A stretch of 64,000 bases of DNA from positions 144,303 through 208,302 of the IMG/VR virus record IMGVR_UViG_3300024239_000011. The stretch is one strand, 5' to 3'. A model generated the notes under the pieces. The model saw nothing but the letters and a program-made list of their open reading frames with translations. It was not told the DNA's origin and searched no databases. This DNA comes from a virus. Positions 1 to 64,000 of the stretch are shown here, piece by piece (the first letter of the stretch is position 1; each line of letters starts with the position of its first letter). The translations under genes and the position numbers were made by a program.

Positions 1-2
1 CT

Positions 3-233
3 GCGACGAAAAAGCATGCGGTGAAACGCAAGCCTCTGCCGTCACTCCCGCCGGGCTGGATCGACATTACTGCCCTGGATGACGTTCCGAAGACCGCGAA
101 AGGGTTGCAGGCGGCGGTCGCTGCGTTGGAAACGGCGCTCACCGACTACAACAATAACACCCTTACCCCTCTTGAGGTGGATGCCAAGGATGGGCGTATC
201 GTGTTCAAGCCCGTGGGAGCGCAGGCAGCATGA
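3..233 (+). CDS. hypothetical protein, 5' end outside window
   Basis: Open frame that runs to the left edge without a stop, so the true start probably lies outside the window; an internal GTG at 21 is the only start seen. The visible 77 residues contain a Pro-rich start, then a helical segment (residues about 25-45), then a short strand-like tail. No family recognised. Its stop overlaps the ATG of the next small frame (ATGA), so the two may be translationally coupled. A hairpin terminator follows at 345. Confidence 0.6.
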   Translation, partial: ATKKHAVKRKPLPSLPPGWIDITALDDVPKTAKGLQAAVAALETALTDYNNNTLTPLEVDAKDGRIVFKPVGAQAA

Positions 234-322
234 CCGTCGAACATGAGCGGATTTTTGGCAGTCCGCCAAATCCCCAGGGAACGCATGTTCACGGGCGTTG
301 TTGCCCAACTACGGAGCCATGA
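230..322 (+). CDS. possible small protein (30 aa)
   Basis: Starts at an ATG that overlaps the preceding stop codon (ATGA), the usual sign of translational coupling. It encodes 30 residues with a His- and Cys-containing C-terminal half (HVHGRCC), which could bind metal. No family is recognised and the length gives little statistical support. Confidence 0.35.
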   Translation: MTVEHERIFGSPPNPQGTHVHGRCCPTTEP

Positions 323-341
323 TGATGGTGGATTTCGGGGA

Positions 342-584
342 TTAGGGGGCGTAAGCCCCCTTTTCTATTTCTGGCGGGTTCTCTCCGAGATACATCAATA
401 CCCGCCATGCATGCGCCCTGGTAGGCATCAGAGATTGGCGTTGGAACCAGAGACGAATCGTTGTCTCGGATGGGACGGCGCCGAGCGCCTTGGCAAGCTG
501 ACCGCGTGTTATCGGAGAAGCCCCGATAATGGTCAGCAAGATAGCTTTCTCGTTTGGCAATAACCGCCGCTTGATTTTGGTCAT
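342..584 (-). CDS. small helix-turn-helix-like protein
   Basis: 80-residue basic protein from the ATG at 584. The pattern GQLAKALG followed by TTIRLWFQRQ and a second helix looks like a winged or Cro-type helix-turn-helix, so DNA binding is plausible. Upstream in-frame starts (for example at 622) exist, but no start has a good ribosome binding site, so the N-terminus is unsure. Convergent with the terminator at 345, whose stem abuts its stop codon. The related signature (W..G....P with short helices) also occurs in the 1971-2909 protein. Confidence 0.5.
   Translation of the reverse strand: MTKIKRRLLPNEKAILLTIIGASPITRGQLAKALGAVPSETTIRLWFQRQSLMPTRAHAWRVLMYLGENPPEIEKGAYAP
345..366 (+). terminator. 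intrinsic terminator
   Basis: Perfect 6-bp GC stem GGGGGC/GCCCCC with a GTAA loop followed by TTTTCT. Closes the left-edge plus-strand genes. Confidence 0.8.
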
Positions 585-671
585 GCCGCAATCATACACA
601 ATCCGCTTGACCATGTAAAGAGAAGGGGATAGGGTATTCCCCTGATTGGGGTCGAACACTGGCGGACTATT

Positions 672-899
672 ATGACCAGCGAAGAGAAGCGGAAAAGTTA
701 TTTTACCGCCGGGTACCGGGAAGGGTATCGCAATACCCAAGCCCTATACGGCAACATGCATCAGCGCAACAGCGAGTTCGATGACGCTGCCGATGAAGGC
801 ATTCTTGTCGGCAAGCAGGATGCGAACGCAGGGCGTCCCATGGACGAAGAAGCTGCATGGGCAGCGTACCGTCAACGCCTGGGTTCGGCGGCGGCATAA
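672..899 (+). CDS. hypothetical protein (75 aa)
   Basis: Short acidic, Ala- and Arg-rich helical protein (GYREGYRNTQ near residue 14, AAWAAYRQRL near the C-terminus). No family recognised. No strong ribosome binding site before the ATG. It ends directly before a strong terminator at 902, which supports a real gene end. Confidence 0.65.
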   Translation: MTSEEKRKSYFTAGYREGYRNTQALYGNMHQRNSEFDDAADEGILVGKQDANAGRPMDEEAAWAAYRQRLGSAAA

Positions 900-901
900 A
901 G

Positions 902-935
902 AAAAAGGGCGGTACCCGAAGGTACCGCCCTTTTG
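902..935. terminator. bidirectional terminator
   Basis: 10-bp perfect stem GGGCGGTACC/GGTACCGCCC with CGAA tetraloop, A-tract before and T-tract after, placed between convergent genes. Confidence 0.85.
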
Positions 936-1757
936 TTATACCGCCATGGCGACGGGATAATCCTGAACCCTCAGGTTCTCAGGCCATTCGGACATGTCGG
1001 CGCCCTTGTAGTGGGTCACCTTCACCCCGATGGGATTGCTGCCCATCTGCTTGACATGCAGGGCAACACCGTTGTTATCGCAGTAATCCGCAATATCCAA
1101 CGCCCAATTCACGTCAAACTGCCTGACATCCTCGGGATCGCCTTCCTTACCGGCAGACTCCCCACCGACGATGACCCATTCGATTTTGGGGAATTTCCCT
1201 AAATCCAAGGGACCGAGCAGAGGTTCAGCCGAAATGAACCTAACCGGAGCGGGGATCGACGCCAGGACTGGCACCCTTTCTTCCGCTCTTTTCTGGTCCT
1301 CGACCGTGCTGCCCCACCAGATGTGAGCAGGTAACGCCACGCCTCTGGAAGCGCAATACCTCTCCAACACCGCCGCCATCTTCGCAGTTCTCTTGGTCAA
1401 CACCTGATAGGTGTGCCAGTTCGCCTCGAACATGATGTCGATGATCTTGAAAATGTCCTCGTCACCCAGCGACTCGTGGAAGAGATCGCTCATCGAGTTC
1501 ACGAAGACCATGGAGGGGGTTTTCTGCCTGAAGGGTTCCCTCAGGGCTTTGTCGTGAATCCTCACGACCCCATTCCACACCGGCTTACCGTTGACCAACT
1601 CAGTCAGCCCAGCATATTTACCGGAATTCCTGAAGGTCGCCAATTCATACGCCTGCTTCATGGCGTAGCAGTTTTTACAGCCAGGGGACAGAATGGAACA
1701 ACCGACGAGACAATTCCACGTCCAGCCAGTCCACGAAATTCCAGTCTTCTTACCCAT
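936..1757 (-). CDS. phage Gp37/Gp68 family protein (DUF5131)
   Basis: 273 residues. The N-terminal block WTWNCLVGCSILSPGCKNCYAMKQA is the Cys-rich signature of the Gp37/Gp68 (DUF5131) family, whose Cys pattern resembles a radical-SAM or Fe-S site; the biochemical role of the family is not settled. Further family blocks are MVFVNSMSDLFHE (residues about 80-95), VLTKR (about 120), IWWGSTVEDQ (about 145) and WVIVGGESAG (about 193). The start at 1757 is supported by AGGAGG seven bases upstream. Length is normal for the family. Found mainly in phages and a few bacteria as an accessory gene. Confidence 0.85.
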   Translation of the reverse strand: MGKKTGISWTGWTWNCLVGCSILSPGCKNCYAMKQAYELATFRNSGKYAGLTELVNGKPVWNGVVRIHDKALREPFRQKTPSMVFVNSMSDLFHESLGDEDIFKIIDIMFEANWHTYQVLTKRTAKMAAVLERYCASRGVALPAHIWWGSTVEDQKRAEERVPVLASIPAPVRFISAEPLLGPLDLGKFPKIEWVIVGGESAGKEGDPEDVRQFDVNWALDIADYCDNNGVALHVKQMGSNPIGVKVTHYKGADMSEWPENLRVQDYPVAMAV

Positions 1758-1912
1758 TGTTACCTCCTATTTTAGCGGGAGCGAACCAACACCTTTTTCA
1801 TGGCCGTTCTCCACTATCACTATCAACCATTTGGCACTCTCCATAAACAACATATACGTTGAACTGTCAATACTATAAAGTTTTTCCCTTCTTCTCGGTT
1901 TAAGAAAGTTCA

Positions 1913-1941
1913 TTGACGAAAGTTTCATGACCTTATAGGGT
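1913..1941 (+). promoter_or_regulatory. candidate sigma70-type promoter
   Basis: TTGACG, 17 bp, TAGGGT (alternative -10 TATAGG with 15 bp), about 30 bp before the 1971 gene. The only candidate in the 1758-1970 gap. Confidence 0.4.
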
Positions 1942-1970
1942 ATGGCACTACCATTTGATGGAGCGGGGTT

Positions 1971-2909
1971 ATGGCAACGGAGCCGACGATCAACAGCACG
2001 TTGGTGCAGAAGATTTTCCAGCGCATGTTCAGTGAGCATGAAGGTGAACGTCTGGTTGCGGTCAATGTATTGGTTCGCACGCTGTCGAAAGCCAATGTGT
2101 CACCTACCGAAATCGTCCTGTATACGCATGGAGATGCCGCCCAGAAGGAGCTTGATGAGGCTCTAGAGGACTGTGAACACTACATGGAACAGATTGGGGA
2201 ACTGCGGGATGAAATCGAAAAACTAAAACAAAACCAAACTGTTCAAAATTCTGATTTGAGTTTCCGGTGGTCGGAATTTGAATCTCTTGCCAACCACGTC
2301 ACTACATTGGAACACGGGTGGCAAACCAAAATTTCTGAATTCCTTCAAGGTAATTACGACCGTACCGCCCCGCTTTCCCAGTGGAAAGCAAGGGATGCCG
2401 TTCCCGCATGGGCGTTTGTTGCCCTTCAGGGCGAAGTAGTGCGACTCCAGTCTGAGCTTTTAACCACTTTTAAAACTGAAAATGCACGTCTCGCCAGCGT
2501 GAACGCCGCCCTGAACACTGAAAATGACGTACTACTGAACCGTTGGAATGAAGCCGTTGATGACTATAACCGGGTTATCGGTGTAAATCCCGAAACCGTT
2601 CCGGTGATCGATCTTGAAATCGACCATATGTTGTCATCCAAGGAAACTTTGCATTCCGCCGAAAATTGGAATGAATTTGTTTCGCTATGTGCCCAAATTG
2701 TTCCAATTGAACGTGGATGGCAAACACACATTCTCGAACTGCTGAATAAGACCCGCGAGAAACCTATATCAAAACCTGTCATTTCCAGTTGGAAGCACGG
2801 GCGCATCCATCGCATACCGGCGTGGGTGTTTGCAGCATTGAACGATCACATCAACGGTGACACGTTTGTACCGTATACACATGCCACGGAGAATGTGGTT
2901 GGTACATAA
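1971..2909 (+). CDS. coiled-coil protein with two HTH-like repeats
   Basis: 312 residues, GGAG eleven bases before the ATG. Residues about 60-90 form a coiled coil (YMEQIGELRDEIEKLKQ). Two diverged copies of a module of about 60 residues follow: copy 1 has HVTTLEHGWQTKISEFLQG then LSQWKARDAVPAWAFVAL, copy 2 has IVPIERGWQTHILELLNK then ISSWKHGRIHRIPAWVFAAL. The pattern (I/L)SxWKxxRxxxxPAWxFxAL resembles the recognition region of Cro/CI-like helix-turn-helix domains, so the protein may be a DNA-binding regulator with two tandem domains linked by a second helical segment. Family not recognised. A terminator follows. Confidence 0.75.
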   Translation: MATEPTINSTLVQKIFQRMFSEHEGERLVAVNVLVRTLSKANVSPTEIVLYTHGDAAQKELDEALEDCEHYMEQIGELRDEIEKLKQNQTVQNSDLSFRWSEFESLANHVTTLEHGWQTKISEFLQGNYDRTAPLSQWKARDAVPAWAFVALQGEVVRLQSELLTTFKTENARLASVNAALNTENDVLLNRWNEAVDDYNRVIGVNPETVPVIDLEIDHMLSSKETLHSAENWNEFVSLCAQIVPIERGWQTHILELLNKTREKPISKPVISSWKHGRIHRIPAWVFAALNDHINGDTFVPYTHATENVVGT

Positions 2910-2922
2910 AACCGCTGCCAAC

Positions 2923-2953
2923 AAAAAGGCGCCCCATTTGGGGCGCCTTTAGT
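2923..2953. terminator. bidirectional terminator
   Basis: AAAGGCGCCCC/GGGGCGCCTTT stem with ATTT loop, between the plus-strand gene and the minus-strand tRNA-Pro. Confidence 0.85.
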
Positions 2954-2956
2954 TTT

Positions 2957-3033
<77 letters not shown>

Positions 3034-3034
3034 T

Positions 3035-3781
3035 TTATGAATATTGGTATACGCGAATTTTCTTAGTGAGGTCAAGATTATTTATCATTTCATCGGCTAA
3101 TTTTGTTGAAGATAGCCTGTAGTGTGTAGCGTCCTGTTTCACAAATGGATATCCACATGCATACGAGGCGATTTCAAATGCTTTTTGAACCTCAGTATTT
3201 TTCTGCACAAAATGCACATATGTATACCAACCTCCGTTCTTGAAGGTTTTATAAACTCCCCCATCAGTTTCAATCAAACCTTTGAGGAACATTTTAAGGT
3301 ATTCGTCGGCTGAATATATCCAATCAGGGACAACAAATCCGTTTGTATTTTTGTTCCCAACTGGAAGCGCAAGAGAATTTGGCAAATCTATCCCATAAAC
3401 ATAGATTTCAACACAATTCGCATTTTTGTGTTTTCTTTGTTTCGCCGTTTTTCCTGTAATTCTAGTTAATAGCGCCGTATATTCTTCAATAAGATATGGG
3501 TGTGATTGATCACATGATATGAGCAGTTTACAGGATCGTCCAGTTCGCGTCAGACATCCATCACCAGCAAAGACACCCATGAAATACGCCAAATCATTTG
3601 ATCTTTCCATTAAAAGAATTTGTTCTCGTTGTTTCGCTTGACGTTTTATTGTTGGACTTATACTTGGCAAATGACGAATGTGCCATCGCACAGTGGAAGG
3701 TGCTATTCCCAAGTCTTCTGCTATTTTTCGGATACTAAATCCATGCTCACGTAATGTAATACATTTCTTACCGATTTCCAT
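3035..3781 (-). CDS. LAGLIDADG-type homing endonuclease with N-terminal HTH
   Basis: 248 residues. Residues 1-35 form a resolvase-like helix-turn-helix (GFSIRKIAEDLGIAPSTVRWHI). Two LAGLIDADG motifs follow: YFMGVFAGDGCL (about 66-77, catalytic Asp at the end) and FLKGLIETDGGV (about 164-175). Spacing of about 100 residues is typical of single-chain LAGLIDADG enzymes. The gene is free-standing and ends 2 bp before a tRNA-Pro, an arrangement repeated at 11697. Inference: it cuts at or near a tRNA-Pro or neighbouring sequence and spreads by homing. Confidence 0.85.
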   Translation of the reverse strand: MEIGKKCITLREHGFSIRKIAEDLGIAPSTVRWHIRHLPSISPTIKRQAKQREQILLMERSNDLAYFMGVFAGDGCLTRTGRSCKLLISCDQSHPYLIEEYTALLTRITGKTAKQRKHKNANCVEIYVYGIDLPNSLALPVGNKNTNGFVVPDWIYSADEYLKMFLKGLIETDGGVYKTFKNGGWYTYVHFVQKNTEVQKAFEIASYACGYPFVKQDATHYRLSSTKLADEMINNLDLTKKIRVYQYS

Positions 3782-3923
3782 TGTAATACCTCTAGCACAT
3801 TTTGGCAGAGGTATTTATGAAGTTGGAACGGACGACGGGCAACAAACCCGCTTTGGGTAATGAGGTCAAATAACTTTGTCGGTGAATTATTTATGAAAGC
3901 CTCGCCCTTTGACGTATCTTCAC

Positions 3924-3931
3924 CATAAATA
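3924..3931 (+). promoter_or_regulatory. T4-type late promoter box
   Basis: CATAAATA, one mismatch from the T4 late core TATAAATA, about 27 bp before the ATG at 3958. Confidence 0.55.
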
Positions 3932-3957
3932 CCCGGAATGAGATTCGCGAGGGGAAT

Positions 3958-4212
3958 ATGAACTACGACGATTTCACTAAAATGGGTACCGAGGTCGAAG
4001 CCGAAGTTGCCGCTGAATACCGTTTCGAGAATGGCACGCCGTTCAAGCCACAATTTGTGGACGATTGTTCGCCTGCCTTGCAAGGTTATTTGCGTAGTAT
4101 GGATGACCCTGAAGTATTCCGATGCGAAACAGACCGTCTTGCCGCCGGGCTGGCGGATTGGATCGATGAGTTGGTTGAGGCGGGACTGATGAAAGCTGGT
4201 TCGGTCGCCTAG
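3958..4212 (+). CDS. hypothetical acidic protein (84 aa)
   Basis: Good ribosome binding site (GAGGGG, 4 bases before the ATG) and a late-promoter-like box upstream. The protein is acidic and helical (EVEAEVAAEYRFENG near the N-terminus, LADWIDELVEAGLM near the C-terminus). No family recognised. Ends just before a strong terminator. Confidence 0.75.
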   Translation: MNYDDFTKMGTEVEAEVAAEYRFENGTPFKPQFVDDCSPALQGYLRSMDDPEVFRCETDRLAAGLADWIDELVEAGLMKAGSVA

Positions 4213-4214
4213 AG

Positions 4215-4249
4215 AAAAACCCCCGGAAGCAATCCTTCCGGGGGTTTTT
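4215..4249. terminator. bidirectional terminator
   Basis: AAAAACCCCCGGAAG/CTTCCGGGGGTTTTT stem with CAATC loop. Confidence 0.85.
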
Positions 4250-4375
4250 GCTACTCAGGGCAGGGAGCAACCGATGTCCCTTTTTGCTCGAAGTTTCAGC
4301 GCCCGTAGGGGGGGTTCCGGTCACCGGGTTGCTAACTTCGGGCGCACCATAGGGGACCACGTAGGGGCTGTCAAG

Positions 4376-4855
4376 TCAGTCACATCCGCACGATGAAGAC
4401 CCACTATCGCACGAATAGCTGCTGCCGCTGTCGTAGGATGACGACGAACCGCAAGAGGACGACGAGAACGAGCTATCCCAGGACGACGTGATCGCTGACA
4501 CCGTAGAGGTGATCACGTCGTCATCGCTGGATGACCGCCGCCGAGTGTAATAATCATCACTGCTGTCGCTTGTACGCTGCGTAGTCGGGGCGGGCTTGGT
4601 CGGCGCCGAGGTGACCGGTTTCGACGGAGTATAAGGACGGTTCACTGTCGTCGCCGGGGCGACGGTTGGCGTAACCGAGACGGTCGGCGTTGGGTGGACA
4701 GATGTGATGAGCGCATCTTTGGTTTCTTGCCACGCCGCTTTCGTTGCGGCGCGTTTCCGCCGTTTGGTTATGACGTAGGCAAGCGTACCGAAACCGGCGG
4801 CACCGACCGCAGAGGACACAAAGATAATTTCAAGCATGAGAGAACACCTGATCAT
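4376..4855 (-). CDS. membrane-anchored Ser/Cys-rich protein
   Basis: 159 residues from the ATG at 4855 (GAGG seven bases upstream); an alternative ATG at 4837 removes six residues. Residues about 8-28 are a transmembrane segment (LEIIFVSSAVGAAGFGTLAYV) followed by a basic stop-transfer KRRKRAA. A Pro/Thr-rich linker (about 52-92) leads to an RRR patch and a low-complexity C-terminus of Ser, Asp and Cys repeats (SSCGSSSSYDSGSSYSC). Such tails occur in surface-exposed or metal-binding membrane proteins of unknown role. The start codon lies in a 12-bp hairpin (see 4839-4880). Confidence 0.7.
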   Translation of the reverse strand: MIRCSLMLEIIFVSSAVGAAGFGTLAYVITKRRKRAATKAAWQETKDALITSVHPTPTVSVTPTVAPATTVNRPYTPSKPVTSAPTKPAPTTQRTSDSSDDYYTRRRSSSDDDVITSTVSAITSSWDSSFSSSSCGSSSSYDSGSSYSCDSGSSSCGCD

Positions 4856-4880
4856 GACACTACCTCAACAATCAGGTGTT
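4839..4880 (-). promoter_or_regulatory. 12-bp inverted repeat enclosing a ribosome binding site
   Basis: AGAACACCTGAT and ATCAGGTGTTCT pair perfectly on the minus strand. The loop holds GAGG, and the first ATG (4855) sits at the foot of the stem, so the transcript of the membrane protein could hide its own start; alternatively the repeat is a repressor operator. Confidence 0.6.
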
Positions 4881-4893
4881 CTCTGGTATCCAG

Positions 4894-5619
4894 TCAATTT
4901 TCTGTTTGTCCGCAATAGGCTGCAATCAATTCGTCAACCAGAGCAGGCACGCCAGTAGTCGCAGTAGCATCGATCACTCGCGTGAAAACTTCATTCTCGG
5001 TCGGGATTGGATTTACCTCAATGATCTGGGCATTCCGTCTATTCATGCTTACCGCTTGCGCGAATAAACTGGCGGGCATGACTTGCCCGGATGTTCCAAT
5101 ACTGATGAAAATGTCAGTATGATCTAGAGCAGGTTCGATCAGTCCCAGATGATATGGCAGTTCCCCAAACCATACAACGTCGGGACGCATCGAACCGGTC
5201 GTGCGGCATGATGGGCAAACCATGTCTACCGAAGCATCGCCGTGATGAACGAGTTTTTCCTTGCAATTGGCGCATTTGAGTTTGAGCAGTTCTCCGTGCA
5301 TATGGGCAATGCTTTTAGAACCTGCCCGCTCGTGGAGGTCGTCAATGTTCTGGGTGATAATCACAAAGCCATTATTGCTAGGCCAAGCTTGCTCAAGCTT
5401 CGCTAAGGCGTAATGAGCCGCATTTGGTTCGACCGTTATTAGCTTGGCACGCCGTTCATTATAGAACCGATGTACCAATGCTGGATCGCGTTGAAATCCT
5501 TGTGGTGTGGCTACATCTTCAACTTTATGTTTTTCCCACAATCCCATACTGTCACGGAATGTAGGAATACCAGACTCGGCGCTAATACCAGCACCAGTCA
5601 AAATGACTATATTTGGCAT
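4894..5619 (-). CDS. sirtuin: NAD-dependent protein deacylase
   Basis: 241 residues, close to the length of bacterial CobB. NAD-binding motif GAGISAESGIPTFRD at residues 9-23, TQNIDDLHERAG at about 90-101, catalytic His in HMHGE at about 107, and a four-Cys zinc site (CANC near 117, CPSC near 136). FYNERR near residue 52 carries the Tyr-x-x-Arg pair that in E. coli CobB allows removal of acidic acyl groups such as succinyl. All catalytic residues are present. In a phage it could remove host acyl marks, alter NAD use, or counter NAD-based defence; these roles are inference. Confidence 0.92.
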   Translation of the reverse strand: MPNIVILTGAGISAESGIPTFRDSMGLWEKHKVEDVATPQGFQRDPALVHRFYNERRAKLITVEPNAAHYALAKLEQAWPSNNGFVIITQNIDDLHERAGSKSIAHMHGELLKLKCANCKEKLVHHGDASVDMVCPSCRTTGSMRPDVVWFGELPYHLGLIEPALDHTDIFISIGTSGQVMPASLFAQAVSMNRRNAQIIEVNPIPTENEVFTRVIDATATTGVPALVDELIAAYCGQTEN

Positions 5620-5733
5620 GGGGTTTGTCCTAATTTTCAGTTATCATAATATTTACTGCACAGTAAACATTGATGCTATTTAAAATACCAATATGGCTGA
5701 TTTAAAACGACACCATTCATCGGTAAATATTAT

Positions 5734-5937
5734 ATGTTCTATAGAGTGGTTAAATCATTCGATGATAAAGACCTGAATAAGGTTTTAATGATGGATACCC
5801 TCCCAAATATTGGTGGGATCATTCGGTTGCGTGATGGGCGTAAATTTAAGTTGTTGGACATCGAATGCGTCGAAATCGATGAAGGGTTTGGTGTGAAACG
5901 CTTCAAGATACGCGGCTGCCTTGAACGTCTATCCTAA
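5734..5937 (+). CDS. hypothetical protein (67 aa)
   Basis: Compact beta-rich small protein (IIRLRDGRKFKLLDIECVEID) that could form an SH3-like barrel. No recognisable ribosome binding site before the ATG. Its end overlaps the stop of the convergent 5934 gene by four bases. Family not recognised. Confidence 0.55.
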   Translation: MFYRVVKSFDDKDLNKVLMMDTLPNIGGIIRLRDGRKFKLLDIECVEIDEGFGVKRFKIRGCLERLS

Positions 5938-6320
5938 ACGAAGAACATGAAGTTCTCTTGAACGTGGATATTACGTTTTAAGAAGCTTTCGTTCATCGGG
6001 CATTCTTGGTCGAACGCCAGGACTAACGCTTCAGTCAGAGCGGGAACGTAATCACACCATGCAGGAATGGTTGTGAGGACATTCTTCGGAGCATTCGCCC
6101 AGATCACACACATCCGTTCCACAATGCTTGCCGCCAAAGCTTGCCGCACCGGGTCGGGGTATTGGGGATCGGGAATGTCGGAAGGGTTTAGTCCGTCCTC
6201 GTATAACGCCTGAATTTCGTCACGAAATTCGGTATCGCGGTCTGCGAGCAGATGTTCAACAATTGCATCGAGCCGTTTTGCGATATCCATGGGTTGCGCC
6301 TCACCGGGTTCCCCAAGCAT
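5934..6320 (-). CDS. hypothetical helical protein
   Basis: 128 residues from the ATG at 6320 (AAGGA nine bases upstream); a TTG three codons earlier is less likely. Acidic, mostly helical, with no motif recognised. Confidence 0.65.
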   Translation of the reverse strand: MLGEPGEAQPMDIAKRLDAIVEHLLADRDTEFRDEIQALYEDGLNPSDIPDPQYPDPVRQALAASIVERMCVIWANAPKNVLTTIPAWCDYVPALTEALVLAFDQECPMNESFLKRNIHVQENFMFFV

Positions 6321-6383
6321 ATCACTCAATCCTTCGAATTACAAGGCATTCAGGCTAAATATCCCAAACGATACGAGGGTATA

Positions 6384-6962
6384 ATGGCTGATAGTAAGAT
6401 CGAAAAACAACTGATCGTGAAAGCATTGAACCGGTTGGGTGATTTATTGGGTCAAAATAAGCGAAAATACACGCTAACATGTGCCGGGGGTATTGTTAGT
6501 TTGCTTTATTTCCAATCTCGCTCCAATACAGCGGATGTGGATGTGATGTTTCCCGAACCTTGGGAAGGCAGTTTGAAGCCATTAAAGCAATCCATTGAGC
6601 AGGTATCTAAGGAATTGAAACTACCAAAACGATGGATGAATGATAGTATTAAGTTTTTCGGTCTAGAAACTCGTGGTGATACTGTAATTTTCAAGCACCC
6701 AAACCTCACATTAGTTGCTGCAAAGTGGGAAGAATTGCTTGCCCATAAAGTAAAAGCATATCGCGATGAGCGTGATTATCGTGATGCTCTCTTGATTATG
6801 CGAGAGATCGGGGCTACTGATAAAGAAACACTATGGGATGATGTGGTAAAATATGCCCCGACTATACCACGTATTTCTAAAGAAGAATTGCGTCGCCGCT
6901 TTGACAAAATATGGATCGGGGCGGGAATGCTTGAAGAACGTTTGCAAGCACGGTACAAGTAA
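6384..6962 (+). CDS. nucleotidyltransferase-fold protein (AbiEii/DUF6036-like)
   Basis: 192 residues from the ATG at 6384, preceded by GAGGG. The block TCAGGIVSLLYFQSRSNTADVDVMFPEPW has the Gly-Gly turn and Asp-x-Asp metal pair of MNT/AbiEii-type nucleotidyltransferases; KWEELLAHKVKAYRDERDYRDALLI further on is the helix typical of that group. Members include toxin halves of toxin-antitoxin or abortive-infection pairs. No antitoxin-like partner is seen beside it, so its role is open. A CTAAATA box lies about 26 bp upstream and a strong terminator follows. Confidence 0.7.
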   Translation: MADSKIEKQLIVKALNRLGDLLGQNKRKYTLTCAGGIVSLLYFQSRSNTADVDVMFPEPWEGSLKPLKQSIEQVSKELKLPKRWMNDSIKFFGLETRGDTVIFKHPNLTLVAAKWEELLAHKVKAYRDERDYRDALLIMREIGATDKETLWDDVVKYAPTIPRISKEELRRRFDKIWIGAGMLEERLQARYK

Positions 6963-7002
6963 AAAATTAGCCTCTGGTGGATTACCAGAGGCTAATTTTT
7001 TA
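6961..7002. terminator. bidirectional terminator
   Basis: AAAAAATTAGCCTCTGG paired with CCAGAGGCTAATTTTTT around a TGGATTA loop, between convergent genes. Confidence 0.9.
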
Positions 7003-7371
7003 CTTCATGATGCCACGCGCAAGCTCTTTAACTTCATGGGTCGTCGGTTGGAAAACCTCAAAAATTCGCGGCAAACTATTTACCGGATCACAATTACCAC
7101 ACATGAAAATGTCAATGGCGGCATACCCAATTTCCGGCCATGTATGAATTGAAATGTGACTCTCGGAAAGCGCAATTACGCCAGTAACGCCGTATTCTTC
7201 AGTGCGACCAAAGTGATGGAAGAAATCCCCCAACACGGTCGCCCCGGCATCCTTCGCCGCTTCAATGAGGGTATGCCGGATCAGATCGTCGTTGGTCAAG
7301 ATTTCCGGGGAAACCCCGTTTAAATCGATTAGATAGTGCAGACCAGCGCAGCGAACTGAGCGAAATTTCAT
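7000..7371 (-). CDS. speD: S-adenosylmethionine decarboxylase proenzyme (SpeD, short class)
   Basis: 123 residues, the usual size of the short bacterial class 1B enzyme. SESHISIHTWPE at about 68-79 contains the Ser that becomes the pyruvoyl group by self-cleavage and the active-site His; MCGNCDP near 90-96 holds the catalytic Cys. The enzyme makes decarboxylated S-adenosylmethionine for spermidine synthesis. Together with the ornithine-decarboxylase-type gene at 57694 it gives the phage two of the three steps from ornithine to spermidine; a spermidine synthase is not in this window. Confidence 0.93.
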   Translation of the reverse strand: MKFRSVRCAGLHYLIDLNGVSPEILTNDDLIRHTLIEAAKDAGATVLGDFFHHFGRTEEYGVTGVIALSESHISIHTWPEIGYAAIDIFMCGNCDPVNSLPRIFEVFQPTTHEVKELARGIMK

Positions 7372-7523
7372 GGTACTTCCCCCTTCTAATAGCGTGGTTG
7401 CCGCTATTTATGCCTATTAGAAGGGGATGTATATACCCAAAACGTAGTGTTAGGTCAAGGACGCAATATAATGACTGCATCGGATTGCATGCGTTATGAT
7501 ATACTGAAACATTGGAGAGGCGC

Positions 7524-8045
7524 ATGGAATATTTCTTGGTTTATATGGCTGGGCTGGTAACGACCCCGATATTTGTGGGGCTGATTTTCGTGATAAAAGA
7601 TATATATGACAAGAAACGTGAATATCGGCGCTCGGAGCGCGATAATTACGAGGAATTTCCGGCACTTACGGAACCGAATTTCGATGTGAACACTCTATAT
7701 CCACTCGATGAGGATGATATGGAAGCCGCCTTTACTGCGCTTCCCCGTCCAATCCCATTTGATCCAAAAACATTTGAAGATTTGCGTTTCATTGATGATG
7801 TGGGTATGCAGACGATGCTTCGTCATATCGATAAAGATACGGTTGCAATGGCGCTCAAAGGTGCCAGTAATGCCACCAAGCATAAGTTCTTCGAAAATAT
7901 GTCTAAGCATGCCGGAAAGTATCTTCACTACGATATGCAAACTATGGGACCGTTACGCCTACGTGATGTTGATGACGCGCAGAAAACGATTTTTAAGATA
8001 TACAAAGAATTGTCTTCTGGCGGTCATATCCCCAAAATTGGATGA
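7524..8045 (+). CDS. membrane-anchored FliG C-terminal domain protein
   Basis: 173 residues from the ATG at 7524 (GGAGAGG upstream). Residues about 2-24 form one transmembrane segment (LVYMAGLVTTPIFVGLIFVI), followed by a charged linker. Residues about 82-170 match the C-terminal domain of the flagellar motor switch protein FliG: TFEDLRFIDDVGMQTMLR, then VAMALKGAS, KFFENMSKHAG, MGPLRLRDVDDAQKTIFKI. In FliG this domain carries the torque helix that meets the MotA stator. The FliG N- and middle domains are missing. Inference: a membrane-tethered decoy that acts on the host flagellar motor. Confidence 0.85.
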   Translation: MEYFLVYMAGLVTTPIFVGLIFVIKDIYDKKREYRRSERDNYEEFPALTEPNFDVNTLYPLDEDDMEAAFTALPRPIPFDPKTFEDLRFIDDVGMQTMLRHIDKDTVAMALKGASNATKHKFFENMSKHAGKYLHYDMQTMGPLRLRDVDDAQKTIFKIYKELSSGGHIPKIG

Positions 8046-8103
8046 CATTTGACTTCCTTGAGTTGATCTGGTACTTTCTCCCCGAACTAGACGGAGAAAG
8101 ACG

Positions 8104-8697
8104 ATGAACTTCCATCGGGAAGTTGAAACCACGATTACGTTGACCCAGCACCCGCGCTGGAAATATGGATCGCTGGTCTTGCATAATAAGAACCACGAGC
8201 CGGAATGGCATCTACAACTCATCGATTATGATGGCGCCACGGGCGCCACTGGTGTCTTCACAAGCGAACAAGAAGCGATGGATAACCTTGACGGGTTCCT
8301 TGATCTGGCGCTGCGTGCGTATGATGCGAAATACGCCAAGTACCCGCACAAGTACGGCTATCCGACTATCCAACTAAAGGATGGCAAGCTGGTCATGACC
8401 CTGGAAAAGGATGAAAGGTACGATCACTATATCACTGTAGGTGACGTGGTGACGGTTCCCGGTTATACACGCCACTGGGTCGCCCTGTACGTCACCCAAA
8501 CCATGATTGATAACGAGGAATGTGATGCCAGTCGGGAAGGTCTGCATCTGTGTGGCGGTATGTGGTACGGCAACGAACCATTCTCGATCAAAAGCTACGG
8601 TAAGATGATCGAAGCCCCCGAAGATGAAAGCACTATGACTCTGATTGGGCATGCCGCTGGCTTCGATCACGAAACCCTCAGGAAAATGGTAGAATGA
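8104..8697 (+). CDS. hypothetical protein (197 aa)
   Basis: GGAG eight bases before the ATG. Mixed alpha/beta composition; residues 1-90 look like one small domain (WHLQLIDYDGATGATGVFTSEQEAMDNLDGFL), residues 100-190 another with several Cys and His. No family recognised. Its stop overlaps the ATG of a 42-residue frame, so the two are probably coupled. Confidence 0.75.
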   Translation: MNFHREVETTITLTQHPRWKYGSLVLHNKNHEPEWHLQLIDYDGATGATGVFTSEQEAMDNLDGFLDLALRAYDAKYAKYPHKYGYPTIQLKDGKLVMTLEKDERYDHYITVGDVVTVPGYTRHWVALYVTQTMIDNEECDASREGLHLCGGMWYGNEPFSIKSYGKMIEAPEDESTMTLIGHAAGFDHETLRKMVE

Positions 8698-8822
8698 TTA
8701 ATAAACGCCGTCACCCTCGATTTCCCTGTGCCAAACCCGGCACGATGTTTCGGGATAGCGACTTGCAACTAACCACCGTGGTATACCATGGTCAGTATGA
8801 CAGTGTATGGCATTCATTGTGA
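8694..8822 (+). CDS. small basic protein (42 aa), coupled
   Basis: ATG overlaps the previous stop (ATGA). The frame begins MINKRRHPRFPCAKPGTMF and stays open for 42 codons. Followed by a strong terminator at 8871. No family recognised. Confidence 0.45.
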   Translation: MINKRRHPRFPCAKPGTMFRDSDLQLTTVVYHGQYDSVWHSL

Positions 8823-8870
8823 ATTCCTGTCGGAACTATCCGACACCACGATTGACTACCTCCTGAAATG

Positions 8871-8901
8871 AAAAAAGCCGGGCTTTCGCCCGGCTTTCTT
8901 T
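8871..8901. terminator. bidirectional terminator
   Basis: AAAAAAGCCGGG stem with a CTTT-containing loop and CCCGGCTTTCTTT, between convergent genes. Confidence 0.85.
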
Positions 8902-9430
8902 ATTCCGCCAGCTTCAACATGCTGGTGATGTATCGGAACATCGGGTCAGTCTTGGTCCCGAGAACCCACCCGAAGGTGATTTGCTCTCGCATGCACAGAA
9001 CTTTGTCGCCCTGTTTCACTTCCCATACCACCTGAACCTTGGTAGGGTCGAGGAAGCGTGCCGTCTCGATATCCACGAACCAGGGATAGGTGGGGTCAAC
9101 CACGATATCCGCAACGTAGCCCATGGCTTTGGCGGCGGTGATCACCATTTCGATTTGCTTGGTGGTGGCGTCTAAAGTGGTGCAGGTATTGAAACCTTTG
9201 GCCCCATTCGCTTTACCATCTTCGATGTACAGCTTCACGTCCGGGTGGTCGGTGTACAGCAGTATTTGGTTACCGCAGTGGACGCCGTGCGCACCTACTT
9301 TACCGCCCTTCGACCCCTGACCATTCGGCTCACGCAGCGACGGTACATCAGTGGGGATCAGCCCATAGATGGTCAGGTCGCCCGGCTTGCGCGGTGCGTT
9401 AGGATCGATTTTACCAACCAGTTCAGTCAT
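8900..9430 (-). CDS. hypothetical protein (176 aa)
   Basis: Start chosen at the ATG at 9430, which has GAGGACGTG upstream. The region GKVGAHGVHCGNQILLYTDHPDV followed by helices and VVDPTYPWFVDIETARFL looks faintly like the peptidyl-tRNA hydrolase Pth2 fold (lysine-glycine helix start, later strand and Thr), but the conserved Pth2 catalytic pattern is not clear, so no function is assigned. It flanks the tRNA array, which is why the comparison was made. Confidence 0.65.
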   Translation of the reverse strand: MTELVGKIDPNAPRKPGDLTIYGLIPTDVPSLREPNGQGSKGGKVGAHGVHCGNQILLYTDHPDVKLYIEDGKANGAKGFNTCTTLDATTKQIEMVITAAKAMGYVADIVVDPTYPWFVDIETARFLDPTKVQVVWEVKQGDKVLCMREQITFGWVLGTKTDPMFRYITSMLKLAE

Positions 9431-9565
9431 AGTCACGTCCTCGACAAATTTGGTGAAATATACGACCAATCAAGGACGTTTGGCAATGGTGGATGAATCG
9501 AGTCTCGAACGCGCGTTACAAATGCCGTGATGACATCTGCACATTTCCTAACGTTCACCCGCTAT

Positions 9566-9642
9566 TGGTCGGAGTGGGCGGTTTCGAACCGCCGATCTCA
9601 TGCGCCCCATGCATGCGCGTTAGACCACTACGCTACACCCCG
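9566..9642 (-). tRNA. tRNA-Pro(GGG)
   Basis: Acceptor CGGGGTG/CACTCCG, anticodon stem CATGC/GCATG with loop ATGGGGC (anticodon GGG), T-loop TTCGAAA, A73 and encoded CCA. Anticodon arm is identical to the copy at 11618. Confidence 0.88.
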
Positions 9643-9650
9643 TTGAAGAT

Positions 9651-9727
9651 TGGTAGGAACGGCGGGGGTCGAACCCGCAGCATCACTGGTTCTACGCCAA
9701 TGTGGTCTACCGATTGCCTACGTTCCC
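9651..9727 (-). tRNA. tRNA-Leu(TAG)-like, short variable loop, G33
   Basis: Acceptor GGGAACG/CGTTCCT, Leu-type D-loop (AATCGGTAGA), 6-bp anticodon stem CATTGG/CCAGTG with loop CGTAGAA, variable region of about 5 bases, T-loop TTCGACC, A73, CCA encoded. Reading 34-36 gives TAG (Leu), but position 33 is G where U33 is nearly universal, so it may be damaged. Confidence 0.7.
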
Positions 9728-9747
9728 ATATGTGTTAAACTAATCCG

Positions 9748-10053
9748 ATGCGATTTCTACGACGACCCACCCACAACACGTTCACACGAATGCTTCAATC
9801 GGCTACGTTCGGAACCGTGAAGGGGTTGACTCATCCAGATGGCGTGTTCCTATGGGATGCCTATTATGCCGACCATTCTACGGCGGACGGGCACCTAGGG
9901 ATTGATTTGATAGCTGGATACGCCGACGAAACGGTGGCACCATTCATCATCACCCATGAATTCGATGGGGTAATTAGCATTGACGATCTATCGGTCATCC
10001 CACGGCTTCCGTTTCTGTCGAAATATCAGATCATCACCGCAGAAGAAATTTGA
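9748..10053 (+). CDS. hypothetical protein (101 aa)
   Basis: Only plus-strand frame in this part of the tRNA array with protein-like composition. Basic N-terminus (MRFLRRPTHNTF), then FGTVKGLTHPDGVFLWDAYYADH and a beta-rich C-terminal half. No clear ribosome binding site, no family recognised. Confidence 0.5.
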   Translation: MRFLRRPTHNTFTRMLQSATFGTVKGLTHPDGVFLWDAYYADHSTADGHLGIDLIAGYADETVAPFIITHEFDGVISIDDLSVIPRLPFLSKYQIITAEEI

Positions 10054-10254
10054 CGCCAGACCGACTCATAGGCACATTACGCATACCGCTCGTTTTGCCG
10101 GGTGGGGAAGGTACTTGCGATGTGGCTGTATTCCTAGGGTGAGAGCAAGCGTCTGACTAAGGGTAGTTCGGGAAGCGATTCAGTAATGGTCAATTGCCGC
10201 CACGTCGTCCCTAATTTGGGTTATCATTACCCGTAAATTACCCATCTTGCTCAT

Positions 10255-10282
10255 GAAACCCCCGGCAATTGCCGGGGGTTTC
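10255..10282. terminator. terminator-like hairpin
   Basis: GAAACCCCCGGCAATTGCCGGGGGTTTC is close to a perfect palindrome with short A- and T-tracts. It separates the 9748 gene from the permuted tRNA-like gene. The 200 bases before it (10054-10254) hold no convincing gene. Confidence 0.7.
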
Positions 10283-10289
10283 ATTTGTA

Positions 10290-10432
10290 TTGACCAGTTA
10301 AGGTGCCGTGATTTGCGTTTTCACGCCTGATCCAATTCAGGTGGCTTTACCATTCGCCCACTTCCCGGTAAATGGTCGGGAAGGGAGGATTCGAACCTCC
10401 AATTTGCTGTAATCACAACGAGTTCTGGTCAA
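10290..10432 (-). ncRNA. circularly permuted tRNA-like gene, copy 1
   Basis: Read on the minus strand, the tRNA 3' half comes first: T-arm GGAGG-TTCGAAT-CCTCC, acceptor 3' strand CTTCCCG and ACCA. After only five bases (TTTAC) the 5' half follows: acceptor 5' strand CGGGAAG, D-arm with GGTAAA, and a CCTGA/TCAGG anticodon arm with a 6-base loop ATTGGA. The ends pair with each other: TTGACCAG with CTGGTCAA, and GTTGTGATT with AATCACGGC (with G-U pairs). A GCGT-GAAA-ACGC hairpin lies after the anticodon arm. So the break is in the variable region and the acceptor end is closed. C1-G72 and A73 look proline-like. See copy 2 at 17947 for covariation. Confidence 0.75.
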
Positions 10433-10475
10433 TTCTGATAGATGACATTTATCATTTCGTATGGTACAATGCGTC

Positions 10476-10958
10476 ATGCTTGTTACGATCTTCGCGGACG
10501 CATCTTTCTGTCCGAAAACTTTCGCTGCTGGTTGGGCAGCCTGGATAAAATCCGAACGCGGCACTTATCGGGGTGATGGCGCGATGAAAACCATTGTCCC
10601 GGACAACAACCTTGCTGAACTGTATGCCGTGATTAATGCAATCAAGCTGGCATTCGTTTCGGAAGTGGCAGTAGCCGGGGATACGCTGTTGGTGGAAGCA
10701 GATAATCATCGTGCCTTGGCGATCCTAGCAAACCGAGGAAAGAACCTCACTATCCTCGAAAAGAAAGCCGCTACACTACTCAACGGATTGCGCTCAACGT
10801 ATGACTTCACCATCAAACCTAGACACGTAAAGGCGCACTGCGGGACTGCGGTACCGCGCACGTGGGTCCATGATGATTGTGACAAACGCGCTAAGGCACG
10901 AATGCAAGAAGCGCGTGAGAAATTGGTGCCCCCGACCGGATTCGAACCGGTACCTTGA
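10476..10958 (+). CDS. ribonuclease H-type protein
   Basis: 160 residues from the ATG at 10476 (an ATG five codons earlier is possible; neither has a good ribosome binding site, but TGACAT and TACAAT with a 16-bp gap lie just upstream). The RNase H acidic set is visible: FADAS (Asp 7), NNLAELYAV (Glu), VEADN (Asp) and HDDCDKRAK near the end. In T4 an RNase H removes primers; this one is the RNase HI fold type rather than the T4 FEN-type enzyme. Its last codons run into the tRNA-Leu on the other strand (10924). Confidence 0.8.
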   Translation: MLVTIFADASFCPKTFAAGWAAWIKSERGTYRGDGAMKTIVPDNNLAELYAVINAIKLAFVSEVAVAGDTLLVEADNHRALAILANRGKNLTILEKKAATLLNGLRSTYDFTIKPRHVKAHCGTAVPRTWVHDDCDKRAKARMQEAREKLVPPTGFEPVP

Positions 10959-11001
10959 CGGGATTTAAAGCCGTTGCCACTGCCAATTGCGCTACGGGGG
11001 C
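10924..11001 (-). tRNA. tRNA-Leu(TAA), short variable loop
   Basis: Acceptor GCCCCCG/CGGGGGC, D-loop AATTGGCAG (Leu-like), anticodon loop TTTAAAT (TAA) on stem ACGGC/CCCGT with a C-C mismatch at its top, variable region of 7 bases instead of a long arm, T-stem ACCGG/CCGGT, A73, CCA encoded. Confidence 0.8.
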
Positions 11002-11006
11002 GAAAA

Positions 11007-11014
11007 ACTAAATA
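11007..11014 (+). promoter_or_regulatory. T4-type late promoter box
   Basis: ACTAAATA, 5 bp before the ATG at 11020. Confidence 0.4.
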
Positions 11015-11019
11015 GAGTC

Positions 11020-11217
11020 ATGAACTACGACATCAACTCCGGTATTGGTAATTGGATGAAGAAGCGCGAGACGCACCTTCACAATCACTTTGGCGATCAA
11101 TGGCGCAATACCCTTTGTCGCCGGGTCCACCAGAGCTTGAAGCAAGGCATCCGGACAAGAAACGCATTTCGGCAGCGTGTTCTTAAGGCGCTTTTGCAGC
11201 ACCTTAAAGGAAGATGA
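11020..11217 (+). CDS. small basic protein (65 aa)
   Basis: Starts at the ATG at 11020, directly after an ACTAAATA box. Very basic (Arg, Lys, His), helical, with NHFGDQWRNTLCRRVHQSLKQ in the middle; nucleic-acid binding is possible. No family recognised. Confidence 0.6.
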   Translation: MNYDINSGIGNWMKKRETHLHNHFGDQWRNTLCRRVHQSLKQGIRTRNAFRQRVLKALLQHLKGR

Positions 11218-11263
11218 CAACAAGCATCCCATCCGCTATATTGGATGGATTGGAGTTTGTGTC

Positions 11264-11467
11264 ATGCTTAAGAAACATCGCGAATACCTGAAGATTGCAG
11301 AACCGATACTCAAGGAAGCGCACATTCCAGTGATAACCTGTAATGGAGGTCGTCACGTTGCGCTGATGATAAATGGGCATCGGGTTCCCATGTCCGGGTC
11401 ATCCCCGGATAAATTCGCCGCTGATCTTCGTAGGATCATCCAACGCGGCAGGAATGAGGGGAAGTAG
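11264..11467 (+). CDS. HicA-like small protein
   Basis: 67 residues from the ATG at 11264. The pattern GGRHVALMINGHRVPMSGSSPDKFAADLRRII matches the small dsRBD-like fold of HicA and related phage proteins (basic strand pair followed by SPsD and an Arg-rich helix). HicA toxins cleave mRNA and use a His in this region (GRH here). No HicB-like antitoxin is adjacent, so a toxin role is not supported by context. Confidence 0.55.
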   Translation: MLKKHREYLKIAEPILKEAHIPVITCNGGRHVALMINGHRVPMSGSSPDKFAADLRRIIQRGRNEGK

Positions 11468-11528
11468 AGGCATCGAACCTCGCACCTTGCGGTGCCCCTG
11501 TGCCGCTCACCAATACGGTAGCCCTTCC
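11460..11528 (-). pseudogene. tRNA-Ser remnant without anticodon arm
   Basis: Acceptor GGAAGGG, D-arm (CTACCG...CGG), a variable-arm hairpin GGCACC-GCAA-GGTGC and T-loop TTCGATG resemble the tRNA-Ser(GGA) at 13527, but the whole anticodon arm is missing and CCA is not encoded. It overlaps the 3' end of the HicA-like gene. Confidence 0.55.
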
Positions 11529-11534
11529 ATGAAA

Positions 11535-11611
11535 TGGTTCCGGGGAGAGGATTCGAACCTCAAACTTTCCTGATTCAAAGTCAGGCGGCCAGACCAACCA
11601 GCTACCCCGGA
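11535..11611 (-). tRNA. tRNA-Gln(TTG)
   Basis: Acceptor TCCGGGG/CCCCGGA, anticodon stem CCTGA/TCAGG with loop CTTTGAA (TTG), short variable loop, T-loop TTCGAAT, CCA encoded. U1-A72 fits Gln; discriminator is A rather than the usual G73. Confidence 0.9.
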
Positions 11612-11617
11612 TTAAAA

Positions 11618-11692
11618 TGGTCGGAGTGACAGGATTTGAACCTGCGACCTCATGCGCCCCATGCATGCGCGCTTCCACTGCGCTACACCCCG
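11618..11692 (-). tRNA. tRNA-Pro(GGG), second copy
   Basis: Acceptor CGGGGTG/CACTCCG, anticodon loop ATGGGGC (GGG), T-loop TTCAAAT, A73, CCA encoded. Starts 4 bp after the stop codon of the PD-(D/E)XK endonuclease gene. Confidence 0.9.
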
Positions 11693-11696
11693 TTAA

Positions 11697-12353
11697 TCAC
11701 CAAATCAAATCCTCGACAAAATTCATACCGGATTTCAACCCATTCTTTGGTGGATTGTATCTAACCGTGAATGTGGTTTTTCCCAGGCAACTATCTGGAA
11801 GTCTTATTACTTTGTCTATTAACGGCAAATACACCAAAATAAGATCAATTTCTGCCGCAGAATACGTCAAAACTTTTCCATTTCCATGATCAGACACAAG
11901 GTTGATTACTATACTTCCCTGTGCTTTATCAGATTTTCCGTTTGCGTATTTTACCTGAACTCGCTTTAGTTTCTCGCCATCGTCAAGCACAAAATCATAA
12001 CGAACATCGGTAGTTGGCTTACTCAATACATACCCAAGTTCAGCAGCACGTATTTGGATTTTCAACGCCGCAATTTCACCACGCAAATTAGTGGTAAGGT
12101 TTTCATGCAACGCCTTATGCTCGATCAAACCATATTGTTCGCATCGACGCTGAAAATCATCTGCATTTTTCTTATTCACCGCACGAGCATTTTCTTGCAA
12201 ACGAGATTTTAGAATTTCAGCCTGCAATGGATAATCGCGAAGCCAATAACTTGCTGTGCTTTTCGACACATTCAGTTCGGCGGATATTTCTGCCAGTGAT
12301 TTATTCTGTTTACGTAATTCTATTGCTTTTTCTCGTTCCGTTATTTTTGTCAT
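11697..12353 (-). CDS. HTH plus PD-(D/E)XK homing-type endonuclease
   Basis: 218 residues. Residues about 1-40 form a helix-turn-helix (KSLAEISAELNVSKSTASYWLRDYP) like the one in the LAGLIDADG protein at 3035. The C-terminal half has E near 107, DVRYDFVLDDGEKLKRVQVKYA (about 117-138), i.e. the Glu, Asp and Gln-x-Lys of a PD-(D/E)XK nuclease core. The gene is free-standing and, like 3035, ends directly before a tRNA-Pro. Inference: a homing endonuclease that uses the tRNA-Pro region as its insertion niche. Confidence 0.75.
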   Translation of the reverse strand: MTKITEREKAIELRKQNKSLAEISAELNVSKSTASYWLRDYPLQAEILKSRLQENARAVNKKNADDFQRRCEQYGLIEHKALHENLTTNLRGEIAALKIQIRAAELGYVLSKPTTDVRYDFVLDDGEKLKRVQVKYANGKSDKAQGSIVINLVSDHGNGKVLTYSAAEIDLILVYLPLIDKVIRLPDSCLGKTTFTVRYNPPKNGLKSGMNFVEDLIW

Positions 12354-12421
12354 TTTCGAACCCTTGACCTATTACTGGTTATATTTAGGTCAAGGGTTCG
12401 AAAATTATATCGGATGTTATT

Positions 12422-12515
12422 TGGCGGAAGACGGAGGTCTTGATCCCCAACCGCAGGGTCACTGCGATCACACTCCTTAGCAGGGAGGTCTAGGCACTCG
12501 CCTAGTTCATCTTCC
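12422..12515 (-). tRNA. tRNA-Ser(GCT), 8+4 allo-tRNA-like fold
   Basis: Acceptor is 8 bp (GGAAGATG/CGTCTTCC), T-stem 4 bp (GGGG/CCTC), G73 and CCA encoded. The D-arm is a 6-bp stem with a 4-base loop (CTAGGC-GAGT-GCCTAG), as in tRNA-Sec. Anticodon loop CTGCTAA gives GCT. Long variable arm present. T-loop ATCAAGA lacks T54. This matches the described 8/4 allo-tRNA class. Confidence 0.75.
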
Positions 12516-12520
12516 AAAAA

Positions 12521-12606
12521 TGGTTCCGGGAGTAGGAGTCGAACCTACACAGGGCGTTCGCCCCCGCATTCAAAGTGCGGTGTCCTACCAATTAGACGAT
12601 CCCGGA
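12521..12606 (-). tRNA. tRNA-Gln(TTG) with long variable arm
   Basis: Acceptor TCCGGGA/TCCCGGA, Gln/Glu-type D-arm (TCGTCTAATTGGTAGGAC), anticodon stem CCGCA/TGCGG with loop CTTTGAA (TTG), then a variable region of about 15 bases that can form GGGCG-AAC-GCCC, T-loop TTCGACT, A73, CCA encoded. A long variable arm is unusual for Gln. Confidence 0.85.
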
Positions 12607-12611
12607 TCAAT

Positions 12612-12698
12612 TGGCGGAAAGCGGGGTACTCGAAACCCAGACCACGAGGGTCCACATCGCTTAGCAGGCGAGTCCGTGCCCTGCACGGTTCACTTTCC
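12612..12698 (-). tRNA. tRNA-Ser(GCT), 8+4 allo-tRNA-like fold, second copy
   Basis: Acceptor 8 bp (GGAAAGTG/CGCTTTCC), T-stem 4 bp (GGGT/ACCC) with normal loop TTCGAGT, D-arm CCGTGC-AGG-GCACGG (6 bp, minimal loop), anticodon loop CTGCTAA (GCT), long variable arm, G73, CCA encoded. Confidence 0.78.
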
Positions 12699-12710
12699 AT
12701 GTGAATTGAG

Positions 12711-12774
12711 TGGTCTGCTGCGCACCGTTCTTCTGTTCGGCGTCTTTGCACATGGGCGCGACCCATGACAGCAG
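12711..12774 (-). ncRNA. tRNA-like RNA without anticodon arm
   Basis: On the minus strand CTGCTG pairs with CAGCAG and is followed by A and CCA. Inside are two hairpins, ATGGG-TCGCG-CCCAT and CGCCG/CGGTG with a 10-base loop, but no anticodon arm. It lies between a tRNA-Ser and the end of the HisRS-like gene. It may be a remnant or a small tRNA mimic. Confidence 0.4.
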
Positions 12775-12783
12775 AAATTGTGG

Positions 12784-13408
12784 CTATTTCAGCGCCAATC
12801 GCAGCCGATCAACACCGATAGCCCAACCAATACCTTCAGCGTAGCGTCCGCCACCAGCAACCTGTTTCTGGGCACCAAGCGAGGAAACCTCCACCTCGAA
12901 CCCATCTTCGACGTAGTACGTCAGCCCACGTTTCACCGATTCCACGAAGGTGTATTCGACCGGCAACGCATCGAGGCATCGCCGCAACAACTCCGTGACT
13001 TCTTCCGTGTCCGCTGGACCAGACCCGCCGAGCAGTTCGACCCCAAACTGAGTGAACTCGCGGTACCTTCCCGCTTGGGGGCGCTCGTAGCGATAGCACC
13101 GGTTACAATAGAACAGGCGCATCGGCTTTTTAGGCTTGATCTTGCTCCATTGGTCCCGATATAGCTCCTGAACCAAGCCAGTCACTTCCGGGATCAAACA
13201 GACTGGGCGATTGCCCTTATCGTTGAAAGCCCACATCTGGTTTACGATCTCGGGACCAGCCTTATCGATGAAGGTTTGCTGTTCCCAGATTTCCGGAAGA
13301 ATTACTTCCTCGAAACCAGCTTCAGTGAACTACCCTCCGAACAGTATCGATGATCATGCGGTATTGACGAGCGTCATCGCCCATCAGGACTTGTGTGCCT
13401 CGCAACAT
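12784..13408 (-). CDS. compact HisRS-like catalytic core, interrupted by a +1 frame break
   Basis: Two frames join to one class II synthetase core of about 207 residues. The first frame begins MLRGTQVLMGDDARQYR (ATG 13408, AAAGG upstream) and stops at TGA (13322-13324) after ..RRVVH. The +1 frame continues EAGFEEVILPEIWEQ, then motif 2 region CYRYERPQAGRYREFTQFGVE, the HisA block KRGLTYYV, and AGGGRYAEGIGWAIGVDRLRLAL (HisA2 and motif 3). The insertion domain and the C-terminal anticodon-binding domain of normal HisRS (about 420 residues) are absent. The tRNA-His at 13434 lies 26 bp upstream in the same direction. The break has a GGAGGG element before CAC-TGA. It could be programmed frameshifting, a mutation, or a sequencing error. 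Confidence 0.75.
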
Positions 13409-13433
13409 TGTCTTGCCTTTCGTTTGCGTAGTT

Positions 13434-13510
13434 TGGGGTGGCTGACGGGGTACGATCCCGCAACCTTCGCAGTCACAGTGCGACGCTCTACCAATTGAGC
13501 TACAGCCACC
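13434..13510 (-). tRNA. tRNA-His(GTG)
   Basis: Extra G(-1) opposite C73, acceptor GTGGCTG/CAGCCAC, anticodon stem TCGCA/TGCGA with loop CTGTGAC (GTG), CCA encoded: canonical His identity. T-loop is ATCGTAC, so T54 and A58 are swapped to A54 and T58. Directly upstream of the HisRS-like gene. Confidence 0.9.
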
Positions 13511-13526
13511 ACAGAAATTAAAGAAT

Positions 13527-13619
13527 TGGCGGAAGGGAAGGGACTCGAACCCCCAAACCCCCTTGCGGAGATCAAACACCTTTCCAAGGTGCGCTGTTCG
13601 CCAGTACAGTAGCCCTTCC
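13527..13619 (-). tRNA. tRNA-Ser(GGA)
   Basis: Conventional type II serine tRNA: acceptor GGAAGGG/CCCTTCC, anticodon stem GCACC/GGTGT with loop TTGGAAA (GGA), long variable arm, T-loop TTCGAGT, G73, CCA encoded. Confidence 0.9.
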
Positions 13620-13644
13620 ATGGTAACTATTGTTACCATTTAAT

Positions 13645-13721
13645 TGGTCGGTGTGGAGGGACTTGAACCCCCATGATAACCTGTCCCCGAGACAGGTGGC
13701 TTACCATTGGCCCACACACCG
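13645..13721 (-). tRNA. tRNA-Pro(CGG)
   Basis: Acceptor CGGTGTG/CACACCG, anticodon stem CCTGT/ACAGG with loop CTCGGGG (CGG), T-loop TTCAAGT, A73, CCA encoded. Confidence 0.92.
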
Positions 13722-13723
13722 GT

Positions 13724-13814
13724 TGGCGGAAATTGATGGCATCGAACCATTGACCCTACTTAGGTGTCACCATCGTTTTCAAGACGATTTAGGGAGCCAA
13801 CCCTGGCAATTTCC
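13724..13814 (-). tRNA. tRNA-Ser(TGA), 8+4 fold
   Basis: Acceptor 8 bp (GGAAATTG/CAATTTCC), T-stem 4 bp (ATGG/CCAT), D-arm AGGG-TTGGCT-CCCT with a short loop, anticodon stem ATCGT/ACGAT with loop CTTGAAA (TGA), variable region of about 20 bases, G73, CCA encoded. Sister of 17439 and 17544. Confidence 0.85.
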
Positions 13815-13822
13815 ATTGAAGT

Positions 13823-13870
13823 TGGTGCGGCGGACAGAGATCGACCCTGCACTACCAAATTCCAACAGTA
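13823..13870 (-). pseudogene. tRNA 3'-half fragment
   Basis: Ends GTCCGCCGCACCA with a weak T-arm (CAGGG, TCGATC) but no matching 5' acceptor strand before the neighbouring tRNA-Pro. Best read as a remnant. Confidence 0.35.
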
Positions 13871-13949
13871 TGGTCGGCGCGGCGAGATTCGAACTCGCGA
13901 TCTCGTGTTCCCGAAACACGCGGGGACGACCAGACTCCCCTACGCACCG
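13871..13949 (-). tRNA. tRNA-Pro(CGG), second copy
   Basis: Acceptor CGGTGCG/CGCGCCG (one G-U), D-arm GGGGAGTCTGGTCGTCCCC, anticodon stem CGTGT/ACACG with loop TTCGGGA (CGG), T-loop TTCGAAT, A73, CCA encoded. Sequence differs from the copy at 13645. Confidence 0.9.
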
Positions 13950-14042
13950 TTACCTGTTGACAAGGCACCACGAGGTGCCTACACGTTGAAAATCTCGGCA
14001 CCAGGGCTTCGGCGCCCTTATTTGGTGGGAAGTCCCATGAAA

Positions 14043-14109
14043 TGGTGCGGTCGAGGGGACTTGCCATGCGTGTCTGAGACGCACCTGTATACCATTCCAG
14101 CACGACCGC
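14043..14109 (-). pseudogene. degenerate tRNA-Leu(CAG)
   Basis: Acceptor GCGGTCG/CGACCGC, Leu-type D-arm and anticodon stem TGCGT/ACGCA with loop CTCAGAC (CAG) are intact, A73 and CCA are encoded. The long variable arm and the 5' strand of the T-stem are missing (only TGGCAAGT remains before CCCCT), giving 67 bases. Compare the intact tRNA-Leu(GAG) at 14539. Confidence 0.65.
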
Positions 14110-14111
14110 GA

Positions 14112-14140
14112 TTGACTTAATGAATTACTTGGTGTATAGT
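14112..14140 (+). promoter_or_regulatory. sigma70-type promoter
   Basis: TTGACT, 17 bp, TATAGT; 25 bp before the ATG at 14165. Confidence 0.75.
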
Positions 14141-14164
14141 ATTGGTTCAACGGGAGAGCAGCCC

Positions 14165-14527
14165 ATGAACCCGAAAGAACGCGAACAAGCATTGTGCGCT
14201 TTGTACAGCAAGTACAAGGACGAACCGCTGAAGGCGCTCGAAGAGTTCTTCGAAATCAGTTCGCACGATTGGCTGCTCAACTATCGCCACGAAGGCGAAT
14301 GTCTCGATCCCCACATTTACACGTGGGTCGAATTCGAAGCGTTGAACGACCCCCGCATCTATGGCAGCTTCAAGGTGATTTCTAAATCGTCCCTGGTGGG
14401 AAGAAAGTTCGAAATCCGTTGGCATTGGGACGGCGGTCTTCCGAACATGTTGTTGCCCGTGATCCGCTTCACCGATGTCTGGTTCCTGCCACGAGAAATG
14501 AAGTACGTGCAGCGAGAGGCAGCATAG
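14165..14527 (+). CDS. hypothetical protein (120 aa)
   Basis: Starts at the ATG at 14165 behind GGGAG and a strong promoter; the frame open from 14120 has no such support. Acidic N-terminal helix (EREQALCALYSKYKDEPLKALEEFF), then an aromatic-rich domain with several Trp. No family recognised. It is one of few plus-strand genes inside the minus-strand tRNA array and has its own promoter. Confidence 0.8.
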   Translation: MNPKEREQALCALYSKYKDEPLKALEEFFEISSHDWLLNYRHEGECLDPHIYTWVEFEALNDPRIYGSFKVISKSSLVGRKFEIRWHWDGGLPNMLLPVIRFTDVWFLPREMKYVQREAA

Positions 14528-14538
14528 TTTATAGATGG

Positions 14539-14625
14539 TGGTGCGGCTGACTGGACTCGAACCAGCACGGGAAATTCTTCCCCAGGCTTCTCAGACCTGT
14601 GTGTATACCATTCCACCACAGCCGC
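14539..14625 (-). tRNA. tRNA-Leu(GAG)
   Basis: Acceptor GCGGCTG/CAGCCGC, anticodon stem CAGGT/GCCTG with loop CTGAGAA (GAG), proper long variable arm GGGAA-GAAT-TTCCC, T-loop TTCGAGT, A73, CCA encoded. The only conventional type II leucine tRNA here. Confidence 0.93.
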
Positions 14626-14631
14626 ATTGTT

Positions 14632-14787
14632 CTATTCGCGTTCGTCGCGGTAATTCCGATACGCCGCGAAGATGGTGTCCTCACCAAGGTCAGTGATTTC
14701 CGGTGAAACCTTCTCGACATCAAGTGAAGCGACCACGATCACTACCTTCCCTTCCGGGGTAAGGTACGCTTTGTCTTGAACCAACAT
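14632..14787 (-). CDS. small protein (51 aa)
   Basis: Starts MLVQDKAYLTPEGKVVIVVASLD at 14787; beta-rich first half and acidic helical tail (YRNYRDERE). Weak GGAT-type ribosome binding site. Lies between tRNA-Leu and the tmRNA-like gene. No family recognised. Confidence 0.5.
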   Translation of the reverse strand: MLVQDKAYLTPEGKVVIVVASLDVEKVSPEITDLGEDTIFAAYRNYRDERE

Positions 14788-14802
14788 GTTGAAATCCAAA
14801 AA

Positions 14803-15021
14803 TGGTGGAGGCGAGGGGATTCGAACCCCCGTAGACCGCATAGACCCAAGCATTACCAAGGGCTGGACTTAGGTTTAGAACTTTGGGTGCCCGCTGACAG
14901 CTTTCGGAAGCCAGAAGGTCGGTCCAAACGAACCCCAAATCCACTTGCGCATGCGTCCCGGTTTTACCCGAGCCGTTGTTCTGTTCCACGGTGCCTATGC
15001 CGAACTCAGGCGGACGCCCCC
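14803..15021 (-). ncRNA. ssrA: tmRNA-like RNA (one-piece), tag not resolved
   Basis: 219 bases. The ends form an alanine-tRNA-like acceptor GGGGGCG/CGCCTCC with A73 and encoded CCA and a T-arm GGGGG-TTCGAAT-CCCCT. The 3' end (GCCTCCACCA) is the classic tmRNA end. No anticodon arm; instead GCATAG near the 5' end pairs with CTATGC before the T-arm, as helix P2 of tmRNA, and a TGAGTTCGGC segment stands where the reduced D-loop lies. About 145 bases of structured insert follow. I could not fix the tag frame; one frame runs ATG CGC AAG to a TAA. It is shorter than usual (about 350), so pseudoknots may be missing. Confidence 0.6.
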
Positions 15022-15075
15022 AAATGTTTGACCCATACAAGGATCAGGCAGTTTTGACCCTTGTGGGTCAAAAAT

Positions 15076-15160
15076 TGGTTCCGGGTGATGGACTCGAACC
15101 ACCACAAGGTTTTCACCCACGCATTCAGAGTGCGTTGACCTACCATTAGTCGAACCCGGA
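15076..15160 (-). tRNA. tRNA-Gln(CTG) with long variable arm
   Basis: Acceptor TCCGGGT/ACCCGGA, D-arm CGACTAATGGTAGGTCA, anticodon stem ACGCA/TGCGT with loop CTCTGAA (CTG), variable region of about 15 bases with GGGT-GAAA-ACCT, T-loop TTCGAGT, A73, CCA encoded. Confidence 0.87.
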
Positions 15161-15167
15161 TCAAAGC

Positions 15168-15199
15168 AAAAGGGCGTGGACCTTATGATCCACGCCCTC
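15168..15199 (-). terminator. intrinsic terminator
   Basis: AGGGCGTGGA/TCCACGCCCT stem followed on the minus strand by TTTGCTTTG, downstream of the lipoprotein gene. Confidence 0.8.
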
Positions 15200-15224
15200 T
15201 GCCAAGGGAAACCTGTGTTGTTGA

Positions 15225-15638
15225 TTACCGGCGCCGAGCGCCATACGACCGATGCGGCACCATGTCGTGCTGGTCATAATAATTATTGGGGTTATCGTAA
15301 AACTCATCGCGCTGGGCGCCGTTATCTTGCTGTTGATAGGCGCGAACCCCGTACTCACGCTGCTGTTGCTGCTGCATATACATACAGTCCGCCCGATCCA
15401 GCGACGAACCGACTTCGTTACCGGCGGCGGCACCCAGCAGAGTACCGATGGCAGTCATCGCCAGATTACCGTTGCCCTTACCGAACTGAGCGCCAGCGAC
15501 AGCACCACCAACACCACCCAGAACGGCACCACCGGTCTGCTTGTTAAAACCGAAACCACCGCCGCACGAATTGGCGGGCGATTGAGCGCAGGCGCTCAGA
15601 GCGATGGTGGCGGCGATGGCAAGAAGAATGCGGCGCAT
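15225..15638 (-). CDS. glycine-zipper lipoprotein
   Basis: 137 residues from the ATG at 15638, with a perfect GGAGGT site. Residues 1-17 are a lipoprotein signal ending in the lipobox LSAC (Cys 17). A glycine-zipper segment follows (GGAVLGGVGGAVAGAQFGKG ... GTLLGAAAGNEVG, about 35-78), as in 17-kDa surface antigen and SlyB-type outer-membrane lipoproteins, then a Gln/Tyr-rich tail. Likely exported to the outer membrane of the host; possible roles are superinfection exclusion or envelope stress. It has its own promoter at 15666-15694. Confidence 0.85.
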   Translation of the reverse strand: MRRILLAIAATIALSACAQSPANSCGGGFGFNKQTGGAVLGGVGGAVAGAQFGKGNGNLAMTAIGTLLGAAAGNEVGSSLDRADCMYMQQQQQREYGVRAYQQQDNGAQRDEFYDNPNNYYDQHDMVPHRSYGARRR

Positions 15639-15665
15639 GGTGACCTCCCTCAAAATCATGAATAC

Positions 15666-15694
15666 AGTATATCTACTGCAATCCAAGATGTCAA
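15666..15694 (-). promoter_or_regulatory. sigma70-type promoter
   Basis: On the minus strand TTGACA, 17 bp, TATACT; about 28 bp before the lipoprotein ATG. Confidence 0.8.
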
Positions 15695-15721
15695 GGGAGG
15701 GCCAAGAAGTTTTTCTTGCTA

Positions 15722-16264
15722 CTACTTCACGCCGCACCAGTCGAGCCAGAAATCACCGATGAAATTGCGTTCACCGGGCTGCGTCGAAGGAATATCCACT
15801 TCGATCCGCTGCCGACAGGACAGTACCTTGCCGGTATTAGGATGGTCGTCGCATCTCCCATACACCTTTGTGATGTAGGCGACCCGACCATCCTTCAGCG
15901 CAAACGCTTCACCAACCTTTGGATTGGCGCCGGGGGCGTCGAAGAGGATCATCGTGGCATCGTCGCTAATACACGCAAGATAAATCGTGCGCGAACGAAA
16001 AACCGCTTCCGAATTCTTGCCTTGCGGTACGAACACCATGTCCTTGCGATCATCGGCGCGATCCATCCCAGTGACGAACCCAGTCACCGTTTTTCCCTTC
16101 ACTGAAACCCGTCCGGGATGGGTGAAGAATGTGTCCGGTTCACGAGTAACCCGTACCGTGCGACGAACCCCATCGGGGCAAAGTACATTGGAATACTTGG
16201 TGGTAATGTAGAAGTGACCAACGGTTACGGCTTCCGCTACCACATCATAAGCATTGGGGCGCAT
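15722..16264 (-). CDS. hypothetical protein (180 aa)
   Basis: Good site (GGAGG, seven bases before the ATG). Beta-rich with repeated strand-turn units (VTVGHFYITTKYSNVLCPDGVRR, VSVKGKTVTGFVTGMDR, GEAFALKDGRVAYITKVYGRC) that suggest small barrels. Four Cys residues. No family recognised. Confidence 0.75.
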   Translation of the reverse strand: MRPNAYDVVAEAVTVGHFYITTKYSNVLCPDGVRRTVRVTREPDTFFTHPGRVSVKGKTVTGFVTGMDRADDRKDMVFVPQGKNSEAVFRSRTIYLACISDDATMILFDAPGANPKVGEAFALKDGRVAYITKVYGRCDDHPNTGKVLSCRQRIEVDIPSTQPGERNFIGDFWLDWCGVK

Positions 16265-16322
16265 GAACAGCCTCCGAGCTAGAGAGAAACACCACCCTAG
16301 CGAGTTATCTGCGCCTCGTCAA

Positions 16323-16399
16323 TGGTGGGAACGGTCGGACTCGAACCGACAGCATCTTTCTTTTTGAGAGAAAGTGGTCTACCAATTGCCTACGTTCCC
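16323..16399 (-). tRNA. tRNA-Leu(CAA), short variable loop
   Basis: Acceptor GGGAACG/CGTTCCC, D-loop AATTGGTAGA (Leu type), 6-bp anticodon stem CTTTCT/AGAAAG with loop CTCAAAA (CAA), 5-base variable loop, T-loop TTCGAGT, A73, CCA encoded. Confidence 0.85.
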
Positions 16400-16543
16400 A
16401 TAATTCCGAGCCAATGATCACGGCGGCGGCTCATCTTCCACCAGTTCACGCCTTTCCAGAGTCACCCACACCATTGAACAACTGCCTAGGATAGTTGAAC
16501 ATTGGCTTAATGGCAGATTGGAGTTTGCTGAACGATCTCACCT

Positions 16544-16620
16544 TGGTCGGGGATGTGAGAATCGAACTCACTTGATATCCTGCTCCCAAAGCAGGCGGCT
16601 CGCCTTTAGCCCAATCCCCG
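16544..16620 (-). tRNA. tRNA-Pro(TGG)
   Basis: Acceptor CGGGGAT/ATCCCCG, anticodon stem CCTGC/GCAGG with loop TTTGGGA (TGG), T-loop TTCGATT, A73, CCA encoded. Confidence 0.92.
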
Positions 16621-16624
16621 TTGA

Positions 16625-16873
16625 TTAAAGAATTCTGAGATCACTTGACGGATATTCATGAGGGTCTTGTGCGATCCCAATAATGGATTCCGAGCGAACA
16701 GTGATCGTTTCTGGGTAGACATTGCAATCAAGCTCTACGTCAAACACAGGGTCACGATCTTTGAACAGACCGAAGAACCGGGTCACCACGACGGAACGGA
16801 TACCGACGACCTTGCCGATCCTTCCGCCGTTAAGTTCAACCATAGTTCCGATGCTGATATTTTCTTGCTTCAT
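16625..16873 (-). CDS. small beta-barrel-like protein (82 aa)
   Basis: Starts at the ATG at 16873 just after a CGTAAATA box. Sequence IGTMVELNGGRIGKVVGIRSVVVTRFFG resembles a KOW or SH3-like barrel start (G-x-V turn). No certain family. Confidence 0.65.
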   Translation of the reverse strand: MKQENISIGTMVELNGGRIGKVVGIRSVVVTRFFGLFKDRDPVFDVELDCNVYPETITVRSESIIGIAQDPHEYPSSDLRIL

Positions 16874-16878
16874 GCAAG

Positions 16879-16886
16879 TATTTACG
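16879..16886 (-). promoter_or_regulatory. T4-type late promoter box
   Basis: CGTAAATA on the minus strand, 5 bp before the ATG at 16873. Confidence 0.45.
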
Positions 16887-17016
16887 GGGGTTTCCCGAAG
16901 ATAATCAGCGGTGTTTGACGCCCCATCCATTCATTTTCACAACCAGCCCCACTCACCCGCTGTTGTGATCTTGCGGCACATTTTCGCAAATGCTCACCCC
17001 GCATCTTGCCGTATAT

Positions 17017-17093
17017 TGGTCCGGGTGGTGAGAATCGAACTCACTTGATGTCCTGTTCCCAAAACAGGCGGCTCGCCTTTAGCCCACACCCGG
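17017..17093 (-). tRNA. tRNA-Pro(TGG)
   Basis: Acceptor CCGGGTG/CACCCGG, anticodon stem CCTGT/ACAGG with loop TTTGGGA (TGG), T-loop TTCGATT, A73, CCA encoded. Near copy of 16544. Confidence 0.92.
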
Positions 17094-17120
17094 TAATACT
17101 TCGTCGCGTATCCATTGATT

Positions 17121-17203
17121 TGGTGGGCGGGTGCGGTTACGATCCACTCCCCGAAGGATAGGTTTTACAGACCTACTGCTAGAGCCACTAGCTTTACCCG
17201 CCC
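17121..17203 (-). tRNA. tRNA-Tyr(GTA)
   Basis: Acceptor GGGCGGG/CCCGCCC, anticodon stem TAGGT/ACCTA with loop CTGTAAA (GTA), long variable arm (CCTTCGGGG), A73, CCA encoded. T-loop is ATCGTAA, with A54 and T58 swapped as in tRNA-His 13434. Confidence 0.88.
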
Positions 17204-17209
17204 GGTGTC

Positions 17210-17236
17210 TTGACAAATGTCTAGTATACTAGACAT
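17210..17236. promoter_or_regulatory. 20-bp perfect palindrome with TTGACA
   Basis: ATGTCTAGTATACTAGACAT (17217-17236) is fully palindromic, and TTGACA lies at 17210-17215. It looks like an operator, or a promoter-operator, between two tRNA genes. Confidence 0.6.
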
Positions 17237-17269
17237 AAAGTCGGTTACTGTTGGCTATAACTAACATTA

Positions 17270-17346
17270 TGGTGGGAACGGCGGGAGTCGAACCCGCAGC
17301 ATCACATATGCTGAGTATGTGTGGTCTACCAGTTGCCTACGTTCCC
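17270..17346 (-). tRNA. tRNA-Leu(CAG), short variable loop
   Basis: Acceptor GGGAACG/CGTTCCC, 6-bp anticodon stem CACATA/TATGTG with loop CTCAGCA (CAG), 5-base variable loop, T-loop TTCGACT, A73, CCA encoded. Confidence 0.85.
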
Positions 17347-17353
17347 TGAAATT

Positions 17354-17437
17354 TGGTGGACAGGGAGGGAATTTGCACCCCCACAGCTTTCGCGTCGCGT
17401 TTACAGCGCGGTGAACTCACTCGTGTTCAGCCTGTCC
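17354..17437 (-). tRNA. tRNA-Tyr(GTA), atypical
   Basis: Acceptor GGACAGG/CCTGTCC, D-arm with 5-bp stem TGAAC/GTTCA and no GG, anticodon loop CTGTAAA (GTA), short V-arm, T-loop TGCAAAT (G55), A73, CCA encoded. Elbow contacts are probably altered. Confidence 0.7.
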
Positions 17438-17438
17438 A

Positions 17439-17529
17439 TGGCGGAATGTGATAGCATCGAACTATTGACCCTGCTTAGGTGTCACCACGGCTTTCGAAAC
17501 CGATTAGGGAGCCAACCCTGGCACATTCC
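17439..17529 (-). tRNA. tRNA-Ser(CGA), 8+4 fold
   Basis: Acceptor 8 bp (GGAATGTG/CACATTCC), T-stem 4 bp (ATAG/CTAT), D-arm AGGG-TTGGCT-CCCT, anticodon loop TTCGAAA (CGA) on a weak stem, G73, CCA encoded. Confidence 0.82.
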
Positions 17530-17543
17530 AAATATTTTATAAA

Positions 17544-17634
17544 TGGCGGAAAGTGATGGCATCGAACCATTGACCCTACTTAGGTGTCACCACAATTTAG
17601 CAAATTGCTTAGGGAGCCAACCCCGGCACTCTCC
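17544..17634 (-). tRNA. tRNA-Ser(GCT), 8+4 fold
   Basis: Acceptor 8 bp (GGAGAGTG/CACTTTCC, one G-U), T-stem ATGG/CCAT, D-arm GGGG-TTGGCT-CCCT, anticodon stem GCAAT/ATTGT with loop TTGCTAA (GCT), G73, CCA encoded. Confidence 0.84.
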
Positions 17635-17635
17635 A

Positions 17636-17712
17636 TGGTGGGGACAGCGGGACTCGAACCCGCAGCATCACTGGTTCTTAGCCAATGTGGTCTACCAATT
17701 GCCTATATCCCC
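17636..17712 (-). tRNA. tRNA-Leu(AAG), short variable loop
   Basis: Acceptor GGGGATA/TGTCCCC, 6-bp anticodon stem CATTGG/CCAGTG with loop CTAAGAA; 34-36 read AAG, so A34 would need editing to inosine to read CUN codons well. 5-base variable loop, T-loop TTCGAGT, A73, CCA encoded. Close relative of 9651. Confidence 0.8.
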
Positions 17713-17722
17713 GTCTTAAGTT

Positions 17723-17801
17723 TGGGGTGATGAGCCGGATTCGAACCGCGCACCTTCGCTTTCACAGAGCGATATGCAGACACCGCCACACCATCATCAC
17801 C
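17723..17801 (-). tRNA. tRNA-His(GTG), second copy
   Basis: G(-1):C73, acceptor GTGATGA/TCATCAC, anticodon stem TCGCT/AGCGA with loop CTGTGAA (GTG), T-loop TTCGAAT, CCA encoded. T-stem has two mismatches at its base and the D-arm is enlarged. Confidence 0.8.
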
Positions 17802-17859
17802 ATAAAACTTTGTTGATGCGCATTTATTCGCGCATCCTATCTAGAAAAATTTCCCCTTT

Positions 17860-17942
17860 TTCGGCACTGTACCAAGGATTCAAACCTCAGTTACCCCAAT
17901 CGCCAGGACTGGTGATGCTTCAATCTCTCTAAGATGCCAAGG
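17860..17942 (-). pseudogene. unassigned tRNA-like remnant
   Basis: Minus strand shows a T-arm-like TGAGG-TTTGAAT-CCTTG (C56 is lost) and short outer pairings (GGCA/TGCC), but no convincing acceptor stem or anticodon loop. Confidence 0.3.
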
Positions 17943-17946
17943 GGAT

Positions 17947-18085
17947 TTGACCAGTTAAGGTGTTGTGATTTGCGTTTTCACGCCTGATCCCAATTCAGGT
18001 GGCTTTACCATTCGCCCATATTCCAATGCTGGAATAGTCGGATTCGAACCGACAATTTGCTGTAATCACAACGAGTTCTGGTCAA
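17947..18085 (-). ncRNA. circularly permuted tRNA-like gene, copy 2
   Basis: Same order as 10290: 3' half first (T-arm GTCGG-TTCGAAT-CCGAC, acceptor TATTCCA, G73), then a 4-base loop GCAT, then the 5' half (acceptor TGGAATA, D-arm GGC..GGTAAA..GCC, anticodon stem CCTGA/TCAGG with 7-base loop ATTGGGA, anticodon TGG). Outer pairings TTGACCAG/CTGGTCAA and GTTGTGATT/AATCACAAC, and hairpin GCGT-GAAA-ACGC, are kept. Compared with copy 1, acceptor and T-stem sequences differ completely yet stay fully paired, which is strong evidence for selection on the fold. No CCA is encoded; U1-A72 and G73 look Gln-like while the anticodon is Pro. Confidence 0.78.
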
Positions 18086-18089
18086 AACT

Positions 18090-18180
18090 TGGTAGGCAGG
18101 GAGGGATTCGAACCCCCTTGTTTACCCTAAGGGGCTGGATTTACAGTCCAGTGCTACACCACCGTCGTAGCCGCCTGCCC
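18090..18180 (-). tRNA. tRNA-Tyr(GTA), third copy
   Basis: Acceptor GGGCAGG/CCTGCCT, anticodon stem CTGGA/TCCAG with loop CTGTAAA (GTA), long variable arm (CCCCTTAGGG), T-loop TTCGAAT, A73, CCA encoded. The most conventional of the three Tyr genes. Confidence 0.93.
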
Positions 18181-18184
18181 ATAT

Positions 18185-18361
18185 TCAGTCGTCAATGCAT
18201 GTCTGGACGATCTCCCAATCATAGGAGTTCAGGTCCGATTTTGACTGAAGTTTCTGTTTGTAGTAGGACACCATTCCGCTCGGACACCCAAGCGTCTTCA
18301 CGATGTCGTTGCTCGGCACGCCTTTCTTAATCAGGCGCACGATTTCCTCTTGAAAGGTCAT
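18185..18361 (-). CDS. small HTH protein (58 aa)
   Basis: Start at the ATG at 18361 (AAGGA upstream, CCTAAATATT box further up). GVPSNDIVKTLGCPSGMVSYYKQKL is a clear helix-turn-helix of the resolvase or sigma-4 kind. Likely a small DNA-binding regulator. Confidence 0.7.
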   Translation of the reverse strand: MTFQEEIVRLIKKGVPSNDIVKTLGCPSGMVSYYKQKLQSKSDLNSYDWEIVQTCIDD

Positions 18362-18410
18362 AACTGCATCCTTGCTGCATTGCAACAATATTTAGGATGC
18401 GAAGAAAATT

Positions 18411-18484
18411 TGGCTGGGGAAGTAGGACTCGAACCCACATGAACGCAGTCAGAGTGCGTCATCCTGCCATTAGATGATTCCCCA
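18411..18484 (-). tRNA. tRNA-Gln(CTG)
   Basis: Acceptor TGGGGAA/TTCCCCA, anticodon stem ACGCA/TGCGT with loop CTCTGAC (CTG), short variable loop, T-loop TTCGAGT, G73, CCA encoded: canonical Gln identity (U1-A72, G73). Confidence 0.93.
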
Positions 18485-18486
18485 AA

Positions 18487-18494
18487 ACTAAATA
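18487..18494 (+). promoter_or_regulatory. T4-type late promoter box
   Basis: ACTAAATA, 29 bp before the small membrane protein at 18524. Confidence 0.45.
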
Positions 18495-18523
18495 AACAAT
18501 CACTAAAAGCGAGGGAGAGATTT

Positions 18524-18616
18524 ATGGCGACTGCTATCATCATCAGCAAGTACATCTGGATAGCCAGCGCAATTGCGTTTGGTACTTTCATCGCGTATCG
18601 CAGGTTTCGCCGCTAA
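18524..18616 (+). CDS. small membrane protein (30 aa)
   Basis: ATG with GGGAGAG eight bases upstream. The 30 residues are one transmembrane helix (ISKYIWIASAIAFGTFIAY) and a basic tail RRFRR, the usual layout of phage small membrane proteins. Function unknown. Confidence 0.65.
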   Translation: MATAIIISKYIWIASAIAFGTFIAYRRFRR

Positions 18617-18623
18617 CGCATGA

Positions 18624-18652
18624 TTGCATTTTACGGGACAACCTGATATAGT
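18624..18652 (+). promoter_or_regulatory. sigma70-type promoter of ncRNA
   Basis: TTGCAT, 17 bp, TATAGT. No protein-like frame follows; a chain of hairpins does. Confidence 0.7.
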
Positions 18653-18658
18653 CTCGGT

Positions 18659-19160
18659 TCAAAATGCCGGGTTGCGGTCCTGAAATCTCACCTCCTGAAC
18701 CGCAACCCGCCGTACCGTTGAGGGGAAGCATGGCAGTGCTTTCCCCGGCGGGCGTTATTGATGCGCCACTACCCGCTAGGCGGTGCAACAATCTTTCGAT
18801 CATCACACATTCTCTAGAACGCCGGAAACCAGGGGGTGGGCTACCACCATCGCTGTGAGTTACGTGCCCTTACACGCTCTCACTCCCTACCAGTCGTCCC
18901 AGCCGTACCTCTCGGATTGGCTGAAATTCGGTTTGAAGCAACAACCGCCGCTTCGATGCCCTAATGACTACACCGCATTTTTCGGTTCGTCAATTCTTTT
19001 TTGCGTTCGTTTGTATTTTTATTTTCGAACGCTGGGTAAATACTTTTCAATAATTACCCAATACTTCCCCGTTGTGAAGCATTACTTCTCGCTTCACTTA
19101 CGGGTTTGAACCCCAGATAAACAAAAACCCCGCAGACCTTTATCCGGGTCGCGGGGTTTT
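18659..19160 (+). ncRNA. structured non-coding RNA candidate (about 500 nt)
   Basis: Bounded by a good promoter (18624-18652) and a strong terminator (19124-19160). In between there is no credible gene but a series of exact hairpins: GGGTTGCGGT/ACCGCAACCC, GGGGAAGCA/TGCTTTCCCC, GGTGG-GCTA-CCACC, nested GTGAG/CTCAC with CGTG/CACG, CAGCC/GGCTG, GCGTTCG/CGAACGC, TGGGTAA/TTACCCA and GTGAAGC/GCTTCAC. The 3' third is T-rich in the loops. No match to RNase P RNA, 6S or tmRNA recognised. Short frames seen on either strand here are not supported by ribosome binding sites. Confidence 0.6.
19124..19160. terminator. bidirectional terminator
   Basis: AAAACCCCGC/GCGGGGTTTT stem with inner GACC/GGTC pairs; ends the ncRNA and the minus-strand gene at 19195. 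Confidence 0.85.
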
Positions 19161-19194
19161 GGTGGGGGTTCTTTTGAACCCTATGTGTGCTTTG

Positions 19195-19344
19195 TCAGCA
19201 CGCACCAACCTCCCGCTTGCCCGGATAGGGCAACGGCTGCGAAGAGAGTTGGCTGGACTGTAACGCAAACGCACGCACGCCATTCCCCTCGCACCCGGCG
19301 AGTGAAAGATGGCTATGCAGTAGGTTCACATTCACGACGATCAT
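19195..19344 (-). CDS. small protein (49 aa)
   Basis: Starts MIVVNVNLLHSHLSLAGCEG at 19344 with AAAGGGA upstream and a perfect TATAAATA box at 19392-19399. Ends before the bidirectional terminator. No family recognised. Confidence 0.45.
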   Translation of the reverse strand: MIVVNVNLLHSHLSLAGCEGNGVRAFALQSSQLSSQPLPYPGKREVGAC

Positions 19345-19391
19345 CGTCTTCAGTCCCTTTGCGTCGTCGGCAAAATTGCCTTCAACAAATC

Positions 19392-19399
19392 TATTTATA
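19392..19399 (-). promoter_or_regulatory. T4-type late promoter, exact core
   Basis: TATAAATA on the minus strand, the exact T4 late consensus, 47 bp before the ATG at 19344. Confidence 0.65.
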
Positions 19400-19514
19400 A
19401 CGGAAGCTCGTTTCGCTGTCCACATCGTTCAAAAACTCGTGGATCACGTTCCTGTCCGTTCACCATGGACGATAGGCGCCCTTGATACTCTTGTCAAATA
19501 ATTTTTCAGTGGTG

Positions 19515-19811
19515 CTACGCATGCCCGAAACGGTTATGCACCAGCGGGGTATGATGTTTAGCTGTGACGTGCTGGCTTTTAACGATCAATTTTACAACAT
19601 GATGAAGCATTTCGTTCCGTGCGCCCTCGGGAAACATATTAATGAGTTGACCAATCCCTGCACCCAAGGTGTCTAACACCACGGTATAGGGTATCGACGG
19701 GTTGTCAGGGAATTCAGCCCCGAATTGGTTGATCGCACTGTCTACCAAGGCAGATAAGCTGGCATAGAGTTCTTCAACGGCATTGGCAATGCGTTCATCG
19801 GTATCAGTCAT
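19515..19811 (-). CDS. hypothetical protein (98 aa)
   Basis: Start at the ATG at 19811, which overlaps the stop of a 26-codon frame (ATGACTGA). Acidic helical N-terminus (TDERIANAVEELYASLSALVDSAI) then EGARNEMLHHVVKLIVK. No family recognised. Confidence 0.65.
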   Translation of the reverse strand: MTDTDERIANAVEELYASLSALVDSAINQFGAEFPDNPSIPYTVVLDTLGAGIGQLINMFPEGARNEMLHHVVKLIVKSQHVTAKHHTPLVHNRFGHA

Positions 19812-19884
19812 ACCGATATTTAGTGGATGAGATATTCTGGTTCCGAGAGAGATAGTAAAGGTCGGTAAGCTGTTTTTCATTCAT
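19804..19884 (-). CDS. possible 26-aa leader or small protein
   Basis: MNEKQLTDLYYLSRNQ frame with AGGTGATGG before its ATG; its stop overlaps the next ATG. It may serve mainly to couple translation. Confidence 0.4.
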   Translation of the reverse strand: MNEKQLTDLYYLSRNQNISSTKYRYD

Positions 19885-19888
19885 GCCA

Positions 19889-20146
19889 TCACCTGTTAAA
19901 ACAGAGTGAGTATAGGCTATTGATTTCCATGCGCAACGAACAGATTCGATCCACAATCTCGGGATCAAGATCAAATTCTTCGCAAATCTGCTCGAACGTG
20001 AGAAGGATACCATCCTTAAGCATCCCAACCGAAGCAGTGCCAATGCTGTCGATGTATTCCCGCTTTGCCTCAAATGCCGTCAGGAATTCACCCTCGATAG
20101 CGCCTTGACCCTGTGAAGCGACTATCTGATAGATTCGTTCCATCAC
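19889..20146 (-). CDS. hypothetical protein (85 aa)
   Basis: Acidic; contains GILLTFEQICEEFDLDPEIVDRIC, a helix pair. ATG overlaps the previous gene's end at 20143, so it belongs to the 19.5-21.2 kb minus-strand operon. Confidence 0.7.
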   Translation of the reverse strand: MMERIYQIVASQGQGAIEGEFLTAFEAKREYIDSIGTASVGMLKDGILLTFEQICEEFDLDPEIVDRICSLRMEINSLYSLCFNR

Positions 20147-20529
20147 GAACCCCCGTTAAAGACCCAATGGGAGACGATCTTCTGAAATGCCTTCTGAAGA
20201 TTCGTCGGGAGTTTGTCGAACTCGGTGTAGCCCAGGTACGCGCCGGGATTATTCTCGACGTGAATTGCACGCGCTTCAACAAACGCCGCTCGATAGGCAG
20301 CAGTCACCATATTGGGCGGCAGATCAGTGACCAAATTTTCATGGGAGCCTGGGGCGGGTGCAGGCGTGCCGGTGGGGATGTATTTGTCTTCCCCTACCCA
20401 CCAAGCACCAAGGCATTCTTCGCGTGCCTTCATGATGGTCAATTCAGGACGCAGGGTGCAAAACGACCGTGGATATTCTTCGGAATGATGTTGCCCACGT
20501 TTTTGGCACTTCCGGCAGAGCTTAACCAT
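20143..20529 (-). CDS. hypothetical protein with Cys/His N-terminus
   Basis: 128 residues. N-terminal CRKCQKRGQHHSE with a later Cys (FCTLRPE) could bind zinc. The rest has EDKYIPTGTPAPAPGSHENLV and a helical C-terminus. Overlaps both neighbours by a few bases, so translationally coupled. No family recognised. Confidence 0.7.
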   Translation of the reverse strand: MVKLCRKCQKRGQHHSEEYPRSFCTLRPELTIMKAREECLGAWWVGEDKYIPTGTPAPAPGSHENLVTDLPPNMVTAAYRAAFVEARAIHVENNPGAYLGYTEFDKLPTNLQKAFQKIVSHWVFNGGS

Positions 20530-20816
20530 TATAGGTTCTCCAACTCACGGGCAATACGTTCACCCACTTCAATGGGAAGCGGACCTAGGTCGGTCACGGT
20601 CATCTGGATACTAACACGCCGGGCAATAGCCGCAGCTTCTAGATTCGACACCATCGGAACAATACGCGCACCAATGATTCGATGAAGCTGTATATCAACC
20701 CGAGCAAGATCACAATCACCATAAATGACGGCATAGTCTACCCGATCTACCCAACGGTCTGCGCCACTGGAAAAGAATTGGTTTTTGTCGTTCTGGATCA
20801 GAAAAAGACGAATCAT
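20529..20816 (-). CDS. hypothetical protein (95 aa)
   Basis: Compact alpha/beta protein (MIRLFLIQNDKNQFFSSGADRW ... LPIEVGERIARELENL). Part of the same overlapping gene string. No family recognised. Confidence 0.7.
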   Translation of the reverse strand: MIRLFLIQNDKNQFFSSGADRWVDRVDYAVIYGDCDLARVDIQLHRIIGARIVPMVSNLEAAAIARRVSIQMTVTDLGPLPIEVGERIARELENL

Positions 20817-20823
20817 TGGTTCC

Positions 20824-21156
20824 TCACGGTGTTACGCAATGGCTGAATGCATTCAGATCAGCCACGTCAATGTCTTCGATACCGGTTACGATCAATGCGC
20901 GCCCACGTGTTTCGTGAACGTCCACATCCCAATATCCAATCAACCAAACCATATCATATGCAGATGCTTCAATCCGTTTAGCGACCGCTTTATCGGTGGT
21001 ATATGCGCACACAGGGAAGTACCCGTGCATACCGCCGGGGATATCAGCGCAAATGTTTGGTGTGAATTGCCAAATGTCGGGTTCCGGCAGATTTGGTTGG
21101 GTTGCGCCGTCACCAACGACACTCCCAAGCTTTGCTTGTATATGAAAGACTTTCAT
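20824..21156 (-). CDS. hypothetical protein (110 aa)
   Basis: Alpha/beta composition with YDMVWLIGYWDVDVHETRG and GRALIVTGIEDIDVADL. Family not recognised. Lies 3 bp after the membrane protein gene. Confidence 0.7.
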   Translation of the reverse strand: MKVFHIQAKLGSVVGDGATQPNLPEPDIWQFTPNICADIPGGMHGYFPVCAYTTDKAVAKRIEASAYDMVWLIGYWDVDVHETRGRALIVTGIEDIDVADLNAFSHCVTP

Positions 21157-21159
21157 TTC

Positions 21160-21900
21160 TTACCAGACGTTGTTTCCAAACGTGACAGCAAACGCAGTGG
21201 CAACCAAGGTGGCACTTAGAAAGAAAATAACTCCTACGTAGGGAACTATTCGTGCGCCAAAATATTGCTGTACGACCAGAAAGGTGTGATGGCTCGGGCT
21301 GAGTAGAAACCCAGCCAGTTCGATGATGTAGAAAAGAAGAAAATACTGCATACCGAAAATTTTTGTCAATAAAACGGTAATTGCAGCATAACGAAAGCTT
21401 TTCCCCAGCAAAAATGACGCTACTACACCAATTGCAGCAGCAATAACGATCCCAGCCGTTGAAATGGTTGCCGTTGTGTATGCCATAATTGGTTCTGACA
21501 ACAGACCTGTAAACCAACCAAAGCAAATAACGACCGACGCTATCGTGATCATCCTCCACTGGATATACGATGAGAGGTCATCGCGTGACGGAAGATGCTT
21601 CATGATCATATAAATCGCAAATCCGGCGCTACTCCATACCATGTTGCTGATAATCAGCGAACCTATTTTTGCTTCTGGAAGGATGGAAAATGCATTTAGC
21701 CCAACAACCCCGAGAAGGATCAGAAAATCTGTCCGCTTAGACCACGACATTTGCGCGTTCTCATCGGTGATGACCACATCTTTAAAATCATCATTTTTCA
21801 CACCAAACCAAATGTAGATACCAAGAAACGCTATATACGCAAGCAAAGGCCAAATCATATAACCCATGAATGCTGTATAGGTCAACCCAAGACCCGCCAT
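21160..21900 (-). CDS. polytopic membrane protein (about 7 TM)
   Basis: 246 residues from the ATG at 21900; a longer frame from a TTG at 21957 would start inside a terminator hairpin and is less likely. About seven hydrophobic segments (for example LLAYIAFLGIYIWFGV, FLILLGVVGLNAFSIL, MITIASVVICFGWFTGLL, IVIAAAIGVVASFLLG, FFLSATLVATAFAVTFG). No transporter family recognised. First gene of a string of overlapping small genes to 19515. Confidence 0.75.
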   Translation of the reverse strand: MAGLGLTYTAFMGYMIWPLLAYIAFLGIYIWFGVKNDDFKDVVITDENAQMSWSKRTDFLILLGVVGLNAFSILPEAKIGSLIISNMVWSSAGFAIYMIMKHLPSRDDLSSYIQWRMITIASVVICFGWFTGLLSEPIMAYTTATISTAGIVIAAAIGVVASFLLGKSFRYAAITVLLTKIFGMQYFLLFYIIELAGFLLSPSHHTFLVVQQYFGARIVPYVGVIFFLSATLVATAFAVTFGNNVW

Positions 21901-21957
21901 ATTGATAATTACGCTTTTTTCAAGCGGACTCCATAAATAATAGTGGAGCTTGGGCAA

Positions 21958-21994
21958 AAAGAAAGTCTGCCGAGAATACCCCGACAGACTTTCT
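21958..21994. terminator. terminator-like hairpin
   Basis: AAGAAAGTCTG/CAGACTTTCTT pairs around a 15-base loop, between the histone-like gene and the membrane protein. Confidence 0.7.
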
Positions 21995-22042
21995 TACCTC
22001 AACCTTCACAATCCCAGCAATAAATTTGGCCGGGACCATACT

Positions 22043-22225
22043 TTAGGCGTTCTTGGTTTCCTGAATTTCAACACGACGGGTCTTGGCCGCCTTGATGATT
22101 TCCATGAGAGCCTTGCGGGCGCGGGTGCCAGCCGACTTGTTACCGGCTTCGAACTTGGCGTTCTCGGCGGTGTAGGTGGCGAACAGGGCAGCGAGTTGAT
22201 CGTTAGTAGAAACAGCGTCAGTCAT
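22043..22225 (-). CDS. histone H1-like small basic protein
   Basis: 60 residues, AAAGGA seven bases before the ATG. The C-terminal half GNKSAGTRARKALMEIIKAAKTRRVEIQETKN matches the pattern of bacterial histone H1-like (Hc1-type) proteins. Such proteins bind DNA and can compact it; in a phage the target could be the host nucleoid or the phage genome. Confidence 0.75.
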   Translation of the reverse strand: MTDAVSTNDQLAALFATYTAENAKFEAGNKSAGTRARKALMEIIKAAKTRRVEIQETKNA

Positions 22226-22291
22226 GTCTTTTGTCCTTTGACGTTAAAATGACAGCACTCTTTTACATACGATCAACCACGCATGGCAATT

Positions 22292-22984
22292 TTAATCTAC
22301 ATACCGGGCGGGGAATACCTTCGCCCACTTATCCGGGTCGTAAAATTCCCCCGCAATGGATGCCTCGAACATTTCCATCCGAACCTTCAGCATTTCTGCT
22401 GTCGGCATCGGCGGAAATAACGAGATCGGTTTGAGATCGGTCCATTTAGCCCGTCCACGCCCTTGGCGGCATGAAACCGCATATTCGTTCGTCCCATCCC
22501 GACGTTGGATGCGGTTGATCTGATAGATGGTCGTAAACGGGTTGTCTTCTGGCTCAAAAGAGAACAATTTTGACTCGACAACCTTCCGGAGGCTTTCAGG
22601 CATCAGGAGGACACTACCCGCCACATTTTCCCAATACTCACCCACCGGGGAGATCACGCACAAATGTTGCTTCTTGAACCAGTAGGACCGTGCCTTGGCT
22701 TGGGAAGCTGGATCATTCTTCTTGAACATCGCGGCGACAATGTTCTGAACGTGGTCATTTTCAAACCCGTAAGTCCGCAAACTCGGGATCGCTACTCGCA
22801 CATCACGCTTTTCGATGTCTTTGAAAGGTAGATCGAAAAACATGTATTGTTGCCAGATTTCCGCATTGGAGAACTGCCGAATAGTGAACTCCATGTTTTC
22901 ACCTTCCGGAAACTCCGCGAGACGAATCAGCCACTCGAAAGTGGATGGATCATAGGGGTTTGGGGAGTTGATCCATGTTTTCAT
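22292..22984 (-). CDS. hypothetical protein (230 aa)
   Basis: ATG overlaps the stop of AspRS (ATGA), so it is co-translated with it. Mixed composition with WINSPNPYDPSTFEWLIRLAEF near the N-terminus and a basic middle (QGRGRAKWTDLKPI). No family recognised; coupling to AspRS suggests a translation-related or simply late co-expressed role. Confidence 0.75.
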   Translation of the reverse strand: MKTWINSPNPYDPSTFEWLIRLAEFPEGENMEFTIRQFSNAEIWQQYMFFDLPFKDIEKRDVRVAIPSLRTYGFENDHVQNIVAAMFKKNDPASQAKARSYWFKKQHLCVISPVGEYWENVAGSVLLMPESLRKVVESKLFSFEPEDNPFTTIYQINRIQRRDGTNEYAVSCRQGRGRAKWTDLKPISLFPPMPTAEMLKVRMEMFEASIAGEFYDPDKWAKVFPARYVD

Positions 22985-24849
22985 TTCGCGGTCACCTTGA
23001 TGTGAAGTTCCTTCAACTGTTCCGGGGTGACTTCAGAGGGTGCGCCCATCATCAAGTCCTGCGCCGAGTTGTTCATCGGGAACGCCACGATCTCGCGGAT
23101 GTTCGGCTCATTCGCCAACAACATCACCATGCGGTCGATACCAGGGGCGATACCACCGTGCGGTGGTGCGCCGTAGCGGAAAGCATTGTAGAGCGCCGGG
23201 AATTTAGTCTGAACCACTGCCGGGTCATACCCAGCAATCTCAAACGCCTTCTCCATCACGTCGATGCGGTGGTTACGGATGGCGCCCGACGACAGTTCCA
23301 CGCCGTTGCACACCAAGTCGTATTGATGTGCTTTGATGGTCAGCGGGTCTTGGTTCAACAACGCATCCATCCCACCCTGCGGCATCGAGAACGGGTTGTG
23401 GCTGAATTCGACCTTGCCCGTTTCCTCGTTCAATTCGAACATGGGGAAATCCACGATCCAGCAGAACTGGAAGGATTCCTCATCGTAGTTGTCCGACCGC
23501 TTGGCAGCTTCGACACGCAGCTTGCTTGCCCACTGATACGCCTCTTTCTTCGGACCAGCAATGAACATATATGATGCATCCGGTTTTTCAAATTGAGCGC
23601 ATGTAGTTTCATCCATGAAATCCACGGCGATGGACCACATCTGCTCGTCGGTGAAAAACTTTTCCATCGGACCAGAAACGCCGGTCAGCACATGCGGCTC
23701 CGTGCGCGCGTGCGACAACGATTCTTTCCAATCTGTGATCTTGAAGTAGCCAAGACCGGGCATACCCAAATCCTTGGCATAGTTATCCATGTCCTTGTGC
23801 CATTTACCCGTCAGCTTTCCAGCGTCGGCATATACCGGGATGCACAACACAACACCGTTCTTATCGATGACTTCCTGAAGGAACGGTGGCGCATTCGGTG
23901 CAACAACCTCCGTAACATCACGGATATAGATGTTGTCGTCCACACGCAGATCGGGTTTGTCGTTACCAAACAATTGGATAGAAGCATCATAGGTGTAGGT
24001 TCGCCATTCCGGGTTGACGTACCAGTTGGATGTGGGTCCGCAATAACTGACTGAGGTGAATTCCTCGAACACCCGCGATACTACATCCTTGACAACGCCG
24101 AACACCTCTTCTTGGGTAGCAAATGCCATTTCCATGTCAAGCTGGTAGAACTCACCCGGCGACCGGTCAGAACGCCCAGCTTCATCGCGGAAGCACGGGG
24201 CAATCTGAAAGTACCGCTGCACCCCTGAACACATCAGAATTTGCTTGAAAATCTGCGGAGCCTGGGGCAGCGCGTAGAATTTACCGGGATGCAAACGGGC
24301 AGGCACCAAATAATCACGGGCGCCTTCCGGACTAGAAGCCGTCAGAATGGGCGTCTGAATTTCCATGAAGTCCTGGCGTACCATTTCGTTGCGCAGCATC
24401 CAAATCACGTCGGAACGCAGTTTGAGGTTCTGCTGCATTTTCGGGCGGCGAAGATCGAGGTACCGATACCGCAGGCGAGCTTCGTCCGATGCAGTGAAAT
24501 CTTCATCGTGCAGCGTGAACGGAAGTACCGCCGCCTGATTGAAGATTTCAAACTCTTCCACGACCAGTTCATATTTGCCAACGAACCCGAGTTTTTCGTT
24601 GGTAGTGCCTTCCGGGCGCAGACGCGGCGTTCCGCGAACTTCCACACAGCTTTCTTCACGAATCTTTGCCAGGGCGGCAATGTTCGGGTTGTTGGCATCA
24701 AGCGCACACTGCATTACGCCATCGTAGTCACGGATGTCCACGAACAACAACCCGCCGTGGTCGCGCACTCGGTGAACCCAACCGCGTAAGGCAACCTTCT
24801 GTCCAACTGAACATGAACCGGGTGAACCAATCGGATAGACGATGTACAT
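22981..24849 (-). CDS. aspS: aspartyl-tRNA synthetase
   Basis: 622 residues, full bacterial length. N-terminal OB-fold anticodon domain (GWVHRVRDHGGLLFVDIRDYDGVMQ, about 24-48), motif 1 region (FMEIQTPILTASSPEGARDYLVP), motif 2 (CFRDEAGRSDRSPGEFYQLDME), the bacterial GAD insertion in the middle, and motif 3 (GIAPGIDRMVMLLANEPNIREIVAFP). All catalytic motifs are intact, so the enzyme is probably active. GAAGG precedes the ATG. No tRNA-Asp or tRNA-Asn gene is in this window, so it must serve host tRNA or a gene elsewhere. Confidence 0.95.
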   Translation of the reverse strand: MYIVYPIGSPGSCSVGQKVALRGWVHRVRDHGGLLFVDIRDYDGVMQCALDANNPNIAALAKIREESCVEVRGTPRLRPEGTTNEKLGFVGKYELVVEEFEIFNQAAVLPFTLHDEDFTASDEARLRYRYLDLRRPKMQQNLKLRSDVIWMLRNEMVRQDFMEIQTPILTASSPEGARDYLVPARLHPGKFYALPQAPQIFKQILMCSGVQRYFQIAPCFRDEAGRSDRSPGEFYQLDMEMAFATQEEVFGVVKDVVSRVFEEFTSVSYCGPTSNWYVNPEWRTYTYDASIQLFGNDKPDLRVDDNIYIRDVTEVVAPNAPPFLQEVIDKNGVVLCIPVYADAGKLTGKWHKDMDNYAKDLGMPGLGYFKITDWKESLSHARTEPHVLTGVSGPMEKFFTDEQMWSIAVDFMDETTCAQFEKPDASYMFIAGPKKEAYQWASKLRVEAAKRSDNYDEESFQFCWIVDFPMFELNEETGKVEFSHNPFSMPQGGMDALLNQDPLTIKAHQYDLVCNGVELSSGAIRNHRIDVMEKAFEIAGYDPAVVQTKFPALYNAFRYGAPPHGGIAPGIDRMVMLLANEPNIREIVAFPMNNSAQDLMMGAPSEVTPEQLKELHIKVTAK

Positions 24850-24852
24850 GGT

Positions 24853-25359
24853 TTATACCTTCTTTGCGGGTGTCGATTTAGTGACAGGGATAATTGTACA
24901 CCAACTACCAGTTGTGTTGTGAATCATGATGTTGTCTTCTAGATCATAATCAAGAGTACCCGTGGGCGCTGTCCGAATCATCGTCCAATCCGATTCGAAT
25001 TCCACGTCATCAATAATTTTCTCATAGGTTTTGGTTTGGCTATGGGGAAGATAACAAGTGATTTTTCGCTGAATCGGAACGTATTCTTCTTCAACAGCAT
25101 TTTGCTCTACCACCACAGTAATTTTTCTCGGAACTGGATCAATTTGATCTGCTACCGCAGGCGTTTTGCATGCAAGCGATTTATCCGCAATCGGATCAGC
25201 TTGAGGACATTTGACCTCAACAATTTTTTCTTTTTCAACAATCTTTTCAACCATTTCTATGCGAGGAAATGCCCATACTGCAATCCCATACCCGCATGCA
25301 AAAGCAGCAACAATAACCAGAATGGCAATTTTAGTAGAAAAAACCTTGGGCATTTTCAT
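24853..25359 (-). CDS. membrane-anchored protein
   Basis: 168 residues with a transmembrane or signal segment at about 10-32 (KIAILVIVAAFACGYGIAVWAF), a Lys/Glu repeat (VEKIVEKEKIVEVK) that can form a short coiled coil, then a periplasmic-type domain with several Cys. Similar layouts occur in phage i-spanins, but no lipoprotein partner is adjacent, so the role is open. Confidence 0.65.
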   Translation of the reverse strand: MKMPKVFSTKIAILVIVAAFACGYGIAVWAFPRIEMVEKIVEKEKIVEVKCPQADPIADKSLACKTPAVADQIDPVPRKITVVVEQNAVEEEYVPIQRKITCYLPHSQTKTYEKIIDDVEFESDWTMIRTAPTGTLDYDLEDNIMIHNTTGSWCTIIPVTKSTPAKKV

Positions 25360-25425
25360 AGTCCGCTGGGTTGGGATTTGGTCCCCATGGTAAGGTGTTG
25401 CTACCCTCTGCGCAACCTAAAAAAC

Positions 25426-25472
25426 GTTTGAGCCGTTTATCTGTCCTCTCGGTGCAAATACACGGCTCAAAC
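25426..25472. repeat. 10-bp inverted repeat (hairpin)
   Basis: GTTTGAGCCG and CGGCTCAAAC are separated by about 27 bases between two minus-strand genes; possible terminator without a T-tract or RNA hairpin. Confidence 0.5.
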
Positions 25473-25474
25473 TG

Positions 25475-25789
25475 TCACACTTCATCTAATGCATTGATTA
25501 CCGCCCAATGGGCGTTGGCTGCCTCACGAAAAAGCGGAGGAACATCATCGGTATCCCAGATAATGACCATTTCAAGGGCGCCGGGAGTTTGATACATAAC
25601 GTCAGGTTCAAACGTAAGCACGAGAAAAGGTACCTCGCCCGATGAACGCCGAATGCAGTAGGTACCCTTTTCTGTTACCGCACCGTACTCTCCATGATCA
25701 TTTTTTTGAAATGTCACATCAAACTGGTTTATTGATTTCTTTTCAACCGGTTGAAATGTGCATTCCCGAAAGCCATGGTATCCCGGCAT
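25475..25789 (-). CDS. hypothetical protein (104 aa)
   Basis: ATG overlaps the stop of the AAA+ ATPase gene (TAATG), so it is translated with it and may be its partner. Beta-rich with VPFLVLTFEPDVMYQT and a helical C-terminus. No family recognised. Confidence 0.7.
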   Translation of the reverse strand: MPGYHGFRECTFQPVEKKSINQFDVTFQKNDHGEYGAVTEKGTYCIRRSSGEVPFLVLTFEPDVMYQTPGALEMVIIWDTDDVPPLFREAANAHWAVINALDEV

Positions 25790-26781
25790 TAGTCCTCATC
25801 ACCCCCACCACCAGCGCCAAATCCAAGCTTGCCCTTGTTCGGACGCGCATCATCAGAAGTGAACTTGCGTTCAGACATCTTTTTCAAACGATCAACAACC
25901 TGTTCAATCGGGTGACCGTAGCACCGGTTGGAAATAATCATTTCCTTCAAGTGAGCAAACGACAAACCCTTACTCAAACCAGCCCAATGTTCCACTTCGG
26001 CATCAGTAAGCGACGGTTCCTTTGTCTTCATGTATAGGATACGTGCTGCTTTGTTCGGGAACGCAATGAACTTTACGGTGTCAAAACGCGAAGGTCGGTC
26101 GATGAAACGCTTGTCGAGGTATTCCGGGTAATTGGTGGTAGCAATGAACACAACATTACCGACTTGGCTTTCACCATCCAGCAGAGCCAGAAATTCAGAC
26201 TCCCCACGATGCTTAACCATATCCTCAAAGTCTTCAAGTAGAACAATGATCTGGCGTTCCGGTTCAATACGACGAACCATCTGCAAGCACCCACGCAGGT
26301 TATCCGGATGGTCACCGTAGATGGCGACATTACCGGCTTCGATCACCGACTTGATGATCAACTGAATGGTTGAGGTCTTACCCGAACCCGGATCGCCGTG
26401 CAGCAAAATGCCGCGCTTATGGATGAAGCCACGCTTGTCGAATTCCGGCTTCAGTGTCCAGAACTTGTTGATCTCGTCAATGACCTCCTTACTGGCAGTA
26501 TCCGGTAAGATGATCAATTCATCGGTATCAACAATCTGCTTATCCAGCAAGTAGCCGATCTGCTGTGACTGGGAAGCCTTATAAAGACCCGGCGGTAGGT
26601 TGTCGTGGGTTTCCTTACAACCCCAAAAAAGGCTGTCATTGGACGACCAACGGCGTGAGCCACCGTTGTTCCCGGTGGGGATAAACCGTTCCGGCGGTAC
26701 TTCACCACCATCACTTACCGGCGATAATGCTTTGGGCTGGTTCGAGTTCGACTTACCCACGCGCTCGAAAATATCACTCAT
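25789..26781 (-). CDS. AAA+ ATPase
   Basis: 330 residues, GAGGGG before the ATG. Walker A GDPGSGKTSTIQ at about 129-140, Walker B QIIVLLEDFEDM at about 180, sensor-type VVFIATTNYPEYLDKRFIDRPSRFD with arginine finger, and a small lid domain. The N-terminal 60 residues are polar and disordered; the C-terminus is Gly- and Asp-rich (GFGAGGGGDED). The closest recalled type is the classical AAA clade (BCS1-like). Possible roles: protein remodelling or degradation during takeover. The coupled 104-residue protein may be an adaptor. Confidence 0.88.
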   Translation of the reverse strand: MSDIFERVGKSNSNQPKALSPVSDGGEVPPERFIPTGNNGGSRRWSSNDSLFWGCKETHDNLPPGLYKASQSQQIGYLLDKQIVDTDELIILPDTASKEVIDEINKFWTLKPEFDKRGFIHKRGILLHGDPGSGKTSTIQLIIKSVIEAGNVAIYGDHPDNLRGCLQMVRRIEPERQIIVLLEDFEDMVKHRGESEFLALLDGESQVGNVVFIATTNYPEYLDKRFIDRPSRFDTVKFIAFPNKAARILYMKTKEPSLTDAEVEHWAGLSKGLSFAHLKEMIISNRCYGHPIEQVVDRLKKMSERKFTSDDARPNKGKLGFGAGGGGDED

Positions 26782-26866
26782 TCAAGACCCCTCTACATGG
26801 TCTGTTCCGCTTCGATGGGGTGATCCTATGGTAACGCATGCATTGGTGTCAAAATTAATGTTTTCA

Positions 26867-26874
26867 AATAAATA
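26867..26874 (+). promoter_or_regulatory. T4-type late promoter box
   Basis: AATAAATA, 22 bp before the ATG at 26897. Confidence 0.45.
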
Positions 26875-26896
26875 GCAGTAATCCATGGAGGTACAC

Positions 26897-27799
26897 ATGC
26901 CGAATCTTCTCAACGAACACCTAAAATCATTTGTATCTTTTGTAAAAACTGCCCATACAAAAGAAAATATCATTGTGGCAGAAAAACTTAATCTTCAGAT
27001 AACGGCTAAAATGCTCAAGGAAAGTATTGATGTACTTGATCCAGAAACCCGTAATCTTTTGAAGGAAGCCGGGAATTCTTTTGTTCGCAATAACCTTCGC
27101 CCCACCCGCAAACCTGAAGTTGACGAAGATTCGAACAGCCTCGGCGGCGATATAAAATCAGGTGCCCTCAAGGGTGCCGCGATGGGCGCGGTGCGTGGAA
27201 TTGCGGGTGGACCCACTGGAATGGCGGCGGGTGCTGCGGTGGGCGCGGCAACCGGGGCTGCTGGTGGTGCAGTAGGTCACTTCATGAATAATGAAGAGTG
27301 CGATGTTTGTGATAATGAAGAAGAGGACGAGGATGGTGATGGAAATGCCGACGAAGAAAACCCAATGGTTTCTGCGTATGGCGTATTCAAAAATACCGAT
27401 TCTGCACGTGCGTTTGAACGTGCAACGCCCATGGAACGTCGCGAAATGCTTCAGAATGTCCTTGAAGCACGCTTTGGTGAATCAAAGACAAAAGTCATGA
27501 TTCAAAAGTTGGTCAATATGGGTCTGTTCGAGAATGGTCGTTCTCGCAACCTCGCTCTCGCGGCGATGGCAATTTCGATCATGGAAGCAAAGGAAAACTC
27601 AACCCCGACCGAAGAAGACCACGCCTACAAAGCCGGGTACGAAGGCAAGCCCTACAACACCAAGAAATGGGGCGAGCGCATGAAGGCTGCGTACAATGAG
27701 GGAAAGAAACACGCTGCCAGTGGTTTCCCCCCGAATTGCCGTCTTGAAGTCAATGACAGCAACAAGGGTTCGGGGACGATGCATCGTCAGTTCAACTGA
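26897..27799 (+). CDS. glycine-zipper protein with acidic linker
   Basis: 300 residues from the ATG at 26897 (GGAGG six bases upstream). Residues about 85-130 form a long Gly/Ala zipper (GAAMGAVRGIAGGPTGMAAG and following) that could insert in membrane, then an acidic stretch (CDNEEEDEDGDGNADEEN), then a helical domain (ERATPMERREMLQNVLEARFG) and a basic C-terminus. No family recognised. Its stop overlaps the next ATG. Confidence 0.75.
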   Translation: MPNLLNEHLKSFVSFVKTAHTKENIIVAEKLNLQITAKMLKESIDVLDPETRNLLKEAGNSFVRNNLRPTRKPEVDEDSNSLGGDIKSGALKGAAMGAVRGIAGGPTGMAAGAAVGAATGAAGGAVGHFMNNEECDVCDNEEEDEDGDGNADEENPMVSAYGVFKNTDSARAFERATPMERREMLQNVLEARFGESKTKVMIQKLVNMGLFENGRSRNLALAAMAISIMEAKENSTPTEEDHAYKAGYEGKPYNTKKWGERMKAAYNEGKKHAASGFPPNCRLEVNDSNKGSGTMHRQFN

Positions 27800-28113
27800 T
27801 GAGTATAGGCTATCTCATTGCCGCCGGAATTTGCGGACTGCTTGGCGATTGGTTGTGTCAGAAATACGCTGACACAACCGAGCTAGGCTACCTGATTTTT
27901 GCGGCAATCATCTGGGGACCGGGCTGCGCGTTCATATGGAGCCAGATTTTCAAGTCCCATACATGGCTGGGTATATTAACCTATTACACCCCAGTATCAT
28001 GCATCGCGTTTGGATTGATGGGCGTGTTCGTGATGGGGGAACAAATGACTTCGCGTATGTGGGGCGCGGTTCTCCTGGCAATTGCCTCGGTCTATTTGTC
28101 CACGTCGAAATGA
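27799..28113 (+). CDS. small membrane protein, EmrE/DMT-like (4 TM)
   Basis: 104 residues, start overlapping the previous stop (TGATG). Four hydrophobic segments (YLIAAGICGLLGDWLC, LIFAAIIWGPGCAFIW, LGILTYYTPVSCIAFGLMGVFVMGE, MWGAVLLAIASVYLST) and FVMGEQMTSRMWGAVLLA resemble the small multidrug resistance or DMT half-unit pattern (GE..t....G..li). A transport role is not shown. Confidence 0.65.
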   Translation: MSIGYLIAAGICGLLGDWLCQKYADTTELGYLIFAAIIWGPGCAFIWSQIFKSHTWLGILTYYTPVSCIAFGLMGVFVMGEQMTSRMWGAVLLAIASVYLSTSK

Positions 28114-28131
28114 AGCATGCCTTTGGAAAAT

Positions 28132-28206
28132 TGGTGCGCCCTGCTGGATTTGAACCAACGACCCTTACTACGTCAAAGTAATGCTCTACCCCTGAGCTAA
28201 GGGCGC
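28132..28206 (-). tRNA. tRNA-Val(GAC)
   Basis: Acceptor GCGCCCT/AGGGCGC, D-arm GCTCAGGGGTAGAGC, anticodon stem TTACT/AGTAA with loop TTGACGT (GAC), T-loop TTCAAAT, A73, CCA encoded. Apart from the Pro at 2957 it is the only tRNA outside the main array. Confidence 0.95.
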
Positions 28207-28210
28207 ATAA

Positions 28211-28270
28211 CCTCTCTTTTGCACGCTACCGAAGCTAGACCTTACCCGAAGGTAAGACGTGTGAGAGGTG
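28211..28270. repeat. nested hairpin region
   Basis: CCTCTC/GAGAGG encloses a CTTACC-CGAA-GGTAAG hairpin next to tRNA-Val. May mature or terminate the tRNA transcript. Confidence 0.45.
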
Positions 28271-28301
28271 TTGTTGGGATTATTTAGCCCAATAGTGAAA
28301 T

Positions 28302-28889
28302 TCAGGTCAATTTAAAATACGGATGGAACGTAGTCGGAAGCATCGCCTTGGCAATCGAACGGGTCCAATTATTGACATATTCACACCACGCGCACTGCTC
28401 TTGGGCAACTTCGTCCCAATAGGTAAAGATAGTGGCATTACCCACATCCATAAAGGCTTCCATTTCACTACCTTCCGGGCGAAGCTTCATTCCCTCCGAC
28501 TTTGCGATGTGTATCATGGGTGAATTCTCTCGCAGGCACATCAGATATGCCCGTTCCACCTTATGGGTCTGTAGCCATCGCAGAGCGGCTTTGAAGAGGT
28601 CATGGGACAGCCCACGTCCTCGATACGCCTCATCAACCGACAAACCGATCTCGGCAGTGCCGCCGTCTTTAAAGATTTCAACGTGGATTGCCGCGACAAC
28701 TTTATTGTCACCGTCATGCATTACCTTGACAACGCCACGTTCAAGGTTAATATTATCCACGTATTTCATGATCGCTTCGTCCGAAACAATACCACCAAAG
28801 CGCATGTGACGATCACGGTCGGATAATTTTAACAAATGGTCTTGATACTGCGTCATTTCCGATGGAAGTAGTTTTCTGACAAACATCAT
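28302..28889 (-). CDS. GNAT N-acetyltransferase
   Basis: 195 residues, start at 28889 after GGGAC. The acetyl-CoA site GLSVDEAYRGRGLSHDLFKAALRWL (about 92-116) has the Arg-x-x-Gly-x-Gly pattern; the AIHVEIFKDGGTAEI strand pair precedes it. The last 40 residues are an extra tail with two Cys. Substrate unknown (protein or small molecule). Confidence 0.85.
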   Translation of the reverse strand: MMFVRKLLPSEMTQYQDHLLKLSDRDRHMRFGGIVSDEAIMKYVDNINLERGVVKVMHDGDNKVVAAIHVEIFKDGGTAEIGLSVDEAYRGRGLSHDLFKAALRWLQTHKVERAYLMCLRENSPMIHIAKSEGMKLRPEGSEMEAFMDVGNATIFTYWDEVAQEQCAWCEYVNNWTRSIAKAMLPTTFHPYFKLT

Positions 28890-28976
28890 ATGTCCCTTTC
28901 TTATACCCCTTAATAACATGGGTATTTATTGCAGTGCAACATAATACCGGACATAATGTATTGTTTCAAAAAGCAC

Positions 28977-29005
28977 TTGACGTAAAATTCACGGTACTGT
29001 AATCT
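28977..29005 (+). promoter_or_regulatory. sigma70-type promoter
   Basis: TTGACG, 17 bp, TAATCT, just before the gene at 29022. Confidence 0.6.
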
Positions 29006-29021
29006 AATCTGCTGTCTCACG

Positions 29022-29831
29022 GTGATTAATATGCGGATGCCCGGTGAACTTCCCTCGCTTGATGCCATTGAGCGTGATTACGCGACCCTGAAGGAATACG
29101 CGAAAGACGCGGCGACGTGTGTGCCGGAAGTTTTGCGCCGGAAACGATTTCATAAGCATGTCCCGACCGTCACACAAGAAACGCACCGTTGCTGGGCGCG
29201 TGATCGTTGGATTGCGTTCGAGTCTCTTCCCCGAGTGTTCCGTGAAATGGTGAATGACGACCCGTCCCATCCGGACGAAGCTTTGGACGTTGCGCTCGCG
29301 ATGTGGGCAGAGATCGAACACAAAGCCGAACAGGCGATGGATCGTATTCTTGAGTACGAAAGCGCCCTGGTGCAGATTGCAAACCTTCCCGATTGGCTCA
29401 AAGGCGTTTCCTTGCCTGAAATGGAAGCTATCAATTTTCTTCGCGAAGATCGCCTGGAATTGCTGCGCAAGCAATTAGAAGAAGCCGAGCGTCGGCAACA
29501 GGAACAAAAAGCCCGCGAAAAGCTTGAACGAGGAAAGAAAATCACCCGCTATCAACCGGCAACGGTGATGGAAGATTGGTTGGTCAAGCAGGATAATAAG
29601 TGGAAGCGTTTGAATGAAATCGACAATGAAGTTCGTATGATGCGTCTTCCCCCGCATTTGGCACGGGAAATGCTTGAGAAGAAAAAAGCAGAGGTGCTTG
29701 AGGTTAAGCGCGTCACCCATGTCCGCCCTGCGGGTTTCTATACCTATGACGGCGCCAAGGCAGCGGCTACCGATAATGAAGTGCCGCTAAAATTTCATCC
29801 CAAGAATTTTCAGCGGGGGAAGAACTCATAG
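29022..29831 (+). CDS. coiled-coil hypothetical protein (269 aa)
   Basis: GTG at 29022 or ATG at 29031 are possible starts. Helical protein with a coiled coil at about 140-175 (LRKQLEEAERRQQEQKAREK) and a basic C-terminal third. No family recognised. Preceded by a promoter with 17-bp spacing. Confidence 0.75.
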   Translation: MINMRMPGELPSLDAIERDYATLKEYAKDAATCVPEVLRRKRFHKHVPTVTQETHRCWARDRWIAFESLPRVFREMVNDDPSHPDEALDVALAMWAEIEHKAEQAMDRILEYESALVQIANLPDWLKGVSLPEMEAINFLREDRLELLRKQLEEAERRQQEQKAREKLERGKKITRYQPATVMEDWLVKQDNKWKRLNEIDNEVRMMRLPPHLAREMLEKKKAEVLEVKRVTHVRPAGFYTYDGAKAAATDNEVPLKFHPKNFQRGKNS

Positions 29832-29985
29832 TGCTATTCGCCATTATGATCCTTTAAAATTAGCCGCATCGCTGGGAGCATGCATTGAATATTCAATGCT
29901 CAAACGCGGCTTTGTTGTTGTTAATTGCCAGTAAACCGCATTTGTGCTAAATAGGTATATACAGAGTATATACCGAGGTCGATCC

Positions 29986-31572
29986 ATGCCAGTATGTTGC
30001 CAAATTTGCGGACAAGAATTTACCAAACAAATTACCAATAGCCATCTTAAGCGTCATAGCATCACCACCGCTGATTATAAGAAGCAATTTGGGGATGATT
30101 CTCTTTCGTCCCCTGAATACCGCGAACAGAAACGGCAAGCCATATCTGGTTCAAACAACCCGATGTTTGGGCGATCTCAAACCGAGGAATCGCGCCGAGT
30201 GATGTCGGAACGACGGTCTGGGAAACCTGCCCATAATAAGGGCGCGGTGCTTACCGACGCGCAAAAAGATAAACTTCGTGTTCTTGCCCTTGAGCGAAAT
30301 GCTCAATGGGCAGAAAATGGTGATCATCCATTATTGGGGCGCAAGCATTCAGACGAAACGAAAGAACTGATACGTCAGAAACGGGCAGAACAAATTATTA
30401 GCTCGGAGGCATGTCAACGAGCAGCAATAACTCGCAAGGAACGCGGTTATCAGGCTCCAATGCTTGGCAAGCATCATAGTGAAGAAACAAAAGCTAAAAT
30501 TCTCGTTTCTATGACGGGGTATAGACAAAAAGTAAAAGAACGCACACACCAGAAACGCTTAGACGCAATAGCCAGCTTGAATCTACGATTGATTGATCAT
30601 GATGATCATTTTATGCATTTGGAATGTCTTTGTTGCGGGCATCATTTTCATCGAACCCCACAAGTATTTGATCCATGTCGCATACGTGTAGATATGTGCG
30701 ATGTTTGTCATCCTAAAATTAATTACACGAGCAAAGCAGAAACCGAAATTTGTGAATATATAAAGGGATTGCTACCAGATATCGAAGTACGTTCTCGTGA
30801 CAAATATGTAATCGGTCGCGGCGAACTAGATATCTATATCCCATCGATGCGTCTTGCCATCGAGTATAACGGTCTGTATTGGCATTCCGAAATTGCTGGC
30901 AAAAGCCGCGATTACCACCTTAACAAATTAGAAAAATGTACCAAAAAAGGGATACGCCTAATTACCATTTTCGAGGATGAATATATGGAAAAACCGCATA
31001 TTGTGCGGAGTAGATTGGCGTCACTTCTTGGAAAAAGTGCCTTTGTTCTTGGTGCGAGAGAATGTGATATCGTTGAGCTATCATCGGCAGAAGCGAATTC
31101 ATTTCTTAAAGAACACCATATCCAAGGCTCGGGTCGAAGCAATGTACGTTATGGTTTAATGTATGATAACGAATTGCTATCCGTAATGACATTTAGTAAA
31201 GATAATTTGTCTCGAAAAATTAATGATTGGGAACTGAATAGATTTGCGTCTAAAACCGACTGGAATATTGCCGGTGCTGCATCTAGACTATTCAAACGAT
31301 TTATTCGCGATCATAATCCTAAACAAATCGTCACATATGCCGACAAACGATGGTCAGAGGGCAACCTATACCATCATCTTGGATTTGTGATGTCGAGAGA
31401 CACCGAACCAAATTATTGGTACATTGATGGGTTACGAAGAATTCACCGTTTTGCTCTTCGTAAAAACGACCAAGATGATCCAAATATGACTGAATGGGAA
31501 AATAGAAAAGCACAGGGCTGGAATAGAATCTGGGATTGCGGAAGTATTCGTTTCGATTGGAACGCCATTTAA
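29986..31572 (+). CDS. large homing endonuclease-like protein with GNAT-like C-terminal domain
   Basis: 528 residues from the ATG at 29986. Order: a C2H2-type zinc finger (CQICGQEFTKQITNSHLKRH), two or three NUMOD3-like repeats (NPMFGRSQTEESRRVMSERRSG, PLLGRKHSDETKELIRQ, PMLGKHHSEETKAKI), a CxxC pair, then an EDxHD/Vsr-like nuclease core (GELDIYIPSMRLAIEYNGLY, H-x-x-K, KKGIRLITIFEDEY), and a C-terminal domain of about 150 residues (FLKEHHIQGSG ... HLGFVMSRDTEPNYWYID) that looks GNAT/Mom-like. The same nuclease-plus-C-terminal pair occurs in 59715-61499. Known EDxHD proteins act as homing endonucleases. Confidence 0.85.
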   Translation: MPVCCQICGQEFTKQITNSHLKRHSITTADYKKQFGDDSLSSPEYREQKRQAISGSNNPMFGRSQTEESRRVMSERRSGKPAHNKGAVLTDAQKDKLRVLALERNAQWAENGDHPLLGRKHSDETKELIRQKRAEQIISSEACQRAAITRKERGYQAPMLGKHHSEETKAKILVSMTGYRQKVKERTHQKRLDAIASLNLRLIDHDDHFMHLECLCCGHHFHRTPQVFDPCRIRVDMCDVCHPKINYTSKAETEICEYIKGLLPDIEVRSRDKYVIGRGELDIYIPSMRLAIEYNGLYWHSEIAGKSRDYHLNKLEKCTKKGIRLITIFEDEYMEKPHIVRSRLASLLGKSAFVLGARECDIVELSSAEANSFLKEHHIQGSGRSNVRYGLMYDNELLSVMTFSKDNLSRKINDWELNRFASKTDWNIAGAASRLFKRFIRDHNPKQIVTYADKRWSEGNLYHHLGFVMSRDTEPNYWYIDGLRRIHRFALRKNDQDDPNMTEWENRKAQGWNRIWDCGSIRFDWNAI

Positions 31573-31573
31573 C

Positions 31574-31611
31574 AAAAAAGGCGCTCGATGAAATTCATCG
31601 AGCGCCTTTTC
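31574..31611. terminator. bidirectional terminator
   Basis: AAAAAAGGCGCTCGATGAA/TTCATCGAGCGCCTTTT long stem between convergent genes. Confidence 0.9.
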
Positions 31612-31630
31612 TATACTAGTTTATAGGAAT

Positions 31631-34600
31631 TTATCCCATATCCTCACCCGTATTCAAGATACGGATAGGAATATAAATAAATTCAATAGCCTTCACAGGC
31701 TGGATAGCCACATCGATCCATAGTTCGTTACGGTCGATACGTTCCCCAGAGTTATTCGTTTCGTCACAAACCACCACGAAATCATACAGGGCACGCAGAC
31801 CAACAAGATCAGCGAGGAAGCGTTCGAATGTAATACGAACACTGTCACGGGTCTGAAGATCATTCGGCTCGAACAGGAACGGCTTCGCCAGCATTTCCAA
31901 CTGATAACGGAGATAGTTGGTTAGACGCGCCACATTAATGCGGTCCATCGCAGTGCTGGTTGGGTTGAGAGTTTTCTGACCATATACAATTAGACCACGG
32001 TTCGGGATAAACGCGATTGGGTTGATCTTGTTGAGATACAACACGTCACGCTGTCCCTGGTTAAGTAGTACCGGTTTGAATTCTTCCTCACTGGTCAGAT
32101 AACCAGTAGTGGTTGCGTTCGTAACCAGACCACGGTTGTAACCAGCGGGGGCGAACCACTGATATGCTACGGTATCGTTGTACGCCATGGTACGAAGAGC
32201 AATCGTGGACGGCGGTACCATGACTTCGCGACCATCGATGTTGGTTGAAAGACCCCATGGGTAGTACAGACCGACATACGGATTGGCCGTGGTCAGACCT
32301 TTCTCACCGTTAGACCCGGCAAGATTGGTATTTTGTGCCCAGTTCTGAACTTCAGTTGCATTCGGCTTCATTCGTGCCGGGGTGTCTGCAACAATGAATG
32401 CCCATTGCTTCTTATCAACGTTCAGAGTGACCAATTCATCGATCACTTCCGCGTAACCCGGTGCAGCGAGCAAGTTGAAGTAAACCTGTTCGCTACGGAG
32501 GTCTTCGTTATTCACGATGGATTCGGCAATTGCCCGAACAATCATGATGCGCTGAGCCTTACGACCCATAAACGGCGAACCGTCAATATCGTTACCAGAA
32601 ACAGTAACCCAACGGTTTCCGACCAGACGACCTTCGAAATTGTAGTTCACAACCCATTTCTTCACATTATTAGTGCTATAGCGAGTATTGAACAGGATCA
32701 GACCGTCTGGGTAACTCAGAGCATCCGGGGCGTCGATATCGACAAAATTGCTGATAAGCATGCTGTTGTAATCTTCATTACCGCTACCGTCATCTTGGCG
32801 TGCATCAGCAAACACAATACCGAACGGGGTGGTCTGGTCGGTATTATCAACAACTTCCCACGAACCGCCCATGTACTTGTAAATTTTAGGGTAGTTCTCA
32901 AGGTCAGCAGTGTCGATCCAAAGATCATTCTCGATAATTGCAGAGCCATTTGGCTTGTACCGTGGTTCGGAACCGCTCAGCATAATATCGGTGCCCGGAT
33001 AACGATTGCGATAACCGAACCACTGAGAACCATTGGACACCATGATGTCCACACGCAGGTTGTTATTGAACCAGAGGGCACCGTTTGCTGGTTCACTGGT
33101 CGGTTCGCCAACGGAACCTTCGTACATCAGGTCTTCCCAATTCATACCGTTCCAGCGGCGAATCGTGTGGGAAGCAGTACCATCAACCGACGTATCGTAT
33201 TGAACATAAACAGTACCAGCCGCCAACGATGAACCCAAATTGGTTAGAGCATCTGCGTCGGAGGCATACAATGGCGCATTCTGGGTCATCCACTGACCGA
33301 TTTGCGAGTTATAATATTTGACTACCCAATTCGCGCCCTTATTGGGCTTGGTTGTCTTGATCCACACATCACCAACCGCAGACGGCTTTGGTACTACCGC
33401 ATGGGTGGAATAGCTTAATTTATTTCCAAGATAAGTCGTTGCATCAATAGCAAGAACATCAAGAACATTACCACTCTGGCTTGTAAAAGTAATATCTTCG
33501 CCATAAACATTGGTAATGATAAGCTGTGTCCCGGTGGACTGTGCAATAATACCATCCGCTGTCAATGCAGCATCGTTGTTGATCTTAAAGTAGATTTCAT
33601 TGACGGTATCACCCGCATCGACAACAATCTTACGATTACCGGTGCTGGATGCAATTTCAAGCCAACCTGCGTTGAATGCACTAGTGACAACCTTTGAAAT
33701 TACAATAGTAGGGGTTGCCGCTTTCCATTCGGGCGATCCAACCAAGTACCAATGGGCACCTACATCCGGAGTATTTGTCGAAATACCCGACGCATCTTGC
33801 GGAATAAGCTTCTGATAAATGCGGTTATCATTCAGGAAAGTGATGATCGCATAATCACCATTCTTCCCAATATCAGAAGCAGGAAGGAATACATCATGTT
33901 TACCAGTAAACCCAAGCTGTGAAATAATGGTCGCATCACCAGTTATGAAGATGTCCTTACCACGGGTATTGCTGATTTTTAGGTTATACTCAATCCCCTT
34001 GACCTTATTTGGAAGAGTTGTATTTCCACCATTTCCAACAACTGCTGCATTGGCATACATCGACGCCTTGATATTATCGATGTGAGCATTGTTAATTTTG
34101 GAAACAATGCTCAACAGTGTATCACCACTGTTAAGGTTGATGCTCACGCCGTTGATTGTCAAAACACCAGAGGATGAAAGTACCGACTGAGAGGCATGAT
34201 TGGTGATTGCCACCGAAGATGTGCCAACAATCACACGATGAGATACCGCTTCGCTATCGATCAGCTTGACTTGCTTGAAGTCCCATGCCAGACCAGGGTT
34301 ATTATTCCCGTTCGATTCAAAAACACCAACGCTTGTCATTCCCAGGTCTAGCCAGTAAGTTCCGTGTACCGGGTTACCACGTGGGGCAACTGCACTTGGA
34401 ACAAGCTGACCGAGGTCAATATCTGCACGCACAACATATGCGCGGTCGTTAATACCCAGGTATTGATACAAAGCATGTAGACCATACTCGTTCAATTCGT
34501 ACCCGTGCAATGGGGTACCACCCGATGTATAAAACATTGGGTCACCGAAGGTTTGGATGGCTTCGCGCTGCGAAGTCATGAGGTACAGCTTATTCGCCTT

Positions 34601-34759
34601 TGCGTCTAGCGTTCCGGGAGCGATGCCCGTGCCGCTCGGATGTACCTTGTTACTATGAGTGGCGATGAATAGGCACGGAACAGTACCACGGTCGGCACCA
34701 GCATAGGCGCTTTCGTCCGTAATTGTTACGCTCACACCGGGTGAAGACAAATCTGGCAT
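31631..34759 (-). CDS. contractile tail sheath protein (gp18-like)
   Basis: 1042 residues from the ATG at 34759 (AAGGGG upstream). N-terminus MPDLSSPGVSVTITDESAYAG and the C-terminal part (KTLNPTSTAMDRINVARLTNYLRYQLEMLAKPFLFEPNDLQTRDSVRITFERFL ... DVAIQPVKAIEFIYIPIRI) are typical of myovirus tail sheath subunits. It is far longer than T4 gp18 (659): residues about 190-620 hold inserted beta-rich domains, including repeated units such as GDVWIKTTKPNKGANWVVK, GALWFNN and ENDLWIDTADLENYPKIYKY. They should sit on the outer sheath surface. A CATAAATA late box lies upstream. Confidence 0.93.
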   Translation of the reverse strand: MPDLSSPGVSVTITDESAYAGADRGTVPCLFIATHSNKVHPSGTGIAPGTLDAKANKLYLMTSQREAIQTFGDPMFYTSGGTPLHGYELNEYGLHALYQYLGINDRAYVVRADIDLGQLVPSAVAPRGNPVHGTYWLDLGMTSVGVFESNGNNNPGLAWDFKQVKLIDSEAVSHRVIVGTSSVAITNHASQSVLSSSGVLTINGVSINLNSGDTLLSIVSKINNAHIDNIKASMYANAAVVGNGGNTTLPNKVKGIEYNLKISNTRGKDIFITGDATIISQLGFTGKHDVFLPASDIGKNGDYAIITFLNDNRIYQKLIPQDASGISTNTPDVGAHWYLVGSPEWKAATPTIVISKVVTSAFNAGWLEIASSTGNRKIVVDAGDTVNEIYFKINNDAALTADGIIAQSTGTQLIITNVYGEDITFTSQSGNVLDVLAIDATTYLGNKLSYSTHAVVPKPSAVGDVWIKTTKPNKGANWVVKYYNSQIGQWMTQNAPLYASDADALTNLGSSLAAGTVYVQYDTSVDGTASHTIRRWNGMNWEDLMYEGSVGEPTSEPANGALWFNNNLRVDIMVSNGSQWFGYRNRYPGTDIMLSGSEPRYKPNGSAIIENDLWIDTADLENYPKIYKYMGGSWEVVDNTDQTTPFGIVFADARQDDGSGNEDYNSMLISNFVDIDAPDALSYPDGLILFNTRYSTNNVKKWVVNYNFEGRLVGNRWVTVSGNDIDGSPFMGRKAQRIMIVRAIAESIVNNEDLRSEQVYFNLLAAPGYAEVIDELVTLNVDKKQWAFIVADTPARMKPNATEVQNWAQNTNLAGSNGEKGLTTANPYVGLYYPWGLSTNIDGREVMVPPSTIALRTMAYNDTVAYQWFAPAGYNRGLVTNATTTGYLTSEEEFKPVLLNQGQRDVLYLNKINPIAFIPNRGLIVYGQKTLNPTSTAMDRINVARLTNYLRYQLEMLAKPFLFEPNDLQTRDSVRITFERFLADLVGLRALYDFVVVCDETNNSGERIDRNELWIDVAIQPVKAIEFIYIPIRILNTGEDMG

Positions 34760-34813
34760 ATCTATACCCCTTTTTACGAAATTCTCTGATTGCAACAGCC
34801 TGTTTTGCATAGG

Positions 34814-34821
34814 TATTTATG
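34814..34821 (-). promoter_or_regulatory. T4-type late promoter box (tail sheath)
   Basis: CATAAATA on the minus strand, 55 bp before the sheath ATG. Confidence 0.6.
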
Positions 34822-34860
34822 ATCACCCCCCGCCTTTGGCGTCCCAACAGGGTAAAAAGA

Positions 34861-34887
34861 AAGGCGAGGATTTTCTTTCCTCGCCTT
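34861..34887. terminator. terminator hairpin
   Basis: AAGGCGAGGA/TCCTCGCCTT stem. Confidence 0.75.
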
Positions 34888-35119
34888 AGTGATTGATGTA
34901 TTTGATACTTTTCGTGTTTTTCGAACGCGGTTTGTCTAGTATTTGTGATTAAATCTAGTATCAGTTGATAGTAGAGGTACCACCCAACACCCTTTAGTGA
35001 CCGGTGCTAGAAATTTTTTTCACTAAAAGAGAATGGGCAGATCACGGACCTATCTGCCCATAATCTGCCCATAACTCATCTGATTGAGATTTACCGTTAT
35101 ATAGAAAACGTAAATTGAA
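34888..35119. other. intergenic region with repeats, no gene seen
   Basis: Contains GGGCAGAT/ATCTGCCC (8-bp stem at 35036-35060) followed by a direct repeat of TCTGCCCATAA. AT-rich. May be a regulatory site; no frame with gene character. Confidence 0.5.
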
Positions 35120-36274
35120 TCAGCGACTTATTTGAATGAAGGTTTTAATTCGCGGGGCTACAAGGTCGCGGAACCGTTTTCCGTTGAAAATGCCATAATG
35201 TCCCACACCTTCAACCATGTAATGGTCACGGTACGGAACATTCGGGCACAAATCGTGTGCTGCCATAGTCTGTCCAACCCCCGTAATATCGTCCTTCTCG
35301 CCCTCAATTGTCATGAGGCAAGTCTTTGAAATCATTGATGGTTTTATCAGTTGATCATGACAGACCATCGTCCCCTGTGGTAACTGATGTTCTTGGAATA
35401 CCATCTTGATGGTTTCCAAATAGAACTTCGCATCCAAGTCCATTACAGCAAGGTATTCATCATAGAATTTCTCATGATGGGCGGCGCTCTCACCATCACC
35501 GCTGACCAAATTATCAAAATATTCGCGATGTGCTTTTACATGCCGATCAAGGTTCATTGACATAAATCCAGCAAGTTGGAGAAAGCCAGGATATACCCTG
35601 CGTCCATGTCCTTTCTTTCCCATCGAAACTGGGTAAATTAAATTCTGTTCAAACCATGAATATGGGCGTGTTGTTGCCAGTTCATCGACTTCAGTTGGGT
35701 TAATACGTGTATCAATTGGTCCACCCATAAGGGTCATGGATTTAGGGGTTGGTTCATCGTTCGCCGCGAGAAGCGACACGGCTGCTATCACCGGTACGGA
35801 AGGCTGACATACTGCAACGAGGTGGACATTCCCGTTGAAGTATCGAATGAAGTCCATTAGGTACGTGACATAATCATCGAACCCAAAAACACCATCCTCA
35901 AGAGGAACTGCCCCCGCATCTCGCCAATCAGTGATGTAGACATTGTGATCCGGAAGGAACTCCTTCACTGTTCCCCGCAATAATGTTGCGTAATGCCCAG
36001 ACATAGGAGCTACCACAAGCACATTAGGACGCCCCGCGTCCACCTCTGCAAACTGCAAAAGGTCACAGAACGGTTTAGTCAGAACATCCGTCTCCGCGAC
36101 CCCCAAATCGAATTCCGGGCGGGTATAACTGTTCGTGGAACGTTGGACCAGTTTGTTTAGGGCGTACCATTCACGGGCAAAGGGAACCGATTGTGCCAAA
36201 TTGGCATTCACCGTTGCTGCAAAATTTACATGAGAACGAATAACGTTGCTTATAGAATAAAAATTATAGAGCAT
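35120..36274 (-). CDS. phaZ: intracellular poly(3-hydroxybutyrate) depolymerase
   Basis: 384 residues, near the length of Ralstonia-type PhaZ (about 420). Alpha/beta-hydrolase with the catalytic Cys box VCQPSVP (about 140), strand NVLVVAPMSGHYATLLRGTV, the block VYITDWRDAGAVPLEDGVFGFDDYV that is diagnostic of the intracellular PHB depolymerase family, the acid in EGEKDDITG (about 329) and the His in VEGVGHYGIFNG (about 362). It should cleave host PHB granules into 3-hydroxybutyrate, providing carbon and reducing power for phage growth. That use is inference. Confidence 0.92.
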   Translation of the reverse strand: MLYNFYSISNVIRSHVNFAATVNANLAQSVPFAREWYALNKLVQRSTNSYTRPEFDLGVAETDVLTKPFCDLLQFAEVDAGRPNVLVVAPMSGHYATLLRGTVKEFLPDHNVYITDWRDAGAVPLEDGVFGFDDYVTYLMDFIRYFNGNVHLVAVCQPSVPVIAAVSLLAANDEPTPKSMTLMGGPIDTRINPTEVDELATTRPYSWFEQNLIYPVSMGKKGHGRRVYPGFLQLAGFMSMNLDRHVKAHREYFDNLVSGDGESAAHHEKFYDEYLAVMDLDAKFYLETIKMVFQEHQLPQGTMVCHDQLIKPSMISKTCLMTIEGEKDDITGVGQTMAAHDLCPNVPYRDHYMVEGVGHYGIFNGKRFRDLVAPRIKTFIQISR

Positions 36275-36307
36275 GGGACGCCTTCGTAATGATGTTGCTA
36301 ACCAATA

Positions 36308-36919
36308 TTACTTATGCTGCGGCGCAAAACATTCCTGATTGTACACTGCCGCGATGGCCGCAATACCCGCTTCGTTAATTTCGCGTGTCCCAATCCCGGC
36401 ATAAACGCCATGTGGGGTTGGCGGCATTTCAATCTCTGACCACTTCCCACGCCAGAACATCCACTTGAGTGCCTTTTGGTCGAACACATAGAGGTTGCAG
36501 TCCTCGAAGTAGTCCTCAAGATGTAGGAAGCGATCCATATACATTTGGGTTGCCCAGCCGGTACCACCCTCGACAAGCCCGAGAGGGTCTATTGTCCCCA
36601 CCGCATAAACCGCCTGTGCCCAGCGAACTTGGTAGTAGTTGCGTTGAAGCAACTTATTCACATGAGGATTACTCGACGGGAAACGGCGTTTTAATGTCTT
36701 ATTGGCACGTTCAACCGCTTTGTTCGCATCATCCAAATGATTTTGGGTCAATTGCACGATATGTTGCGGTGGGCACTTACTACGGTGCCCATCAAAACTC
36801 CAATGGATAACGGCATGACCAGCCTCGTGGGCATACTTGCCAAACTTATAGTCACTTCCTTGGGCGGCTCCGCTTAAAAGAACATCTGGACTTGTGAGGT
36901 TTAGTAGTAATTCCTGCAC
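36308..36919 (-). CDS. SLOG/LOG-like hypothetical protein
   Basis: 203 residues. The N-terminal GAAQGSDYKFGKYAHEAGHAVIHWSFDGHRS is a Rossmann-type start similar to the SLOG superfamily or the predicted nucleotide-binding proteins of large phages; HVNKLLQRNYYQVRWAQAVYAVG and GGTGWATQMYMDR follow. Biochemical role unknown; SLOG domains bind nucleotides. Confidence 0.65.
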   Translation of the reverse strand: MQELLLNLTSPDVLLSGAAQGSDYKFGKYAHEAGHAVIHWSFDGHRSKCPPQHIVQLTQNHLDDANKAVERANKTLKRRFPSSNPHVNKLLQRNYYQVRWAQAVYAVGTIDPLGLVEGGTGWATQMYMDRFLHLEDYFEDCNLYVFDQKALKWMFWRGKWSEIEMPPTPHGVYAGIGTREINEAGIAAIAAVYNQECFAPQHK

Positions 36920-36931
36920 TATTTCACCTTT

Positions 36932-37184
36932 TTGTATAAAGATTTAGTTTCATCATTTGGTCGAAAATTACGGTTTGACTTTTACATTCCGACGAAAAAT
37001 ACCCTCGTTGAATATGATGGGCGTCAGCATTTCGAGCCAATACGAAAATGGGGCGGACTGCCATATCTTCAGCTAATCCAACAAAACGATGCTCTCAAAT
37101 ACTGTGTGCAAAAAAGGGTTTACTCTTCTGCGCATTTCCTACAAAGACAACATCGAAAATTTGCTATCTACGATCCTCAACTGA
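36932..37184 (+). pseudogene. frameshifted endonuclease fragment
   Basis: The first frame starts at TTG with no ATG and reads KLRFDFYIPTKNTLVEYDGRQHF and LQLIQQNDALKY. After AAATAC the frame is lost: the rest appears in another frame as CKKGFTLLRISYKDNIENLLSTILN and stop (37182-37184). Together they match the C-terminal half of a common phage PD-(D/E)XK/Vsr-like endonuclease (FDFYIP ... EYDGxQH ... LLRISY). So it is a decayed mobile endonuclease. Its end overlaps the dNMP kinase gene on the other strand. Confidence 0.7.
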
Positions 37185-37832
37185 ACGCACGAATTCGCGG
37201 ATGGTGTTTCGGAGGTGGTCAAGATTTCCCTCTATGTTCTCAATCGTTAGTTCGAACGGTTGTCCGATCCAGGCATATTCAGATTCATGTATCCCATACT
37301 TCGCCCCAAAGAATTGATTCTTGTCCATCTTCGGGTCGTCAAAAATGTGAAGAGAGTTGTGATGGTTGAACGCAACTGCTTCATCCCACCATTCCGGCTC
37401 TGGACCGCGTTTAACGCGCACGATCTTGCCGCCCAGACGGCGCAAAAGGTCCAATTCATTCGGAAACCGGCAATCGGTGACCACTACATTCTGGTTCTTA
37501 CGGTTCAAGAACCGCCGTTCCAGGCTCAGAATCCAGAGATTGTCGTTAAAATGCCGCCGGATCACATCGGTTCCAACGTTCTGCATCGCCATCCGTGGGG
37601 TGAAATTCGGTATCCCCAGGCGTTCAGCCCACCATTCATCCACCGTTTCGCGCCATTTGCGTCCTTCCTTAGTGTTCCCCTCAAGAAGGTCACGCGGCCA
37701 ACAGAACATCGCTGCCAATGCATCTTTCAGCGGGGCGGCGAAACTGTCTTGCTCAAAACCGAGTTCATCAATCAGAATATCCCCGGCGGTTCCTTTTCCG
37801 GAGTTTGCAAAACCGACCAAACCAATGAGCAT
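37164..37832 (-). CDS. deoxynucleoside monophosphate kinase (T4 gp1-like)
   Basis: 222 residues (T4 gp1 has 241). P-loop GFANSGKGTAGDIL at 7-20, then FAAPLKDALAAMF, VVVTDCRFPNEL (about 118-129), a hallmark of the phage dNMP kinase group, and RVKRGPEPEWWDEA. It would convert dNMPs, including those from degraded host DNA, to dNDPs for replication. Confidence 0.9.
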   Translation of the reverse strand: MLIGLVGFANSGKGTAGDILIDELGFEQDSFAAPLKDALAAMFCWPRDLLEGNTKEGRKWRETVDEWWAERLGIPNFTPRMAMQNVGTDVIRRHFNDNLWILSLERRFLNRKNQNVVVTDCRFPNELDLLRRLGGKIVRVKRGPEPEWWDEAVAFNHHNSLHIFDDPKMDKNQFFGAKYGIHESEYAWIGQPFELTIENIEGNLDHLRNTIREFVRSVEDRR

Positions 37833-37852
37833 TTACCCCTCCATATTGCCGA

Positions 37853-38284
37853 TCATTGACTATCGGATGGGGTGCGGTCTGGCGTCAATTTCTTTGGTTT
37901 GGTACGATCTATTACGTCCCGGCAGAAATCACAGAGCCGTGCAAATACTGCATAAGATCGAGCTTGTGCTTTTGACCGGAAGAACCGCCATAGATGCCCG
38001 CGTTGGTCTTCAAAATCGAACCGGGCATCTATGTTATATGACACGTAGCATTTCTTCGTATGGTCCCAAAGGAACCCGTATACGACATTTGTGTGAGTAT
38101 CAACGTCGTAGAGGACTTTGACAACTTCGAAGCGGGAAATGCACAGATTGGCGAAATGCTCATCCTGGGTGTGAACAAGATAAACCGTTTTCCTGGCGGG
38201 AGCCTTGGTACTGGACAATTCATCCAGCGTAGTGATTTGACCGGGAAATACTTGATCCAGTTGGGGTAGAGTGACGGTGAGCAT
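37853..38284 (-). CDS. hypothetical protein (143 aa)
   Basis: Beta-rich centre (KVLYDVDTHTNVVYGFLWDHTKKCYVSYNIDARFDFED) and basic C-terminus with two Cys. GGTAAATA box just upstream. No family recognised. Confidence 0.7.
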   Translation of the reverse strand: MLTVTLPQLDQVFPGQITTLDELSSTKAPARKTVYLVHTQDEHFANLCISRFEVVKVLYDVDTHTNVVYGFLWDHTKKCYVSYNIDARFDFEDQRGHLWRFFRSKAQARSYAVFARLCDFCRDVIDRTKPKKLTPDRTPSDSQ

Positions 38285-38289
38285 AAAAG

Positions 38290-38297
38290 TATTTACC
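38290..38297 (-). promoter_or_regulatory. T4-type late promoter box
   Basis: GGTAAATA on the minus strand, 5 bp before the ATG at 38284. Confidence 0.45.
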
Positions 38298-38334
38298 CAA
38301 GTATTTTGGACACACCGTAACGGGGTCAGTTTAA

Positions 38335-38342
38335 AATAAATA
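38335..38342 (+). promoter_or_regulatory. T4-type late promoter box
   Basis: AATAAATA, 5 bp before the ATG at 38348. Confidence 0.45.
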
Positions 38343-38347
38343 GAAAC

Positions 38348-38830
38348 ATGAGATTGTTTGAAATTACTCAGCCTTCCAGCGTTGATTTAACATCCGCGAT
38401 TAATCGGGTGATCGATGAGTGGTTGGAGCATAGACGCTGCAATGCTCCAAGTGATATTAATACAGGGAAAGCATCTGGATGCTGTGATGATTTTGTTTCC
38501 GATGTTTATGAGCAATTCGGCGGCGTGCGCGAAGCAGAGAGCCGTGGGATTTCTGATGTTTCAATAGCCAGTTTCATGAATGAGGATGGAAGATTTGACC
38601 TACCATTGCTTCGCTCGCATTGGAAAGCAGTAAAACCGACTCAAGGTCTAAACTGGAAGCATATGAATAGACTCGCCTACGAGGCAAACTTTGATGACGC
38701 CACGCATGTTTGGCTCACCTATGGTGGTAGGCATTATGATGCCGAATGCCCAACTGGTGTTGTCAATTTCTTTGACTTACCATTTTTTGTGCGGGTTATT
38801 TCTGCCTGGAAACAACACAAGGGGCTATAA
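38348..38830 (+). CDS. hypothetical protein with MRLFEI N-terminus
   Basis: 160 residues. N-terminus MRLFEITQPS is shared in pattern with 38836, 39373 and 52380. The body has ASGCCDDFVSDVY (Cys), THVWLTYGGRHYDAECPTGV (His, Asp), which together could form a papain-like Cys-His-Asp site, and FDLPFFVRVIS. Function unknown; possibly a capsid-internal or injected protein. Confidence 0.7.
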   Translation: MRLFEITQPSSVDLTSAINRVIDEWLEHRRCNAPSDINTGKASGCCDDFVSDVYEQFGGVREAESRGISDVSIASFMNEDGRFDLPLLRSHWKAVKPTQGLNWKHMNRLAYEANFDDATHVWLTYGGRHYDAECPTGVVNFFDLPFFVRVISAWKQHKGL

Positions 38831-38835
38831 GCACT

Positions 38836-39381
38836 ATGCGTCTCCATGAAATTGCCCCGGTAAACTCCATCCCAAATCTCATCTATCGCTGGATAGACGA
38901 ACGCGGGTGTTTGTCATACCTTCGTTCTAACGCAATGATTGGGCGGGTTCGTCATTTCATCCCCCGTCAATTAAGCGGAGAATTCCATTCGAATTTCAAA
39001 ACCGGCTTGAGCTTCGCATTGGATGATCGTAGTTGGCTGAACGTCGGCACCCCGATCTGCTTCGTAGTCCGCCGTAATGCGCTTGGTGTTCCGGTCGTTA
39101 ATATCAATGGGCAAGCGATCTATGACTTATCCGGGGCGGAAGAAACACGTCGCACCTATTCTATGGATCAGGCAACGTATCAACAATACTTGAAAAATGC
39201 CATTGAGGACAGCAAGACCGACCCTACCGAGGCGTTCGTCATCGGCAACATCCGGGATTTGGCGACCAAGTTGGAGCGTATCCACGTAAGACCAGACGGG
39301 GACAACGTTTCACCCAAAGGAACGAACGCTCTCAGAGCATATTGCCAACAATACAACATCCCATTGATCGGGCTAGATTGA
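38836..39381 (+). CDS. hypothetical protein, ADP-ribosyltransferase-like pattern
   Basis: 181 residues, MRLHEIAPVN at the N-terminus. Pattern YRWIDERGCLSYLRSNAMIGRV, TGLSFALDDRSW, ICFVVRRNALGVPVVNINGQAIYDL and TEAFVIGNIRDLATKLERIHV follows the strand-helix order of small phage proteins that resemble ADP-ribosyltransferases (hot start, S-x-x, E-A-F). No decisive catalytic E-x-E is seen. Six bases after the previous gene. Confidence 0.6.
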   Translation: MRLHEIAPVNSIPNLIYRWIDERGCLSYLRSNAMIGRVRHFIPRQLSGEFHSNFKTGLSFALDDRSWLNVGTPICFVVRRNALGVPVVNINGQAIYDLSGAEETRRTYSMDQATYQQYLKNAIEDSKTDPTEAFVIGNIRDLATKLERIHVRPDGDNVSPKGTNALRAYCQQYNIPLIGLD

Positions 39382-40578
39382 CTGCTGGTATTTCCCTTCT
39401 GCTATTTCCAGCAAGCGATCATGGAACTCGCCGTAGCGGTCAAAAGCACGACGGTATCGTACTTCTGCTTTTGCCATAACTTCATAGGGCACATATTTCA
39501 TGACCGGTTTAACCACCATTCGATCAGGACCATATTTAAGAATCTTCACGTCATCGGGTAGGTAGACTTTCTGATCGTTCTCAATCACCAAAGAAATTCC
39601 CTGTTTCTCGCAATATGAGAGCGCGAGCATCATCAGGAACTTCTTCAGTTTCTCGGTTTCCGCGCCGTATATCTTGATGTGCCCCCAGTCATCACGTGAG
39701 AACGGACCAACGTAGACGTATCCTTTGACCATGCGTTCGGTCCAATACATGTCGTCCTCTTGAACCAAATCCGCAAGTTTCCGGTCGTATAACACGAAAG
39801 CGCCGTCCTGGGCGTATAGCAGCCAGTTTTCAGGATTTGCACTAGACAGGTCACCGGATGATTTCTTCGGGCGTGTAACCCCTTTCGGAAAGGCGCTATG
39901 GACGATTTCTTGGACACGCGCCTTGGTGACAACTCCTTGGCGGATCAATTGCGAGTACATCCCAGTCTTCAGATAATCACGGACAAATTCCTGATGGACC
40001 AAATCAAAATTCCGGGCACCACTAGGACTGAAACCCCCTGAATGAAGGTCCGGTTTCTGTTCTCGCATCAATTTGGTAAGGATGGTTCCAAACCCCATAC
40101 CACGATATTCCGGTGCGACAACAACCAGATGACAGCCCCATTCGTCATCCGTAGTCCACCCAACCATCTGTTTGGTTTCAGTATCAAAAATGGCGAAGCG
40201 GTAATCCCACCGGTTGAACCCAAGTTTTTCTACCTCTTCCCGAGTGTAGTATTGCGCCTCATTATTGATACGAACGATTTCCCCATTAGGGTCGCGCTTG
40301 ACGTATTGGGCGGTTTCCCAACAATCGATTACTTGCGAGCAAATCTCAAAGGTCAATCCCTTGATCTTAATCCGCCGCATTAGCTTGTAATCTTCACGAC
40401 GCCCATAGCTACCATTGTTCAGTGATTGTAAACCAATGCTCTGGTACGCGGACTCTGAATGGTGTTTGTTGTTGGGGTTGACCAATTCATAGAACTCGCG
40501 GTAGGTCAACAGCGCCGGGTCCACGACTTTGTGGATGTACGGAGTGGTAGCTTCAGAAAGAACTTCAAGGATGCGCAT
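39373..40578 (-). CDS. GNAT-domain protein with MRILEV N-terminus
   Basis: 401 residues from the ATG at 40578; the longer frame to 40674 has no support and would pass through the late box. Residues about 100-200 form a GNAT domain (RFAIFDTETKQMVGWTTDDEWG, HLVVVAPEYRGMGFGTILTKLM). A second domain at 240-380 has paired strands (NWLLYAQDGAFVLYDRKLADLV, VYVGPFSRDDWGHIKIYG). N-terminus MRILEVLSEATT fits the shared MRxxEx pattern. Confidence 0.75.
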   Translation of the reverse strand: MRILEVLSEATTPYIHKVVDPALLTYREFYELVNPNNKHHSESAYQSIGLQSLNNGSYGRREDYKLMRRIKIKGLTFEICSQVIDCWETAQYVKRDPNGEIVRINNEAQYYTREEVEKLGFNRWDYRFAIFDTETKQMVGWTTDDEWGCHLVVVAPEYRGMGFGTILTKLMREQKPDLHSGGFSPSGARNFDLVHQEFVRDYLKTGMYSQLIRQGVVTKARVQEIVHSAFPKGVTRPKKSSGDLSSANPENWLLYAQDGAFVLYDRKLADLVQEDDMYWTERMVKGYVYVGPFSRDDWGHIKIYGAETEKLKKFLMMLALSYCEKQGISLVIENDQKVYLPDDVKILKYGPDRMVVKPVMKYVPYEVMAKAEVRYRRAFDRYGEFHDRLLEIAEGKYQQSI

Positions 40579-40582
40579 CTTA

Positions 40583-40590
40583 TATTTATG
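40583..40590 (-). promoter_or_regulatory. T4-type late promoter box
   Basis: CATAAATA on the minus strand, 4 bp before the ATG at 40578; it lies at the stop of the upstream endonuclease gene. Confidence 0.5.
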
Positions 40591-41896
40591 TAATATTGTG
40601 GTTTCTCTTCGCCGCAGCCAATCTATAATTCGCTTTATGTTCCTCGGTACGTACTTTTCCCTTATTAGACTCACTCATCTTACGACGCCGTTCTCTCGCC
40701 TTTTCAACTCCATAAATTTCTTCGTATGTCTTACCACGCATATTTTCACCACGTTTCTGTGCTGCTGCTTTTATTCTCTCACGTGTTTCATCCGAGATAG
40801 CACGATTGTGCATTGCCTCCCTAACCCGTTGTTTGGATTCTTCGGTCCACCCTTTTCGCACACGCTTCCATTTCCCCCATCCACGAATTTCTGCTTGTTT
40901 ATTAAGATAGCGGGTGGAAATACCATACATCGCAGATAACTCTTTCTGGGGTATTTCACCAGCACGGTATAAAGGTTCAACTTCCTCCCAATTTACGACA
41001 ACCACTTCTTTTGGCGGTTTACGAGTATGCGTAGGTGGAGTTTGCCGTCCCGCCTCATAATCAAAATACAATTCCTCAATAGTTTTATGACAATCACTAC
41101 CTTTACTACTATTATCACTAATAGTGAGCATTCGCAGATTAGTCCAATGACCTATAATCTCAGGTGGGATATTGTTTCTAAAACCTTCTAATATACTGTA
41201 GATATGGTCAAGATGCCAGTATGAACCACGCTTATGACGTTCAGGATTAATCTTGTCGAAATAATCAATCCATGATTTTCGAGTGATTTCATATACAGCC
41301 GCATAATACAAATCACGTTCTTCCGTTTTTGGTTCCGCATTTCCGTTGGCAATCCGCGTTTCAAGAGACTTTTTTATAATGTCAGGGTGTTTCCATGGGT
41401 GATCGACACCGTACTTGTCCAGCCACGTTTGACGAAGTTTCTCCCTCCTATCGTCGTCCCATTGACATCCTGTGCGTTTGTGATTGCCATTTATTCTGCC
41501 TTCATTATATATCGTAAGATAATGCGCATACCCATCTTCATTATCTTTCGAATGCCAATGAGTATGACCGGTACGTTGACAATACGTTTCCATACGTTGC
41601 TTAACAAATTGTGGATCAGACGATTTTGCCGACCGTGAAAAATAAGTCAAATATCGGTTCTCAAACCATTTGACAAACTCGCCGGTCACTGGACAAACAG
41701 GACGGTCATAAACCTCATTGATGATGTGCCACACCCGCTGTTTTGGTTTGGCATCATCAGGAAGAAATGCTGTTATCTGACAAATTTCTTCCCATAAATC
41801 AGGATCGCGTTTGGATAAATACCGAATAGCAGACCGATTGTTATAGCCATTTTCGTATTGCGCAAGATATGCGGACAATTTTGCAAGAACATCCAT
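40586..41896 (-). CDS. HNH homing endonuclease with NUMOD repeats
   Basis: 436 residues. Central HNH core: GSYWHLDHIYSILEGFRNNIPPEIIGHWTNLRMLTISDNSSKG (about 228-272) with the two His, Asn and Lys in family positions. An HTH (QKELSAMYGISTRYLNKQAEIRGW) and C-terminal NUMOD3-like repeats (KKGWTEESKQRVREAM, AISDETRERIKAAAQKRGE, GKVRTEEHKANYRLA) should bind DNA. Free-standing between the gp13-like neck gene and a late gene. Confidence 0.88.
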   Translation of the reverse strand: MDVLAKLSAYLAQYENGYNNRSAIRYLSKRDPDLWEEICQITAFLPDDAKPKQRVWHIINEVYDRPVCPVTGEFVKWFENRYLTYFSRSAKSSDPQFVKQRMETYCQRTGHTHWHSKDNEDGYAHYLTIYNEGRINGNHKRTGCQWDDDRREKLRQTWLDKYGVDHPWKHPDIIKKSLETRIANGNAEPKTEERDLYYAAVYEITRKSWIDYFDKINPERHKRGSYWHLDHIYSILEGFRNNIPPEIIGHWTNLRMLTISDNSSKGSDCHKTIEELYFDYEAGRQTPPTHTRKPPKEVVVVNWEEVEPLYRAGEIPQKELSAMYGISTRYLNKQAEIRGWGKWKRVRKGWTEESKQRVREAMHNRAISDETRERIKAAAQKRGENMRGKTYEEIYGVEKARERRRKMSESNKGKVRTEEHKANYRLAAAKRNHNIT

Positions 41897-41921
41897 ACTT
41901 CATCTCCGTCTGTTGATGAAG

Positions 41922-41929
41922 TATTTATC
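41922..41929 (-). promoter_or_regulatory. T4-type late promoter box
   Basis: GATAAATA on the minus strand, 25 bp before the HNH ATG. Confidence 0.5.
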
Positions 41930-41972
41930 CAATTATAAAAGTCATATCAATTTTTAATATGTTTTCTTCAAA

Positions 41973-42758
41973 TTACCCGATAAGCAGCCCATATCCTTCT
42001 GAACCATCAATGTAGTTCTTCAGTTCCTCTTCCAATTTTTCAAGCTCAGCCATTGCTTCCGATTTGAGGGCATCACCGGGAAGTGATGTTCCGCCTTGCG
42101 GACCAACAATCGTCTGGAACTTTGCATAGGCGGTACCAAGCATCAATTTGGCTTGGGCGAGGGCAAAACTGCGAATCCAAGGACGCGCATAGTCATCATT
42201 GAAAATTTCGACCTCGGGACGGAATGTATAAATCCACAGAACCGCAGTTTCAGGCGTATGGATTTGGCGATGGACCGTCAATTGTCGGGTGGTTGGGTTC
42301 CAGTGATAATTTAAATCACGCCCAAATAACCGCCCCGCAACTTCTTGAAACTGATGAAACAGATCAAAAGTAAGAAGTCCTCCTTGCCGCCCCGCATCCC
42401 GTAGATAAAGGTTGGTATAAGACATTGCAAATGGATCGATCTGGGAGCCACCAGTCTGTCCGCCGATACCACGTCGAAGAATCTGGCGAACTTCTTTGAC
42501 CTCGCGAGGCAGTATATATACCTGTTGATCAGGCTGAAGCTCAATAAAGCTGAATTTCTCTTCAACGGAATTACTAGCACGCTGACGGTACCGATCAAGA
42601 GCAAGATCGATAGCAAGGTCGTAATGTTCGGGGTCGAGTTCAATATCGACCATACCGCCACCCAGCATCATACCGAGTTCGGTTATCAATTTTTCACGGT
42701 TATAGATATAACCATGAAGCTCTTGGTCATGATTACCGGGCGTGGTCGTGGTCGTCAT
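41973..42758 (-). CDS. neck protein (gp13-like)
   Basis: 261 residues (T4 gp13: 309). Residues about 40-110 (ELDPEHYDLAIDLALDRYRQRASN, FIELQPDQQVYILPREVKEVRQILRRG) and 185-245 (YARPWIRSFALAQAKLMLGTAYAKFQTIVGPQGGTSLPGDALKSEAMAELEKLEEEL) match the neck/head-completion family of T4-like phages. It should form part of the connector between head and tail. Exact TATAAATA late promoter upstream. Confidence 0.8.
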   Translation of the reverse strand: MTTTTTPGNHDQELHGYIYNREKLITELGMMLGGGMVDIELDPEHYDLAIDLALDRYRQRASNSVEEKFSFIELQPDQQVYILPREVKEVRQILRRGIGGQTGGSQIDPFAMSYTNLYLRDAGRQGGLLTFDLFHQFQEVAGRLFGRDLNYHWNPTTRQLTVHRQIHTPETAVLWIYTFRPEVEIFNDDYARPWIRSFALAQAKLMLGTAYAKFQTIVGPQGGTSLPGDALKSEAMAELEKLEEELKNYIDGSEGYGLLIG

Positions 42759-42784
42759 CGCGTTTCCCTTATATTACCTGAATG

Positions 42785-42792
42785 TATTTATA
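42785..42792 (-). promoter_or_regulatory. T4-type late promoter, exact core
   Basis: TATAAATA on the minus strand, 26 bp before the neck gene ATG. Confidence 0.75.
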
Positions 42793-42821
42793 GGCAGTAG
42801 GGGTTTGCGATGACGATAGTA

Positions 42822-43484
42822 TTACTTCGTCAACCCGTCCAAGTATGTGGAAATTTGCTGTACCAATCGCCCAAACTCATTGCGGCGACGAATCATAGTT
42901 GACCGCATGGTACCTTGTGCAATCATCGTCTTGTACCCATCAGAAGTTTCGTTTGAATACATCGAGAACCGAGTTTCAATGGTAGATAGAACCTCTTTAA
43001 CTTGATCCTTAGTTGCCCCCTCAATGGATAGCAGCTTAACCGGAGCTTCGCGATCCTTGAGTAGTTTATCCCCATTTTCAACCAAGGCTATAATCTTGGT
43101 TGCCATATCTACCGGGGTAAGTTTCTTATCAGATTTCTCAATTACGGGCGAGGATACAACAACCTTGTTGTTTTTGATGGCTTCCTTTCCTTCGGTAATG
43201 ATCTCGTTGACTTTCGTTTCGAGCCATTTTTTAGTATCTTCGGTTAGTGGAAAATCATGCTGCTCAAGATAAGCAACCTTACCGATTGTTGTGTAACGCC
43301 AATCCTCAAGCGCACCAAAAGCGTTCTTGGGTTCGATTTTATGATCGCGGGCATACCGTAGGGCATGTGTTTTCAGGGTTTTTGCATCCAACGTTTCTTG
43401 AAGTACACTCAGGCAACGTAGGTACAGTTGACGGTAATTCGGGCTTTTCACCGTTACCCCAGAAAAATCAGGCAATCCCTTCAT
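42822..43484 (-). CDS. hypothetical protein (220 aa)
   Basis: Start at the ATG at 43484 (AGGGAC three bases upstream); a GTG at 43532 would add 16 residues. Helical (YLRCLSVLQETLDAKTLKTHALRYARDH ... STIETRFSMYSNETSDGYKTMIAQGTMRSTMIRRRNEF). Sits among structural genes; no family recognised. Confidence 0.7.
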   Translation of the reverse strand: MKGLPDFSGVTVKSPNYRQLYLRCLSVLQETLDAKTLKTHALRYARDHKIEPKNAFGALEDWRYTTIGKVAYLEQHDFPLTEDTKKWLETKVNEIITEGKEAIKNNKVVVSSPVIEKSDKKLTPVDMATKIIALVENGDKLLKDREAPVKLLSIEGATKDQVKEVLSTIETRFSMYSNETSDGYKTMIAQGTMRSTMIRRRNEFGRLVQQISTYLDGLTK

Positions 43485-43557
43485 ATCGTCCCTCGTTTGG
43501 TATTGAAAATTGAAGGGTAGCGAAACACTCACCCCTATGTCAATTTTCCCAACAAGG

Positions 43558-43565
43558 GCTAAATA
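43558..43565 (+). promoter_or_regulatory. T4-type late promoter box
   Basis: GCTAAATA, 20 bp before the ATG at 43586. Confidence 0.45.
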
Positions 43566-43585
43566 CTTCTAAATGGGGGTGCCAT

Positions 43586-44050
43586 ATGGAGGAAATAAAG
43601 GGAATACTGGAAAATCCACTTACTGTCGGATATTTTTCCGCCATTTTGAGTTTAATTATTGGGTTGATTGTCAAAGATATCGCAATCAATTTTGTTTCCG
43701 GGCTTATGTTTTTCCTCGATAAAAATTTCACCGAAGGTGATACCGTTTACATTGACGGTCATAAGGCTGTTATTAGTAAAATTGGTATCAAAATGACGGT
43801 ATTTACAATGAATAATGGTCGCGGGTTGACGTGGCGTTTTGTTCCCAATTCAAAAATCCGTGATCTTGAATTGGAAAAGGTCGTTATTCCCAAAGAAACA
43901 CAACTTATCCCAGAAATGCAGCGTAAAATAACAGATATGGAAGATTTCCTTGAACGGGCGCATGCAGAATTCCGAAAGGAAGTCGCAGAGCGTGAACGCA
44001 AAATAGAAGAAAAAGCCAGGGAAGCTCTTGAAAAAGGAGGGTCAGTTTAA
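43586..44050 (+). CDS. mini-MscS-like membrane protein with coiled-coil tail
   Basis: 154 residues. One hydrophobic helix (VGYFSAILSLIIGLIVKDIAINFVSGLMFFLD, about 14-45) continues into the beta domain of the MscS mechanosensitive channel family (FTEGDTVYIDGHKAVISKIGIKMTVFTMNNGRG ... FVPNSKIRDLELEKV). In MscS the same order is pore helix TM3 then the beta domain; the first TM helices are lacking here. A coiled coil follows (MQRKITDMEDFLERAHAEFRKEV). The stop overlaps the ATG of the neck gene (TAATG), so it is co-translated with it. Confidence 0.75.
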   Translation: MEEIKGILENPLTVGYFSAILSLIIGLIVKDIAINFVSGLMFFLDKNFTEGDTVYIDGHKAVISKIGIKMTVFTMNNGRGLTWRFVPNSKIRDLELEKVVIPKETQLIPEMQRKITDMEDFLERAHAEFRKEVAERERKIEEKAREALEKGGSV

Positions 44051-45138
44051 TGTCTAGACTGTCACTATGGCGCAAACAAAAAGGTAACGATTATAATTTT
44101 ATTGATCGTACATCCGCAGAACAATTCACCGTAGGCGGGGTAAGTGTCTATATCCACAAATATATAGGACCGTATACCGAGGAAGGTATAAACGAAGAAG
44201 AAGCGTTCTTAGCACCAAAAAATATAAATCAAGCCAAAGCCCCAGAGACATGGATACAGGATTTGCTTTTCATGGAGAACCGTGACCGCAAATACGACCC
44301 ACACATCTATGAACTTCGTGGACATTTCACGGTACAAGACAACGATTTCGATCTTTCACAATTTGGTCTAATGCTATCGAACGACAATATCTACATCACG
44401 TTCCATCTAAACACAATGATCGATCAGATCGGACGAAAATTAATGTCAGGTGATGTGGTTGAACTACCAAATATGCGCGAAGATGCTATGTTAGATGATA
44501 CCGCAGATGCCATCAACAAATTCTATGTAATTGACGATGCAAACTATGCCGCCGAAGGATATAGCCCATTATGGTATCGCCATTTATGGCGTTGTACATG
44601 TAAACCTCTTAAGGATAGCCCCGAATTTCGCGACATCCTTGGTACCGGTGAGAAGAAAGACGATCTCAAGAACCTGTTATCCACTTATGCGAAAGACATT
44701 GCATTAAGCGATTTGTTGATAGAAGCTGCTGAAGCAGAATCACCAATGCGGAATTTTGAAACTGCCCATTTCTATGTCATCCCAGGTGATGACAGTATTG
44801 GACGTATTCAGCAACCATCAATATGGTCGGGAGATGGCAAGCCGCCAAATGGCGCCGAACCAGTTGGGAGCGGTAAAATGTTTCCGTCCAATGCCCATAT
44901 GGGTGATTATTTCCTGCGTACTGATTACGAACCGCACGTTCTGTACAAAAAGGAAAAGAATGGTTGGTCACCGATTGAGGTGGACTATCGCCGCACGTGG
45001 TATGCAGCCCACCGCATACTTGAATCATTTGTTGGCTCTACCGATAGCCCTGACCAAACATGGGTTGATGACAAAGGCAAAACTGTTACAGAACGACAGA
45101 ATCTCAAAAAAGCGATCAAACCACGCAGTGACGTATGA
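44050..45138 (+). CDS. neck protein (gp14-like)
   Basis: 362 residues (T4 gp14: 256). Family blocks: TWIQDLLFMENRDRKYDPHIYELRGHFTVQDNDFDLSQFGLMLSNDNIYITFHLNTMIDQIGRKLMSGDVVELPNMRED and KFYVIDDANYAAEGYSPLWYRHLWRCTCKPLKDSPEFRDIL, both characteristic of T4-like neck proteins. The extra C-terminal part (about 250-362) has a GDYFLRTDYEPHVLYKKEKNGW unit seen also in tail proteins of such phages. Translationally coupled to the MscS-like gene; its 3' end overlaps the endonuclease gene on the other strand. Confidence 0.82.
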   Translation: MSRLSLWRKQKGNDYNFIDRTSAEQFTVGGVSVYIHKYIGPYTEEGINEEEAFLAPKNINQAKAPETWIQDLLFMENRDRKYDPHIYELRGHFTVQDNDFDLSQFGLMLSNDNIYITFHLNTMIDQIGRKLMSGDVVELPNMREDAMLDDTADAINKFYVIDDANYAAEGYSPLWYRHLWRCTCKPLKDSPEFRDILGTGEKKDDLKNLLSTYAKDIALSDLLIEAAEAESPMRNFETAHFYVIPGDDSIGRIQQPSIWSGDGKPPNGAEPVGSGKMFPSNAHMGDYFLRTDYEPHVLYKKEKNGWSPIEVDYRRTWYAAHRILESFVGSTDSPDQTWVDDKGKTVTERQNLKKAIKPRSDV

Positions 45139-46027
45139 TGTCATCTACCTCGGTATAATTCTTGTCTTTCACATACACCCAGGTGTAACCAGCAGCCTCG
45201 ACTAACTGTCGTTTAATGGCGGTTGTGCCTGGGTTATTTTTCTCCTGAAGTTTCTCTACATACCACGACTTGATCTCCACCACGTACTTTCCAAACAAGA
45301 TAAAGTCAGCGATATAGAACACCCCAGCATCGGTAAACACAGGACCGTTCCCAATGTGATCATGGGTCAAACCGTGAATATCAAAACAGCGGGTGAGGAA
45401 ATCAAGCTCATAACTGGATTGGTACAGCAGATCGGTGTCTCGAAATGGTTTTTGCTTAAAAACATTACGGTCTTTATCACTCAAAGTCTTTATCATACTT
45501 TCAATCATTTTCTGCTTCGATTCTGGATTGAAAATAGGATTAAATTTTGAAGAGTGCATACGGTCAGATCGCCGTTTCTGATCATCCGACCCCTCATACC
45601 GGGTATCGAAATAATCGCGAACCCGTTCGTTAAGATCAGTCGTCGCATGCTGTTTTTTCGCCTTTTCACTTAGGCGCTGACGTTCTGCATCAAACCGATC
45701 AGAATTGCGAAAACGCCACCACCCTTCGCGTTGTTTATCCATAAAATTAGGATCATTTGCGCGCACTTGAAGGAATTCTTGACGTTTCCGTTCTTTATCA
45801 TCTTCTGTCCACATTTTCTTATATGCAGAACGCATTTCGTGAGAGATCAATGGCGCATCGGGAAACCGAGAAAGGTATTCGTCCCGTGTCGTTCCAATCG
45901 ATTTGAAATACTTGTTAGTCAGCCGCTTATACTGATTTCCAGTAAACAAACAGGTAATTACCGCTGGTGTATGATCTGGGTAAGTAATATCCACCGTTTT
46001 TGGGTCGGGACCGCCATAAATAGACAT
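45116..46027 (-). CDS. PD-(D/E)XK-type homing endonuclease
   Basis: 303 residues from the ATG at 46027. N-terminal part has a MucR-like segment (ITCLFTGNQYKRLTNKYFKSIGTTRDEYLSRFP), the middle is basic with NUMOD-like helices (NPIFNPESKQKMIESMIKTL), and the C-terminus carries a nuclease core (YQSSYELDFLTRC, then FYIADFILFGKYVVEIKSWYVEKLQ: Glu, Asp, Glu-x-Lys). Inserted between the gp14- and gp15-like genes on the opposite strand. Confidence 0.8.
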   Translation of the reverse strand: MSIYGGPDPKTVDITYPDHTPAVITCLFTGNQYKRLTNKYFKSIGTTRDEYLSRFPDAPLISHEMRSAYKKMWTEDDKERKRQEFLQVRANDPNFMDKQREGWWRFRNSDRFDAERQRLSEKAKKQHATTDLNERVRDYFDTRYEGSDDQKRRSDRMHSSKFNPIFNPESKQKMIESMIKTLSDKDRNVFKQKPFRDTDLLYQSSYELDFLTRCFDIHGLTHDHIGNGPVFTDAGVFYIADFILFGKYVVEIKSWYVEKLQEKNNPGTTAIKRQLVEAAGYTWVYVKDKNYTEVDDIIRHCVV

Positions 46028-46055
46028 ATAACACCTCACAGATTTCCGCTGTGAG

Positions 46056-46063
46056 TATTTATC
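46056..46063 (-). promoter_or_regulatory. T4-type late promoter box
   Basis: GATAAATA on the minus strand, 28 bp before the ATG at 46027. Confidence 0.5.
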
Positions 46064-46125
46064 TTTTGCTATTACGGGCAAATATGTGGTTTGGGTCCGG
46101 TGACCAAAATATGGAGGAAAATCAA

Positions 46126-47496
46126 GTGGCTAACCTTAATTTTTGGTATTCTGGGCAAATTAGGTCGTATATGCTTCAGTTCCTTCGCGTCTTCGCGGGG
46201 TTCCAGATCAAGACGGGGAAGGGCAAAGATGGCACCGAGACATTCATCAAGGTTCCAATTCGCTACTCGGATATGAGCCGTCAAGTTGGACATATTCTGC
46301 GTGAAAACAGCGAAAACATGATGTTATCGTGCCCGTTCATGACTGCGCATTTAACTGAAATTAGCCCTTCGGCGGAACGGCGCCAAACACCGAACCATGT
46401 TAGTACGGTTCAAGTCACCGAACGCTATCATGACGATGGGTCAAACCAATATACCAACAAAATCGGTCAGGCATACTCAGTGGAACGTTTTATGCCGGTC
46501 CCCTACGATTTGGGCATGGAATTGAACATCTGGACATCGAACACTGACCAGAAACTTCAATTGCTTGAACAACTACTGGTTCTGTTCAACCCGTCCCTCG
46601 ACCTTCAGACTTCGAACAACCCTGTGGATTGGTCCGCGTTGACCCTGATCGAGTTGGAATCAATCTCATGGTCGAGCCGCAGCATTCCGCAAGGTGCGTC
46701 GGAAGAAATCGACATAGCCACTTTGTCGTTCAAAATGCCGATATGGCTGAACCCACCGGCCAAGGTCAAGCGTCAGAAGATTATCCAACAGATCGTTATG
46801 AACCTGATGGAGCATCCCACCATGCTAGACGCAGAACCGGGGGATATCCCGAACTGGACTGCGGACACCAAGCTCGATGCTCGGGTAGTGATCTCGCCAA
46901 ATCAGTATCGCATTCGTCTCGAAGGCGATATCGTCACGCTTCTCGACTTCGCCGGAAACGAAAAGGGAGACGATGGTAAGGTATTCGAATGGTCCCCGCT
47001 TCTCGATCAGTATGGACAATACGAAGAAAGTGTATCGCAGATCGTTATTCGTACTTCGACCGACTACGATAACTTCGAGAACAATATCATTGGAACGATC
47101 AAACTGATCCCGAACCAACCGAACAAGCTTCGGTGGACGGTCGATCCCGAAACGGTGCCGCGTGAAACCATCAAGAACATTCACGCGATCATCGACCCCC
47201 ATAAGAACTACCCAGGAAAAGGTTTGCCCGCTCCATCGGTCGGTCAACGGTATCTGCTGCTTGATGAAATCGGACCCTGCGAAGCGTGGGGGAATATCGC
47301 CGCAAGTGCCAACGACATTATCGAATTCACCGGGGCACGCTGGGAGGTATATTTCAACTCAAACCAAATTCGAGAAACCCATATAGTCAAAAACTCAAAC
47401 CCAAACAGTCTAAAACACTACAAATGGAATGGACAGGAATGGGATGAATTAATCAACGGAGAATATTTCCCCGGCTCATGGCGCATCTTTCTGTAA
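46126..47496 (+). CDS. tail terminator / sheath-stabilising protein (gp15-like)
   Basis: 456 residues from the GTG at 46126 (GGAGG eight bases upstream), which gives the family-like N-terminus NLNFWYSGQIRSYMLQFLRVFAGFQIKTG; longer ATG-started frames lack this fit. Blocks KVPIRYSDMSRQVGHIL, PNHVSTVQVTERYHD, YSVERFMPVPYDLGMELNIWTSNTDQKLQLLEQLLVLFNPSLDLQ and IATLSFKMPIWLNPPAKVKRQKIIQQIV match T4 gp15 (272 residues). The C-terminal 180 residues are extra. The stop codon is part of the 8-bp duplication made by the TnpB element. Confidence 0.85.
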   Translation: MANLNFWYSGQIRSYMLQFLRVFAGFQIKTGKGKDGTETFIKVPIRYSDMSRQVGHILRENSENMMLSCPFMTAHLTEISPSAERRQTPNHVSTVQVTERYHDDGSNQYTNKIGQAYSVERFMPVPYDLGMELNIWTSNTDQKLQLLEQLLVLFNPSLDLQTSNNPVDWSALTLIELESISWSSRSIPQGASEEIDIATLSFKMPIWLNPPAKVKRQKIIQQIVMNLMEHPTMLDAEPGDIPNWTADTKLDARVVISPNQYRIRLEGDIVTLLDFAGNEKGDDGKVFEWSPLLDQYGQYEESVSQIVIRTSTDYDNFENNIIGTIKLIPNQPNKLRWTVDPETVPRETIKNIHAIIDPHKNYPGKGLPAPSVGQRYLLLDEIGPCEAWGNIAASANDIIEFTGARWEVYFNSNQIRETHIVKNSNPNSLKHYKWNGQEWDELINGEYFPGSWRIFL

Positions 47497-47501
47497 CTAA
47501 A
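47494..47501 (+). repeat. target-site duplication, left copy
   Basis: TAACTAAA; the other copy is at 48901-48908. The left copy contains the TAA stop of the gp15-like gene. Confidence 0.85.
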
Positions 47502-47529
47502 CGGAACTATCGCATCAGATCAGGTAAAC
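47502..47529 (+). repeat. left terminal inverted repeat
   Basis: Begins CGGAACTATCGCATCAG; differs from the right end at two positions over 28 bases. Confidence 0.85.
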
Positions 47530-47570
47530 ACCATTTGAGCGATATTCCTGTTTCAACGACACGTAGCTGA

Positions 47571-48746
47571 TCAAGCCGTGAGCGACTTGATCCCGGCAGA
47601 GGTATCTCCACAGGCGGTGACGCCGCTAGGCGTCGGTTCGGGCATTCCTTGCCCTACCAAATATTCAAATCCCCAACGCTTGATGTTCAAAGACGCATTC
47701 GCGTCTCTGTCCATGACCAAACCGCAATTGGGGCAGTTGTAGGTTCGCTGGTTCAGCGGCATTTTCTGCCGATGATCACAGCAAGAACAGACCTGACTAC
47801 TGGGATCAAAGCGGTCAATTTGGACGAAATGCTTTCCCTGCCAGACCGCCTTGTAGGTGAACTGGCGTAGAATTTCGCCCCAACTGGCGTCGGCTATCGC
47901 CTTCGCCAAATTGTGGTTTCGCATCAATCCTTTGATGTTCAGGTTTTCGGCACAAATCACGCTGTAGGTCTTGGTTATCGAACTGGTGAATTTGTGGATC
48001 AGGTCGGCTCTCTGATTTCGCACCTTGCGGTGTTGGCGGTAGAGCCGTAATTGGCATTTCTTTCGGTTCTGGCTGTCCTTACGAGCTTTGCTCAGACGGC
48101 GTTGCAAGCGGCGTAGCCGCTTCTGTGCCTTCCGCAGATGACGGGGATTGGCGACCACCTCGCCGTCACTGGTCACGACCAGTTCCTTCAGACCGAGGTC
48201 AATACCCACTGTGCTGTCCAAATCGGGAGCGATTGGCTGGTCGGGTATGTCAATCTCACAGACCACACTAATGTACCAATTATTGCCGTCTTGGCTCACC
48301 GTGGCGGATAACGGACGCCCCTCGGGCAGCCGTCCAGCACGGAACCGCATCGATTCCATCTTTGGTAAATGGACGACATGATCACCAATGGCGAAGGATT
48401 GGTTGGTCAAATAGAACGAATCACGTAAATTCGATTTCTTCTTGAACCGAGGGAAGCCCTTGCCGCCCTTGAAACATGCCTTCAAGGCACCATCAAGGTT
48501 TCTGGCGACCCGTTGAAGTGAACAAGCTGGTGCCGCCCCGAGCCAATCCGTCTCATTCTTCATCAACGGCAACATCTTTGCCATGTCTGCGTAAAAGAAG
48601 AATTTTTTCTCAGCCGCGTAGCGGTCTTGGTTCAGGTGGAGCAGATGGTTCCACAGCCAACGGCAATTGCCACCAAATTGCTTGAGTTGTTCGGTCTGGT
48701 TGCGAGTTGGATAAAGTCGTAGTTTGAATGCTTTCTGTGTTTTCAT
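47571..48746 (-). CDS. tnpB: TnpB RNA-guided nuclease (IS200/IS605-type)
   Basis: 391 residues, typical length. N-terminal OrfB_IS605 helix-turn-helix start (KLRLYPTRNQTEQLKQFGGNCRWLWNHLL), RuvC-I Asp in VGIDLGLKELVVT (about 190), RuvC-II Glu in VICAENLNIKGLMRN (about 275), zinc finger CSCC ... CPNC (about 327-346) and RuvC-III Asp in DRDANASLNI (about 352). All catalytic residues are present, so it is likely an active guide-RNA-dependent nuclease. Its reRNA (omega RNA) would overlap the 3' end of the gene and the element end near 47500-47640; this was not verified. No tnpA nearby. Confidence 0.93.
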   Translation of the reverse strand: MKTQKAFKLRLYPTRNQTEQLKQFGGNCRWLWNHLLHLNQDRYAAEKKFFFYADMAKMLPLMKNETDWLGAAPACSLQRVARNLDGALKACFKGGKGFPRFKKKSNLRDSFYLTNQSFAIGDHVVHLPKMESMRFRAGRLPEGRPLSATVSQDGNNWYISVVCEIDIPDQPIAPDLDSTVGIDLGLKELVVTSDGEVVANPRHLRKAQKRLRRLQRRLSKARKDSQNRKKCQLRLYRQHRKVRNQRADLIHKFTSSITKTYSVICAENLNIKGLMRNHNLAKAIADASWGEILRQFTYKAVWQGKHFVQIDRFDPSSQVCSCCDHRQKMPLNQRTYNCPNCGLVMDRDANASLNIKRWGFEYLVGQGMPEPTPSGVTACGDTSAGIKSLTA

Positions 48747-48872
48747 CTGCTAAATACCAATGCGGGACAGCCCCATACATCTGCTGGGGTTTCATCGGGA
48801 GGTCGAAGGTCCGATGATTACCGCTACTTCTATTTAGCAAAAACGCTCAGTGGCAGTCGGTCAATCTATTGG

Positions 48873-48900
48873 GTCTACCTGATCTGATGCGATAGTCCCG
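48873..48900 (-). repeat. right terminal inverted repeat
   Basis: Ends CTGATGCGATAGTCCCG before the second TAACTAAA; complement of the left end. Confidence 0.85.
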
Positions 48901-48902
48901 TA

Positions 48903-48910
48903 ACTAAATA
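48903..48910 (+). promoter_or_regulatory. T4-type late promoter box
   Basis: ACTAAATA, 5 bp before the ATG at 48916. It overlaps the right target-site duplication, so the element landed in this promoter yet left a full copy next to the gene. Confidence 0.5.
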
Positions 48911-48915
48911 CGGTC

Positions 48916-49407
48916 ATGAAAATCGCATCATTATCCAAAGCTGATTGGAATCCACGCATCTACCTCGACCTAGACGGGGTGGTAGCGGACCTCCGAAACG
49001 CCATCGAAACCAGAACCGGGCAACTACTGGAAAGTGTTTCTAAACGAACCATTCTCCAAGTAATTCTTGAGACGCCGAATTTCTGGGGAAGGTTGAAGAA
49101 AACAAATGATTGTGACGTATTATGGGAATATCTCAAGTCTCACAAACCAACTATTCTAACTGGAAAAGTCTCAGCCGATCCTCTGTGTGAAACCGGTAAA
49201 CGGTTATGGGTTTTTGAAAACCTTGGAACCGAGGATGTTATTGTAACCAAAGGCGTTCTCAAACATACCTTCGGCAAACCCGGTGATATACTAATCGATG
49301 ACACGGAACGCAATATCAGATTGTGGCGTGAAATGGGTGGTATTGGAATTTTACACACCAGCGCAGCAGAAACCATTATCGAATTAAAGAAAATCGGCGT
49401 GCGTTGA
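48916..49407 (+). CDS. HAD-superfamily 5'-nucleotidase-like protein
   Basis: 163 residues. HAD motif I YLDLDGVVADL (Asp-x-Asp, about 16-26), motif II Thr in PTILTG (about 80), and motif III/IV DILIDDTERNIRLWREMGGIGILH (about 121-144). Similar to the deoxyribonucleotidase-like HAD proteins of T4-type phages, which act on dNMPs. Expression is expected late. Confidence 0.85.
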   Translation: MKIASLSKADWNPRIYLDLDGVVADLRNAIETRTGQLLESVSKRTILQVILETPNFWGRLKKTNDCDVLWEYLKSHKPTILTGKVSADPLCETGKRLWVFENLGTEDVIVTKGVLKHTFGKPGDILIDDTERNIRLWREMGGIGILHTSAAETIIELKKIGVR

Positions 49408-49436
49408 TTGACAGTGTAACAAATAATCGGTATATT
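49408..49436 (+). promoter_or_regulatory. sigma70-type promoter
   Basis: TTGACA, 17 bp, TATATT; 24 bp before the CCA-adding enzyme gene. Confidence 0.8.
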
Positions 49437-49459
49437 CGGCTCTCTTAAACGAGGGACAA

Positions 49460-50677
49460 ATGACCTACATCACCAGTGACGAATTCCACGCCATCATTAC
49501 CCCTGCGACGGTTCGTATCAGCAAGCTGTTTGAGCAAGCTGGGTTCGACATCCGTATCGTCGGTGGAGCCGTGCGTGATTCGCTGCTCCGAGTGATGCCA
49601 AAGGATGTGGACTTCGCGACCAACGCGACCCCCGAAGAAATGATTCGGTTGATGGTTGCCGCTGATCTGTACGTGATCGGCGTCACGGAGTCCCTGCGGC
49701 GTGGTAAGACTCTGAATGAAATCATCGCGCGTATCGATGATATTCCGGGTATCCAGCATGGCACCGTGAGTGCGGTCATCAATGGTGAAACCTTCGAAAT
49801 CACCACGCTGCGATATGACATGGAAACGACCGGTCGGCATGCTAAAGTGGCATTTCATCGGTCGTTCCCGGAAGATGCCAAGCGTCGTGATTTCCGGTTC
49901 AATGCCATGTACGCCAGCATGGACGGGGAACTGCACGACTACGTTGGCGGTAAAGACGATCTCGACCAACAAGTTGTCCGGTTCGTTGGCGCCCCATCGC
50001 AGCGCATTAGAGAAGACTACCTGCGCATCTTGCGGTACTTCCGTTTTGCGGCGCGATTGGGGTTCTCCTTCGATGACGCGGCTGACGCGGCAATCGCATA
50101 CAACGTTGCGGGTCTGACGACCATCAGCGGCGAGCGCATCTGGGCGGAAATGTCCAAACTGTTCATGTATCGTGACCCGGTGAAATACCTGTTGCACATG
50201 CATGCTCTGGGTGTAACCGAGGCAATCCAGTTGCCGGTGGATATGGATCAGGTGCGGGTGGTGTCCGAGTTCGCTACGTCGCCCGTGTCGGTACTGGCGG
50301 CATCGCTGCGTTCGGTTAGCGAGGTCGATACCCTGGCTGCCAGATGGAAGCTGAGCGGCGTTGAACGCAACTTGGCAGCATTCTTGGTGCAATATCGTGA
50401 CGACCGGGTTGGGTTGCGGACTGCCCAGGATATGGTGGTCGATGGTGCCAACCACGACTTCGTTGCTGAACTACTGCGGGTCGGTGGACGTGTTGCCGAA
50501 GCGGATACGTTGGTTGGTTGGGTAACCCCCAAGTTCCCGGTTTCCGGCGCCGATCTGATGGCTTTGGGTATGAAACAAGGCAAAGAACTGGGTGATGCCT
50601 TGAAAAGCATGAAAGAACGCTGGAAACGCAGCGACTTTCAACTGTCCAAGGACGAACTGATGGCTGGCGGGGTTTAA
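49460..50677 (+). CDS. cca: CCA-adding tRNA nucleotidyltransferase
   Basis: 405 residues. Class II head domain: FDIRIVGGAVRDSLLRVMPKDVDFATNATPEEM (about 29-61, with GGxVRD and the DxD metal pair), FEITTLRYDMETTGRHAKVAF, the RRDFRFNAM motif (about 141-149), and the neck block RIREDYLRILRYFRFAARLGF. It adds or repairs the CCA end of tRNAs. Most array tRNAs encode CCA, but the permuted tRNA-like copy 2 does not, so the enzyme may serve repair and such transcripts. Own promoter and terminator. Confidence 0.95.
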   Translation: MTYITSDEFHAIITPATVRISKLFEQAGFDIRIVGGAVRDSLLRVMPKDVDFATNATPEEMIRLMVAADLYVIGVTESLRRGKTLNEIIARIDDIPGIQHGTVSAVINGETFEITTLRYDMETTGRHAKVAFHRSFPEDAKRRDFRFNAMYASMDGELHDYVGGKDDLDQQVVRFVGAPSQRIREDYLRILRYFRFAARLGFSFDDAADAAIAYNVAGLTTISGERIWAEMSKLFMYRDPVKYLLHMHALGVTEAIQLPVDMDQVRVVSEFATSPVSVLAASLRSVSEVDTLAARWKLSGVERNLAAFLVQYRDDRVGLRTAQDMVVDGANHDFVAELLRVGGRVAEADTLVGWVTPKFPVSGADLMALGMKQGKELGDALKSMKERWKRSDFQLSKDELMAGGV

Positions 50678-50693
50678 CCCGCCAGCTTTTTTA
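50663..50693 (+). terminator. intrinsic terminator
   Basis: GCTGGCGGG/CCCGCCAGC stem overlapping the cca stop codon, followed by TTTTTTATT. Confidence 0.85.
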
Positions 50694-50728
50694 TTGGTCT
50701 ACGTGTCAATATGGCGTAGGTTGCACCA

Positions 50729-50941
50729 ATGAAATGCAATCACTGTAACCTTGATTCGTCCGATTCCGGCTTCCGTATGAATGTACGGGATGGTGGACCG
50801 ATGTATTGGCGCCGTACCTCTGAAGGCATCATGCAGGCGTTTTGCTCCCCACATTGCAGCACCTCGCAACAACTCACCGACCGGGGTGAAGAAGTTCCTT
50901 CGTGGATTGCCGAACAACGAAAAATGTATGCTGCTAAATAA
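50729..50941 (+). CDS. small zinc-ribbon-like protein (70 aa)
   Basis: CNHC near residue 3 and FCSPHC near 38 supply Cys/His pairs for one zinc; the rest is MYWRRTSEGIMQ and a charged tail. Function unknown. Confidence 0.6.
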   Translation: MKCNHCNLDSSDSGFRMNVRDGGPMYWRRTSEGIMQAFCSPHCSTSQQLTDRGEEVPSWIAEQRKMYAAK

Positions 50942-51024
50942 TCTCGGCTGAAATGCCACGAACCGTAGGCAGTAAGTCCCTCGCGTCAGAGGGCGGGAAG
51001 TCCTACACGATCAGGAGAAACATC

Positions 51025-52128
51025 ATGGGTGTCCGTATTGAGGGCAATTCCCTCGTTTTTAGCTTTGAGAACGTCCATAAAGATGCCGGATGTTCGGTCA
51101 ATTTTCAGCGTACCCTACGCATCCCTGACGACGAAAATACCTACGCGCTGCCACCTGGGTTGGGTAATTTCCCGATCCAAGCAGTAGAGGAATTCGCCAA
51201 CGCCCCGTCCAAGTTCAAAGAACATGGTGGCTTCATGTTCCCCATGTATCAGTCCGAAGCCATGTGGATGAGCTTTAACAATTACAACGGCTATCCTATC
51301 GCGCTGAAGATCGCCGCCGGGTCAATCAACGCGGTTGACGGCAACACCATCGAAGACGGACTGAATAGCAATGGTGAGCAGGACTACTGCGCGATCCCCG
51401 GTCAGCCGTGGCTTGACGGTTTCTGCGTCGAGAAGGGTAAGATTCGGCAGTTCATTGCCATGCCGCTGGGCGGCGGCTTCACTGCGGAAGAGCAGATTAC
51501 CGGCGAATCCCATTTTGGCGGACTTCAGTTCATCGCCTATGCGCTCAAGAAAGAAAAATGGGACGAAATCTGTCAGCATCGTGATGTATTGCGTTGCGCC
51601 TCTACTAAAGGTGGAGCATTTGCTTCGCCGGGCGTTTCCCCTTACATCACGGATTATTCAGAAGTTTATGCATGTGCCACCTCATCCATGGACATGTTAG
51701 ATTGCGTTGGGATGGAAAGCGCCGCTATGGGCTTCGGTGCCGGTGGTGCCATGAAGCAGGACATCTATAAGGATGACTACACCATTGACGACTACGACCT
51801 TGATAACCCGGTCGTCTGCCACGTCAACCTCTGCAACAGCGAAGCGTGGAGCCAGATCACCGGGGCGATGCCGCCGTACCCAGCGCCGACTGCCCAGGAC
51901 TACAGCCGTGCCCGCCTGCCGTGGTTCGACTACTACAGCGAAAAACACGCGGTGGACGGTTCCGCTACCCTAGCTGGGGTGAAATCGGTCAACGAAATCC
52001 TGCTAGATCAGGGTGCCGACCCACTGCCCAACAATGAACCGGTAACGCCTGGGATGGTGGTGACCAAAATCGATCCGGATATCCAATATCCGGGCGTCGT
52101 GGTCCCCGCCTACAAAGCCCAGGCATAA
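51025..52128 (+). CDS. conserved hypothetical protein (367 aa)
   Basis: Start at the ATG at 51025 (AGGAG six bases upstream); the frame open from 50953 has no such site. Blocks NFQRTLRIPDDENTYALPPGLGNFPI, MFPMYQSEAMWMSF, IPGQPWLDGFCVEKGKIRQFIAMPLGGGFTAEEQITG, and RLPWFDYYSEKHAVDGSATLAGVKSV are recalled from a family found in diverse bacteria, often annotated only as hypothetical. Normal length for that family. No catalytic motif can be named. Confidence 0.8.
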   Translation: MGVRIEGNSLVFSFENVHKDAGCSVNFQRTLRIPDDENTYALPPGLGNFPIQAVEEFANAPSKFKEHGGFMFPMYQSEAMWMSFNNYNGYPIALKIAAGSINAVDGNTIEDGLNSNGEQDYCAIPGQPWLDGFCVEKGKIRQFIAMPLGGGFTAEEQITGESHFGGLQFIAYALKKEKWDEICQHRDVLRCASTKGGAFASPGVSPYITDYSEVYACATSSMDMLDCVGMESAAMGFGAGGAMKQDIYKDDYTIDDYDLDNPVVCHVNLCNSEAWSQITGAMPPYPAPTAQDYSRARLPWFDYYSEKHAVDGSATLAGVKSVNEILLDQGADPLPNNEPVTPGMVVTKIDPDIQYPGVVVPAYKAQA

Positions 52129-52134
52129 AGTAAT

Positions 52135-52167
52135 AAAGCCCACCAGAGATAGTCTGGTGGGCTTTTT
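52135..52167. terminator. intrinsic terminator
   Basis: AAAGCCCACCAGA/TCTGGTGGGCTTTTT stem with GATAG loop. Confidence 0.88.
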
Positions 52168-52263
52168 ACTTAAATATGTCTTATGATAATGAAAATACTA
52201 AGTCCACTCATTGACTTCTTAATACCACGTGCTAGAATGTACCTTGGTGAAGAACGGAGGGAC

Positions 52264-52383
52264 ATGATGTCCACCAAGCAATCCGACGTAAACGTTGACG
52301 ACGGTCTTACCGCGTCCCAGCAGCGTGCAGCCGAACAAGCTAAAATTCAGGCGAAACTTCGCCTATGGCTTAAAAACCATTAA
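52264..52383 (+). CDS. small protein (39 aa)
   Basis: ATG at 52264 behind GGAGGGAC. Acidic N-terminus and a basic amphipathic helix (QQRAAEQAKIQAKLRLWLK). Overlaps the end of the convergent 52380 gene by four bases. Confidence 0.55.
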   Translation: MMSTKQSDVNVDDGLTASQQRAAEQAKIQAKLRLWLKNH

Positions 52384-52910
52384 TGCTTGTTCGTCATTAG
52401 GACGATCTGTTCGATCCGGTTAGCCAGGGTTTCAAGAGCCTTCGGCATGGCAGCAATCGCCTCAACGAAACGTGCCATTTCACCACGTAGATCGTCAAAA
52501 CCACCACCCTTTAATCGTGCTTGAAGGTGCTGCACGACAGATGCCATAACTTTCTTGGCATTGCGTGCTTTATCCGCAATCACCTTATATTCCTGATGCG
52601 TAGCAGCACTTTCACTAAGTTTCAGGGACACCCGCTTGTAAGCGTTGGTTAGGTCGTTTAATGCGTCCTGTAATGCCCCCATTCCCACAGCGGTATTCAT
52701 CCCATCCATCTTACACAGTTCCATGTAAGAGTGACCAAGCGTTTCCAGCTTGCGTACTTCGGTCATGAAGCGTTCAAGGAACTCAACAAAATCACGAACA
52801 GTTTGGAATTTCTCCGGAAATTCCACCATCCCAAATTTGATTTCAGCTATCTTGGCGGCAAGTTCTTTGAACTCACCAGTTGGGCGTGTCTCGAATTCAA
52901 CTAGTCGCAT
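52380..52910 (-). CDS. helical protein with MRLVEF N-terminus
   Basis: 176 residues from the ATG at 52910 (GAGAGG upstream). N-terminus MRLVEFETRPTGEFKELAA fits the MRLxEx pattern of three other proteins here. The rest is almost wholly helical, probably a helical bundle (VRDFVEFLERFMTEVRKLETL, VIADKARNAKKVMASVVQHLQARL). CTAAATA box upstream on the minus strand at about 52934. Possibly a capsid-internal protein. Confidence 0.7.
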   Translation of the reverse strand: MRLVEFETRPTGEFKELAAKIAEIKFGMVEFPEKFQTVRDFVEFLERFMTEVRKLETLGHSYMELCKMDGMNTAVGMGALQDALNDLTNAYKRVSLKLSESAATHQEYKVIADKARNAKKVMASVVQHLQARLKGGGFDDLRGEMARFVEAIAAMPKALETLANRIEQIVLMTNKH

Positions 52911-52952
52911 GAAATTTCCTCTCTTTATACCCATATTTAGTTTTTATGTAGT

Positions 52953-52960
52953 CATAAATA
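52953..52960 (+). promoter_or_regulatory. T4-type late promoter box (sspB)
   Basis: CATAAATA, 29 bp before the sspB-like ATG. Confidence 0.55.
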
Positions 52961-52989
52961 CCCCGACACCATTTATATAGGGGGTGCGC

Positions 52990-53439
52990 ATGACGGAGAT
53001 TATCGATTTTGCATCTATTAAAAAGAAATCAACCATAGGTAAAGAATTTACATTTCTTGATGGTGATGCGGCAAGAACCAGGGATAGTTTTGGGTATGCC
53101 GCAATCATGAATGAGGCTCTTCATACCGTTGCACGAAAAATTATTCAAAAAGTTGCAACGGAAGGATTACCGGGCGCTCATCATCTGTATATCAGATTCG
53201 ACACAACCACCAATGGCGTGTTTCTGGATGATTATCTTCGATCCAAATATCCGGCGGAAATGGTTATTCAATTACAACATAAGTTTACCGATCTCGATGT
53301 TACCGACACCGATTTCACGGTCACCCTTCAGTTTGAAGGTACCCCTAAAAAAATTGTGATACCATTTATGTCCATAATTTCAGTGGTCGATCCATCAGTG
53401 CCATTCGGGTTTGGTATGATTGATCCATCAAATGTGTAG
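52990..53439 (+). CDS. sspB: SspB-like ClpXP adaptor (alphaproteobacterial type)
   Basis: 149 residues from the ATG at 52990 (GGGGG five bases upstream; a GTG two codons earlier is possible). The body matches alpha-type SspB: NEALHTVARKIIQKVATEGLPGAHHLYIRFDTTTNGVFLDDYLRSKYPAEMVIQLQHKFTDLDVTDTDFTVTLQFEGTPKKIVIPFMSIISVVDPSVPFGF. In Alphaproteobacteria SspB binds ssrA-tagged proteins and hands them to ClpXP. The long acidic C-terminal tail with a ClpX-binding end found in cellular SspB is absent; the protein stops at MIDPSNV. It may thus redirect or block delivery. Confidence 0.9.
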   Translation: MTEIIDFASIKKKSTIGKEFTFLDGDAARTRDSFGYAAIMNEALHTVARKIIQKVATEGLPGAHHLYIRFDTTTNGVFLDDYLRSKYPAEMVIQLQHKFTDLDVTDTDFTVTLQFEGTPKKIVIPFMSIISVVDPSVPFGFGMIDPSNV

Positions 53440-53594
53440 TTTCGTCTCGTCCGCGTTTTTCCGTTTGTCAATATATTTTACTTGTAAATCAACAACTTAG
53501 AAATTTTCTAGTTGCCAACGGATAAAAATATGTTGACATAGGGGTGATTAATCGTCCACGCGCCTTGTTGGCGCTATATACGAGGAAGCGAACG

Positions 53595-54491
53595 ATGACA
53601 CGCCTTGCTAGAATTGGAACCGGAATGCCTGTGCCGATCAAGTCGCACGTAACCCCGGAATTGCGCCAACTGTTCAACACAAAAGCGGCAGAAAGCAAAA
53701 CCGCCAATCTACCGATGGAACGGCGAACGGTGAAAATTTCCAGTCTCAAACTGGATGCGTCGTACCGGGGCACCAATCCCAAACCCGAGGCGGTTACCGA
53801 TCTTGCGGTAAATTGGCAGGATTCCCTCTATACACCCATCATGGTGGTACAGCGTGGTAGGCACCTATTCATTATCAGGGGTCTGCGCCGGGCGCTGGCG
53901 GCTATTTTAACAGGTCGCAATGAGATTGAAGCGTTCATAATCCAATCGCAGGATGCCGAACACGAACTCAGCCTGTTGGAAACCGGCGCGGTACGGACTC
54001 AGATCAAGCACCAACGTGCCCTGGCATCCCCGGTACATCCATCCCATGCCCTTGCCAAAGAGCTTCAACGCATATGTGATGCAGTAGGCGTGAAAATCGC
54101 GGAACATCAGGCACCGGGTGTCCTGACAGGAACCGAGCGCATGATGGATGCCATCACCAATTATGGTTCGGCACAAGTCGAACACGCACTGCGTTTGTAC
54201 CGCAAAATTTGGGCACGTGATAGGGTGCATGCCTACGTAACCAGCGGATTAACCGCATGGCTATATGCGGTGAAGGATATCCCACATGTCAGTGATGATC
54301 GAATCATCACCGCTTTCCAACGGGCTTTCCACAGCCATGGCGACGCCATCACCGCCCAAAAAAGCCTCAATACCAACCGGCGACACACCGACCTCGTTTA
54401 CTCCGAGCTATTCACTCGGAAATACAACGAAACGATGCACGGTCGTGCAAAGTTGAAGGTGGAAACAGTCATCAACCATCTGACCAAATAA
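53595..54491 (+). CDS. ParB/Srx-domain protein
   Basis: 298 residues from the ATG at 53595 (GAGGAAG upstream). Residues about 45-120 carry the ParB-type fold (VKISSLKLDASYRGTNPKPEAVTDLAVNWQDSLYTPIMVVQRGRHLFIIRGLRRALAAILTGRNEIEAFII), including the GxxRxxAA turn. The C-terminal part is helical. Could bind DNA (partition or regulation) or use CTP; no parA is present. Confidence 0.8.
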   Translation: MTRLARIGTGMPVPIKSHVTPELRQLFNTKAAESKTANLPMERRTVKISSLKLDASYRGTNPKPEAVTDLAVNWQDSLYTPIMVVQRGRHLFIIRGLRRALAAILTGRNEIEAFIIQSQDAEHELSLLETGAVRTQIKHQRALASPVHPSHALAKELQRICDAVGVKIAEHQAPGVLTGTERMMDAITNYGSAQVEHALRLYRKIWARDRVHAYVTSGLTAWLYAVKDIPHVSDDRIITAFQRAFHSHGDAITAQKSLNTNRRHTDLVYSELFTRKYNETMHGRAKLKVETVINHLTK

Positions 54492-54508
54492 TGTAGGTCA
54501 AAGGATAT

Positions 54509-54541
54509 AGGAAAGGGATGGGGTTAGCCCATCCCTTTCCT
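54509..54541 (+). terminator. intrinsic terminator
   Basis: AGGAAAGGGATGGG/CCCATCCCTTTCCT stem with GTTAG loop. The 200 bases after it (54545-54750) hold no gene that I can support. Confidence 0.85.
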
Positions 54542-54750
54542 ATTAAAACTCTTTAGTTTGTTTATGTCCTTTATCCGAGTGTGTATGCCTGTTTACCGAG
54601 CATTTTAAAATTGGTTAAAGCCCCTTGACCGGTGGGTGGATCGGAACATATCATCCAGCATGCATCGGAGGGGTAGGGACGAATCACCCAATGGGTAAGG
54701 GCTTCCCGAACTCCATACTCCAAACATAGGCAAAAAGGAGGATGGGGAGG

Positions 54751-55326
54751 ATGACTGTCGTTGTTGCACTAAGCCAGGATGGGCAGGTAAATGACACGGT
54801 AACCGTTATACAAGACATTCACGAACGGTGCCGCCAACTTAAAATTAAGTGTCAAATCACCGATCACGAAGGGTTACTCAAAGCCTACCTTTTTGCGACG
54901 AATTTTATTCCGCGCGATGATCGTTTCATGGTGAAAGCGGTTTTTCGTGAAGTTGCATTCCTGCTGCATGACACCACCGAGCATGATGTGGAAGAATGGT
55001 TCGATATTGTTGCCACATCCGAAGGGTCAAACTTAATGGATGCAGTCCTCGGTGAAGTACGCGAGGACATTGACAGCAACGTATTTGATTCCATGATGGT
55101 GCTTAAGCACACCCTAGAAAATTGCTGTGGCTTGGATATCCACTCTCAAAAAGATAAAATTTTCGAGATTGCGCACATGGTTGCGATGCTGGGCGCGGTG
55201 GATAATCTCGGGCATCCCACGAATGATCTGGCACGGATGCTGATGCACGAAGTGGCGAAACGCTACTTCCATCTCGCATGTGTCTTCATTCCCCCGAACC
55301 CGGTGCATTTGGAAATCGACTCATAA
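54751..55326 (+). CDS. hypothetical protein (191 aa)
   Basis: Start at the ATG at 54751, nine bases after AGGAGG; the in-frame ATG at 54742 is immediately adjacent to it. Acidic and helical, with FREVAFLLHDTTEHDVEEWFDIV and several Cys/His in the C-terminal half. No family recognised. Confidence 0.75.
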   Translation: MTVVVALSQDGQVNDTVTVIQDIHERCRQLKIKCQITDHEGLLKAYLFATNFIPRDDRFMVKAVFREVAFLLHDTTEHDVEEWFDIVATSEGSNLMDAVLGEVREDIDSNVFDSMMVLKHTLENCCGLDIHSQKDKIFEIAHMVAMLGAVDNLGHPTNDLARMLMHEVAKRYFHLACVFIPPNPVHLEIDS

Positions 55327-55611
55327 CCAGAGTCGATACAGGGTTGCCTCTCGGGGATCGGAAAATGAAACGGTGAGACGGAGCAATATTGCTCCGTCTC
55401 CTACTTCAATACCCATCGCATTGAATGAATGGCTCACGGGCTTTCGAGTTTCGAACCATTCTATGATTCGATCATCGATCCCCACGCTGGACGATACCCA
55501 GTGAACCACCTCATGGTCACGGGGATTGTTCGTTACCTGCTGGATGGCTGACCCGGCGAATTCATCACCGGTTACCCACTCCACTAATAAAAACTCACAC
55601 CGATCAGTCAC
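55321..55611 (-). CDS. hypothetical protein (96 aa)
   Basis: Starts at a GTG that overlaps the stop of the upstream coiled-coil gene (GTGA), so it is coupled. Beta-rich (HEVVHWVSSSVGIDDRIIEWFE, GDGAILLRLTVSFSD). Function unknown. Confidence 0.65.
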   Translation of the reverse strand: MTDRCEFLLVEWVTGDEFAGSAIQQVTNNPRDHEVVHWVSSSVGIDDRIIEWFETRKPVSHSFNAMGIEVGDGAILLRLTVSFSDPREATLYRLWL

Positions 55612-56290
55612 GCTTTTCGCATTGATCAGGCGTTGTAACCGAGGCGGCAAATTCTGCCTCTGCCTTCACCAGCGTAGATTGGGTCGTGCCATCATCACCG
55701 ACACTGGTCTTCAAGGTCTGGAAAGCTTGCTCAATCTGCCCCAGCGCCGTTTCGAGCTTCTGGATAGCACCATCTTCTTTGGTAGGTTCCTTAACCGGTT
55801 CGGCGGCGCCCAGAACGCTCGTCTCAAGCCGTAAAAGGCGCTCACGGAAATCCTCAATTTCCTTTAAGCGACGGTTCTCTTCCGTCAACGCCTCAATCTG
55901 ATCTTCTAGGTCGGTACGAACCTTCTCGGCGTTCTCACAGCGTGCTTTCAAGTCCGTATTTTGGGAACTTAGTTTGGTGTTCATAGCCTTCATCTGATAG
56001 GCAAAGGTGGCTACCTCTTGGGTTACTTCACCGATCACCGCATCAACATCCTTGCGCATTTCCTTGAACAGGGTGTCAAGATGCCCAGATATGGTCTTGA
56101 GTGCCCAATGAATCTGTTGGGCTTCCGGGACGTTTTCACTAAGTGTATCAATACGTTCTTGGGTCGCAGTCACGTTAAGATCGTTAACTACCGTAAGATA
56201 CCGCTTAATTTCCTTTACTGCCGTCCGAGCTTCCTCGCTACGTAGGGTTTCTGCCGCTGAAAAAGTCATAGTAATAGGATCAACTGACAT
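55604..56290 (-). CDS. long coiled-coil protein (228 aa)
   Basis: GGAGG eight bases before the ATG. Almost entirely helical; heptads from about 60 to 150 (SSQNTDLKARCENAEKVRTDLEDQIEALTEENRRLKEIEDFRERL). Likely a structural or scaffold-type protein. GCTAAATA box at 56330-56337 upstream. Confidence 0.75.
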   Translation of the reverse strand: MSVDPITMTFSAAETLRSEEARTAVKEIKRYLTVVNDLNVTATQERIDTLSENVPEAQQIHWALKTISGHLDTLFKEMRKDVDAVIGEVTQEVATFAYQMKAMNTKLSSQNTDLKARCENAEKVRTDLEDQIEALTEENRRLKEIEDFRERLLRLETSVLGAAEPVKEPTKEDGAIQKLETALGQIEQAFQTLKTSVGDDGTTQSTLVKAEAEFAASVTTPDQCEKRD

Positions 56291-56329
56291 AACTTTACCT
56301 CCGTGTGTGTCGTGTGTTATGTGTGTAGT

Positions 56330-56337
56330 TATTTAGC
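56330..56337 (-). promoter_or_regulatory. T4-type late promoter box
   Basis: GCTAAATA on the minus strand, 39 bp before the ATG at 56290. Confidence 0.45.
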
Positions 56338-56354
56338 TCCCGGTGAAATAGATC

Positions 56355-56957
56355 ATGGAAAACCTCATAAAACGTGCGGCAAAAATCGCAGATGTTCCGA
56401 TATCGGCAGCATTCATATACGGCAGTCGGGTATACGGTACTGCAACCTATTCATCTGACTACGATCTCGTGGTAATTTCAGATCAAGCACGGGATGGACA
56501 TGAAATTCGTAATGGTGACCTGAATATCCACCTCTACACGCCTGTGAAATTCCAAGAAAACCTTACCCTCCATAAAGTGGTTGCGGTTGAATGCTACCAC
56601 GCGCCCGACTGTTACAAATATGGAAACGTGGAGCGGTTCCGGTGGGTTGTGGACAAAGCCACCCTGCGCCGGGAATTTTCCGAGAAAGCATCGAATAGTT
56701 GGGTGAAGGGAAAGAAGAAACTTGACGTGGAAGGTGATTTTTATATTGGTCGAAAGAGCATCTTTCACTCGCTTCGTATTATCAAATTCGGTATCCAGCT
56801 TGCCATGACCGGTCGTATTACCGATTTTGGGGCAGCAAATGACCTGTACCAAGAGATTGTACAATCCCCCGAGGAAAACTGGGCTTTCTTCAAGGAAAAA
56901 TACCAGCCGCTATACAACGAATTGAGCAGTGAATTCAGACGGCTTGCACCAAAGTAG
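56355..56957 (+). CDS. MNT-type nucleotidyltransferase
   Basis: 200 residues. Polymerase-beta-like motif FIYGSRVYGTATYSSDYDLVVIS (about 20-42) with Gly-Ser and the Asp-x-Asp metal pair, typical of minimal nucleotidyltransferases, followed by a helical domain (GRKSIFHSLRIIKFGIQLAMTGRITDF). Similar proteins occur in large phages as predicted nucleotidyltransferases; the substrate (RNA, protein or small molecule) is unknown. Confidence 0.82.
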   Translation: MENLIKRAAKIADVPISAAFIYGSRVYGTATYSSDYDLVVISDQARDGHEIRNGDLNIHLYTPVKFQENLTLHKVVAVECYHAPDCYKYGNVERFRWVVDKATLRREFSEKASNSWVKGKKKLDVEGDFYIGRKSIFHSLRIIKFGIQLAMTGRITDFGAANDLYQEIVQSPEENWAFFKEKYQPLYNELSSEFRRLAPK

Positions 56958-56959
56958 TC

Positions 56960-56988
56960 TTGCCGAACATGTCTGCACGTTGTATAGT
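56960..56988 (+). promoter_or_regulatory. sigma70-type promoter
   Basis: TTGCCG, 17 bp, TATAGT; 33 bp before the ATG at 57021. Confidence 0.7.
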
Positions 56989-57020
56989 GTACCGAATCTT
57001 TTCTCCAAGGGGAGCTTACC

Positions 57021-57416
57021 ATGTCGAATCCCGACGCCGTTGCCAAGTACATCGACCGCACTGCCCTGTCCAAGAGCCTGGGAGAGATCGTTCCCTATGA
57101 TCAGGGATACATCGTCAACGTCGGTGCCCAGTATCCCAACAAAGCTCCGGTGTTCGTCGGCATTCGCATGAGCAATGGCAAGCTGCGTATCACCGATGGT
57201 CGCGAAGGCATCCGACAGATCGCCAACATCAAGCCGAACCTGCCCAGACGCCCTGGCTATTACCTGTGCAAGGCTGCCAAGATGCACGAAGTGCGCTGCG
57301 ACGAGGGCGAGGTGTATGCTCTGCTGCCGAAGGGCGCGTCCACCAAGGACGTGATCGATGCCATCCGTGCGGTCGGCTCGGCATCGCAGAATGGCGTGCT
57401 GCTCGACCGCCGCTGA
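57021..57416 (+). CDS. hypothetical protein (131 aa)
   Basis: AAGGGGAG upstream. Small alpha/beta protein (VPYDQGYIVNVGAQYPNKAPVFVGIRMSNGKLRITDGREGIRQI) with a C-terminal helix. GC-richer codon use than neighbours. No family recognised. Confidence 0.75.
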   Translation: MSNPDAVAKYIDRTALSKSLGEIVPYDQGYIVNVGAQYPNKAPVFVGIRMSNGKLRITDGREGIRQIANIKPNLPRRPGYYLCKAAKMHEVRCDEGEVYALLPKGASTKDVIDAIRAVGSASQNGVLLDRR

Positions 57417-57610
57417 TCATACCTACCGCGTGTCGGGTCATTGCCTGGGCGATCAAGACCGGAAAAATCGCGTCTATCTTTGACAGTGAAAATCAGGTCT
57501 GGTCTAATATCGGGTGGGTTATCGTAGCCATTATCAATGCAACGATTTGGTTCATCATCTTCCCGATCACGTTCTACCAATACCAAGAGAAAACCCAGGA
57601 AAAACGGTAA
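57416..57610 (+). CDS. possible membrane protein without a clear start
   Basis: Frame begins at the stop of the previous gene and encodes ENQVWSNIGWVIVAIINATIWFIIFPITFYQYQEK, a strong transmembrane segment, then a terminator. No ATG, GTG or TTG lies in frame ahead of it, so it may use a rare start (ATT) or be a shifted extension of the upstream gene. Confidence 0.35.
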   Translation: MIPTACRVIAWAIKTGKIASIFDSENQVWSNIGWVIVAIINATIWFIIFPITFYQYQEKTQEKR

Positions 57611-57611
57611 G

Positions 57612-57641
57612 GAAAAAGAGGGGCGTGTCCCCTCTTTTTTT
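57612..57641 (+). terminator. intrinsic terminator
   Basis: AAAAAGAGGGG/CCCCTCTTTTTTT stem with CGTGT loop. Confidence 0.88.
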
Positions 57642-57651
57642 GTGCGTTTTC

Positions 57652-57659
57652 AATAAATA
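57652..57659 (+). promoter_or_regulatory. T4-type late promoter box
   Basis: AATAAATA, 34 bp before the decarboxylase ATG. Confidence 0.45.
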
Positions 57660-57693
57660 AGCGTGGTGTTTACCATTACCAAGGACCACGCGG

Positions 57694-58836
57694 ATGACCG
57701 ACAAAATCAGGAAGTTCATTAACGAAAATGACCCCCAGACCCCATGCGTCATCATTGACGTTGATGTGGTCCGGAGGAATTATCACAAACTCAAATACTT
57801 CCTTCCCGAAGCCGATGTCTTTTATGCGGTGAAGGCAAATCCTGGCAATCCTATTATTGAATCATTGGCAGAAATTGGGTCATCCTTTGACGTTGCCAGC
57901 ATTCAAGAGCTTGATCTAGTTCTAAGTTTCGGCGTTAAACCCGAGAAAATTTCGTTTGGTAACACGATCAAAAAAGAACGTGACATAAAGTACGCTTATG
58001 ACAAGGGCATTCGCCTGTTCGTTTGCGACGCAGAATCCGAGCTTGAGAAAATTGCCCGTGCTGCCCCTGGCGCCAAAGTGTTCTGCCGCATTCTGTGGCT
58101 TGGGGAAGGCGCAGAATGGCCGCTATCCCGCAAGTTTGGGTGTGATCCCGATATGGCAGTAGACTTGCTCATTCGTGCCAAGGAACTGGGTCTGGACCCC
58201 TATGGGGTATCCTTCCACCCAGGCTCGCAACAGAAAGACCTCAATCAGTGGGATTTGGCAATCACCAAGGTCGCAGAAATTTTCCGTCAGGTCTATCGCG
58301 AAGCCGAAATTGAACTCAAAATGATCAACATGGGTGGTGGTTTTCCAGCCCCCGGCTATCGCACCCCGGTACAGAGCCTTGAGTCCTATGCCGACATTAT
58401 TCGGGCATCCATGGAAAAGAACTTCGGTGAAGATGAGTGGCCAAGAATCATCGTGGAACCCGGTCGTTCCATGACCGGAGACGCTGGTATCGTCCGAGCA
58501 GAAATCGTCCTGATTTCGAAGAAGATCGAGTCTGAATTTGAACCGCGTTGGGTCTATCTCGACATCGGTAAATTCAGTGGGCTTGTTGAGACGTTCGAGG
58601 AAGCCATCACCTATCGGTTCAAGACCCCGCGTGATGGTGATGAAGCGGGTCCGGTAATTCTAGCAGGACCAACGTGCGACAGCCTCGACATTCTATATGA
58701 GAAAACGGAATACAATCTTCCGCTGACGTTGGAAATCGGGGATAAGGTTGAAATCTTGTCCTGTGGGGCGTATTCAACCACATACGCCTGCGTCAACTTC
58801 AATGGCTTCCCGCCGCCAAAGATATACTTCATATAA
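57694..58836 (+). CDS. ornithine/lysine decarboxylase, PLP fold III
   Basis: 380 residues. PLP lysine in ADVFYAVKANPGNP (Lys at about 49), GSSFDVASIQELDLVL, HPGSQQ (about 170), the phosphate loop INMGGGFPAPGY (about 210), EPGRSMTGDAG (about 256) and the active-site Cys in GPTCDSLDIL (about 330). This is the eukaryotic-type ornithine decarboxylase group, which in Alphaproteobacteria also decarboxylates lysine. It would make putrescine or cadaverine; with SpeD at 7000 it indicates phage-driven polyamine synthesis, useful for DNA packaging charge balance. Confidence 0.93.
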   Translation: MTDKIRKFINENDPQTPCVIIDVDVVRRNYHKLKYFLPEADVFYAVKANPGNPIIESLAEIGSSFDVASIQELDLVLSFGVKPEKISFGNTIKKERDIKYAYDKGIRLFVCDAESELEKIARAAPGAKVFCRILWLGEGAEWPLSRKFGCDPDMAVDLLIRAKELGLDPYGVSFHPGSQQKDLNQWDLAITKVAEIFRQVYREAEIELKMINMGGGFPAPGYRTPVQSLESYADIIRASMEKNFGEDEWPRIIVEPGRSMTGDAGIVRAEIVLISKKIESEFEPRWVYLDIGKFSGLVETFEEAITYRFKTPRDGDEAGPVILAGPTCDSLDILYEKTEYNLPLTLEIGDKVEILSCGAYSTTYACVNFNGFPPPKIYFI

Positions 58837-59016
58837 TGTGTTGAGGTTATTTATCAACGCTATTCCTGATCAGCGTTGCCGTAGTGACGCTTCTATCCCA
58901 CTTGTCGTTGGGATTGACTCTGGAACAAGCAATCGAACTAACTCATGCAATACAGCACGATCTTGCATGACCGGTTTGAAATGACTGCAACAACCGGTAC
59001 CCATTTTCTGGCGCCG

Positions 59017-59151
59017 TTATTTTTCCTGCGGTAAAAACTCAAAAATGATTATCGAAATTAACGAAAAGGCAAGCAGTACCCCCGCAGCTATCCATTGTTC
59101 AAACATCACGCATCCCATCCCAAACAAAATACCAATAAATCCATAGGCCAT
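59017..59151 (-). CDS. small membrane protein (44 aa)
   Basis: ATG at 59151 with AGGTG five bases upstream. Two short hydrophobic stretches (GFIGILFGMGCVMF and AAGVLLAFSLISIIIFEFL). A short duplicated leader sequence (MNIE start) precedes it. No family recognised. Confidence 0.55.
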   Translation of the reverse strand: MAYGFIGILFGMGCVMFEQWIAAGVLLAFSLISIIIFEFLPQEK

Positions 59152-59263
59152 ATTACACCTGTCCGATTTCAATATTCATGATAGAACAATGGGCGCGGTG
59201 GTGCCGACTGCGATCTGCACATCACCGCCCACACTCCAACTTATGCAGGTTGAACGGTGCGTA

Positions 59264-59680
59264 TCAAGGCACTGACCGCAAAATCCGTTCCCATCCGTCA
59301 GTCGTCGCCTCAGTGGCAATTTCCTCGTCATCCAACGCCTGATAGCCGACCAATAGGGAACACGCCCACTTAGGTGATCTTTTCTTACGACGTGCAACTT
59401 CACGCGCCACCGCCTCACGATACCCAGACATGGCGGCATACAAACCAGGGATGGGATCGCGTTGAACCACAAAATCCCAGGTCAACCCGACCTTGCTCCC
59501 TTCACAACTGCAAATCCCGCCGCCAACGCGGACGCGGGTGTAACCAACCAACATCACCACTCGATCATCAGGAAGAACCGCAAGAATGCCTTCTTCCGTG
59601 TCTTCCAATTCACCATAATGAACCGGTAAGCCATGAGCATCGAGTGGTGGGTTGATGAGTTCTGCGGTTTCAATATTCAT
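59264..59680 (-). CDS. hypothetical protein (138 aa)
   Basis: Starts MNIETAELINPPLDAHG at 59680; the preceding 30 bases are nearly repeated at about 59170, before the small membrane protein, so a segment was duplicated. Middle has VVMLVGYTRVRVGGGICSC; C-terminus ALDDEEIATEATTDGWERIL. No family recognised. Confidence 0.65.
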   Translation of the reverse strand: MNIETAELINPPLDAHGLPVHYGELEDTEEGILAVLPDDRVVMLVGYTRVRVGGGICSCEGSKVGLTWDFVVQRDPIPGLYAAMSGYREAVAREVARRKKRSPKWACSLLVGYQALDDEEIATEATTDGWERILRSVP

Positions 59681-59714
59681 GATGGACCAATTGTAAGTGT
59701 ATTGGGCAGGAAAG

Positions 59715-61499
59715 TCAATGATGACGCCATACCCACCGCAATTTACCACAATCCCATATTCGATCAAAACCAAGTGTCTGCGCAGCAAGACTTTCAGTCA
59801 TTTCAGAAGGATTGATACCAAACTTCTCCAATCTTTCCTTACGCAAGATGGATTTATGATACCTACGTTTATAATCCGTATAGTAAAAACTTGGGTCAAC
59901 ATTACCATCCAGCATAAATCCAAGACGCTGGTATAGTTTCCCGGTACTGTGGCGATTATCAGAAAAAGAAACTACCGTAGTCGGGCAACATATTTCCACA
60001 AATGTTTTGAACATTTTCGAAGCAATACCAGGGTAATGAAATCCGTTGGTTGCATATCTCACTAGTTCGTAGTCATATTCACCACGTGGATTGGTTGAGA
60101 ACGCCATAACCGCTACGAGAGCATCATCATCGAAGGCACCAAAAATAGTGCCTACGGCAATACCACTCCCTTGTAAATGATGCTTATCTAAAAACTTAGC
60201 AGCAGACGCCCATTCTATCTTGGATATCTCTAATTGTCTTGCCCCGACACCCCGTGGGGCATGTCCAATTAAATGATGTATGCGGCTACGAACTACGTCA
60301 TTATTTAGAACCCACTCATCACCGAATATCGTCAGGAGCGAAATTCCTTTTTCATTACATTGGCGCCATTTATCATAGTGATAAAAAGCGTTAGGGCGCC
60401 CCCGCTCGGACCATTGGCTATGAAAATACAACCCGCACATTTCAATCGCCAATGCCAAGTCAGGTAGATAAAAGTCTAGCTCACCCTTAATAATGGTTTG
60501 AGTATTCTTCTTGTAATTTATTCCAGCGTTATCAAGAATACGCTGCATAGCCGTTTCATATCCAGACCGCCCCGGTCGTTCGATCTCATACCGATCCATA
60601 TAGCGTCCAATGGTTCTGTCATTGACCTCCAACTTGACGGCAAGCTCGGATATCGAATACACCTCACAAAGTTGTTCGAACGCTTCTTTGTTTTGAAGGA
60701 TATCGTATGCAACTGTAGACATTTGTCCCTGTACCCAATTCGAACGCCCATACCTGTTCAAATAGGTTTGGATACGCTTTGCTTTTACCACATCAGATTT
60801 TAGAGGATGATCTACCCCTATAGTCGCAACCAAGATATCACGTATCTGCTGCTGAATGACAGGATTGGAAAAAGGGTTATCATATCCTGTTTGTTCGGTA
60901 TACGCGGCACGAGCAATGTGCATGGCACTATCAGAACTATACCGATCTTGGCATGTTTGCTTGATTTTCTCTTTCACTTCATCCAATTGGGTATGCCATT
61001 CCACCCCATATCGTATCAAATTGTTTAGCTTAGTGTTTTCCTTAACCTCTGCTGCCTGGGTATGCCACTCCACCCCATATTTTGCCAGATTTTGCTTTCG
61101 CAATCGGCATTTCACGTCATCTACCATCATGGCGTTTTCTACCCCATAACGCTCGATACAAGTAGAACGCATTTTATCTACAACAGCAGCTTTTTGTTGA
61201 TCACTCTGCAAACTATGAAAATTAGATAGTTTATTGGATTGGTTCTCGCGGTTGCAAGAACATTCAACTTTGCTGCCGCAAAACCGAAACCCTTTATCAA
61301 GTGTATTGAATTTTTTACGGTTACCGTTCTTGCAGAATGGCGTCTCATCATGGAGTACAAGATAAACCATTTCGGGTATTGTCAAATCAATACCCCATTT
61401 TTTGGTTTCTTGATACAACCATGCAAGCAATATCTTGTTTTGATTTATAGAACGCGCATAACCACGTTTTTGACTTAGATTTTTTACGACATCACGCAT
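59715..61499 (-). CDS. large homing endonuclease-like protein, paralogue of 29986
   Basis: 594 residues from the ATG at 61499 (a TTG at 61520 is possible). N-terminal Cys-containing region, then repeated units with YGVEWHTQAAEVKENTKL, YGVEWHTQLDEVKEKIKQ and related GVDHPLKSDVVKAK segments (DNA-binding repeats), an HTH (YSISELAVKLEVNDRTIGRYM), the EDxHD/Vsr-like core (GELDFYLPDLALAIEMCGLYFHS, then KGISLLTIFGDEWV) and the C-terminal GNAT-like domain (FLDKHHLQGSGIAVGTIFGAF ... RLGFMLDGNVDPSFYYTDYKRR). The last two domains align with 29986-31572. Inserted between the capsid gene and other genes. Confidence 0.85.
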   Translation of the reverse strand: MRDVVKNLSQKRGYARSINQNKILLAWLYQETKKWGIDLTIPEMVYLVLHDETPFCKNGNRKKFNTLDKGFRFCGSKVECSCNRENQSNKLSNFHSLQSDQQKAAVVDKMRSTCIERYGVENAMMVDDVKCRLRKQNLAKYGVEWHTQAAEVKENTKLNNLIRYGVEWHTQLDEVKEKIKQTCQDRYSSDSAMHIARAAYTEQTGYDNPFSNPVIQQQIRDILVATIGVDHPLKSDVVKAKRIQTYLNRYGRSNWVQGQMSTVAYDILQNKEAFEQLCEVYSISELAVKLEVNDRTIGRYMDRYEIERPGRSGYETAMQRILDNAGINYKKNTQTIIKGELDFYLPDLALAIEMCGLYFHSQWSERGRPNAFYHYDKWRQCNEKGISLLTIFGDEWVLNNDVVRSRIHHLIGHAPRGVGARQLEISKIEWASAAKFLDKHHLQGSGIAVGTIFGAFDDDALVAVMAFSTNPRGEYDYELVRYATNGFHYPGIASKMFKTFVEICCPTTVVSFSDNRHSTGKLYQRLGFMLDGNVDPSFYYTDYKRRYHKSILRKERLEKFGINPSEMTESLAAQTLGFDRIWDCGKLRWVWRHH

Positions 61500-61633
61500 A
61501 GTCGAATCCGAATCTCTCAAGCATCAATCTACAATCATGCCTCAAAATAATTCGAGCGCCAATTTAATTATTACTTGAAATACAATGGTTTGGGTAACGC
61601 GGCTGATTATCTGGGTTAGATTTGAATAAACAA

Positions 61634-61659
61634 GAAACGGCGCCCGAAGGCGCCGTTTC
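61634..61659 (-). terminator. terminator of the capsid operon
   Basis: GAAACGGCGCC/GGCGCCGTTTC stem with a CGAA or TTCG loop, followed by TTGTTTATTC on the minus strand. Confidence 0.8.
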
Positions 61660-61691
61660 CCTTTTGTTCTCGTACTCCAGTAGGAATAAAA

Positions 61692-62891
61692 TCACAAAAA
61701 TTTGAGATTCGATGTGTTGATACCAACCAACCCAAGGTAGTCCGCGGCATTGCCCAATGAAGAGGCAGTGTTCGTAAGTTCAATGTAGCCATAACGGGTC
61801 ATGAACGACACCACCGGCTCGAAGGTGCGCGGATCGATGATCACGCCCGAAGAAGTCAGCGGCACGTATGGGCAGTAGTACGCAGCAGCGTCGATCTCGC
61901 CCGGACCCTTATAACCGACCAGCACCGGGGTGTTGTCGGAAGCATACTGGTCCACGTACACGCGCATGGAGTTGTTCAGGGTACCGACGAACTTGGTGTT
62001 GGTCGGAGCCTCGAACACACCTTCGGTGGTACGAGCGAAAGCGGAGGTGGTTGCGGACTGAAGAATGGTCAGCGCAGTCGGGGAAACCACAACCCAGTTA
62101 CCAGCACCACGACGGGTACGGGCAGCGATGAGGTTTGCCTGACGGTTGATCAGAACGGCCAGAGCGGCATGTTCGTCACCAACGAAGGTGGCGGTACCAG
62201 AGACGTTGCCCTGGTCGTACATGGCGGTCGGGGTGCCCGGCAGAGCGCGAAGGCTCTGAAGGATTTCCTGATCGATTTCAGCAGTGATTTCCTGAGCCAG
62301 AGCGGCCATGATTTCAGCTTCGATGTCGATGCCCTGCTGAGCCTGTGCGTCCTGCGCGGCTTCGAAGGTCCAGCGAGCGGACAGACGACGGGTCTTAGCT
62401 TCGACGGTTTCCTTCAGGATTTGGATGTTCAGGCGAGGACCGGGAACACCTTCCATCGTGGCAGTCGGAGCAGCCTTCGGGTTATTCGGGTCTTGGTTAC
62501 CCGAGTAGAAACGAGCAATGTCGAACGGGGACAGAGCTTCGGTACCAGCAGTCACGCCGCCGCCAACCGCAGGGATCGTGTCGGCATAACGCACACGCAG
62601 GGTGTGAATCTGAGCGACCGGACCAGTCATTGGCTGCACACCAATGATTTCATTGGCAATGACGGTGGGCATAACGCGCCGAATAACCGGCAGAATAACC
62701 TTGTTCAAAGTTGCGATGTTGCCAGTAGCGGTAGCACCGACAGTGGCGTTTTCCAAGATCGGGGTCTTGGACATCAGGTCTTTGCGAGTGTTCTCAAGAA
62801 CAACTTCCATGACCTTCTTCTTATTACCGGTCAGACCCTCGCAGAGAGCATCGCGGGTCTGCTTCCAGTGTGATTCAAAAAGCTTCGACAT
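61692..62891 (-). CDS. major capsid protein (gp23-like)
   Basis: 399 residues from the ATG at 62891 (AAGGAG nine bases upstream). Family blocks: LPVIRRVMPTVIANEIIGVQPMTGPVAQIHTLRVRYAD (about 67-104), typical of T4-like gp23, then the E-loop region, AEIMAALAQEITAEIDQEILQSLR, NWVVVSPTALTILQS and PVVSFMTRYGYIELT at the C-terminus. The N-terminal 48 residues end in KTPILENATVG, where ILE-N is a candidate prohead-protease cut, as in gp23. Shorter than T4 gp23 (521). Directly downstream of the scaffold gene. Confidence 0.92.
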   Translation of the reverse strand: MSKLFESHWKQTRDALCEGLTGNKKKVMEVVLENTRKDLMSKTPILENATVGATATGNIATLNKVILPVIRRVMPTVIANEIIGVQPMTGPVAQIHTLRVRYADTIPAVGGGVTAGTEALSPFDIARFYSGNQDPNNPKAAPTATMEGVPGPRLNIQILKETVEAKTRRLSARWTFEAAQDAQAQQGIDIEAEIMAALAQEITAEIDQEILQSLRALPGTPTAMYDQGNVSGTATFVGDEHAALAVLINRQANLIAARTRRGAGNWVVVSPTALTILQSATTSAFARTTEGVFEAPTNTKFVGTLNNSMRVYVDQYASDNTPVLVGYKGPGEIDAAAYYCPYVPLTSSGVIIDPRTFEPVVSFMTRYGYIELTNTASSLGNAADYLGLVGINTSNLKFL

Positions 62892-62907
62892 GTTCCCTAT
62901 CTCCTTA

Positions 62908-64000
62908 TTAAATACCTGCCATCTTAATACCAGCGAGCATCTTGAACTGATCGAGTTCGGCATCAAATGTTGCCGTATCGGTCTTTTCGTTCAGCGAAGC
63001 TTCGGTAAGACGGTTGTTTCGGTTTCCAGTGACCGCAACAGGTTTGCGCTGCGGAATGCTGTTGTTTTCGACAAGTTTCTTGCGACCATCCTTACGCGGA
63101 CCAGCGGTCTCACCCAGTACAGACGGCAAGTATTTGTGGAACGCATCCTTCAGATTATCAGTACGAACATCTGCAAGGAGTTCTTCCATAATGACGCGCT
63201 TATCACGCGCCAGCGGCTTCAGGCATTCATTGAGTACCTTGGTACGCAATGCATTGTCTTCTGCCTTCTTGATGCGAGACTTAGCTTCCGTAAGAACCAT
63301 TTGCTGCTTCTTGACGGCACTAATAGCCTCTGCAAGTTTCTGTTCCACCCCAGCCTTCTCGTGCTGAAGCTTCTTAATTTCGGTACCTTCTGCAAGGTAC
63401 GACGCCATGTATTCAGCGGCGAAAGCCTCGAAAATACGACGACCGAAATTGTTCTCGCGAGCAGCCTTCAAGTCGTCACGGAACTGGGACATTTCTGCCT
63501 TCAGGGTGGACTCGATAGTTTGTTCAACGAGGGTGGCCGCACGCTTGATGAACGCGCTACGGGACTCTTCCAGCTTCTTCTTACCTTCAGCAACCAATTT
63601 GACACGGGATTCCACGAGTTGCTTTTTGTCCTCGTTGAATTCCTTCATTTCATTGGTCAACTGCTTCAATACGAAGCTTTCTAGTGCCTTGGTACGTTCT
63701 TTAAGCTGCTTGTTGTAGCCAATCTTGGCTTCGCGAAGCTGCTTCTCCATCTTGACGCGCTGTTCTTGCAGAAGACGACGATCCTGAGTGAATTCATCCA
63801 TTTCTTCTTTAAGCTGCTTCAGGACAAAGCCCTGTAGCACAGCGGTATGCTCAGACACTTTCTTCTTGTAGAGTGCCTTGGCTTCGGCAACAGCCTTAGC
63901 CAACTTGACACGCTGAGCATCGACAGCCTTGCGGTCATCGGTAAACTCAGCCATTTCCTCAGAAAGCTGCTTCAAGACGAAGGAGTTGAGCAGATCAACC
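62908..64000 (-). CDS. prohead core scaffolding protein (gp22-like), partial
   Basis: Open to the right edge; at least 363 residues are visible. A unit of about 47 residues repeats at least three times: FVLKQLSEEMAEF..RVKL..YKK, FVLKQLKEEMDEF..RVKM..YNK, FVLKQLTNEMKEF..RVKL, each predicted coiled coil, then a helical centre and a C-terminus DAELDQFKMLAGI like the conserved end of T4-type gp22 (LxKxLAGI). Located 16 bp upstream of the capsid gene, the gp22-gp23 order of T4. Confidence 0.85.
   Translation of the reverse strand, partial: VDLLNSFVLKQLSEEMAEFTDDRKAVDAQRVKLAKAVAEAKALYKKKVSEHTAVLQGFVLKQLKEEMDEFTQDRRLLQEQRVKMEKQLREAKIGYNKQLKERTKALESFVLKQLTNEMKEFNEDKKQLVESRVKLVAEGKKKLEESRSAFIKRAATLVEQTIESTLKAEMSQFRDDLKAARENNFGRRIFEAFAAEYMASYLAEGTEIKKLQHEKAGVEQKLAEAISAVKKQQMVLTEAKSRIKKAEDNALRTKVLNECLKPLARDKRVIMEELLADVRTDNLKDAFHKYLPSVLGETAGPRKDGRKKLVENNSIPQRKPVAVTGNRNNRLTEASLNEKTDTATFDAELDQFKMLAGIKMAGI

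Follow-up and report, generated by a model that had tools for sequence, protein, structure and literature searches.

What use might a virus have for the C-terminal domain of the flagellar rotor protein FliG, apparently held on a membrane anchor and separated from the rest of that protein? The question is raised by a reading frame in a stretch of 64,000 nucleotides (hereafter, the window) covering positions 144303–208302 of the 543,035-base virus record IMGVR_UViG_3300024239_000011. The original prediction assigned the gene to a phage, and its setting agrees with this: among the gene products of the window are two proteins of the sheath family, one of them the tail sheath protein itself (4.6e-275), as well as a head–tail adaptor and a major head protein (1.3e-98), and the record is a jumbo phage contig, which may be incomplete.

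The window also contains 23 predicted tRNA genes, 22 of them clustered, with 18 out of 22 reaching the Rfam tRNA score; the cluster strongly favours CNN codons, namely those for Pro, Leu, Gln, and His, and also includes Ser and Tyr. Other genes of the window encode a Sir2-type NAD-dependent deacetylase and two decarboxylases, both possibly polyamine genes; one of two similar TnpB-like ORFs, named by reading only, lies here as well (Table 1).

Table 1. Location of the features discussed in the text. Plain positions refer to the window; L numbers denote separately extracted loci.
Feature	Location	Strand	Remarks
Anchored FliG_C gene	7524-8045	+	ORF, ATG start, 173 aa; Pfam FliG_C 3.2e-26
Shine–Dalgarno-like GGAGAGG	7514-7520	+	3 bases 5' of ATG; read from sequence
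Predicted transmembrane helix, residues 6-24, then basic stretch	7539-7595	+	Kyte–Doolittle
Linker, basic then acidic, residues 25-82	7596-7769	+	Mostly low-confidence in model
FliG C-terminal (torque) domain, residues 83-169	7770-8030	+	Pfam, AlphaFold, Foldseek
Predicted tRNA gene cluster	2957-18484	-	22 genes
Sir2-type NAD-dependent deacetylase	4894-5619	-	7.8e-48
S-adenosylmethionine decarboxylase	7000-7371	-	
Ornithine/arginine/DAP-type decarboxylase	57694-58836	+	
TnpB-like ORF	47571-48746	-	391 aa
TnpB-like ORF	L088:1215-2390	+	391 aa
Full-length FliG, 338 aa (L001)	~306.7-307.7 kb of record		FliG_N, FliG_M, FliG_C present
Arginine-tRNA-protein transferase homologue	L084:11086-11829	-	ATE_N, ATE_C; adjoins phage fliG
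FliM, 441 aa (L088)	68.3-69.7 kb of record		TIGR01397 equivalog passed
PopZ-family-like stretch of phage FliM	L088:8337-8480	+	NF052660, 8e-7, residues 12-48
FliN1, 98 aa, and FliN2, 75 aa (L088)	directly after FliM		One tight gene run
CheY-like genes, two (L091, L092)	127 and 324 kb of record		NF007901 best of all models
Third receiver-like gene	L093:1423-1890, at 464 kb of record	-	Weak match, 31.3 bits
MotA derivative, 150 aa	L091:1863-2315		NCBIfam MotA1 TIGR03818, 1.4e-17
FliG_M-only and FliM_M-only genes of the second phage (G001)	L003:5989-6896	+	Overlapping frames
SS-4 MotA-like/FliG_C gene run	L124:8204-11743 (contig G007:C73)	-	Two out of three fused to FliG_C

Anatomy of the anchored FliG_C protein

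Judged by sequence, the FliG_C identity of the domain is far beyond chance. The Pfam match (PF01706) scores 92.1 bits against a gathering score of 23.3; 11 distinct FliG sequences from PDB match the protein, the best being 1qc7_A (9.7e-19); and the landmarks ALKGA, NMS, GP-x-RL, and QK-x-I, by which the domain had been recognized at the outset, are all present. The NCBIfam fliG model (TIGR00207) matches with 1.5e-21 over profile positions 240–326 of 338, and the score, 77.1 bits, is below the whole-FliG cut-off of 226.7. FliG_C is the sole FliG domain: the profile search found neither the N-terminal nor the middle domain, which are responsible for FliF and FliM binding and for ring formation. 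In PHROGs, no family was found for this protein. Structure prediction, the check proposed along with the original assignment, yielded the FliG_C fold. The AlphaFold model, built from an alignment including 19 host FliG_C rows, has pLDDT of 92–97 across blocks 81–170, and Foldseek superimposes the modelled domain on FliG_C of T. maritima (1qc7_B) with 1.2 Å and TM 0.95 by target, and on stator-bound (MotAB) FliG_C (8ucs_H) with 1.4 Å and TM 0.90.

In place of the N-terminal and middle domains, the protein has a helix and a linker. It contains a single hydrophobic segment, residues 6–24 (19-residue Kyte–Doolittle mean of 2.22), modelled as a helix with low confidence and directly followed by KDIYDKKREYRRSER, rich in basic residues. 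By the positive-inside rule, this basic stretch predicts a cytoplasmic C-terminus, and FliG_C should thus face the cytosol. The earlier suggestion that one transmembrane helix replaces the rest of FliG therefore stands as regards the helix and is incomplete as regards a linker of about 55 residues, with pLDDT of 53–67 over ten-residue blocks 21–80. The GGAGAGG motif upstream of the start codon is a plausible ribosome-binding site.

The likeness to FliG_C extends to the torque-helix region and to three out of five torque residues. We take the latter to be K264, R281, D288, D289, and R297 in E. coli numbering, mapped here by motif; the anchored copy has K, H, Y, D, and R, respectively, retaining positions K264, D289, and R297. 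At R281, Arg is found in 72 out of 73 host sequences, and at D288, Glu or Asp is found in all 73. Moreover, out of 42 host-conserved columns in these 73 sequences, 11 are changed. Taking together the changes at R281 and D288 and in the conserved columns, the anchored domain may grip MotA weakly or in a changed manner. The FliG of the same phage (52% identity) is not more similar to the domain than host FliG (46–55%), and the source of the domain is not placeable on the FliG_C tree, where it forms a very long branch (6.66).

Other motor proteins of the phage and their composition

Flagellar-motor genes occur at five or more separate places of the record. The full-length FliG scores 273.8 bits, above the TIGR00207 equivalog cut-off, and is 80% identical to FliG of Magnetospirillum sp. 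UT-4; on the FliG_C tree it groups among Magnetospirillum FliG, without strong support. Only two of the 42 host-conserved columns are changed in it, and by its sequence it looks fit to work rather than jam. Comparison of the phage gene with a host fliG (L004) over 335 codons reveals 119 codons changed synonymously and 68 with a changed amino acid.

The phage FliM scores 275.9 bits against the TIGR01397 cut-off of 219.6. Its N-terminal LNQDEIDSLLGF is identical to that of 10 hosts and its middle domain is nearly unchanged; the C-terminal FliN-like domain has diverged from the hosts (n = 10), and the N-terminus is extended by a PopZ-family-like stretch absent from all 10 host FliM frames, the match being under the family cut-off (30.4 vs. 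125 bits). Both FliN proteins exceed the TIGR02480 cut-off of 84.05 bits (101.9 for FliN1 and 87.4 for FliN2), and the start codon of FliN2 begins at the last base of the FliN1 stop codon. Across the six rows listed, FliN1 shares 71–74% identity with its nearest host FliN. FliN2, which has no N-terminal part, shares 53% identity with FliN1. Overall, FliG, FliM, and FliN1 of the phage are about 71–80% identical to host proteins.

Two further genes encode CheY-like proteins, both below the NF007901 cut-off (154.5 and 121.0 vs. 189 bits). In the third receiver-like protein, the N-terminal acidic pair is missing by reading, and this protein may be a degenerate receiver.

The MotA derivative overlaps the CheY-like gene at 324 kb, its start codon beginning with the final base of that gene's stop codon. 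It scores 63.8 bits, below the TIGR03818 cut-off of 303.8; no Pfam family was named, PF01618 being absent, and no match was found among PDB sequences. A whole-genome search with this protein gave matches in nine out of 10 bacterial genomes, the miss being G011. Aligned to nine host MotA proteins, it consistently shows exactly two conserved stretches, about 45–58% identical: residues approximately 4–79 correspond to the loop after TM2, and residues approximately 88–139, to the tail after TM4. Both cytoplasmic stretches of the flagellar stator protein are thus kept, while TM1–2 and TM3–4 are gone; at KD19 ≥ 1.6, no hydrophobic segment was found in the phage protein, compared with eight overlapping ones in one host protein. 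Lacking all four transmembrane helices, the phage MotA is unable to contribute to an ion channel. In the helix region bearing the charges that face FliG, the sequence is FKLAKTKGDLALESH in the phage protein and in eight out of nine hosts, and FRLAKTKGDLALESH in the remaining one (L112). We take the positions of MotA Arg-90 and Glu-98, and of FliG Asp-289 and Arg-281, on the phage proteins to be those indicated by the E. coli motifs. These MotA residues have been reported to meet these FliG residues (PMC7564593).

Profiles of MotA_ExbB, MotB_plug, and YscJ_FliF had no match anywhere in the 543-kb record. Thus, the phage carries parts that touch the switch, and pieces of such parts, rather than a whole motor with a recognized stator channel or MS-ring; an unrecognized or off-contig gene is possible.

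Assembly mix-up or bacterial contamination can be discarded, as the motor genes lie among phage genes at separate places and have phage-like composition. Tail-fibre-like genes occur near fliG, and the neighbours of fliM and of one CheY-like gene match PHROG families, RNA ligase among them; one neighbour of the CheY-like/MotA pair (L091) had no match in PHROG. GC3 ranges from 0.43 to 0.65 in eight phage motor genes and from 0.49 to 0.66 in five other phage genes, against 0.84–0.94 in five host fliG genes, and hence the motor genes are resident phage genes. The gene adjoining phage fliG encodes an arginine-tRNA-protein transferase homologue.

Relatives in other viruses and in the probable host

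In a second phage, IMGVR_UViG_3300035698_035310 (359 kb), another pair of fragments is found: a FliG middle domain of 130 residues (5.4e-17), the stop codon of which overlaps the start of a FliM middle domain of 172 residues (2.8e-22). These middle domains only are present; profile searches of this phage gave no match to FliG_C, FliMN_C, receiver, FliF, or MotB_plug, and nothing was found with the membrane-less MotA as a query. Neighbours of the pair include virion structural proteins and SmpB. As FliG_M pairs with FliM_M in the C-ring (according to the titles of PDB 4fhr and 4qrm), the second phage also keeps both halves of one contact. It was the sole contig found by scanning viral contigs for relatives; these scans require exact short peptides and therefore do not establish that viral relatives are rare.

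In INPHARED, the full FliG was matched by five records, FliM by one, and the phage MotA by none. The FliM match, MaAM05, has fliM beside pomA, murJ, and acdA, and looks like bacterial DNA. The same applies to the FliG match MT835480, with the gene order fliF-fliG-fliH-fliI (names by reading). Four Listeria "phage" records, 3.6–15 kb in length, are also among the matches.

The cellular proteins closest to the phage motor parts are of the Magnetospirillum type, and, by this similarity only, the host is probably a Magnetospirillum-like bacterium. In 10 Rhodospirillales-type genomes, the best matches of the anchored protein fall in frames of 340–364 residues, that is, of whole-FliG length. The exception is a 21-kb contig of Magnetospirillum sp. 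SS-4 with three adjacent MotA-like genes lacking TM1–2; in the longest of their products, no hydrophobic segment was found at KD19 ≥ 1.6. Like the phage, this run combines separate MotA cytoplasmic stretches with FliG_C pieces, and it differs in lying on a bacterial contig and in joining both faces in one chain in two out of three proteins. Thus, the clade of the probable host also has MotA-face and FliG_C pieces in chimeric form. The longest chimera ends in MDETLAGIRAILAE, which by eye resembles the PopZ-like stretch of phage FliM, and the run is adjoined by a gene for a TrkA_N-RyR protein.

Possible roles of the viral motor parts

We consider it somewhat more probable than not (roughly 0.55) that the anchored FliG_C is one of a set of viral motor parts acting as decoys or a brake. 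If expressed, the anchored domain would present the rotor face at the membrane and dock on MotA of host stators, and the 150-residue MotA would present the stator face loose in the cytosol and dock on FliG of the host rotor; by occupying the two halves of the torque interface, the two would uncouple or brake the motor. The FliM–FliN–FliN unit, the full-length FliG, and the two CheY-like proteins could become part of the switch complex or shift its bias. Two observations on the motor itself are relevant here. When FliG_C without the rest of FliG is tethered to MotA through an unstructured linker, it docks between the MotA subunits of a whole stator (PMC11302681); the FliG_C of this stator complex, PDB 8ucs, is the one matched by the phage domain with TM 0.90. 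In the phage, the membrane anchor could take the place of that fusion and keep the domain near the stator. In running motors, FliM and FliN are exchanged together, as one unit (PMC4161238), which gives the phage FliM–FliN a way in.

Proteins acting at the same contact are known in bacteria. In B. subtilis, the proposed target of the clutch EpsE is FliG, whose contact with MotA it would distort (PMC3000366), so that a motor can be stopped by a protein acting there; for YcgR (PMC12713396), too, action on the rotor with disturbance of the MotA–FliG contact has been proposed. In contrast to the phage proteins, both are bacterial and are not motor pieces, EpsE being a relative of glycosyltransferases.

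The presence in the record of the membrane-less MotA, FliG, FliM, two FliN, and two CheY-like genes strengthens the decoy interpretation. Competition for stators or locking of the motor, as suggested for the anchored domain in the original prediction, is weakened by the change of two torque residues. Three further points count against decoys: the two of them, if made together, would bind each other, the full-length FliG gives the impression of a working part, and the motor genes are scattered, so that their joint action is something we infer.

The main competing explanation is that the phage rotor and switch parts keep the infected cell motile and able to find nutrients during the shut-off of host genes. 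It accords with the scores of FliG, FliM, FliN1, and FliN2 above the NCBIfam cut-offs, with the level of identity to host proteins, and with a precedent, the motA and motB genes of glacier and ocean viruses, for which the same interpretation has been given (PMC8290583). Still, it seems unlikely to us, as it leaves unexplained a MotA without membrane helices and a FliG_C without the ring-forming domains; the lack of MotB_plug and MotA_ExbB matches in the record and the divergence of the FliM C-terminal domain also speak against it.

Improbable, too, is a non-flagellar re-use, in which a C-ring-like scaffold, perhaps polar, would place the sites of phage replication or assembly. The PopZ-family stretch on phage FliM, missing from the host frames, hints at this, but with its score under the cut-off we keep it only as a lead, and the parts of FliM that bind CheY and contact FliG are as in flagellar proteins, which points to the motor. 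We give equally little credit to the possibility that these are passenger or decaying host genes with no function in the phage. Although their places are scattered and one receiver-like protein looks degenerate, every frame is open and of phage-like composition, amino acids have been kept despite codon change in phage fliG (the comparison with L004 above), and the second phage retains a different pair of fragments. Finally, a role in countering Zorya, in which ZorA and ZorB form a 5:2 complex (PMC11890865), or another defence built on a MotA-like stator is very improbable, given that PADLOC returned no match for either the phage MotA or the anchored FliG_C and that the conserved stretches of this MotA are so similar to flagellar MotA. 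The flagellar MotA and MotB themselves assemble at the same 5:2 ratio.

Returning to decoys and switch parts, a broader and more tentative version would be a multi-part take-over: the phage might swap the host FliM–FliN, override CheY, and clamp the stator–rotor interface with place-swapped decoys, deciding whether and how the cell swims, and the FliG_M/FliM_M pair of the second phage might be a stripped-down form attacking the next interface inward.

Viral motA and motB are already in print (PMC8290583). Those viruses are similar in having motor genes on virus contigs, and differ in that their products are membrane-embedded stator proteins read as help to the host, whereas here we see rotor and switch parts along with trimmed pieces. 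Phage control of host surface machines is also exemplified by the type IV pilus inhibitor of a filamentous phage (PMC8764522), which has another target, and by RNA-guided TldR acting on flagellin (PMC13418256), which is transcriptional; in the cited parts of these papers, the proteins are not described as motor mimics. Our search of open PMC full text, a collection that excludes subscription papers and most preprints, retrieved no viral FliG/FliM/FliN set, membrane-less viral MotA, anchored FliG_C, or split rotor/stator decoys, and the jumbo-phage papers searched by term did not mention chemotaxis, flagella being named in one of them, solely as a receptor or in the titles of references.

Taken as a whole, the data suggest that the phage jams or steers the motor of the infected cell. 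If this is true, viruses have divided the flagellar motor at the surfaces where its parts naturally meet and turned the resulting pieces into inhibitors, a new phage route to controlling host behaviour in infection; motor genes on viral contigs then need not mean help to the host, unlike what has been proposed for viral motA and motB. Such pieces would be genetically encoded, evolution-tested probes of the MotA–FliG and FliG–FliM contacts, and would provide a test of which motor surfaces suffice to stop the motor.

What the first reader, a model, noticed from the sequence alone, without database searches (positions are those of the whole stretch)
17947..18085. Circularly permuted tRNA-like genes in a phage, supported by covariation between two copies
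On the minus strand the tRNA 3' half (T-arm, acceptor 3' strand) precedes the 5' half (acceptor 5' strand, D-arm, anticodon arm) with only a 4-base loop between the acceptor strands. A second copy (10290-10432) has the same order. Acceptor and T-stem sequences differ completely between copies, but every pair is kept, while D-arm, anticodon stem, outer stems and a GAAA-capped hairpin are conserved. The new ends lie in the variable region and are zipped by TTGACCAG/CTGGTCAA and a 9-bp stem. Permuted tRNA genes are known from some algae and an archaeon; I know of no phage case, but that is memory, not a search. It may be matured into a tRNA, or stay closed and act as a tRNA mimic.
Basis: partly seen in the sequence, partly recalled or inferred. 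Interest (0 to 1): 0.92.

Follow-up and report, generated by a model that had tools for sequence, protein, structure and literature searches.

The report
Phage Y-RNA-like permuted tRNA mimics
A giant bacterial virus carries two copies of a small RNA gene that folds into a complete transfer RNA with its two halves swapped and zipped shut by a long stem; it most resembles the known tRNA-imitating 'Y RNAs' of bacteria and phages rather than a new kind of tRNA gene, but it keeps the anticodon arm that textbook Y RNAs lack.

Summary
Both copies fold unaided into a closed permuted cloverleaf: T-arm, acceptor, D-arm, anticodon arm, GAAA hairpin, all inside a two-part terminal stem (z -4.2 and -4.6). 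Six pairs differ on both sides between the copies and all 40 are kept.

The interpretation needs revising. A search using only generic T-loop and D-loop spacing found the same arrangement in unrelated phage contigs. Rfam's YrlA model (bacterial Y RNA, the Ro60 partner) recognises many of these, and several sit beside Ro-like genes. They share a signature with our copies: the inner stem followed directly by (A)CAGCAA. Our basal stem (8 bp, 5/7 internal loop, 9 bp) also matches the YrlA consensus plan (6 bp, 5/8, 7 bp). So the best reading is a Y-RNA-like tRNA mimic that stays closed.

Two things stand out. Our copies keep a full anticodon arm, with the stem in the variable region; one other phage, L268, shares this order. 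And no Ro60-like gene was found in the 543 kb record, although its nearest cultured relatives encode one. Membership in the Ro60-Y RNA system is therefore unproven.

The parts
17947..18085 (-). copy A, whole Y-RNA-like permuted tRNA mimic
10290..10432 (-). copy B, whole Y-RNA-like permuted tRNA mimic
18078..18085 (-). copy A outer basal stem, 5' strand TTGACCAG (3' strand CTGGTCAA at 17947-17954)
18064..18072 (-). copy A inner basal stem P1, 5' strand GTTGTGATT (3' strand AATCACAAC at 17962-17970); the 5/7 internal loop AACTC/ACCTTAA lies between the outer and inner stems
18054..18063 (-). copy A ACAGCAAATT, the signature shared with phage Y RNAs beside Ro-like genes
18037..18053 (-). copy A T-arm GTCGG TTCGAAT CCGAC
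18019..18036 (-). copy A acceptor hairpin TATTCCA GCAT TGGAATA
18001..18016 (-). copy A D-arm GGC GAATGGTAAA GCC
17983..17999 (-). copy A anticodon arm CCTGA ATTGGGA TCAGG (UGG, U33, G37)
17973..17982 (-). copy A GAAA-capped hairpin CGTGAAAACG
10411..10419 (-). copy B inner basal stem P1, 5' strand (3' strand AATCACGGC at 10305-10313)
10401..10410 (-). copy B ACAGCAAATT
10361..10383 (-). copy B acceptor hairpin CTTCCCG ACCATTTAC CGGGAAG (C1:G72, A73 and CCA)
10326..10341 (-). copy B anticodon arm with a 6-base loop, CCTGA ATTGGA TCAGG
10253..10284 (-). 14-bp GC-rich hairpin just downstream of copy B; terminator-like only when read on the + strand
13645..13721 (-). ordinary tRNA-Pro(cgg) whose 5' half most resembles that of the mimics
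49460..50677 (+). tRNA nucleotidyltransferase (CCA-adding type) of the same phage

Best explanation
The two genes most likely encode Y-RNA-like tRNA mimics: closed, stable RNAs in which a complete tRNA-Pro-like cloverleaf, opened in its variable region and joined through a short loop at the acceptor end, sits on a two-part basal stem. Shown by sequence: the fold, the permuted order, the (A)CAGCAA signature after the inner stem shared with phage Y RNAs, and the basal plan shared with Rfam YrlA. Inferred: the basal stem is the handle for a Ro60/Rsr-like protein, which the host must supply because none was found in the phage record; and the tRNA-like head is bound and modified by tRNA-recognising proteins (for YrlA, TruB and DusA; for the D. 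radiodurans Y RNA, PNPase). The head may also compete with real tRNAs for tRNA-cleaving enzymes during infection. The acceptor hairpin is probably never opened, so the RNA does not decode.
For: Unaided fold and energy and preserved pairing. The same order was found in other phages by a search that used neither our sequence nor the signature. RF02553 YrlA matches such units at 25-44 bits, including a full-length match beside the Ro-like gene of mycobacteriophage JoeDirt. Inner stem + (A)CAGCAA is present in Ro-linked units: L126/L216, L217, L222/L225, L227, L200, JH2 and JoeDirt; the chance of CAGCAA in a 4-position slot is about 0.002 in this window. AC-less units L239/L254/L276 have ACAGCAAATT shortly before the T-arm, as ours do. 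L268 has the same order as ours, including the anticodon arm 3' of the D-arm. The nearest cultured relatives (tail sheath 46-49% identity), Phosso and Atu_ph07, encode TROVE/Ro60 proteins. Our phage encodes RtcB, two RNA_ligase proteins, a CCA enzyme and about 65 tRNAs, a tRNA-repair setting like that described for jumbo phages (PMC7824862).
Against: No Ro60, TROVE, DUF2828 or vWA_Ro60 protein was found in the record (with positive controls, 102). RF02553 scores copy B at only 12.1 bits and does not list copy A at E<=10, although Ro-linked phage units also fall below its 69-bit threshold. Published YrlA has D, T and acceptor arms without an anticodon arm (PMC8394870). The 'CTGTTAA'-type motif after the 3' strand of the inner stem, typical of many other phage units, is ACCTTAA here. 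No expression data.
Confidence: 0.7

Rival explanations
1. A true permuted tRNA gene: the ends, zipped together by the stems, are ligated by a phage RNA ligase or RtcB, and the acceptor loop is removed by RNase P and 3' processing, giving a tRNA-Pro(UGG) with a long variable arm.
For: All arms are canonical: the re-joined halves of copy A are called tRNA-Pro(tgg). Copy B encodes A73 and CCA with C1:G72. RtcB, RNA ligases and a CCA enzyme are encoded.
Against: Copy B's anticodon loop has 6 bases and its re-joined form gets no anticodon call. Copy A has a 4-base loop without CCA. There is no bulge-helix-bulge motif in the fold. The phage already has ordinary tRNA-Pro(tgg) genes at 16544, 17017 and 2957. 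Related phage units with acceptor loops of 3-6 bases look closed. The ARAGORN test is lenient: 9 of 20 control joins of neighbouring tRNAs are also called.
Confidence: 0.12
2. A two-piece tRNA: RNase P and 3' trimming open the acceptor loop, CCA is added, and the two halves stay together through the variable-region stem, as in two-piece tmRNA; no ligase is needed.
For: Geometry: the inner 9-bp stem plus T and acceptor pairing would hold the halves; CCA is encoded in copy B; two-piece tmRNA is a precedent (PMC3978253).
Against: The same decoding problems as above. tmRNA models score far below threshold (11.7-16.7 bits). The shared Y-RNA signature is left unexplained.
Confidence: 0.07
3. A decayed, non-functional by-product of recombination between tandem tRNA genes.
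For: The tRNA region is dense with duplicated and degenerate tRNAs.
Against: 40 of 40 pairs are kept in both copies with six two-sided differences. The energy is far below shuffles. The basal stems and the signature have no counterpart in ordinary tRNAs but recur in other phages.
Confidence: 0.06

Closest known systems
YrlA, bacterial Y RNA (Rfam RF02553; Salmonella YrlA, PDB 6CU1 as cited in PMC8394870)
   Same: T-arm, acceptor and D-arm in permuted order with a closed acceptor; terminal outer stem, asymmetric internal loop and inner stem; size 90-150 nt.
   Different: Ours keeps a complete anticodon arm plus a GAAA hairpin, has its closing stem in the variable region rather than in place of the anticodon arm, scores 12 bits against a threshold of 69, and has no Ro60 gene in the record.
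Phage Y RNAs beside Ro-like genes (DUF2828/DUF7788 or TROVE), e.g. JoeDirt, JH2 and contigs L216, L225, L227
   Same: Inner stem followed by (A)CAGCAA; permuted cloverleaf; several keep a full anticodon arm.
   Different: In those the anticodon arm lies 5' of the T-arm (break between D-arm and anticodon arm); many have CTGTTAA or CTGATAA after the stem.
Unit in L268(-) 3282-3409, IMG/VR contig of 181.8 kb
   Same: Stem + ACAGCAA, T-arm, acceptor, D-arm, then anticodon arm (GUA): the same permutation point as ours.
   Different: Tyr-type anticodon; a different small hairpin, placed before the T-arm; no outer stem was looked for.
Circularly permuted tRNA genes of algae and one archaeon
   Same: 3' half precedes 5' half.
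   Different: Those are matured through a bulge-helix-bulge splice and a circular intermediate (PMC3978253); no such motif here.
Permuted (two-piece) tmRNA
   Same: Permuted order with T-arm and acceptor first.
   Different: Ours has D and anticodon arms and no tag-reading region; model scores are far below threshold.

Membership tests
YrlA / bacterial Y RNA | tRNA-like head with T, acceptor and D arms in permuted order, acceptor closed by a loop | tested here: met
YrlA / bacterial Y RNA | Terminal basal stem: outer helix, asymmetric internal loop, inner helix | tested here: met
   8 bp, 5/7 loop, 9 bp against 6 bp, 5/8, 7 bp in the RF02553 consensus; compared by inspection
YrlA / bacterial Y RNA | Scores above the RF02553 curated threshold (69 bits) | tested here: not met
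   12.1 bits for copy B, not listed for copy A; Ro-linked phage units score 32-44 and also fail
YrlA / bacterial Y RNA | Ro60/Rsr-like protein encoded in the same genome | tested here: not met
   (controls ring); the host is unknown and could supply one; relatives Phosso and Atu_ph07 have it
YrlA / bacterial Y RNA | Binds Ro60/Rsr and an effector such as PNPase | not testable with these tools
   needs binding experiments
Phage Y RNAs beside Ro-like genes | Inner stem directly followed by (A)CAGCAA | tested here: met
Phage Y RNAs beside Ro-like genes | CTGTTAA/CTGATAA after the 3' strand of the inner stem | tested here: not met
   ACCTTAA in both copies
Circularly permuted tRNA gene (algal/archaeal type) | Bulge-helix-bulge motif at the joined ends | tested here: not met
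   the fold has an 8-bp stem, a 5/7 internal loop and a 9-bp stem
Circularly permuted tRNA gene (algal/archaeal type) | Mature aminoacylated tRNA via a circular intermediate | not testable with these tools
   needs RNA sequencing and acid gels
Permuted tmRNA (RF04321) | Model score over threshold, tag region | tested here: not met
   11.7 and 15.3 bits against 47

The most novel reading that the evidence does not exclude
Some phages have Y-RNA-type scaffolds that carry a whole tRNA including its anticodon arm, at several permutation points, and use them without a phage Ro60 as decoys or competitive inhibitors for host anticodon nucleases. Wolin and colleagues proposed competitive inhibition of the anticodon nuclease for the anticodon-less YrlA (PMC7790460). 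In our phage they would act alongside its own RtcB, RNA ligases and CCA enzyme.
Probability: 0.2. Interest if true: 0.78.

Novelty: new variant of a known kind. Interest (0 to 1): 0.55.

Why it matters
It places a puzzling 'permuted tRNA' in the Y RNA world and shows that phage Y-RNA-like molecules are more varied than the published description: some keep a complete anticodon arm, the closing stem can sit at different points of the cloverleaf, and they can occur in records without a recognisable Ro60. That makes a concrete question testable: is the anticodon loop there to engage tRNA-cutting defence enzymes or tRNA-binding partners? It also warns that tRNA finders (ARAGORN) and Rfam's YrlA threshold both miss these genes.

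Tried and rejected
Exact-sequence scans of IMG/VR with our own D-arm/anticodon segment found nothing. BLAST of the whole element against phages and plasmids found only short T-arm or tRNA matches. Model R1 in 33 tail-sheath relatives gave only weak matches of 11-22 bits (not examined one by one), and in Phosso, Atu_ph07 and other records matches that read as tandem ordinary tRNAs where I looked. A genome-collection scan with ACAGCAAATT before a T-arm gave 4 hits, none with the fold. A new self-cleaving ribozyme or permuted intron was considered when the repeated CAGCAA...CTGATAA units appeared and dropped once YrlA matched. A two-piece tRNA was my first hypothesis and is kept as a rival. Resemblance of ACCTTAACTGG to the 3' Ro60-site strand of vertebrate Y RNAs is from memory and was not used. 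PF05731 alone proved unsuitable for finding phage Ro-like proteins: it missed DUF2828-type ones, so the negative was repeated with profiles that ring on controls. A joint model with L268 was not built because the MAFFT alignment was poor. Phosso's intergenic gaps near its Ro gene showed no obvious Y RNA.

Full report
Check of the observation. Folded alone, each copy gives the same minimum-energy and centroid structure: an outer stem of 8-9 bp, an internal loop, a 9-bp inner stem, then T-arm, 7-bp acceptor hairpin, D-arm, anticodon arm and a GAAA hairpin. Energies are -47.9 and -52.7 kcal/mol, z -4.23 and -4.58, with no shuffle as good. The usual tRNA tertiary positions are present by reading: U8, A14, A15, G18-G19, A21, TTCGAAT in the T-loop, U48. 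All 40 pairs form in both copies; 4 acceptor pairs and 2 T-stem pairs differ on both sides. The sequences therefore do not 'differ completely', and since the changed block is contiguous in the permuted order, one replacement could explain it. These are the only two copies in the 543,035-base IMG/VR record. ARAGORN and Rfam at gathering level do not report them.

Origin of the head. The 5' half (TGGGCGAATGGTAAAGCCACCTG...) is closest to the ordinary tRNA-Pro(cgg) at 13645-13721. Copy A has a 7-base anticodon loop with UGG and G37; copy B has lost one base. Copy B has C1:G72, A73 and an encoded CCA, as in bacterial tRNA-Pro; copy A has U1:A72 and GCA, as at the end of the phage's tRNA-Gln. Putting the halves back in order, ARAGORN calls copy A tRNA-Pro(tgg) and copy B a tRNA with no readable anticodon; this test is lenient, since 9 of 20 joins of neighbouring tRNAs are also called. 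A structure kept while the anticodon loop is broken in one copy argues for a mimic rather than a decoder.

Relatives. Exact scans with our sequence found nothing in IMG/VR or in annotated phages. A scan using only generic tRNA motifs at a spacing too short for most tandem tRNAs, followed by a pairing test, turned up permuted cloverleaves in unrelated contigs, notably L200 and L197. Their units share a plan: an inner stem, then ACAGCAA, a tRNA in permuted order, and the stem's 3' strand followed by CTGATAA or CTGTTAA. Further units occur in L126, L114 and L189. Rfam at a relaxed threshold names them YrlA, the bacterial Y RNA. L126, L200 and L189 encode neighbouring proteins related to phage 'Ro-like RNA binding protein' genes. 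By Pfam these are DUF2828/DUF7788, whereas those of Phosso and Atu_ph07 are TROVE with a Ro60 vWA domain. Known phage loci fit too: mycobacteriophage JoeDirt has a full-length YrlA match with CAGCAA directly after its Ro-like gene, and JH2 has such a unit as well.

Where ours fits. The (A)CAGCAA element after the inner stem is shared. CAGCAA falls in a 4-position slot with a chance of about 0.002 in this window, and the longer TTACAGCAAATT is identical to L200. The outer stem, 5/7 internal loop and inner stem match the YrlA consensus plan of 6 bp, 5/8 loop, 7 bp. Published YrlA has D, T and acceptor arms but no anticodon arm (PMC8394870). Among phage units I found three layouts: no anticodon arm (L239, L254, L276); a full anticodon arm 5' of the T-arm, so the break lies between D-arm and anticodon arm (L216, L225, L227, L197, L200, and L217 with 4 pairs); and, in our two copies and L268, a full anticodon arm 3' of the D-arm, so the break lies in the variable region. 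Ours therefore looks like a variant of a known kind.

The missing partner. No Ro60-like protein was found in the 543 kb record with PF05731, a profile of seven phage Ro-like proteins, the Phosso protein, the Ro60 vWA model, or a local profile of 12 diverse phage proteins that rings on control loci. The nearest cultured phages, Sinorhizobium phage Phosso and Agrobacterium phage Atu_ph07, do encode one, close to the tail sheath gene. The record may be incomplete, the gene may be lost, or the host may supply it. I therefore do not file the RNA as a proven member of the Ro60-Y RNA system; I say it is built like a Y RNA.

How it most likely works. From the anatomy, the head is a tRNA look-alike whose acceptor is sealed and the basal stem is a handle. 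In bacteria the handle binds Rsr; the head is modified by DusA and TruB and, in D. radiodurans, tethers PNPase (PMC8394870). For this phage these steps are inferred. The surroundings suggest tRNA protection: about 65 tRNA genes, RtcB, two RNA ligases and a CCA enzyme. Jumbo phages are known to combine such repair enzymes, and a small subset carry a TROVE protein that in cells works with a tRNA-like partner (PMC7824862). Competitive inhibition of an anticodon nuclease has been suggested for YrlA (PMC7790460); an anticodon-bearing version would suit that role, but this is untested.

Verdict. Real, conserved in pattern and interesting, but largely explained by a known class. The remaining novelty is the retained anticodon arm, the choice of permutation point and the absence of a Ro60 gene in the record.

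Noticed in passing
L216:1614-1733, L217:33-151, L222:2374-2491/L225:5794-5912, L222:2218-2353, L227:4789-4905, L197(-)3434-3550, L200(-)7752-7879 (offsets on the stated strand): All seven anticodon-like loops of phage Y RNAs with the break between D-arm and anticodon arm end in UAA (CTTCTAA, ATGCTAA, CTTGTAA, CTCATAA, CTGATAA, CTTTTAA, ATCATAA), i.e. U36-A37-A38 as in tRNAs for ANN codons. Could reflect t6A-type recognition or common descent.
   Followed up: partly
L200(-)7560-8000; L126(-)1600-2400; L197(-)3230-3560 and 4150-4230 (offsets on the - strand): Arrays of several Y-RNA-like units in one phage, some with no tRNA inside, only a hairpin, but the same stem-CAGCAA...CTGWTAA frame.
   Followed up: partly
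G000:C1:14487-16685 (outside the window): RtcB in one 803-aa open frame whose match is split by about 300 residues, suggesting an intein.
   Followed up: no
window 35120-36274: Protein with a strong PHB depolymerase C-terminal domain (E 7e-88), unusual for a phage and a hint at a PHB-storing host.
   Followed up: no
window 12784-13236 and 22981-24849: A short histidyl-tRNA-synthetase-like protein (150 aa) among the tRNA genes, and what looks by eye like a full aspartyl-tRNA synthetase.
   Followed up: no
window 17840-17946(-): A degenerate tRNA-like stretch between copy A and tRNA-His that ARAGORN does not call; it can pair TTGGCAT with GTGCCGA and has a T-arm-like GAGGTTTGAATCCTT.
   Followed up: no
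G000:C1 about 77,000-165,000: Some 60 widely spaced tRNA genes with many duplicates; Pro, Leu, Gln, His and Ser cluster around 123-163 kb, other types mostly at 77-106 kb.
   Followed up: no
window 47571-48746: OrfB_IS605/TnpB-like protein with a Cas12f1-like domain; no guide RNA was looked for.
   Followed up: no
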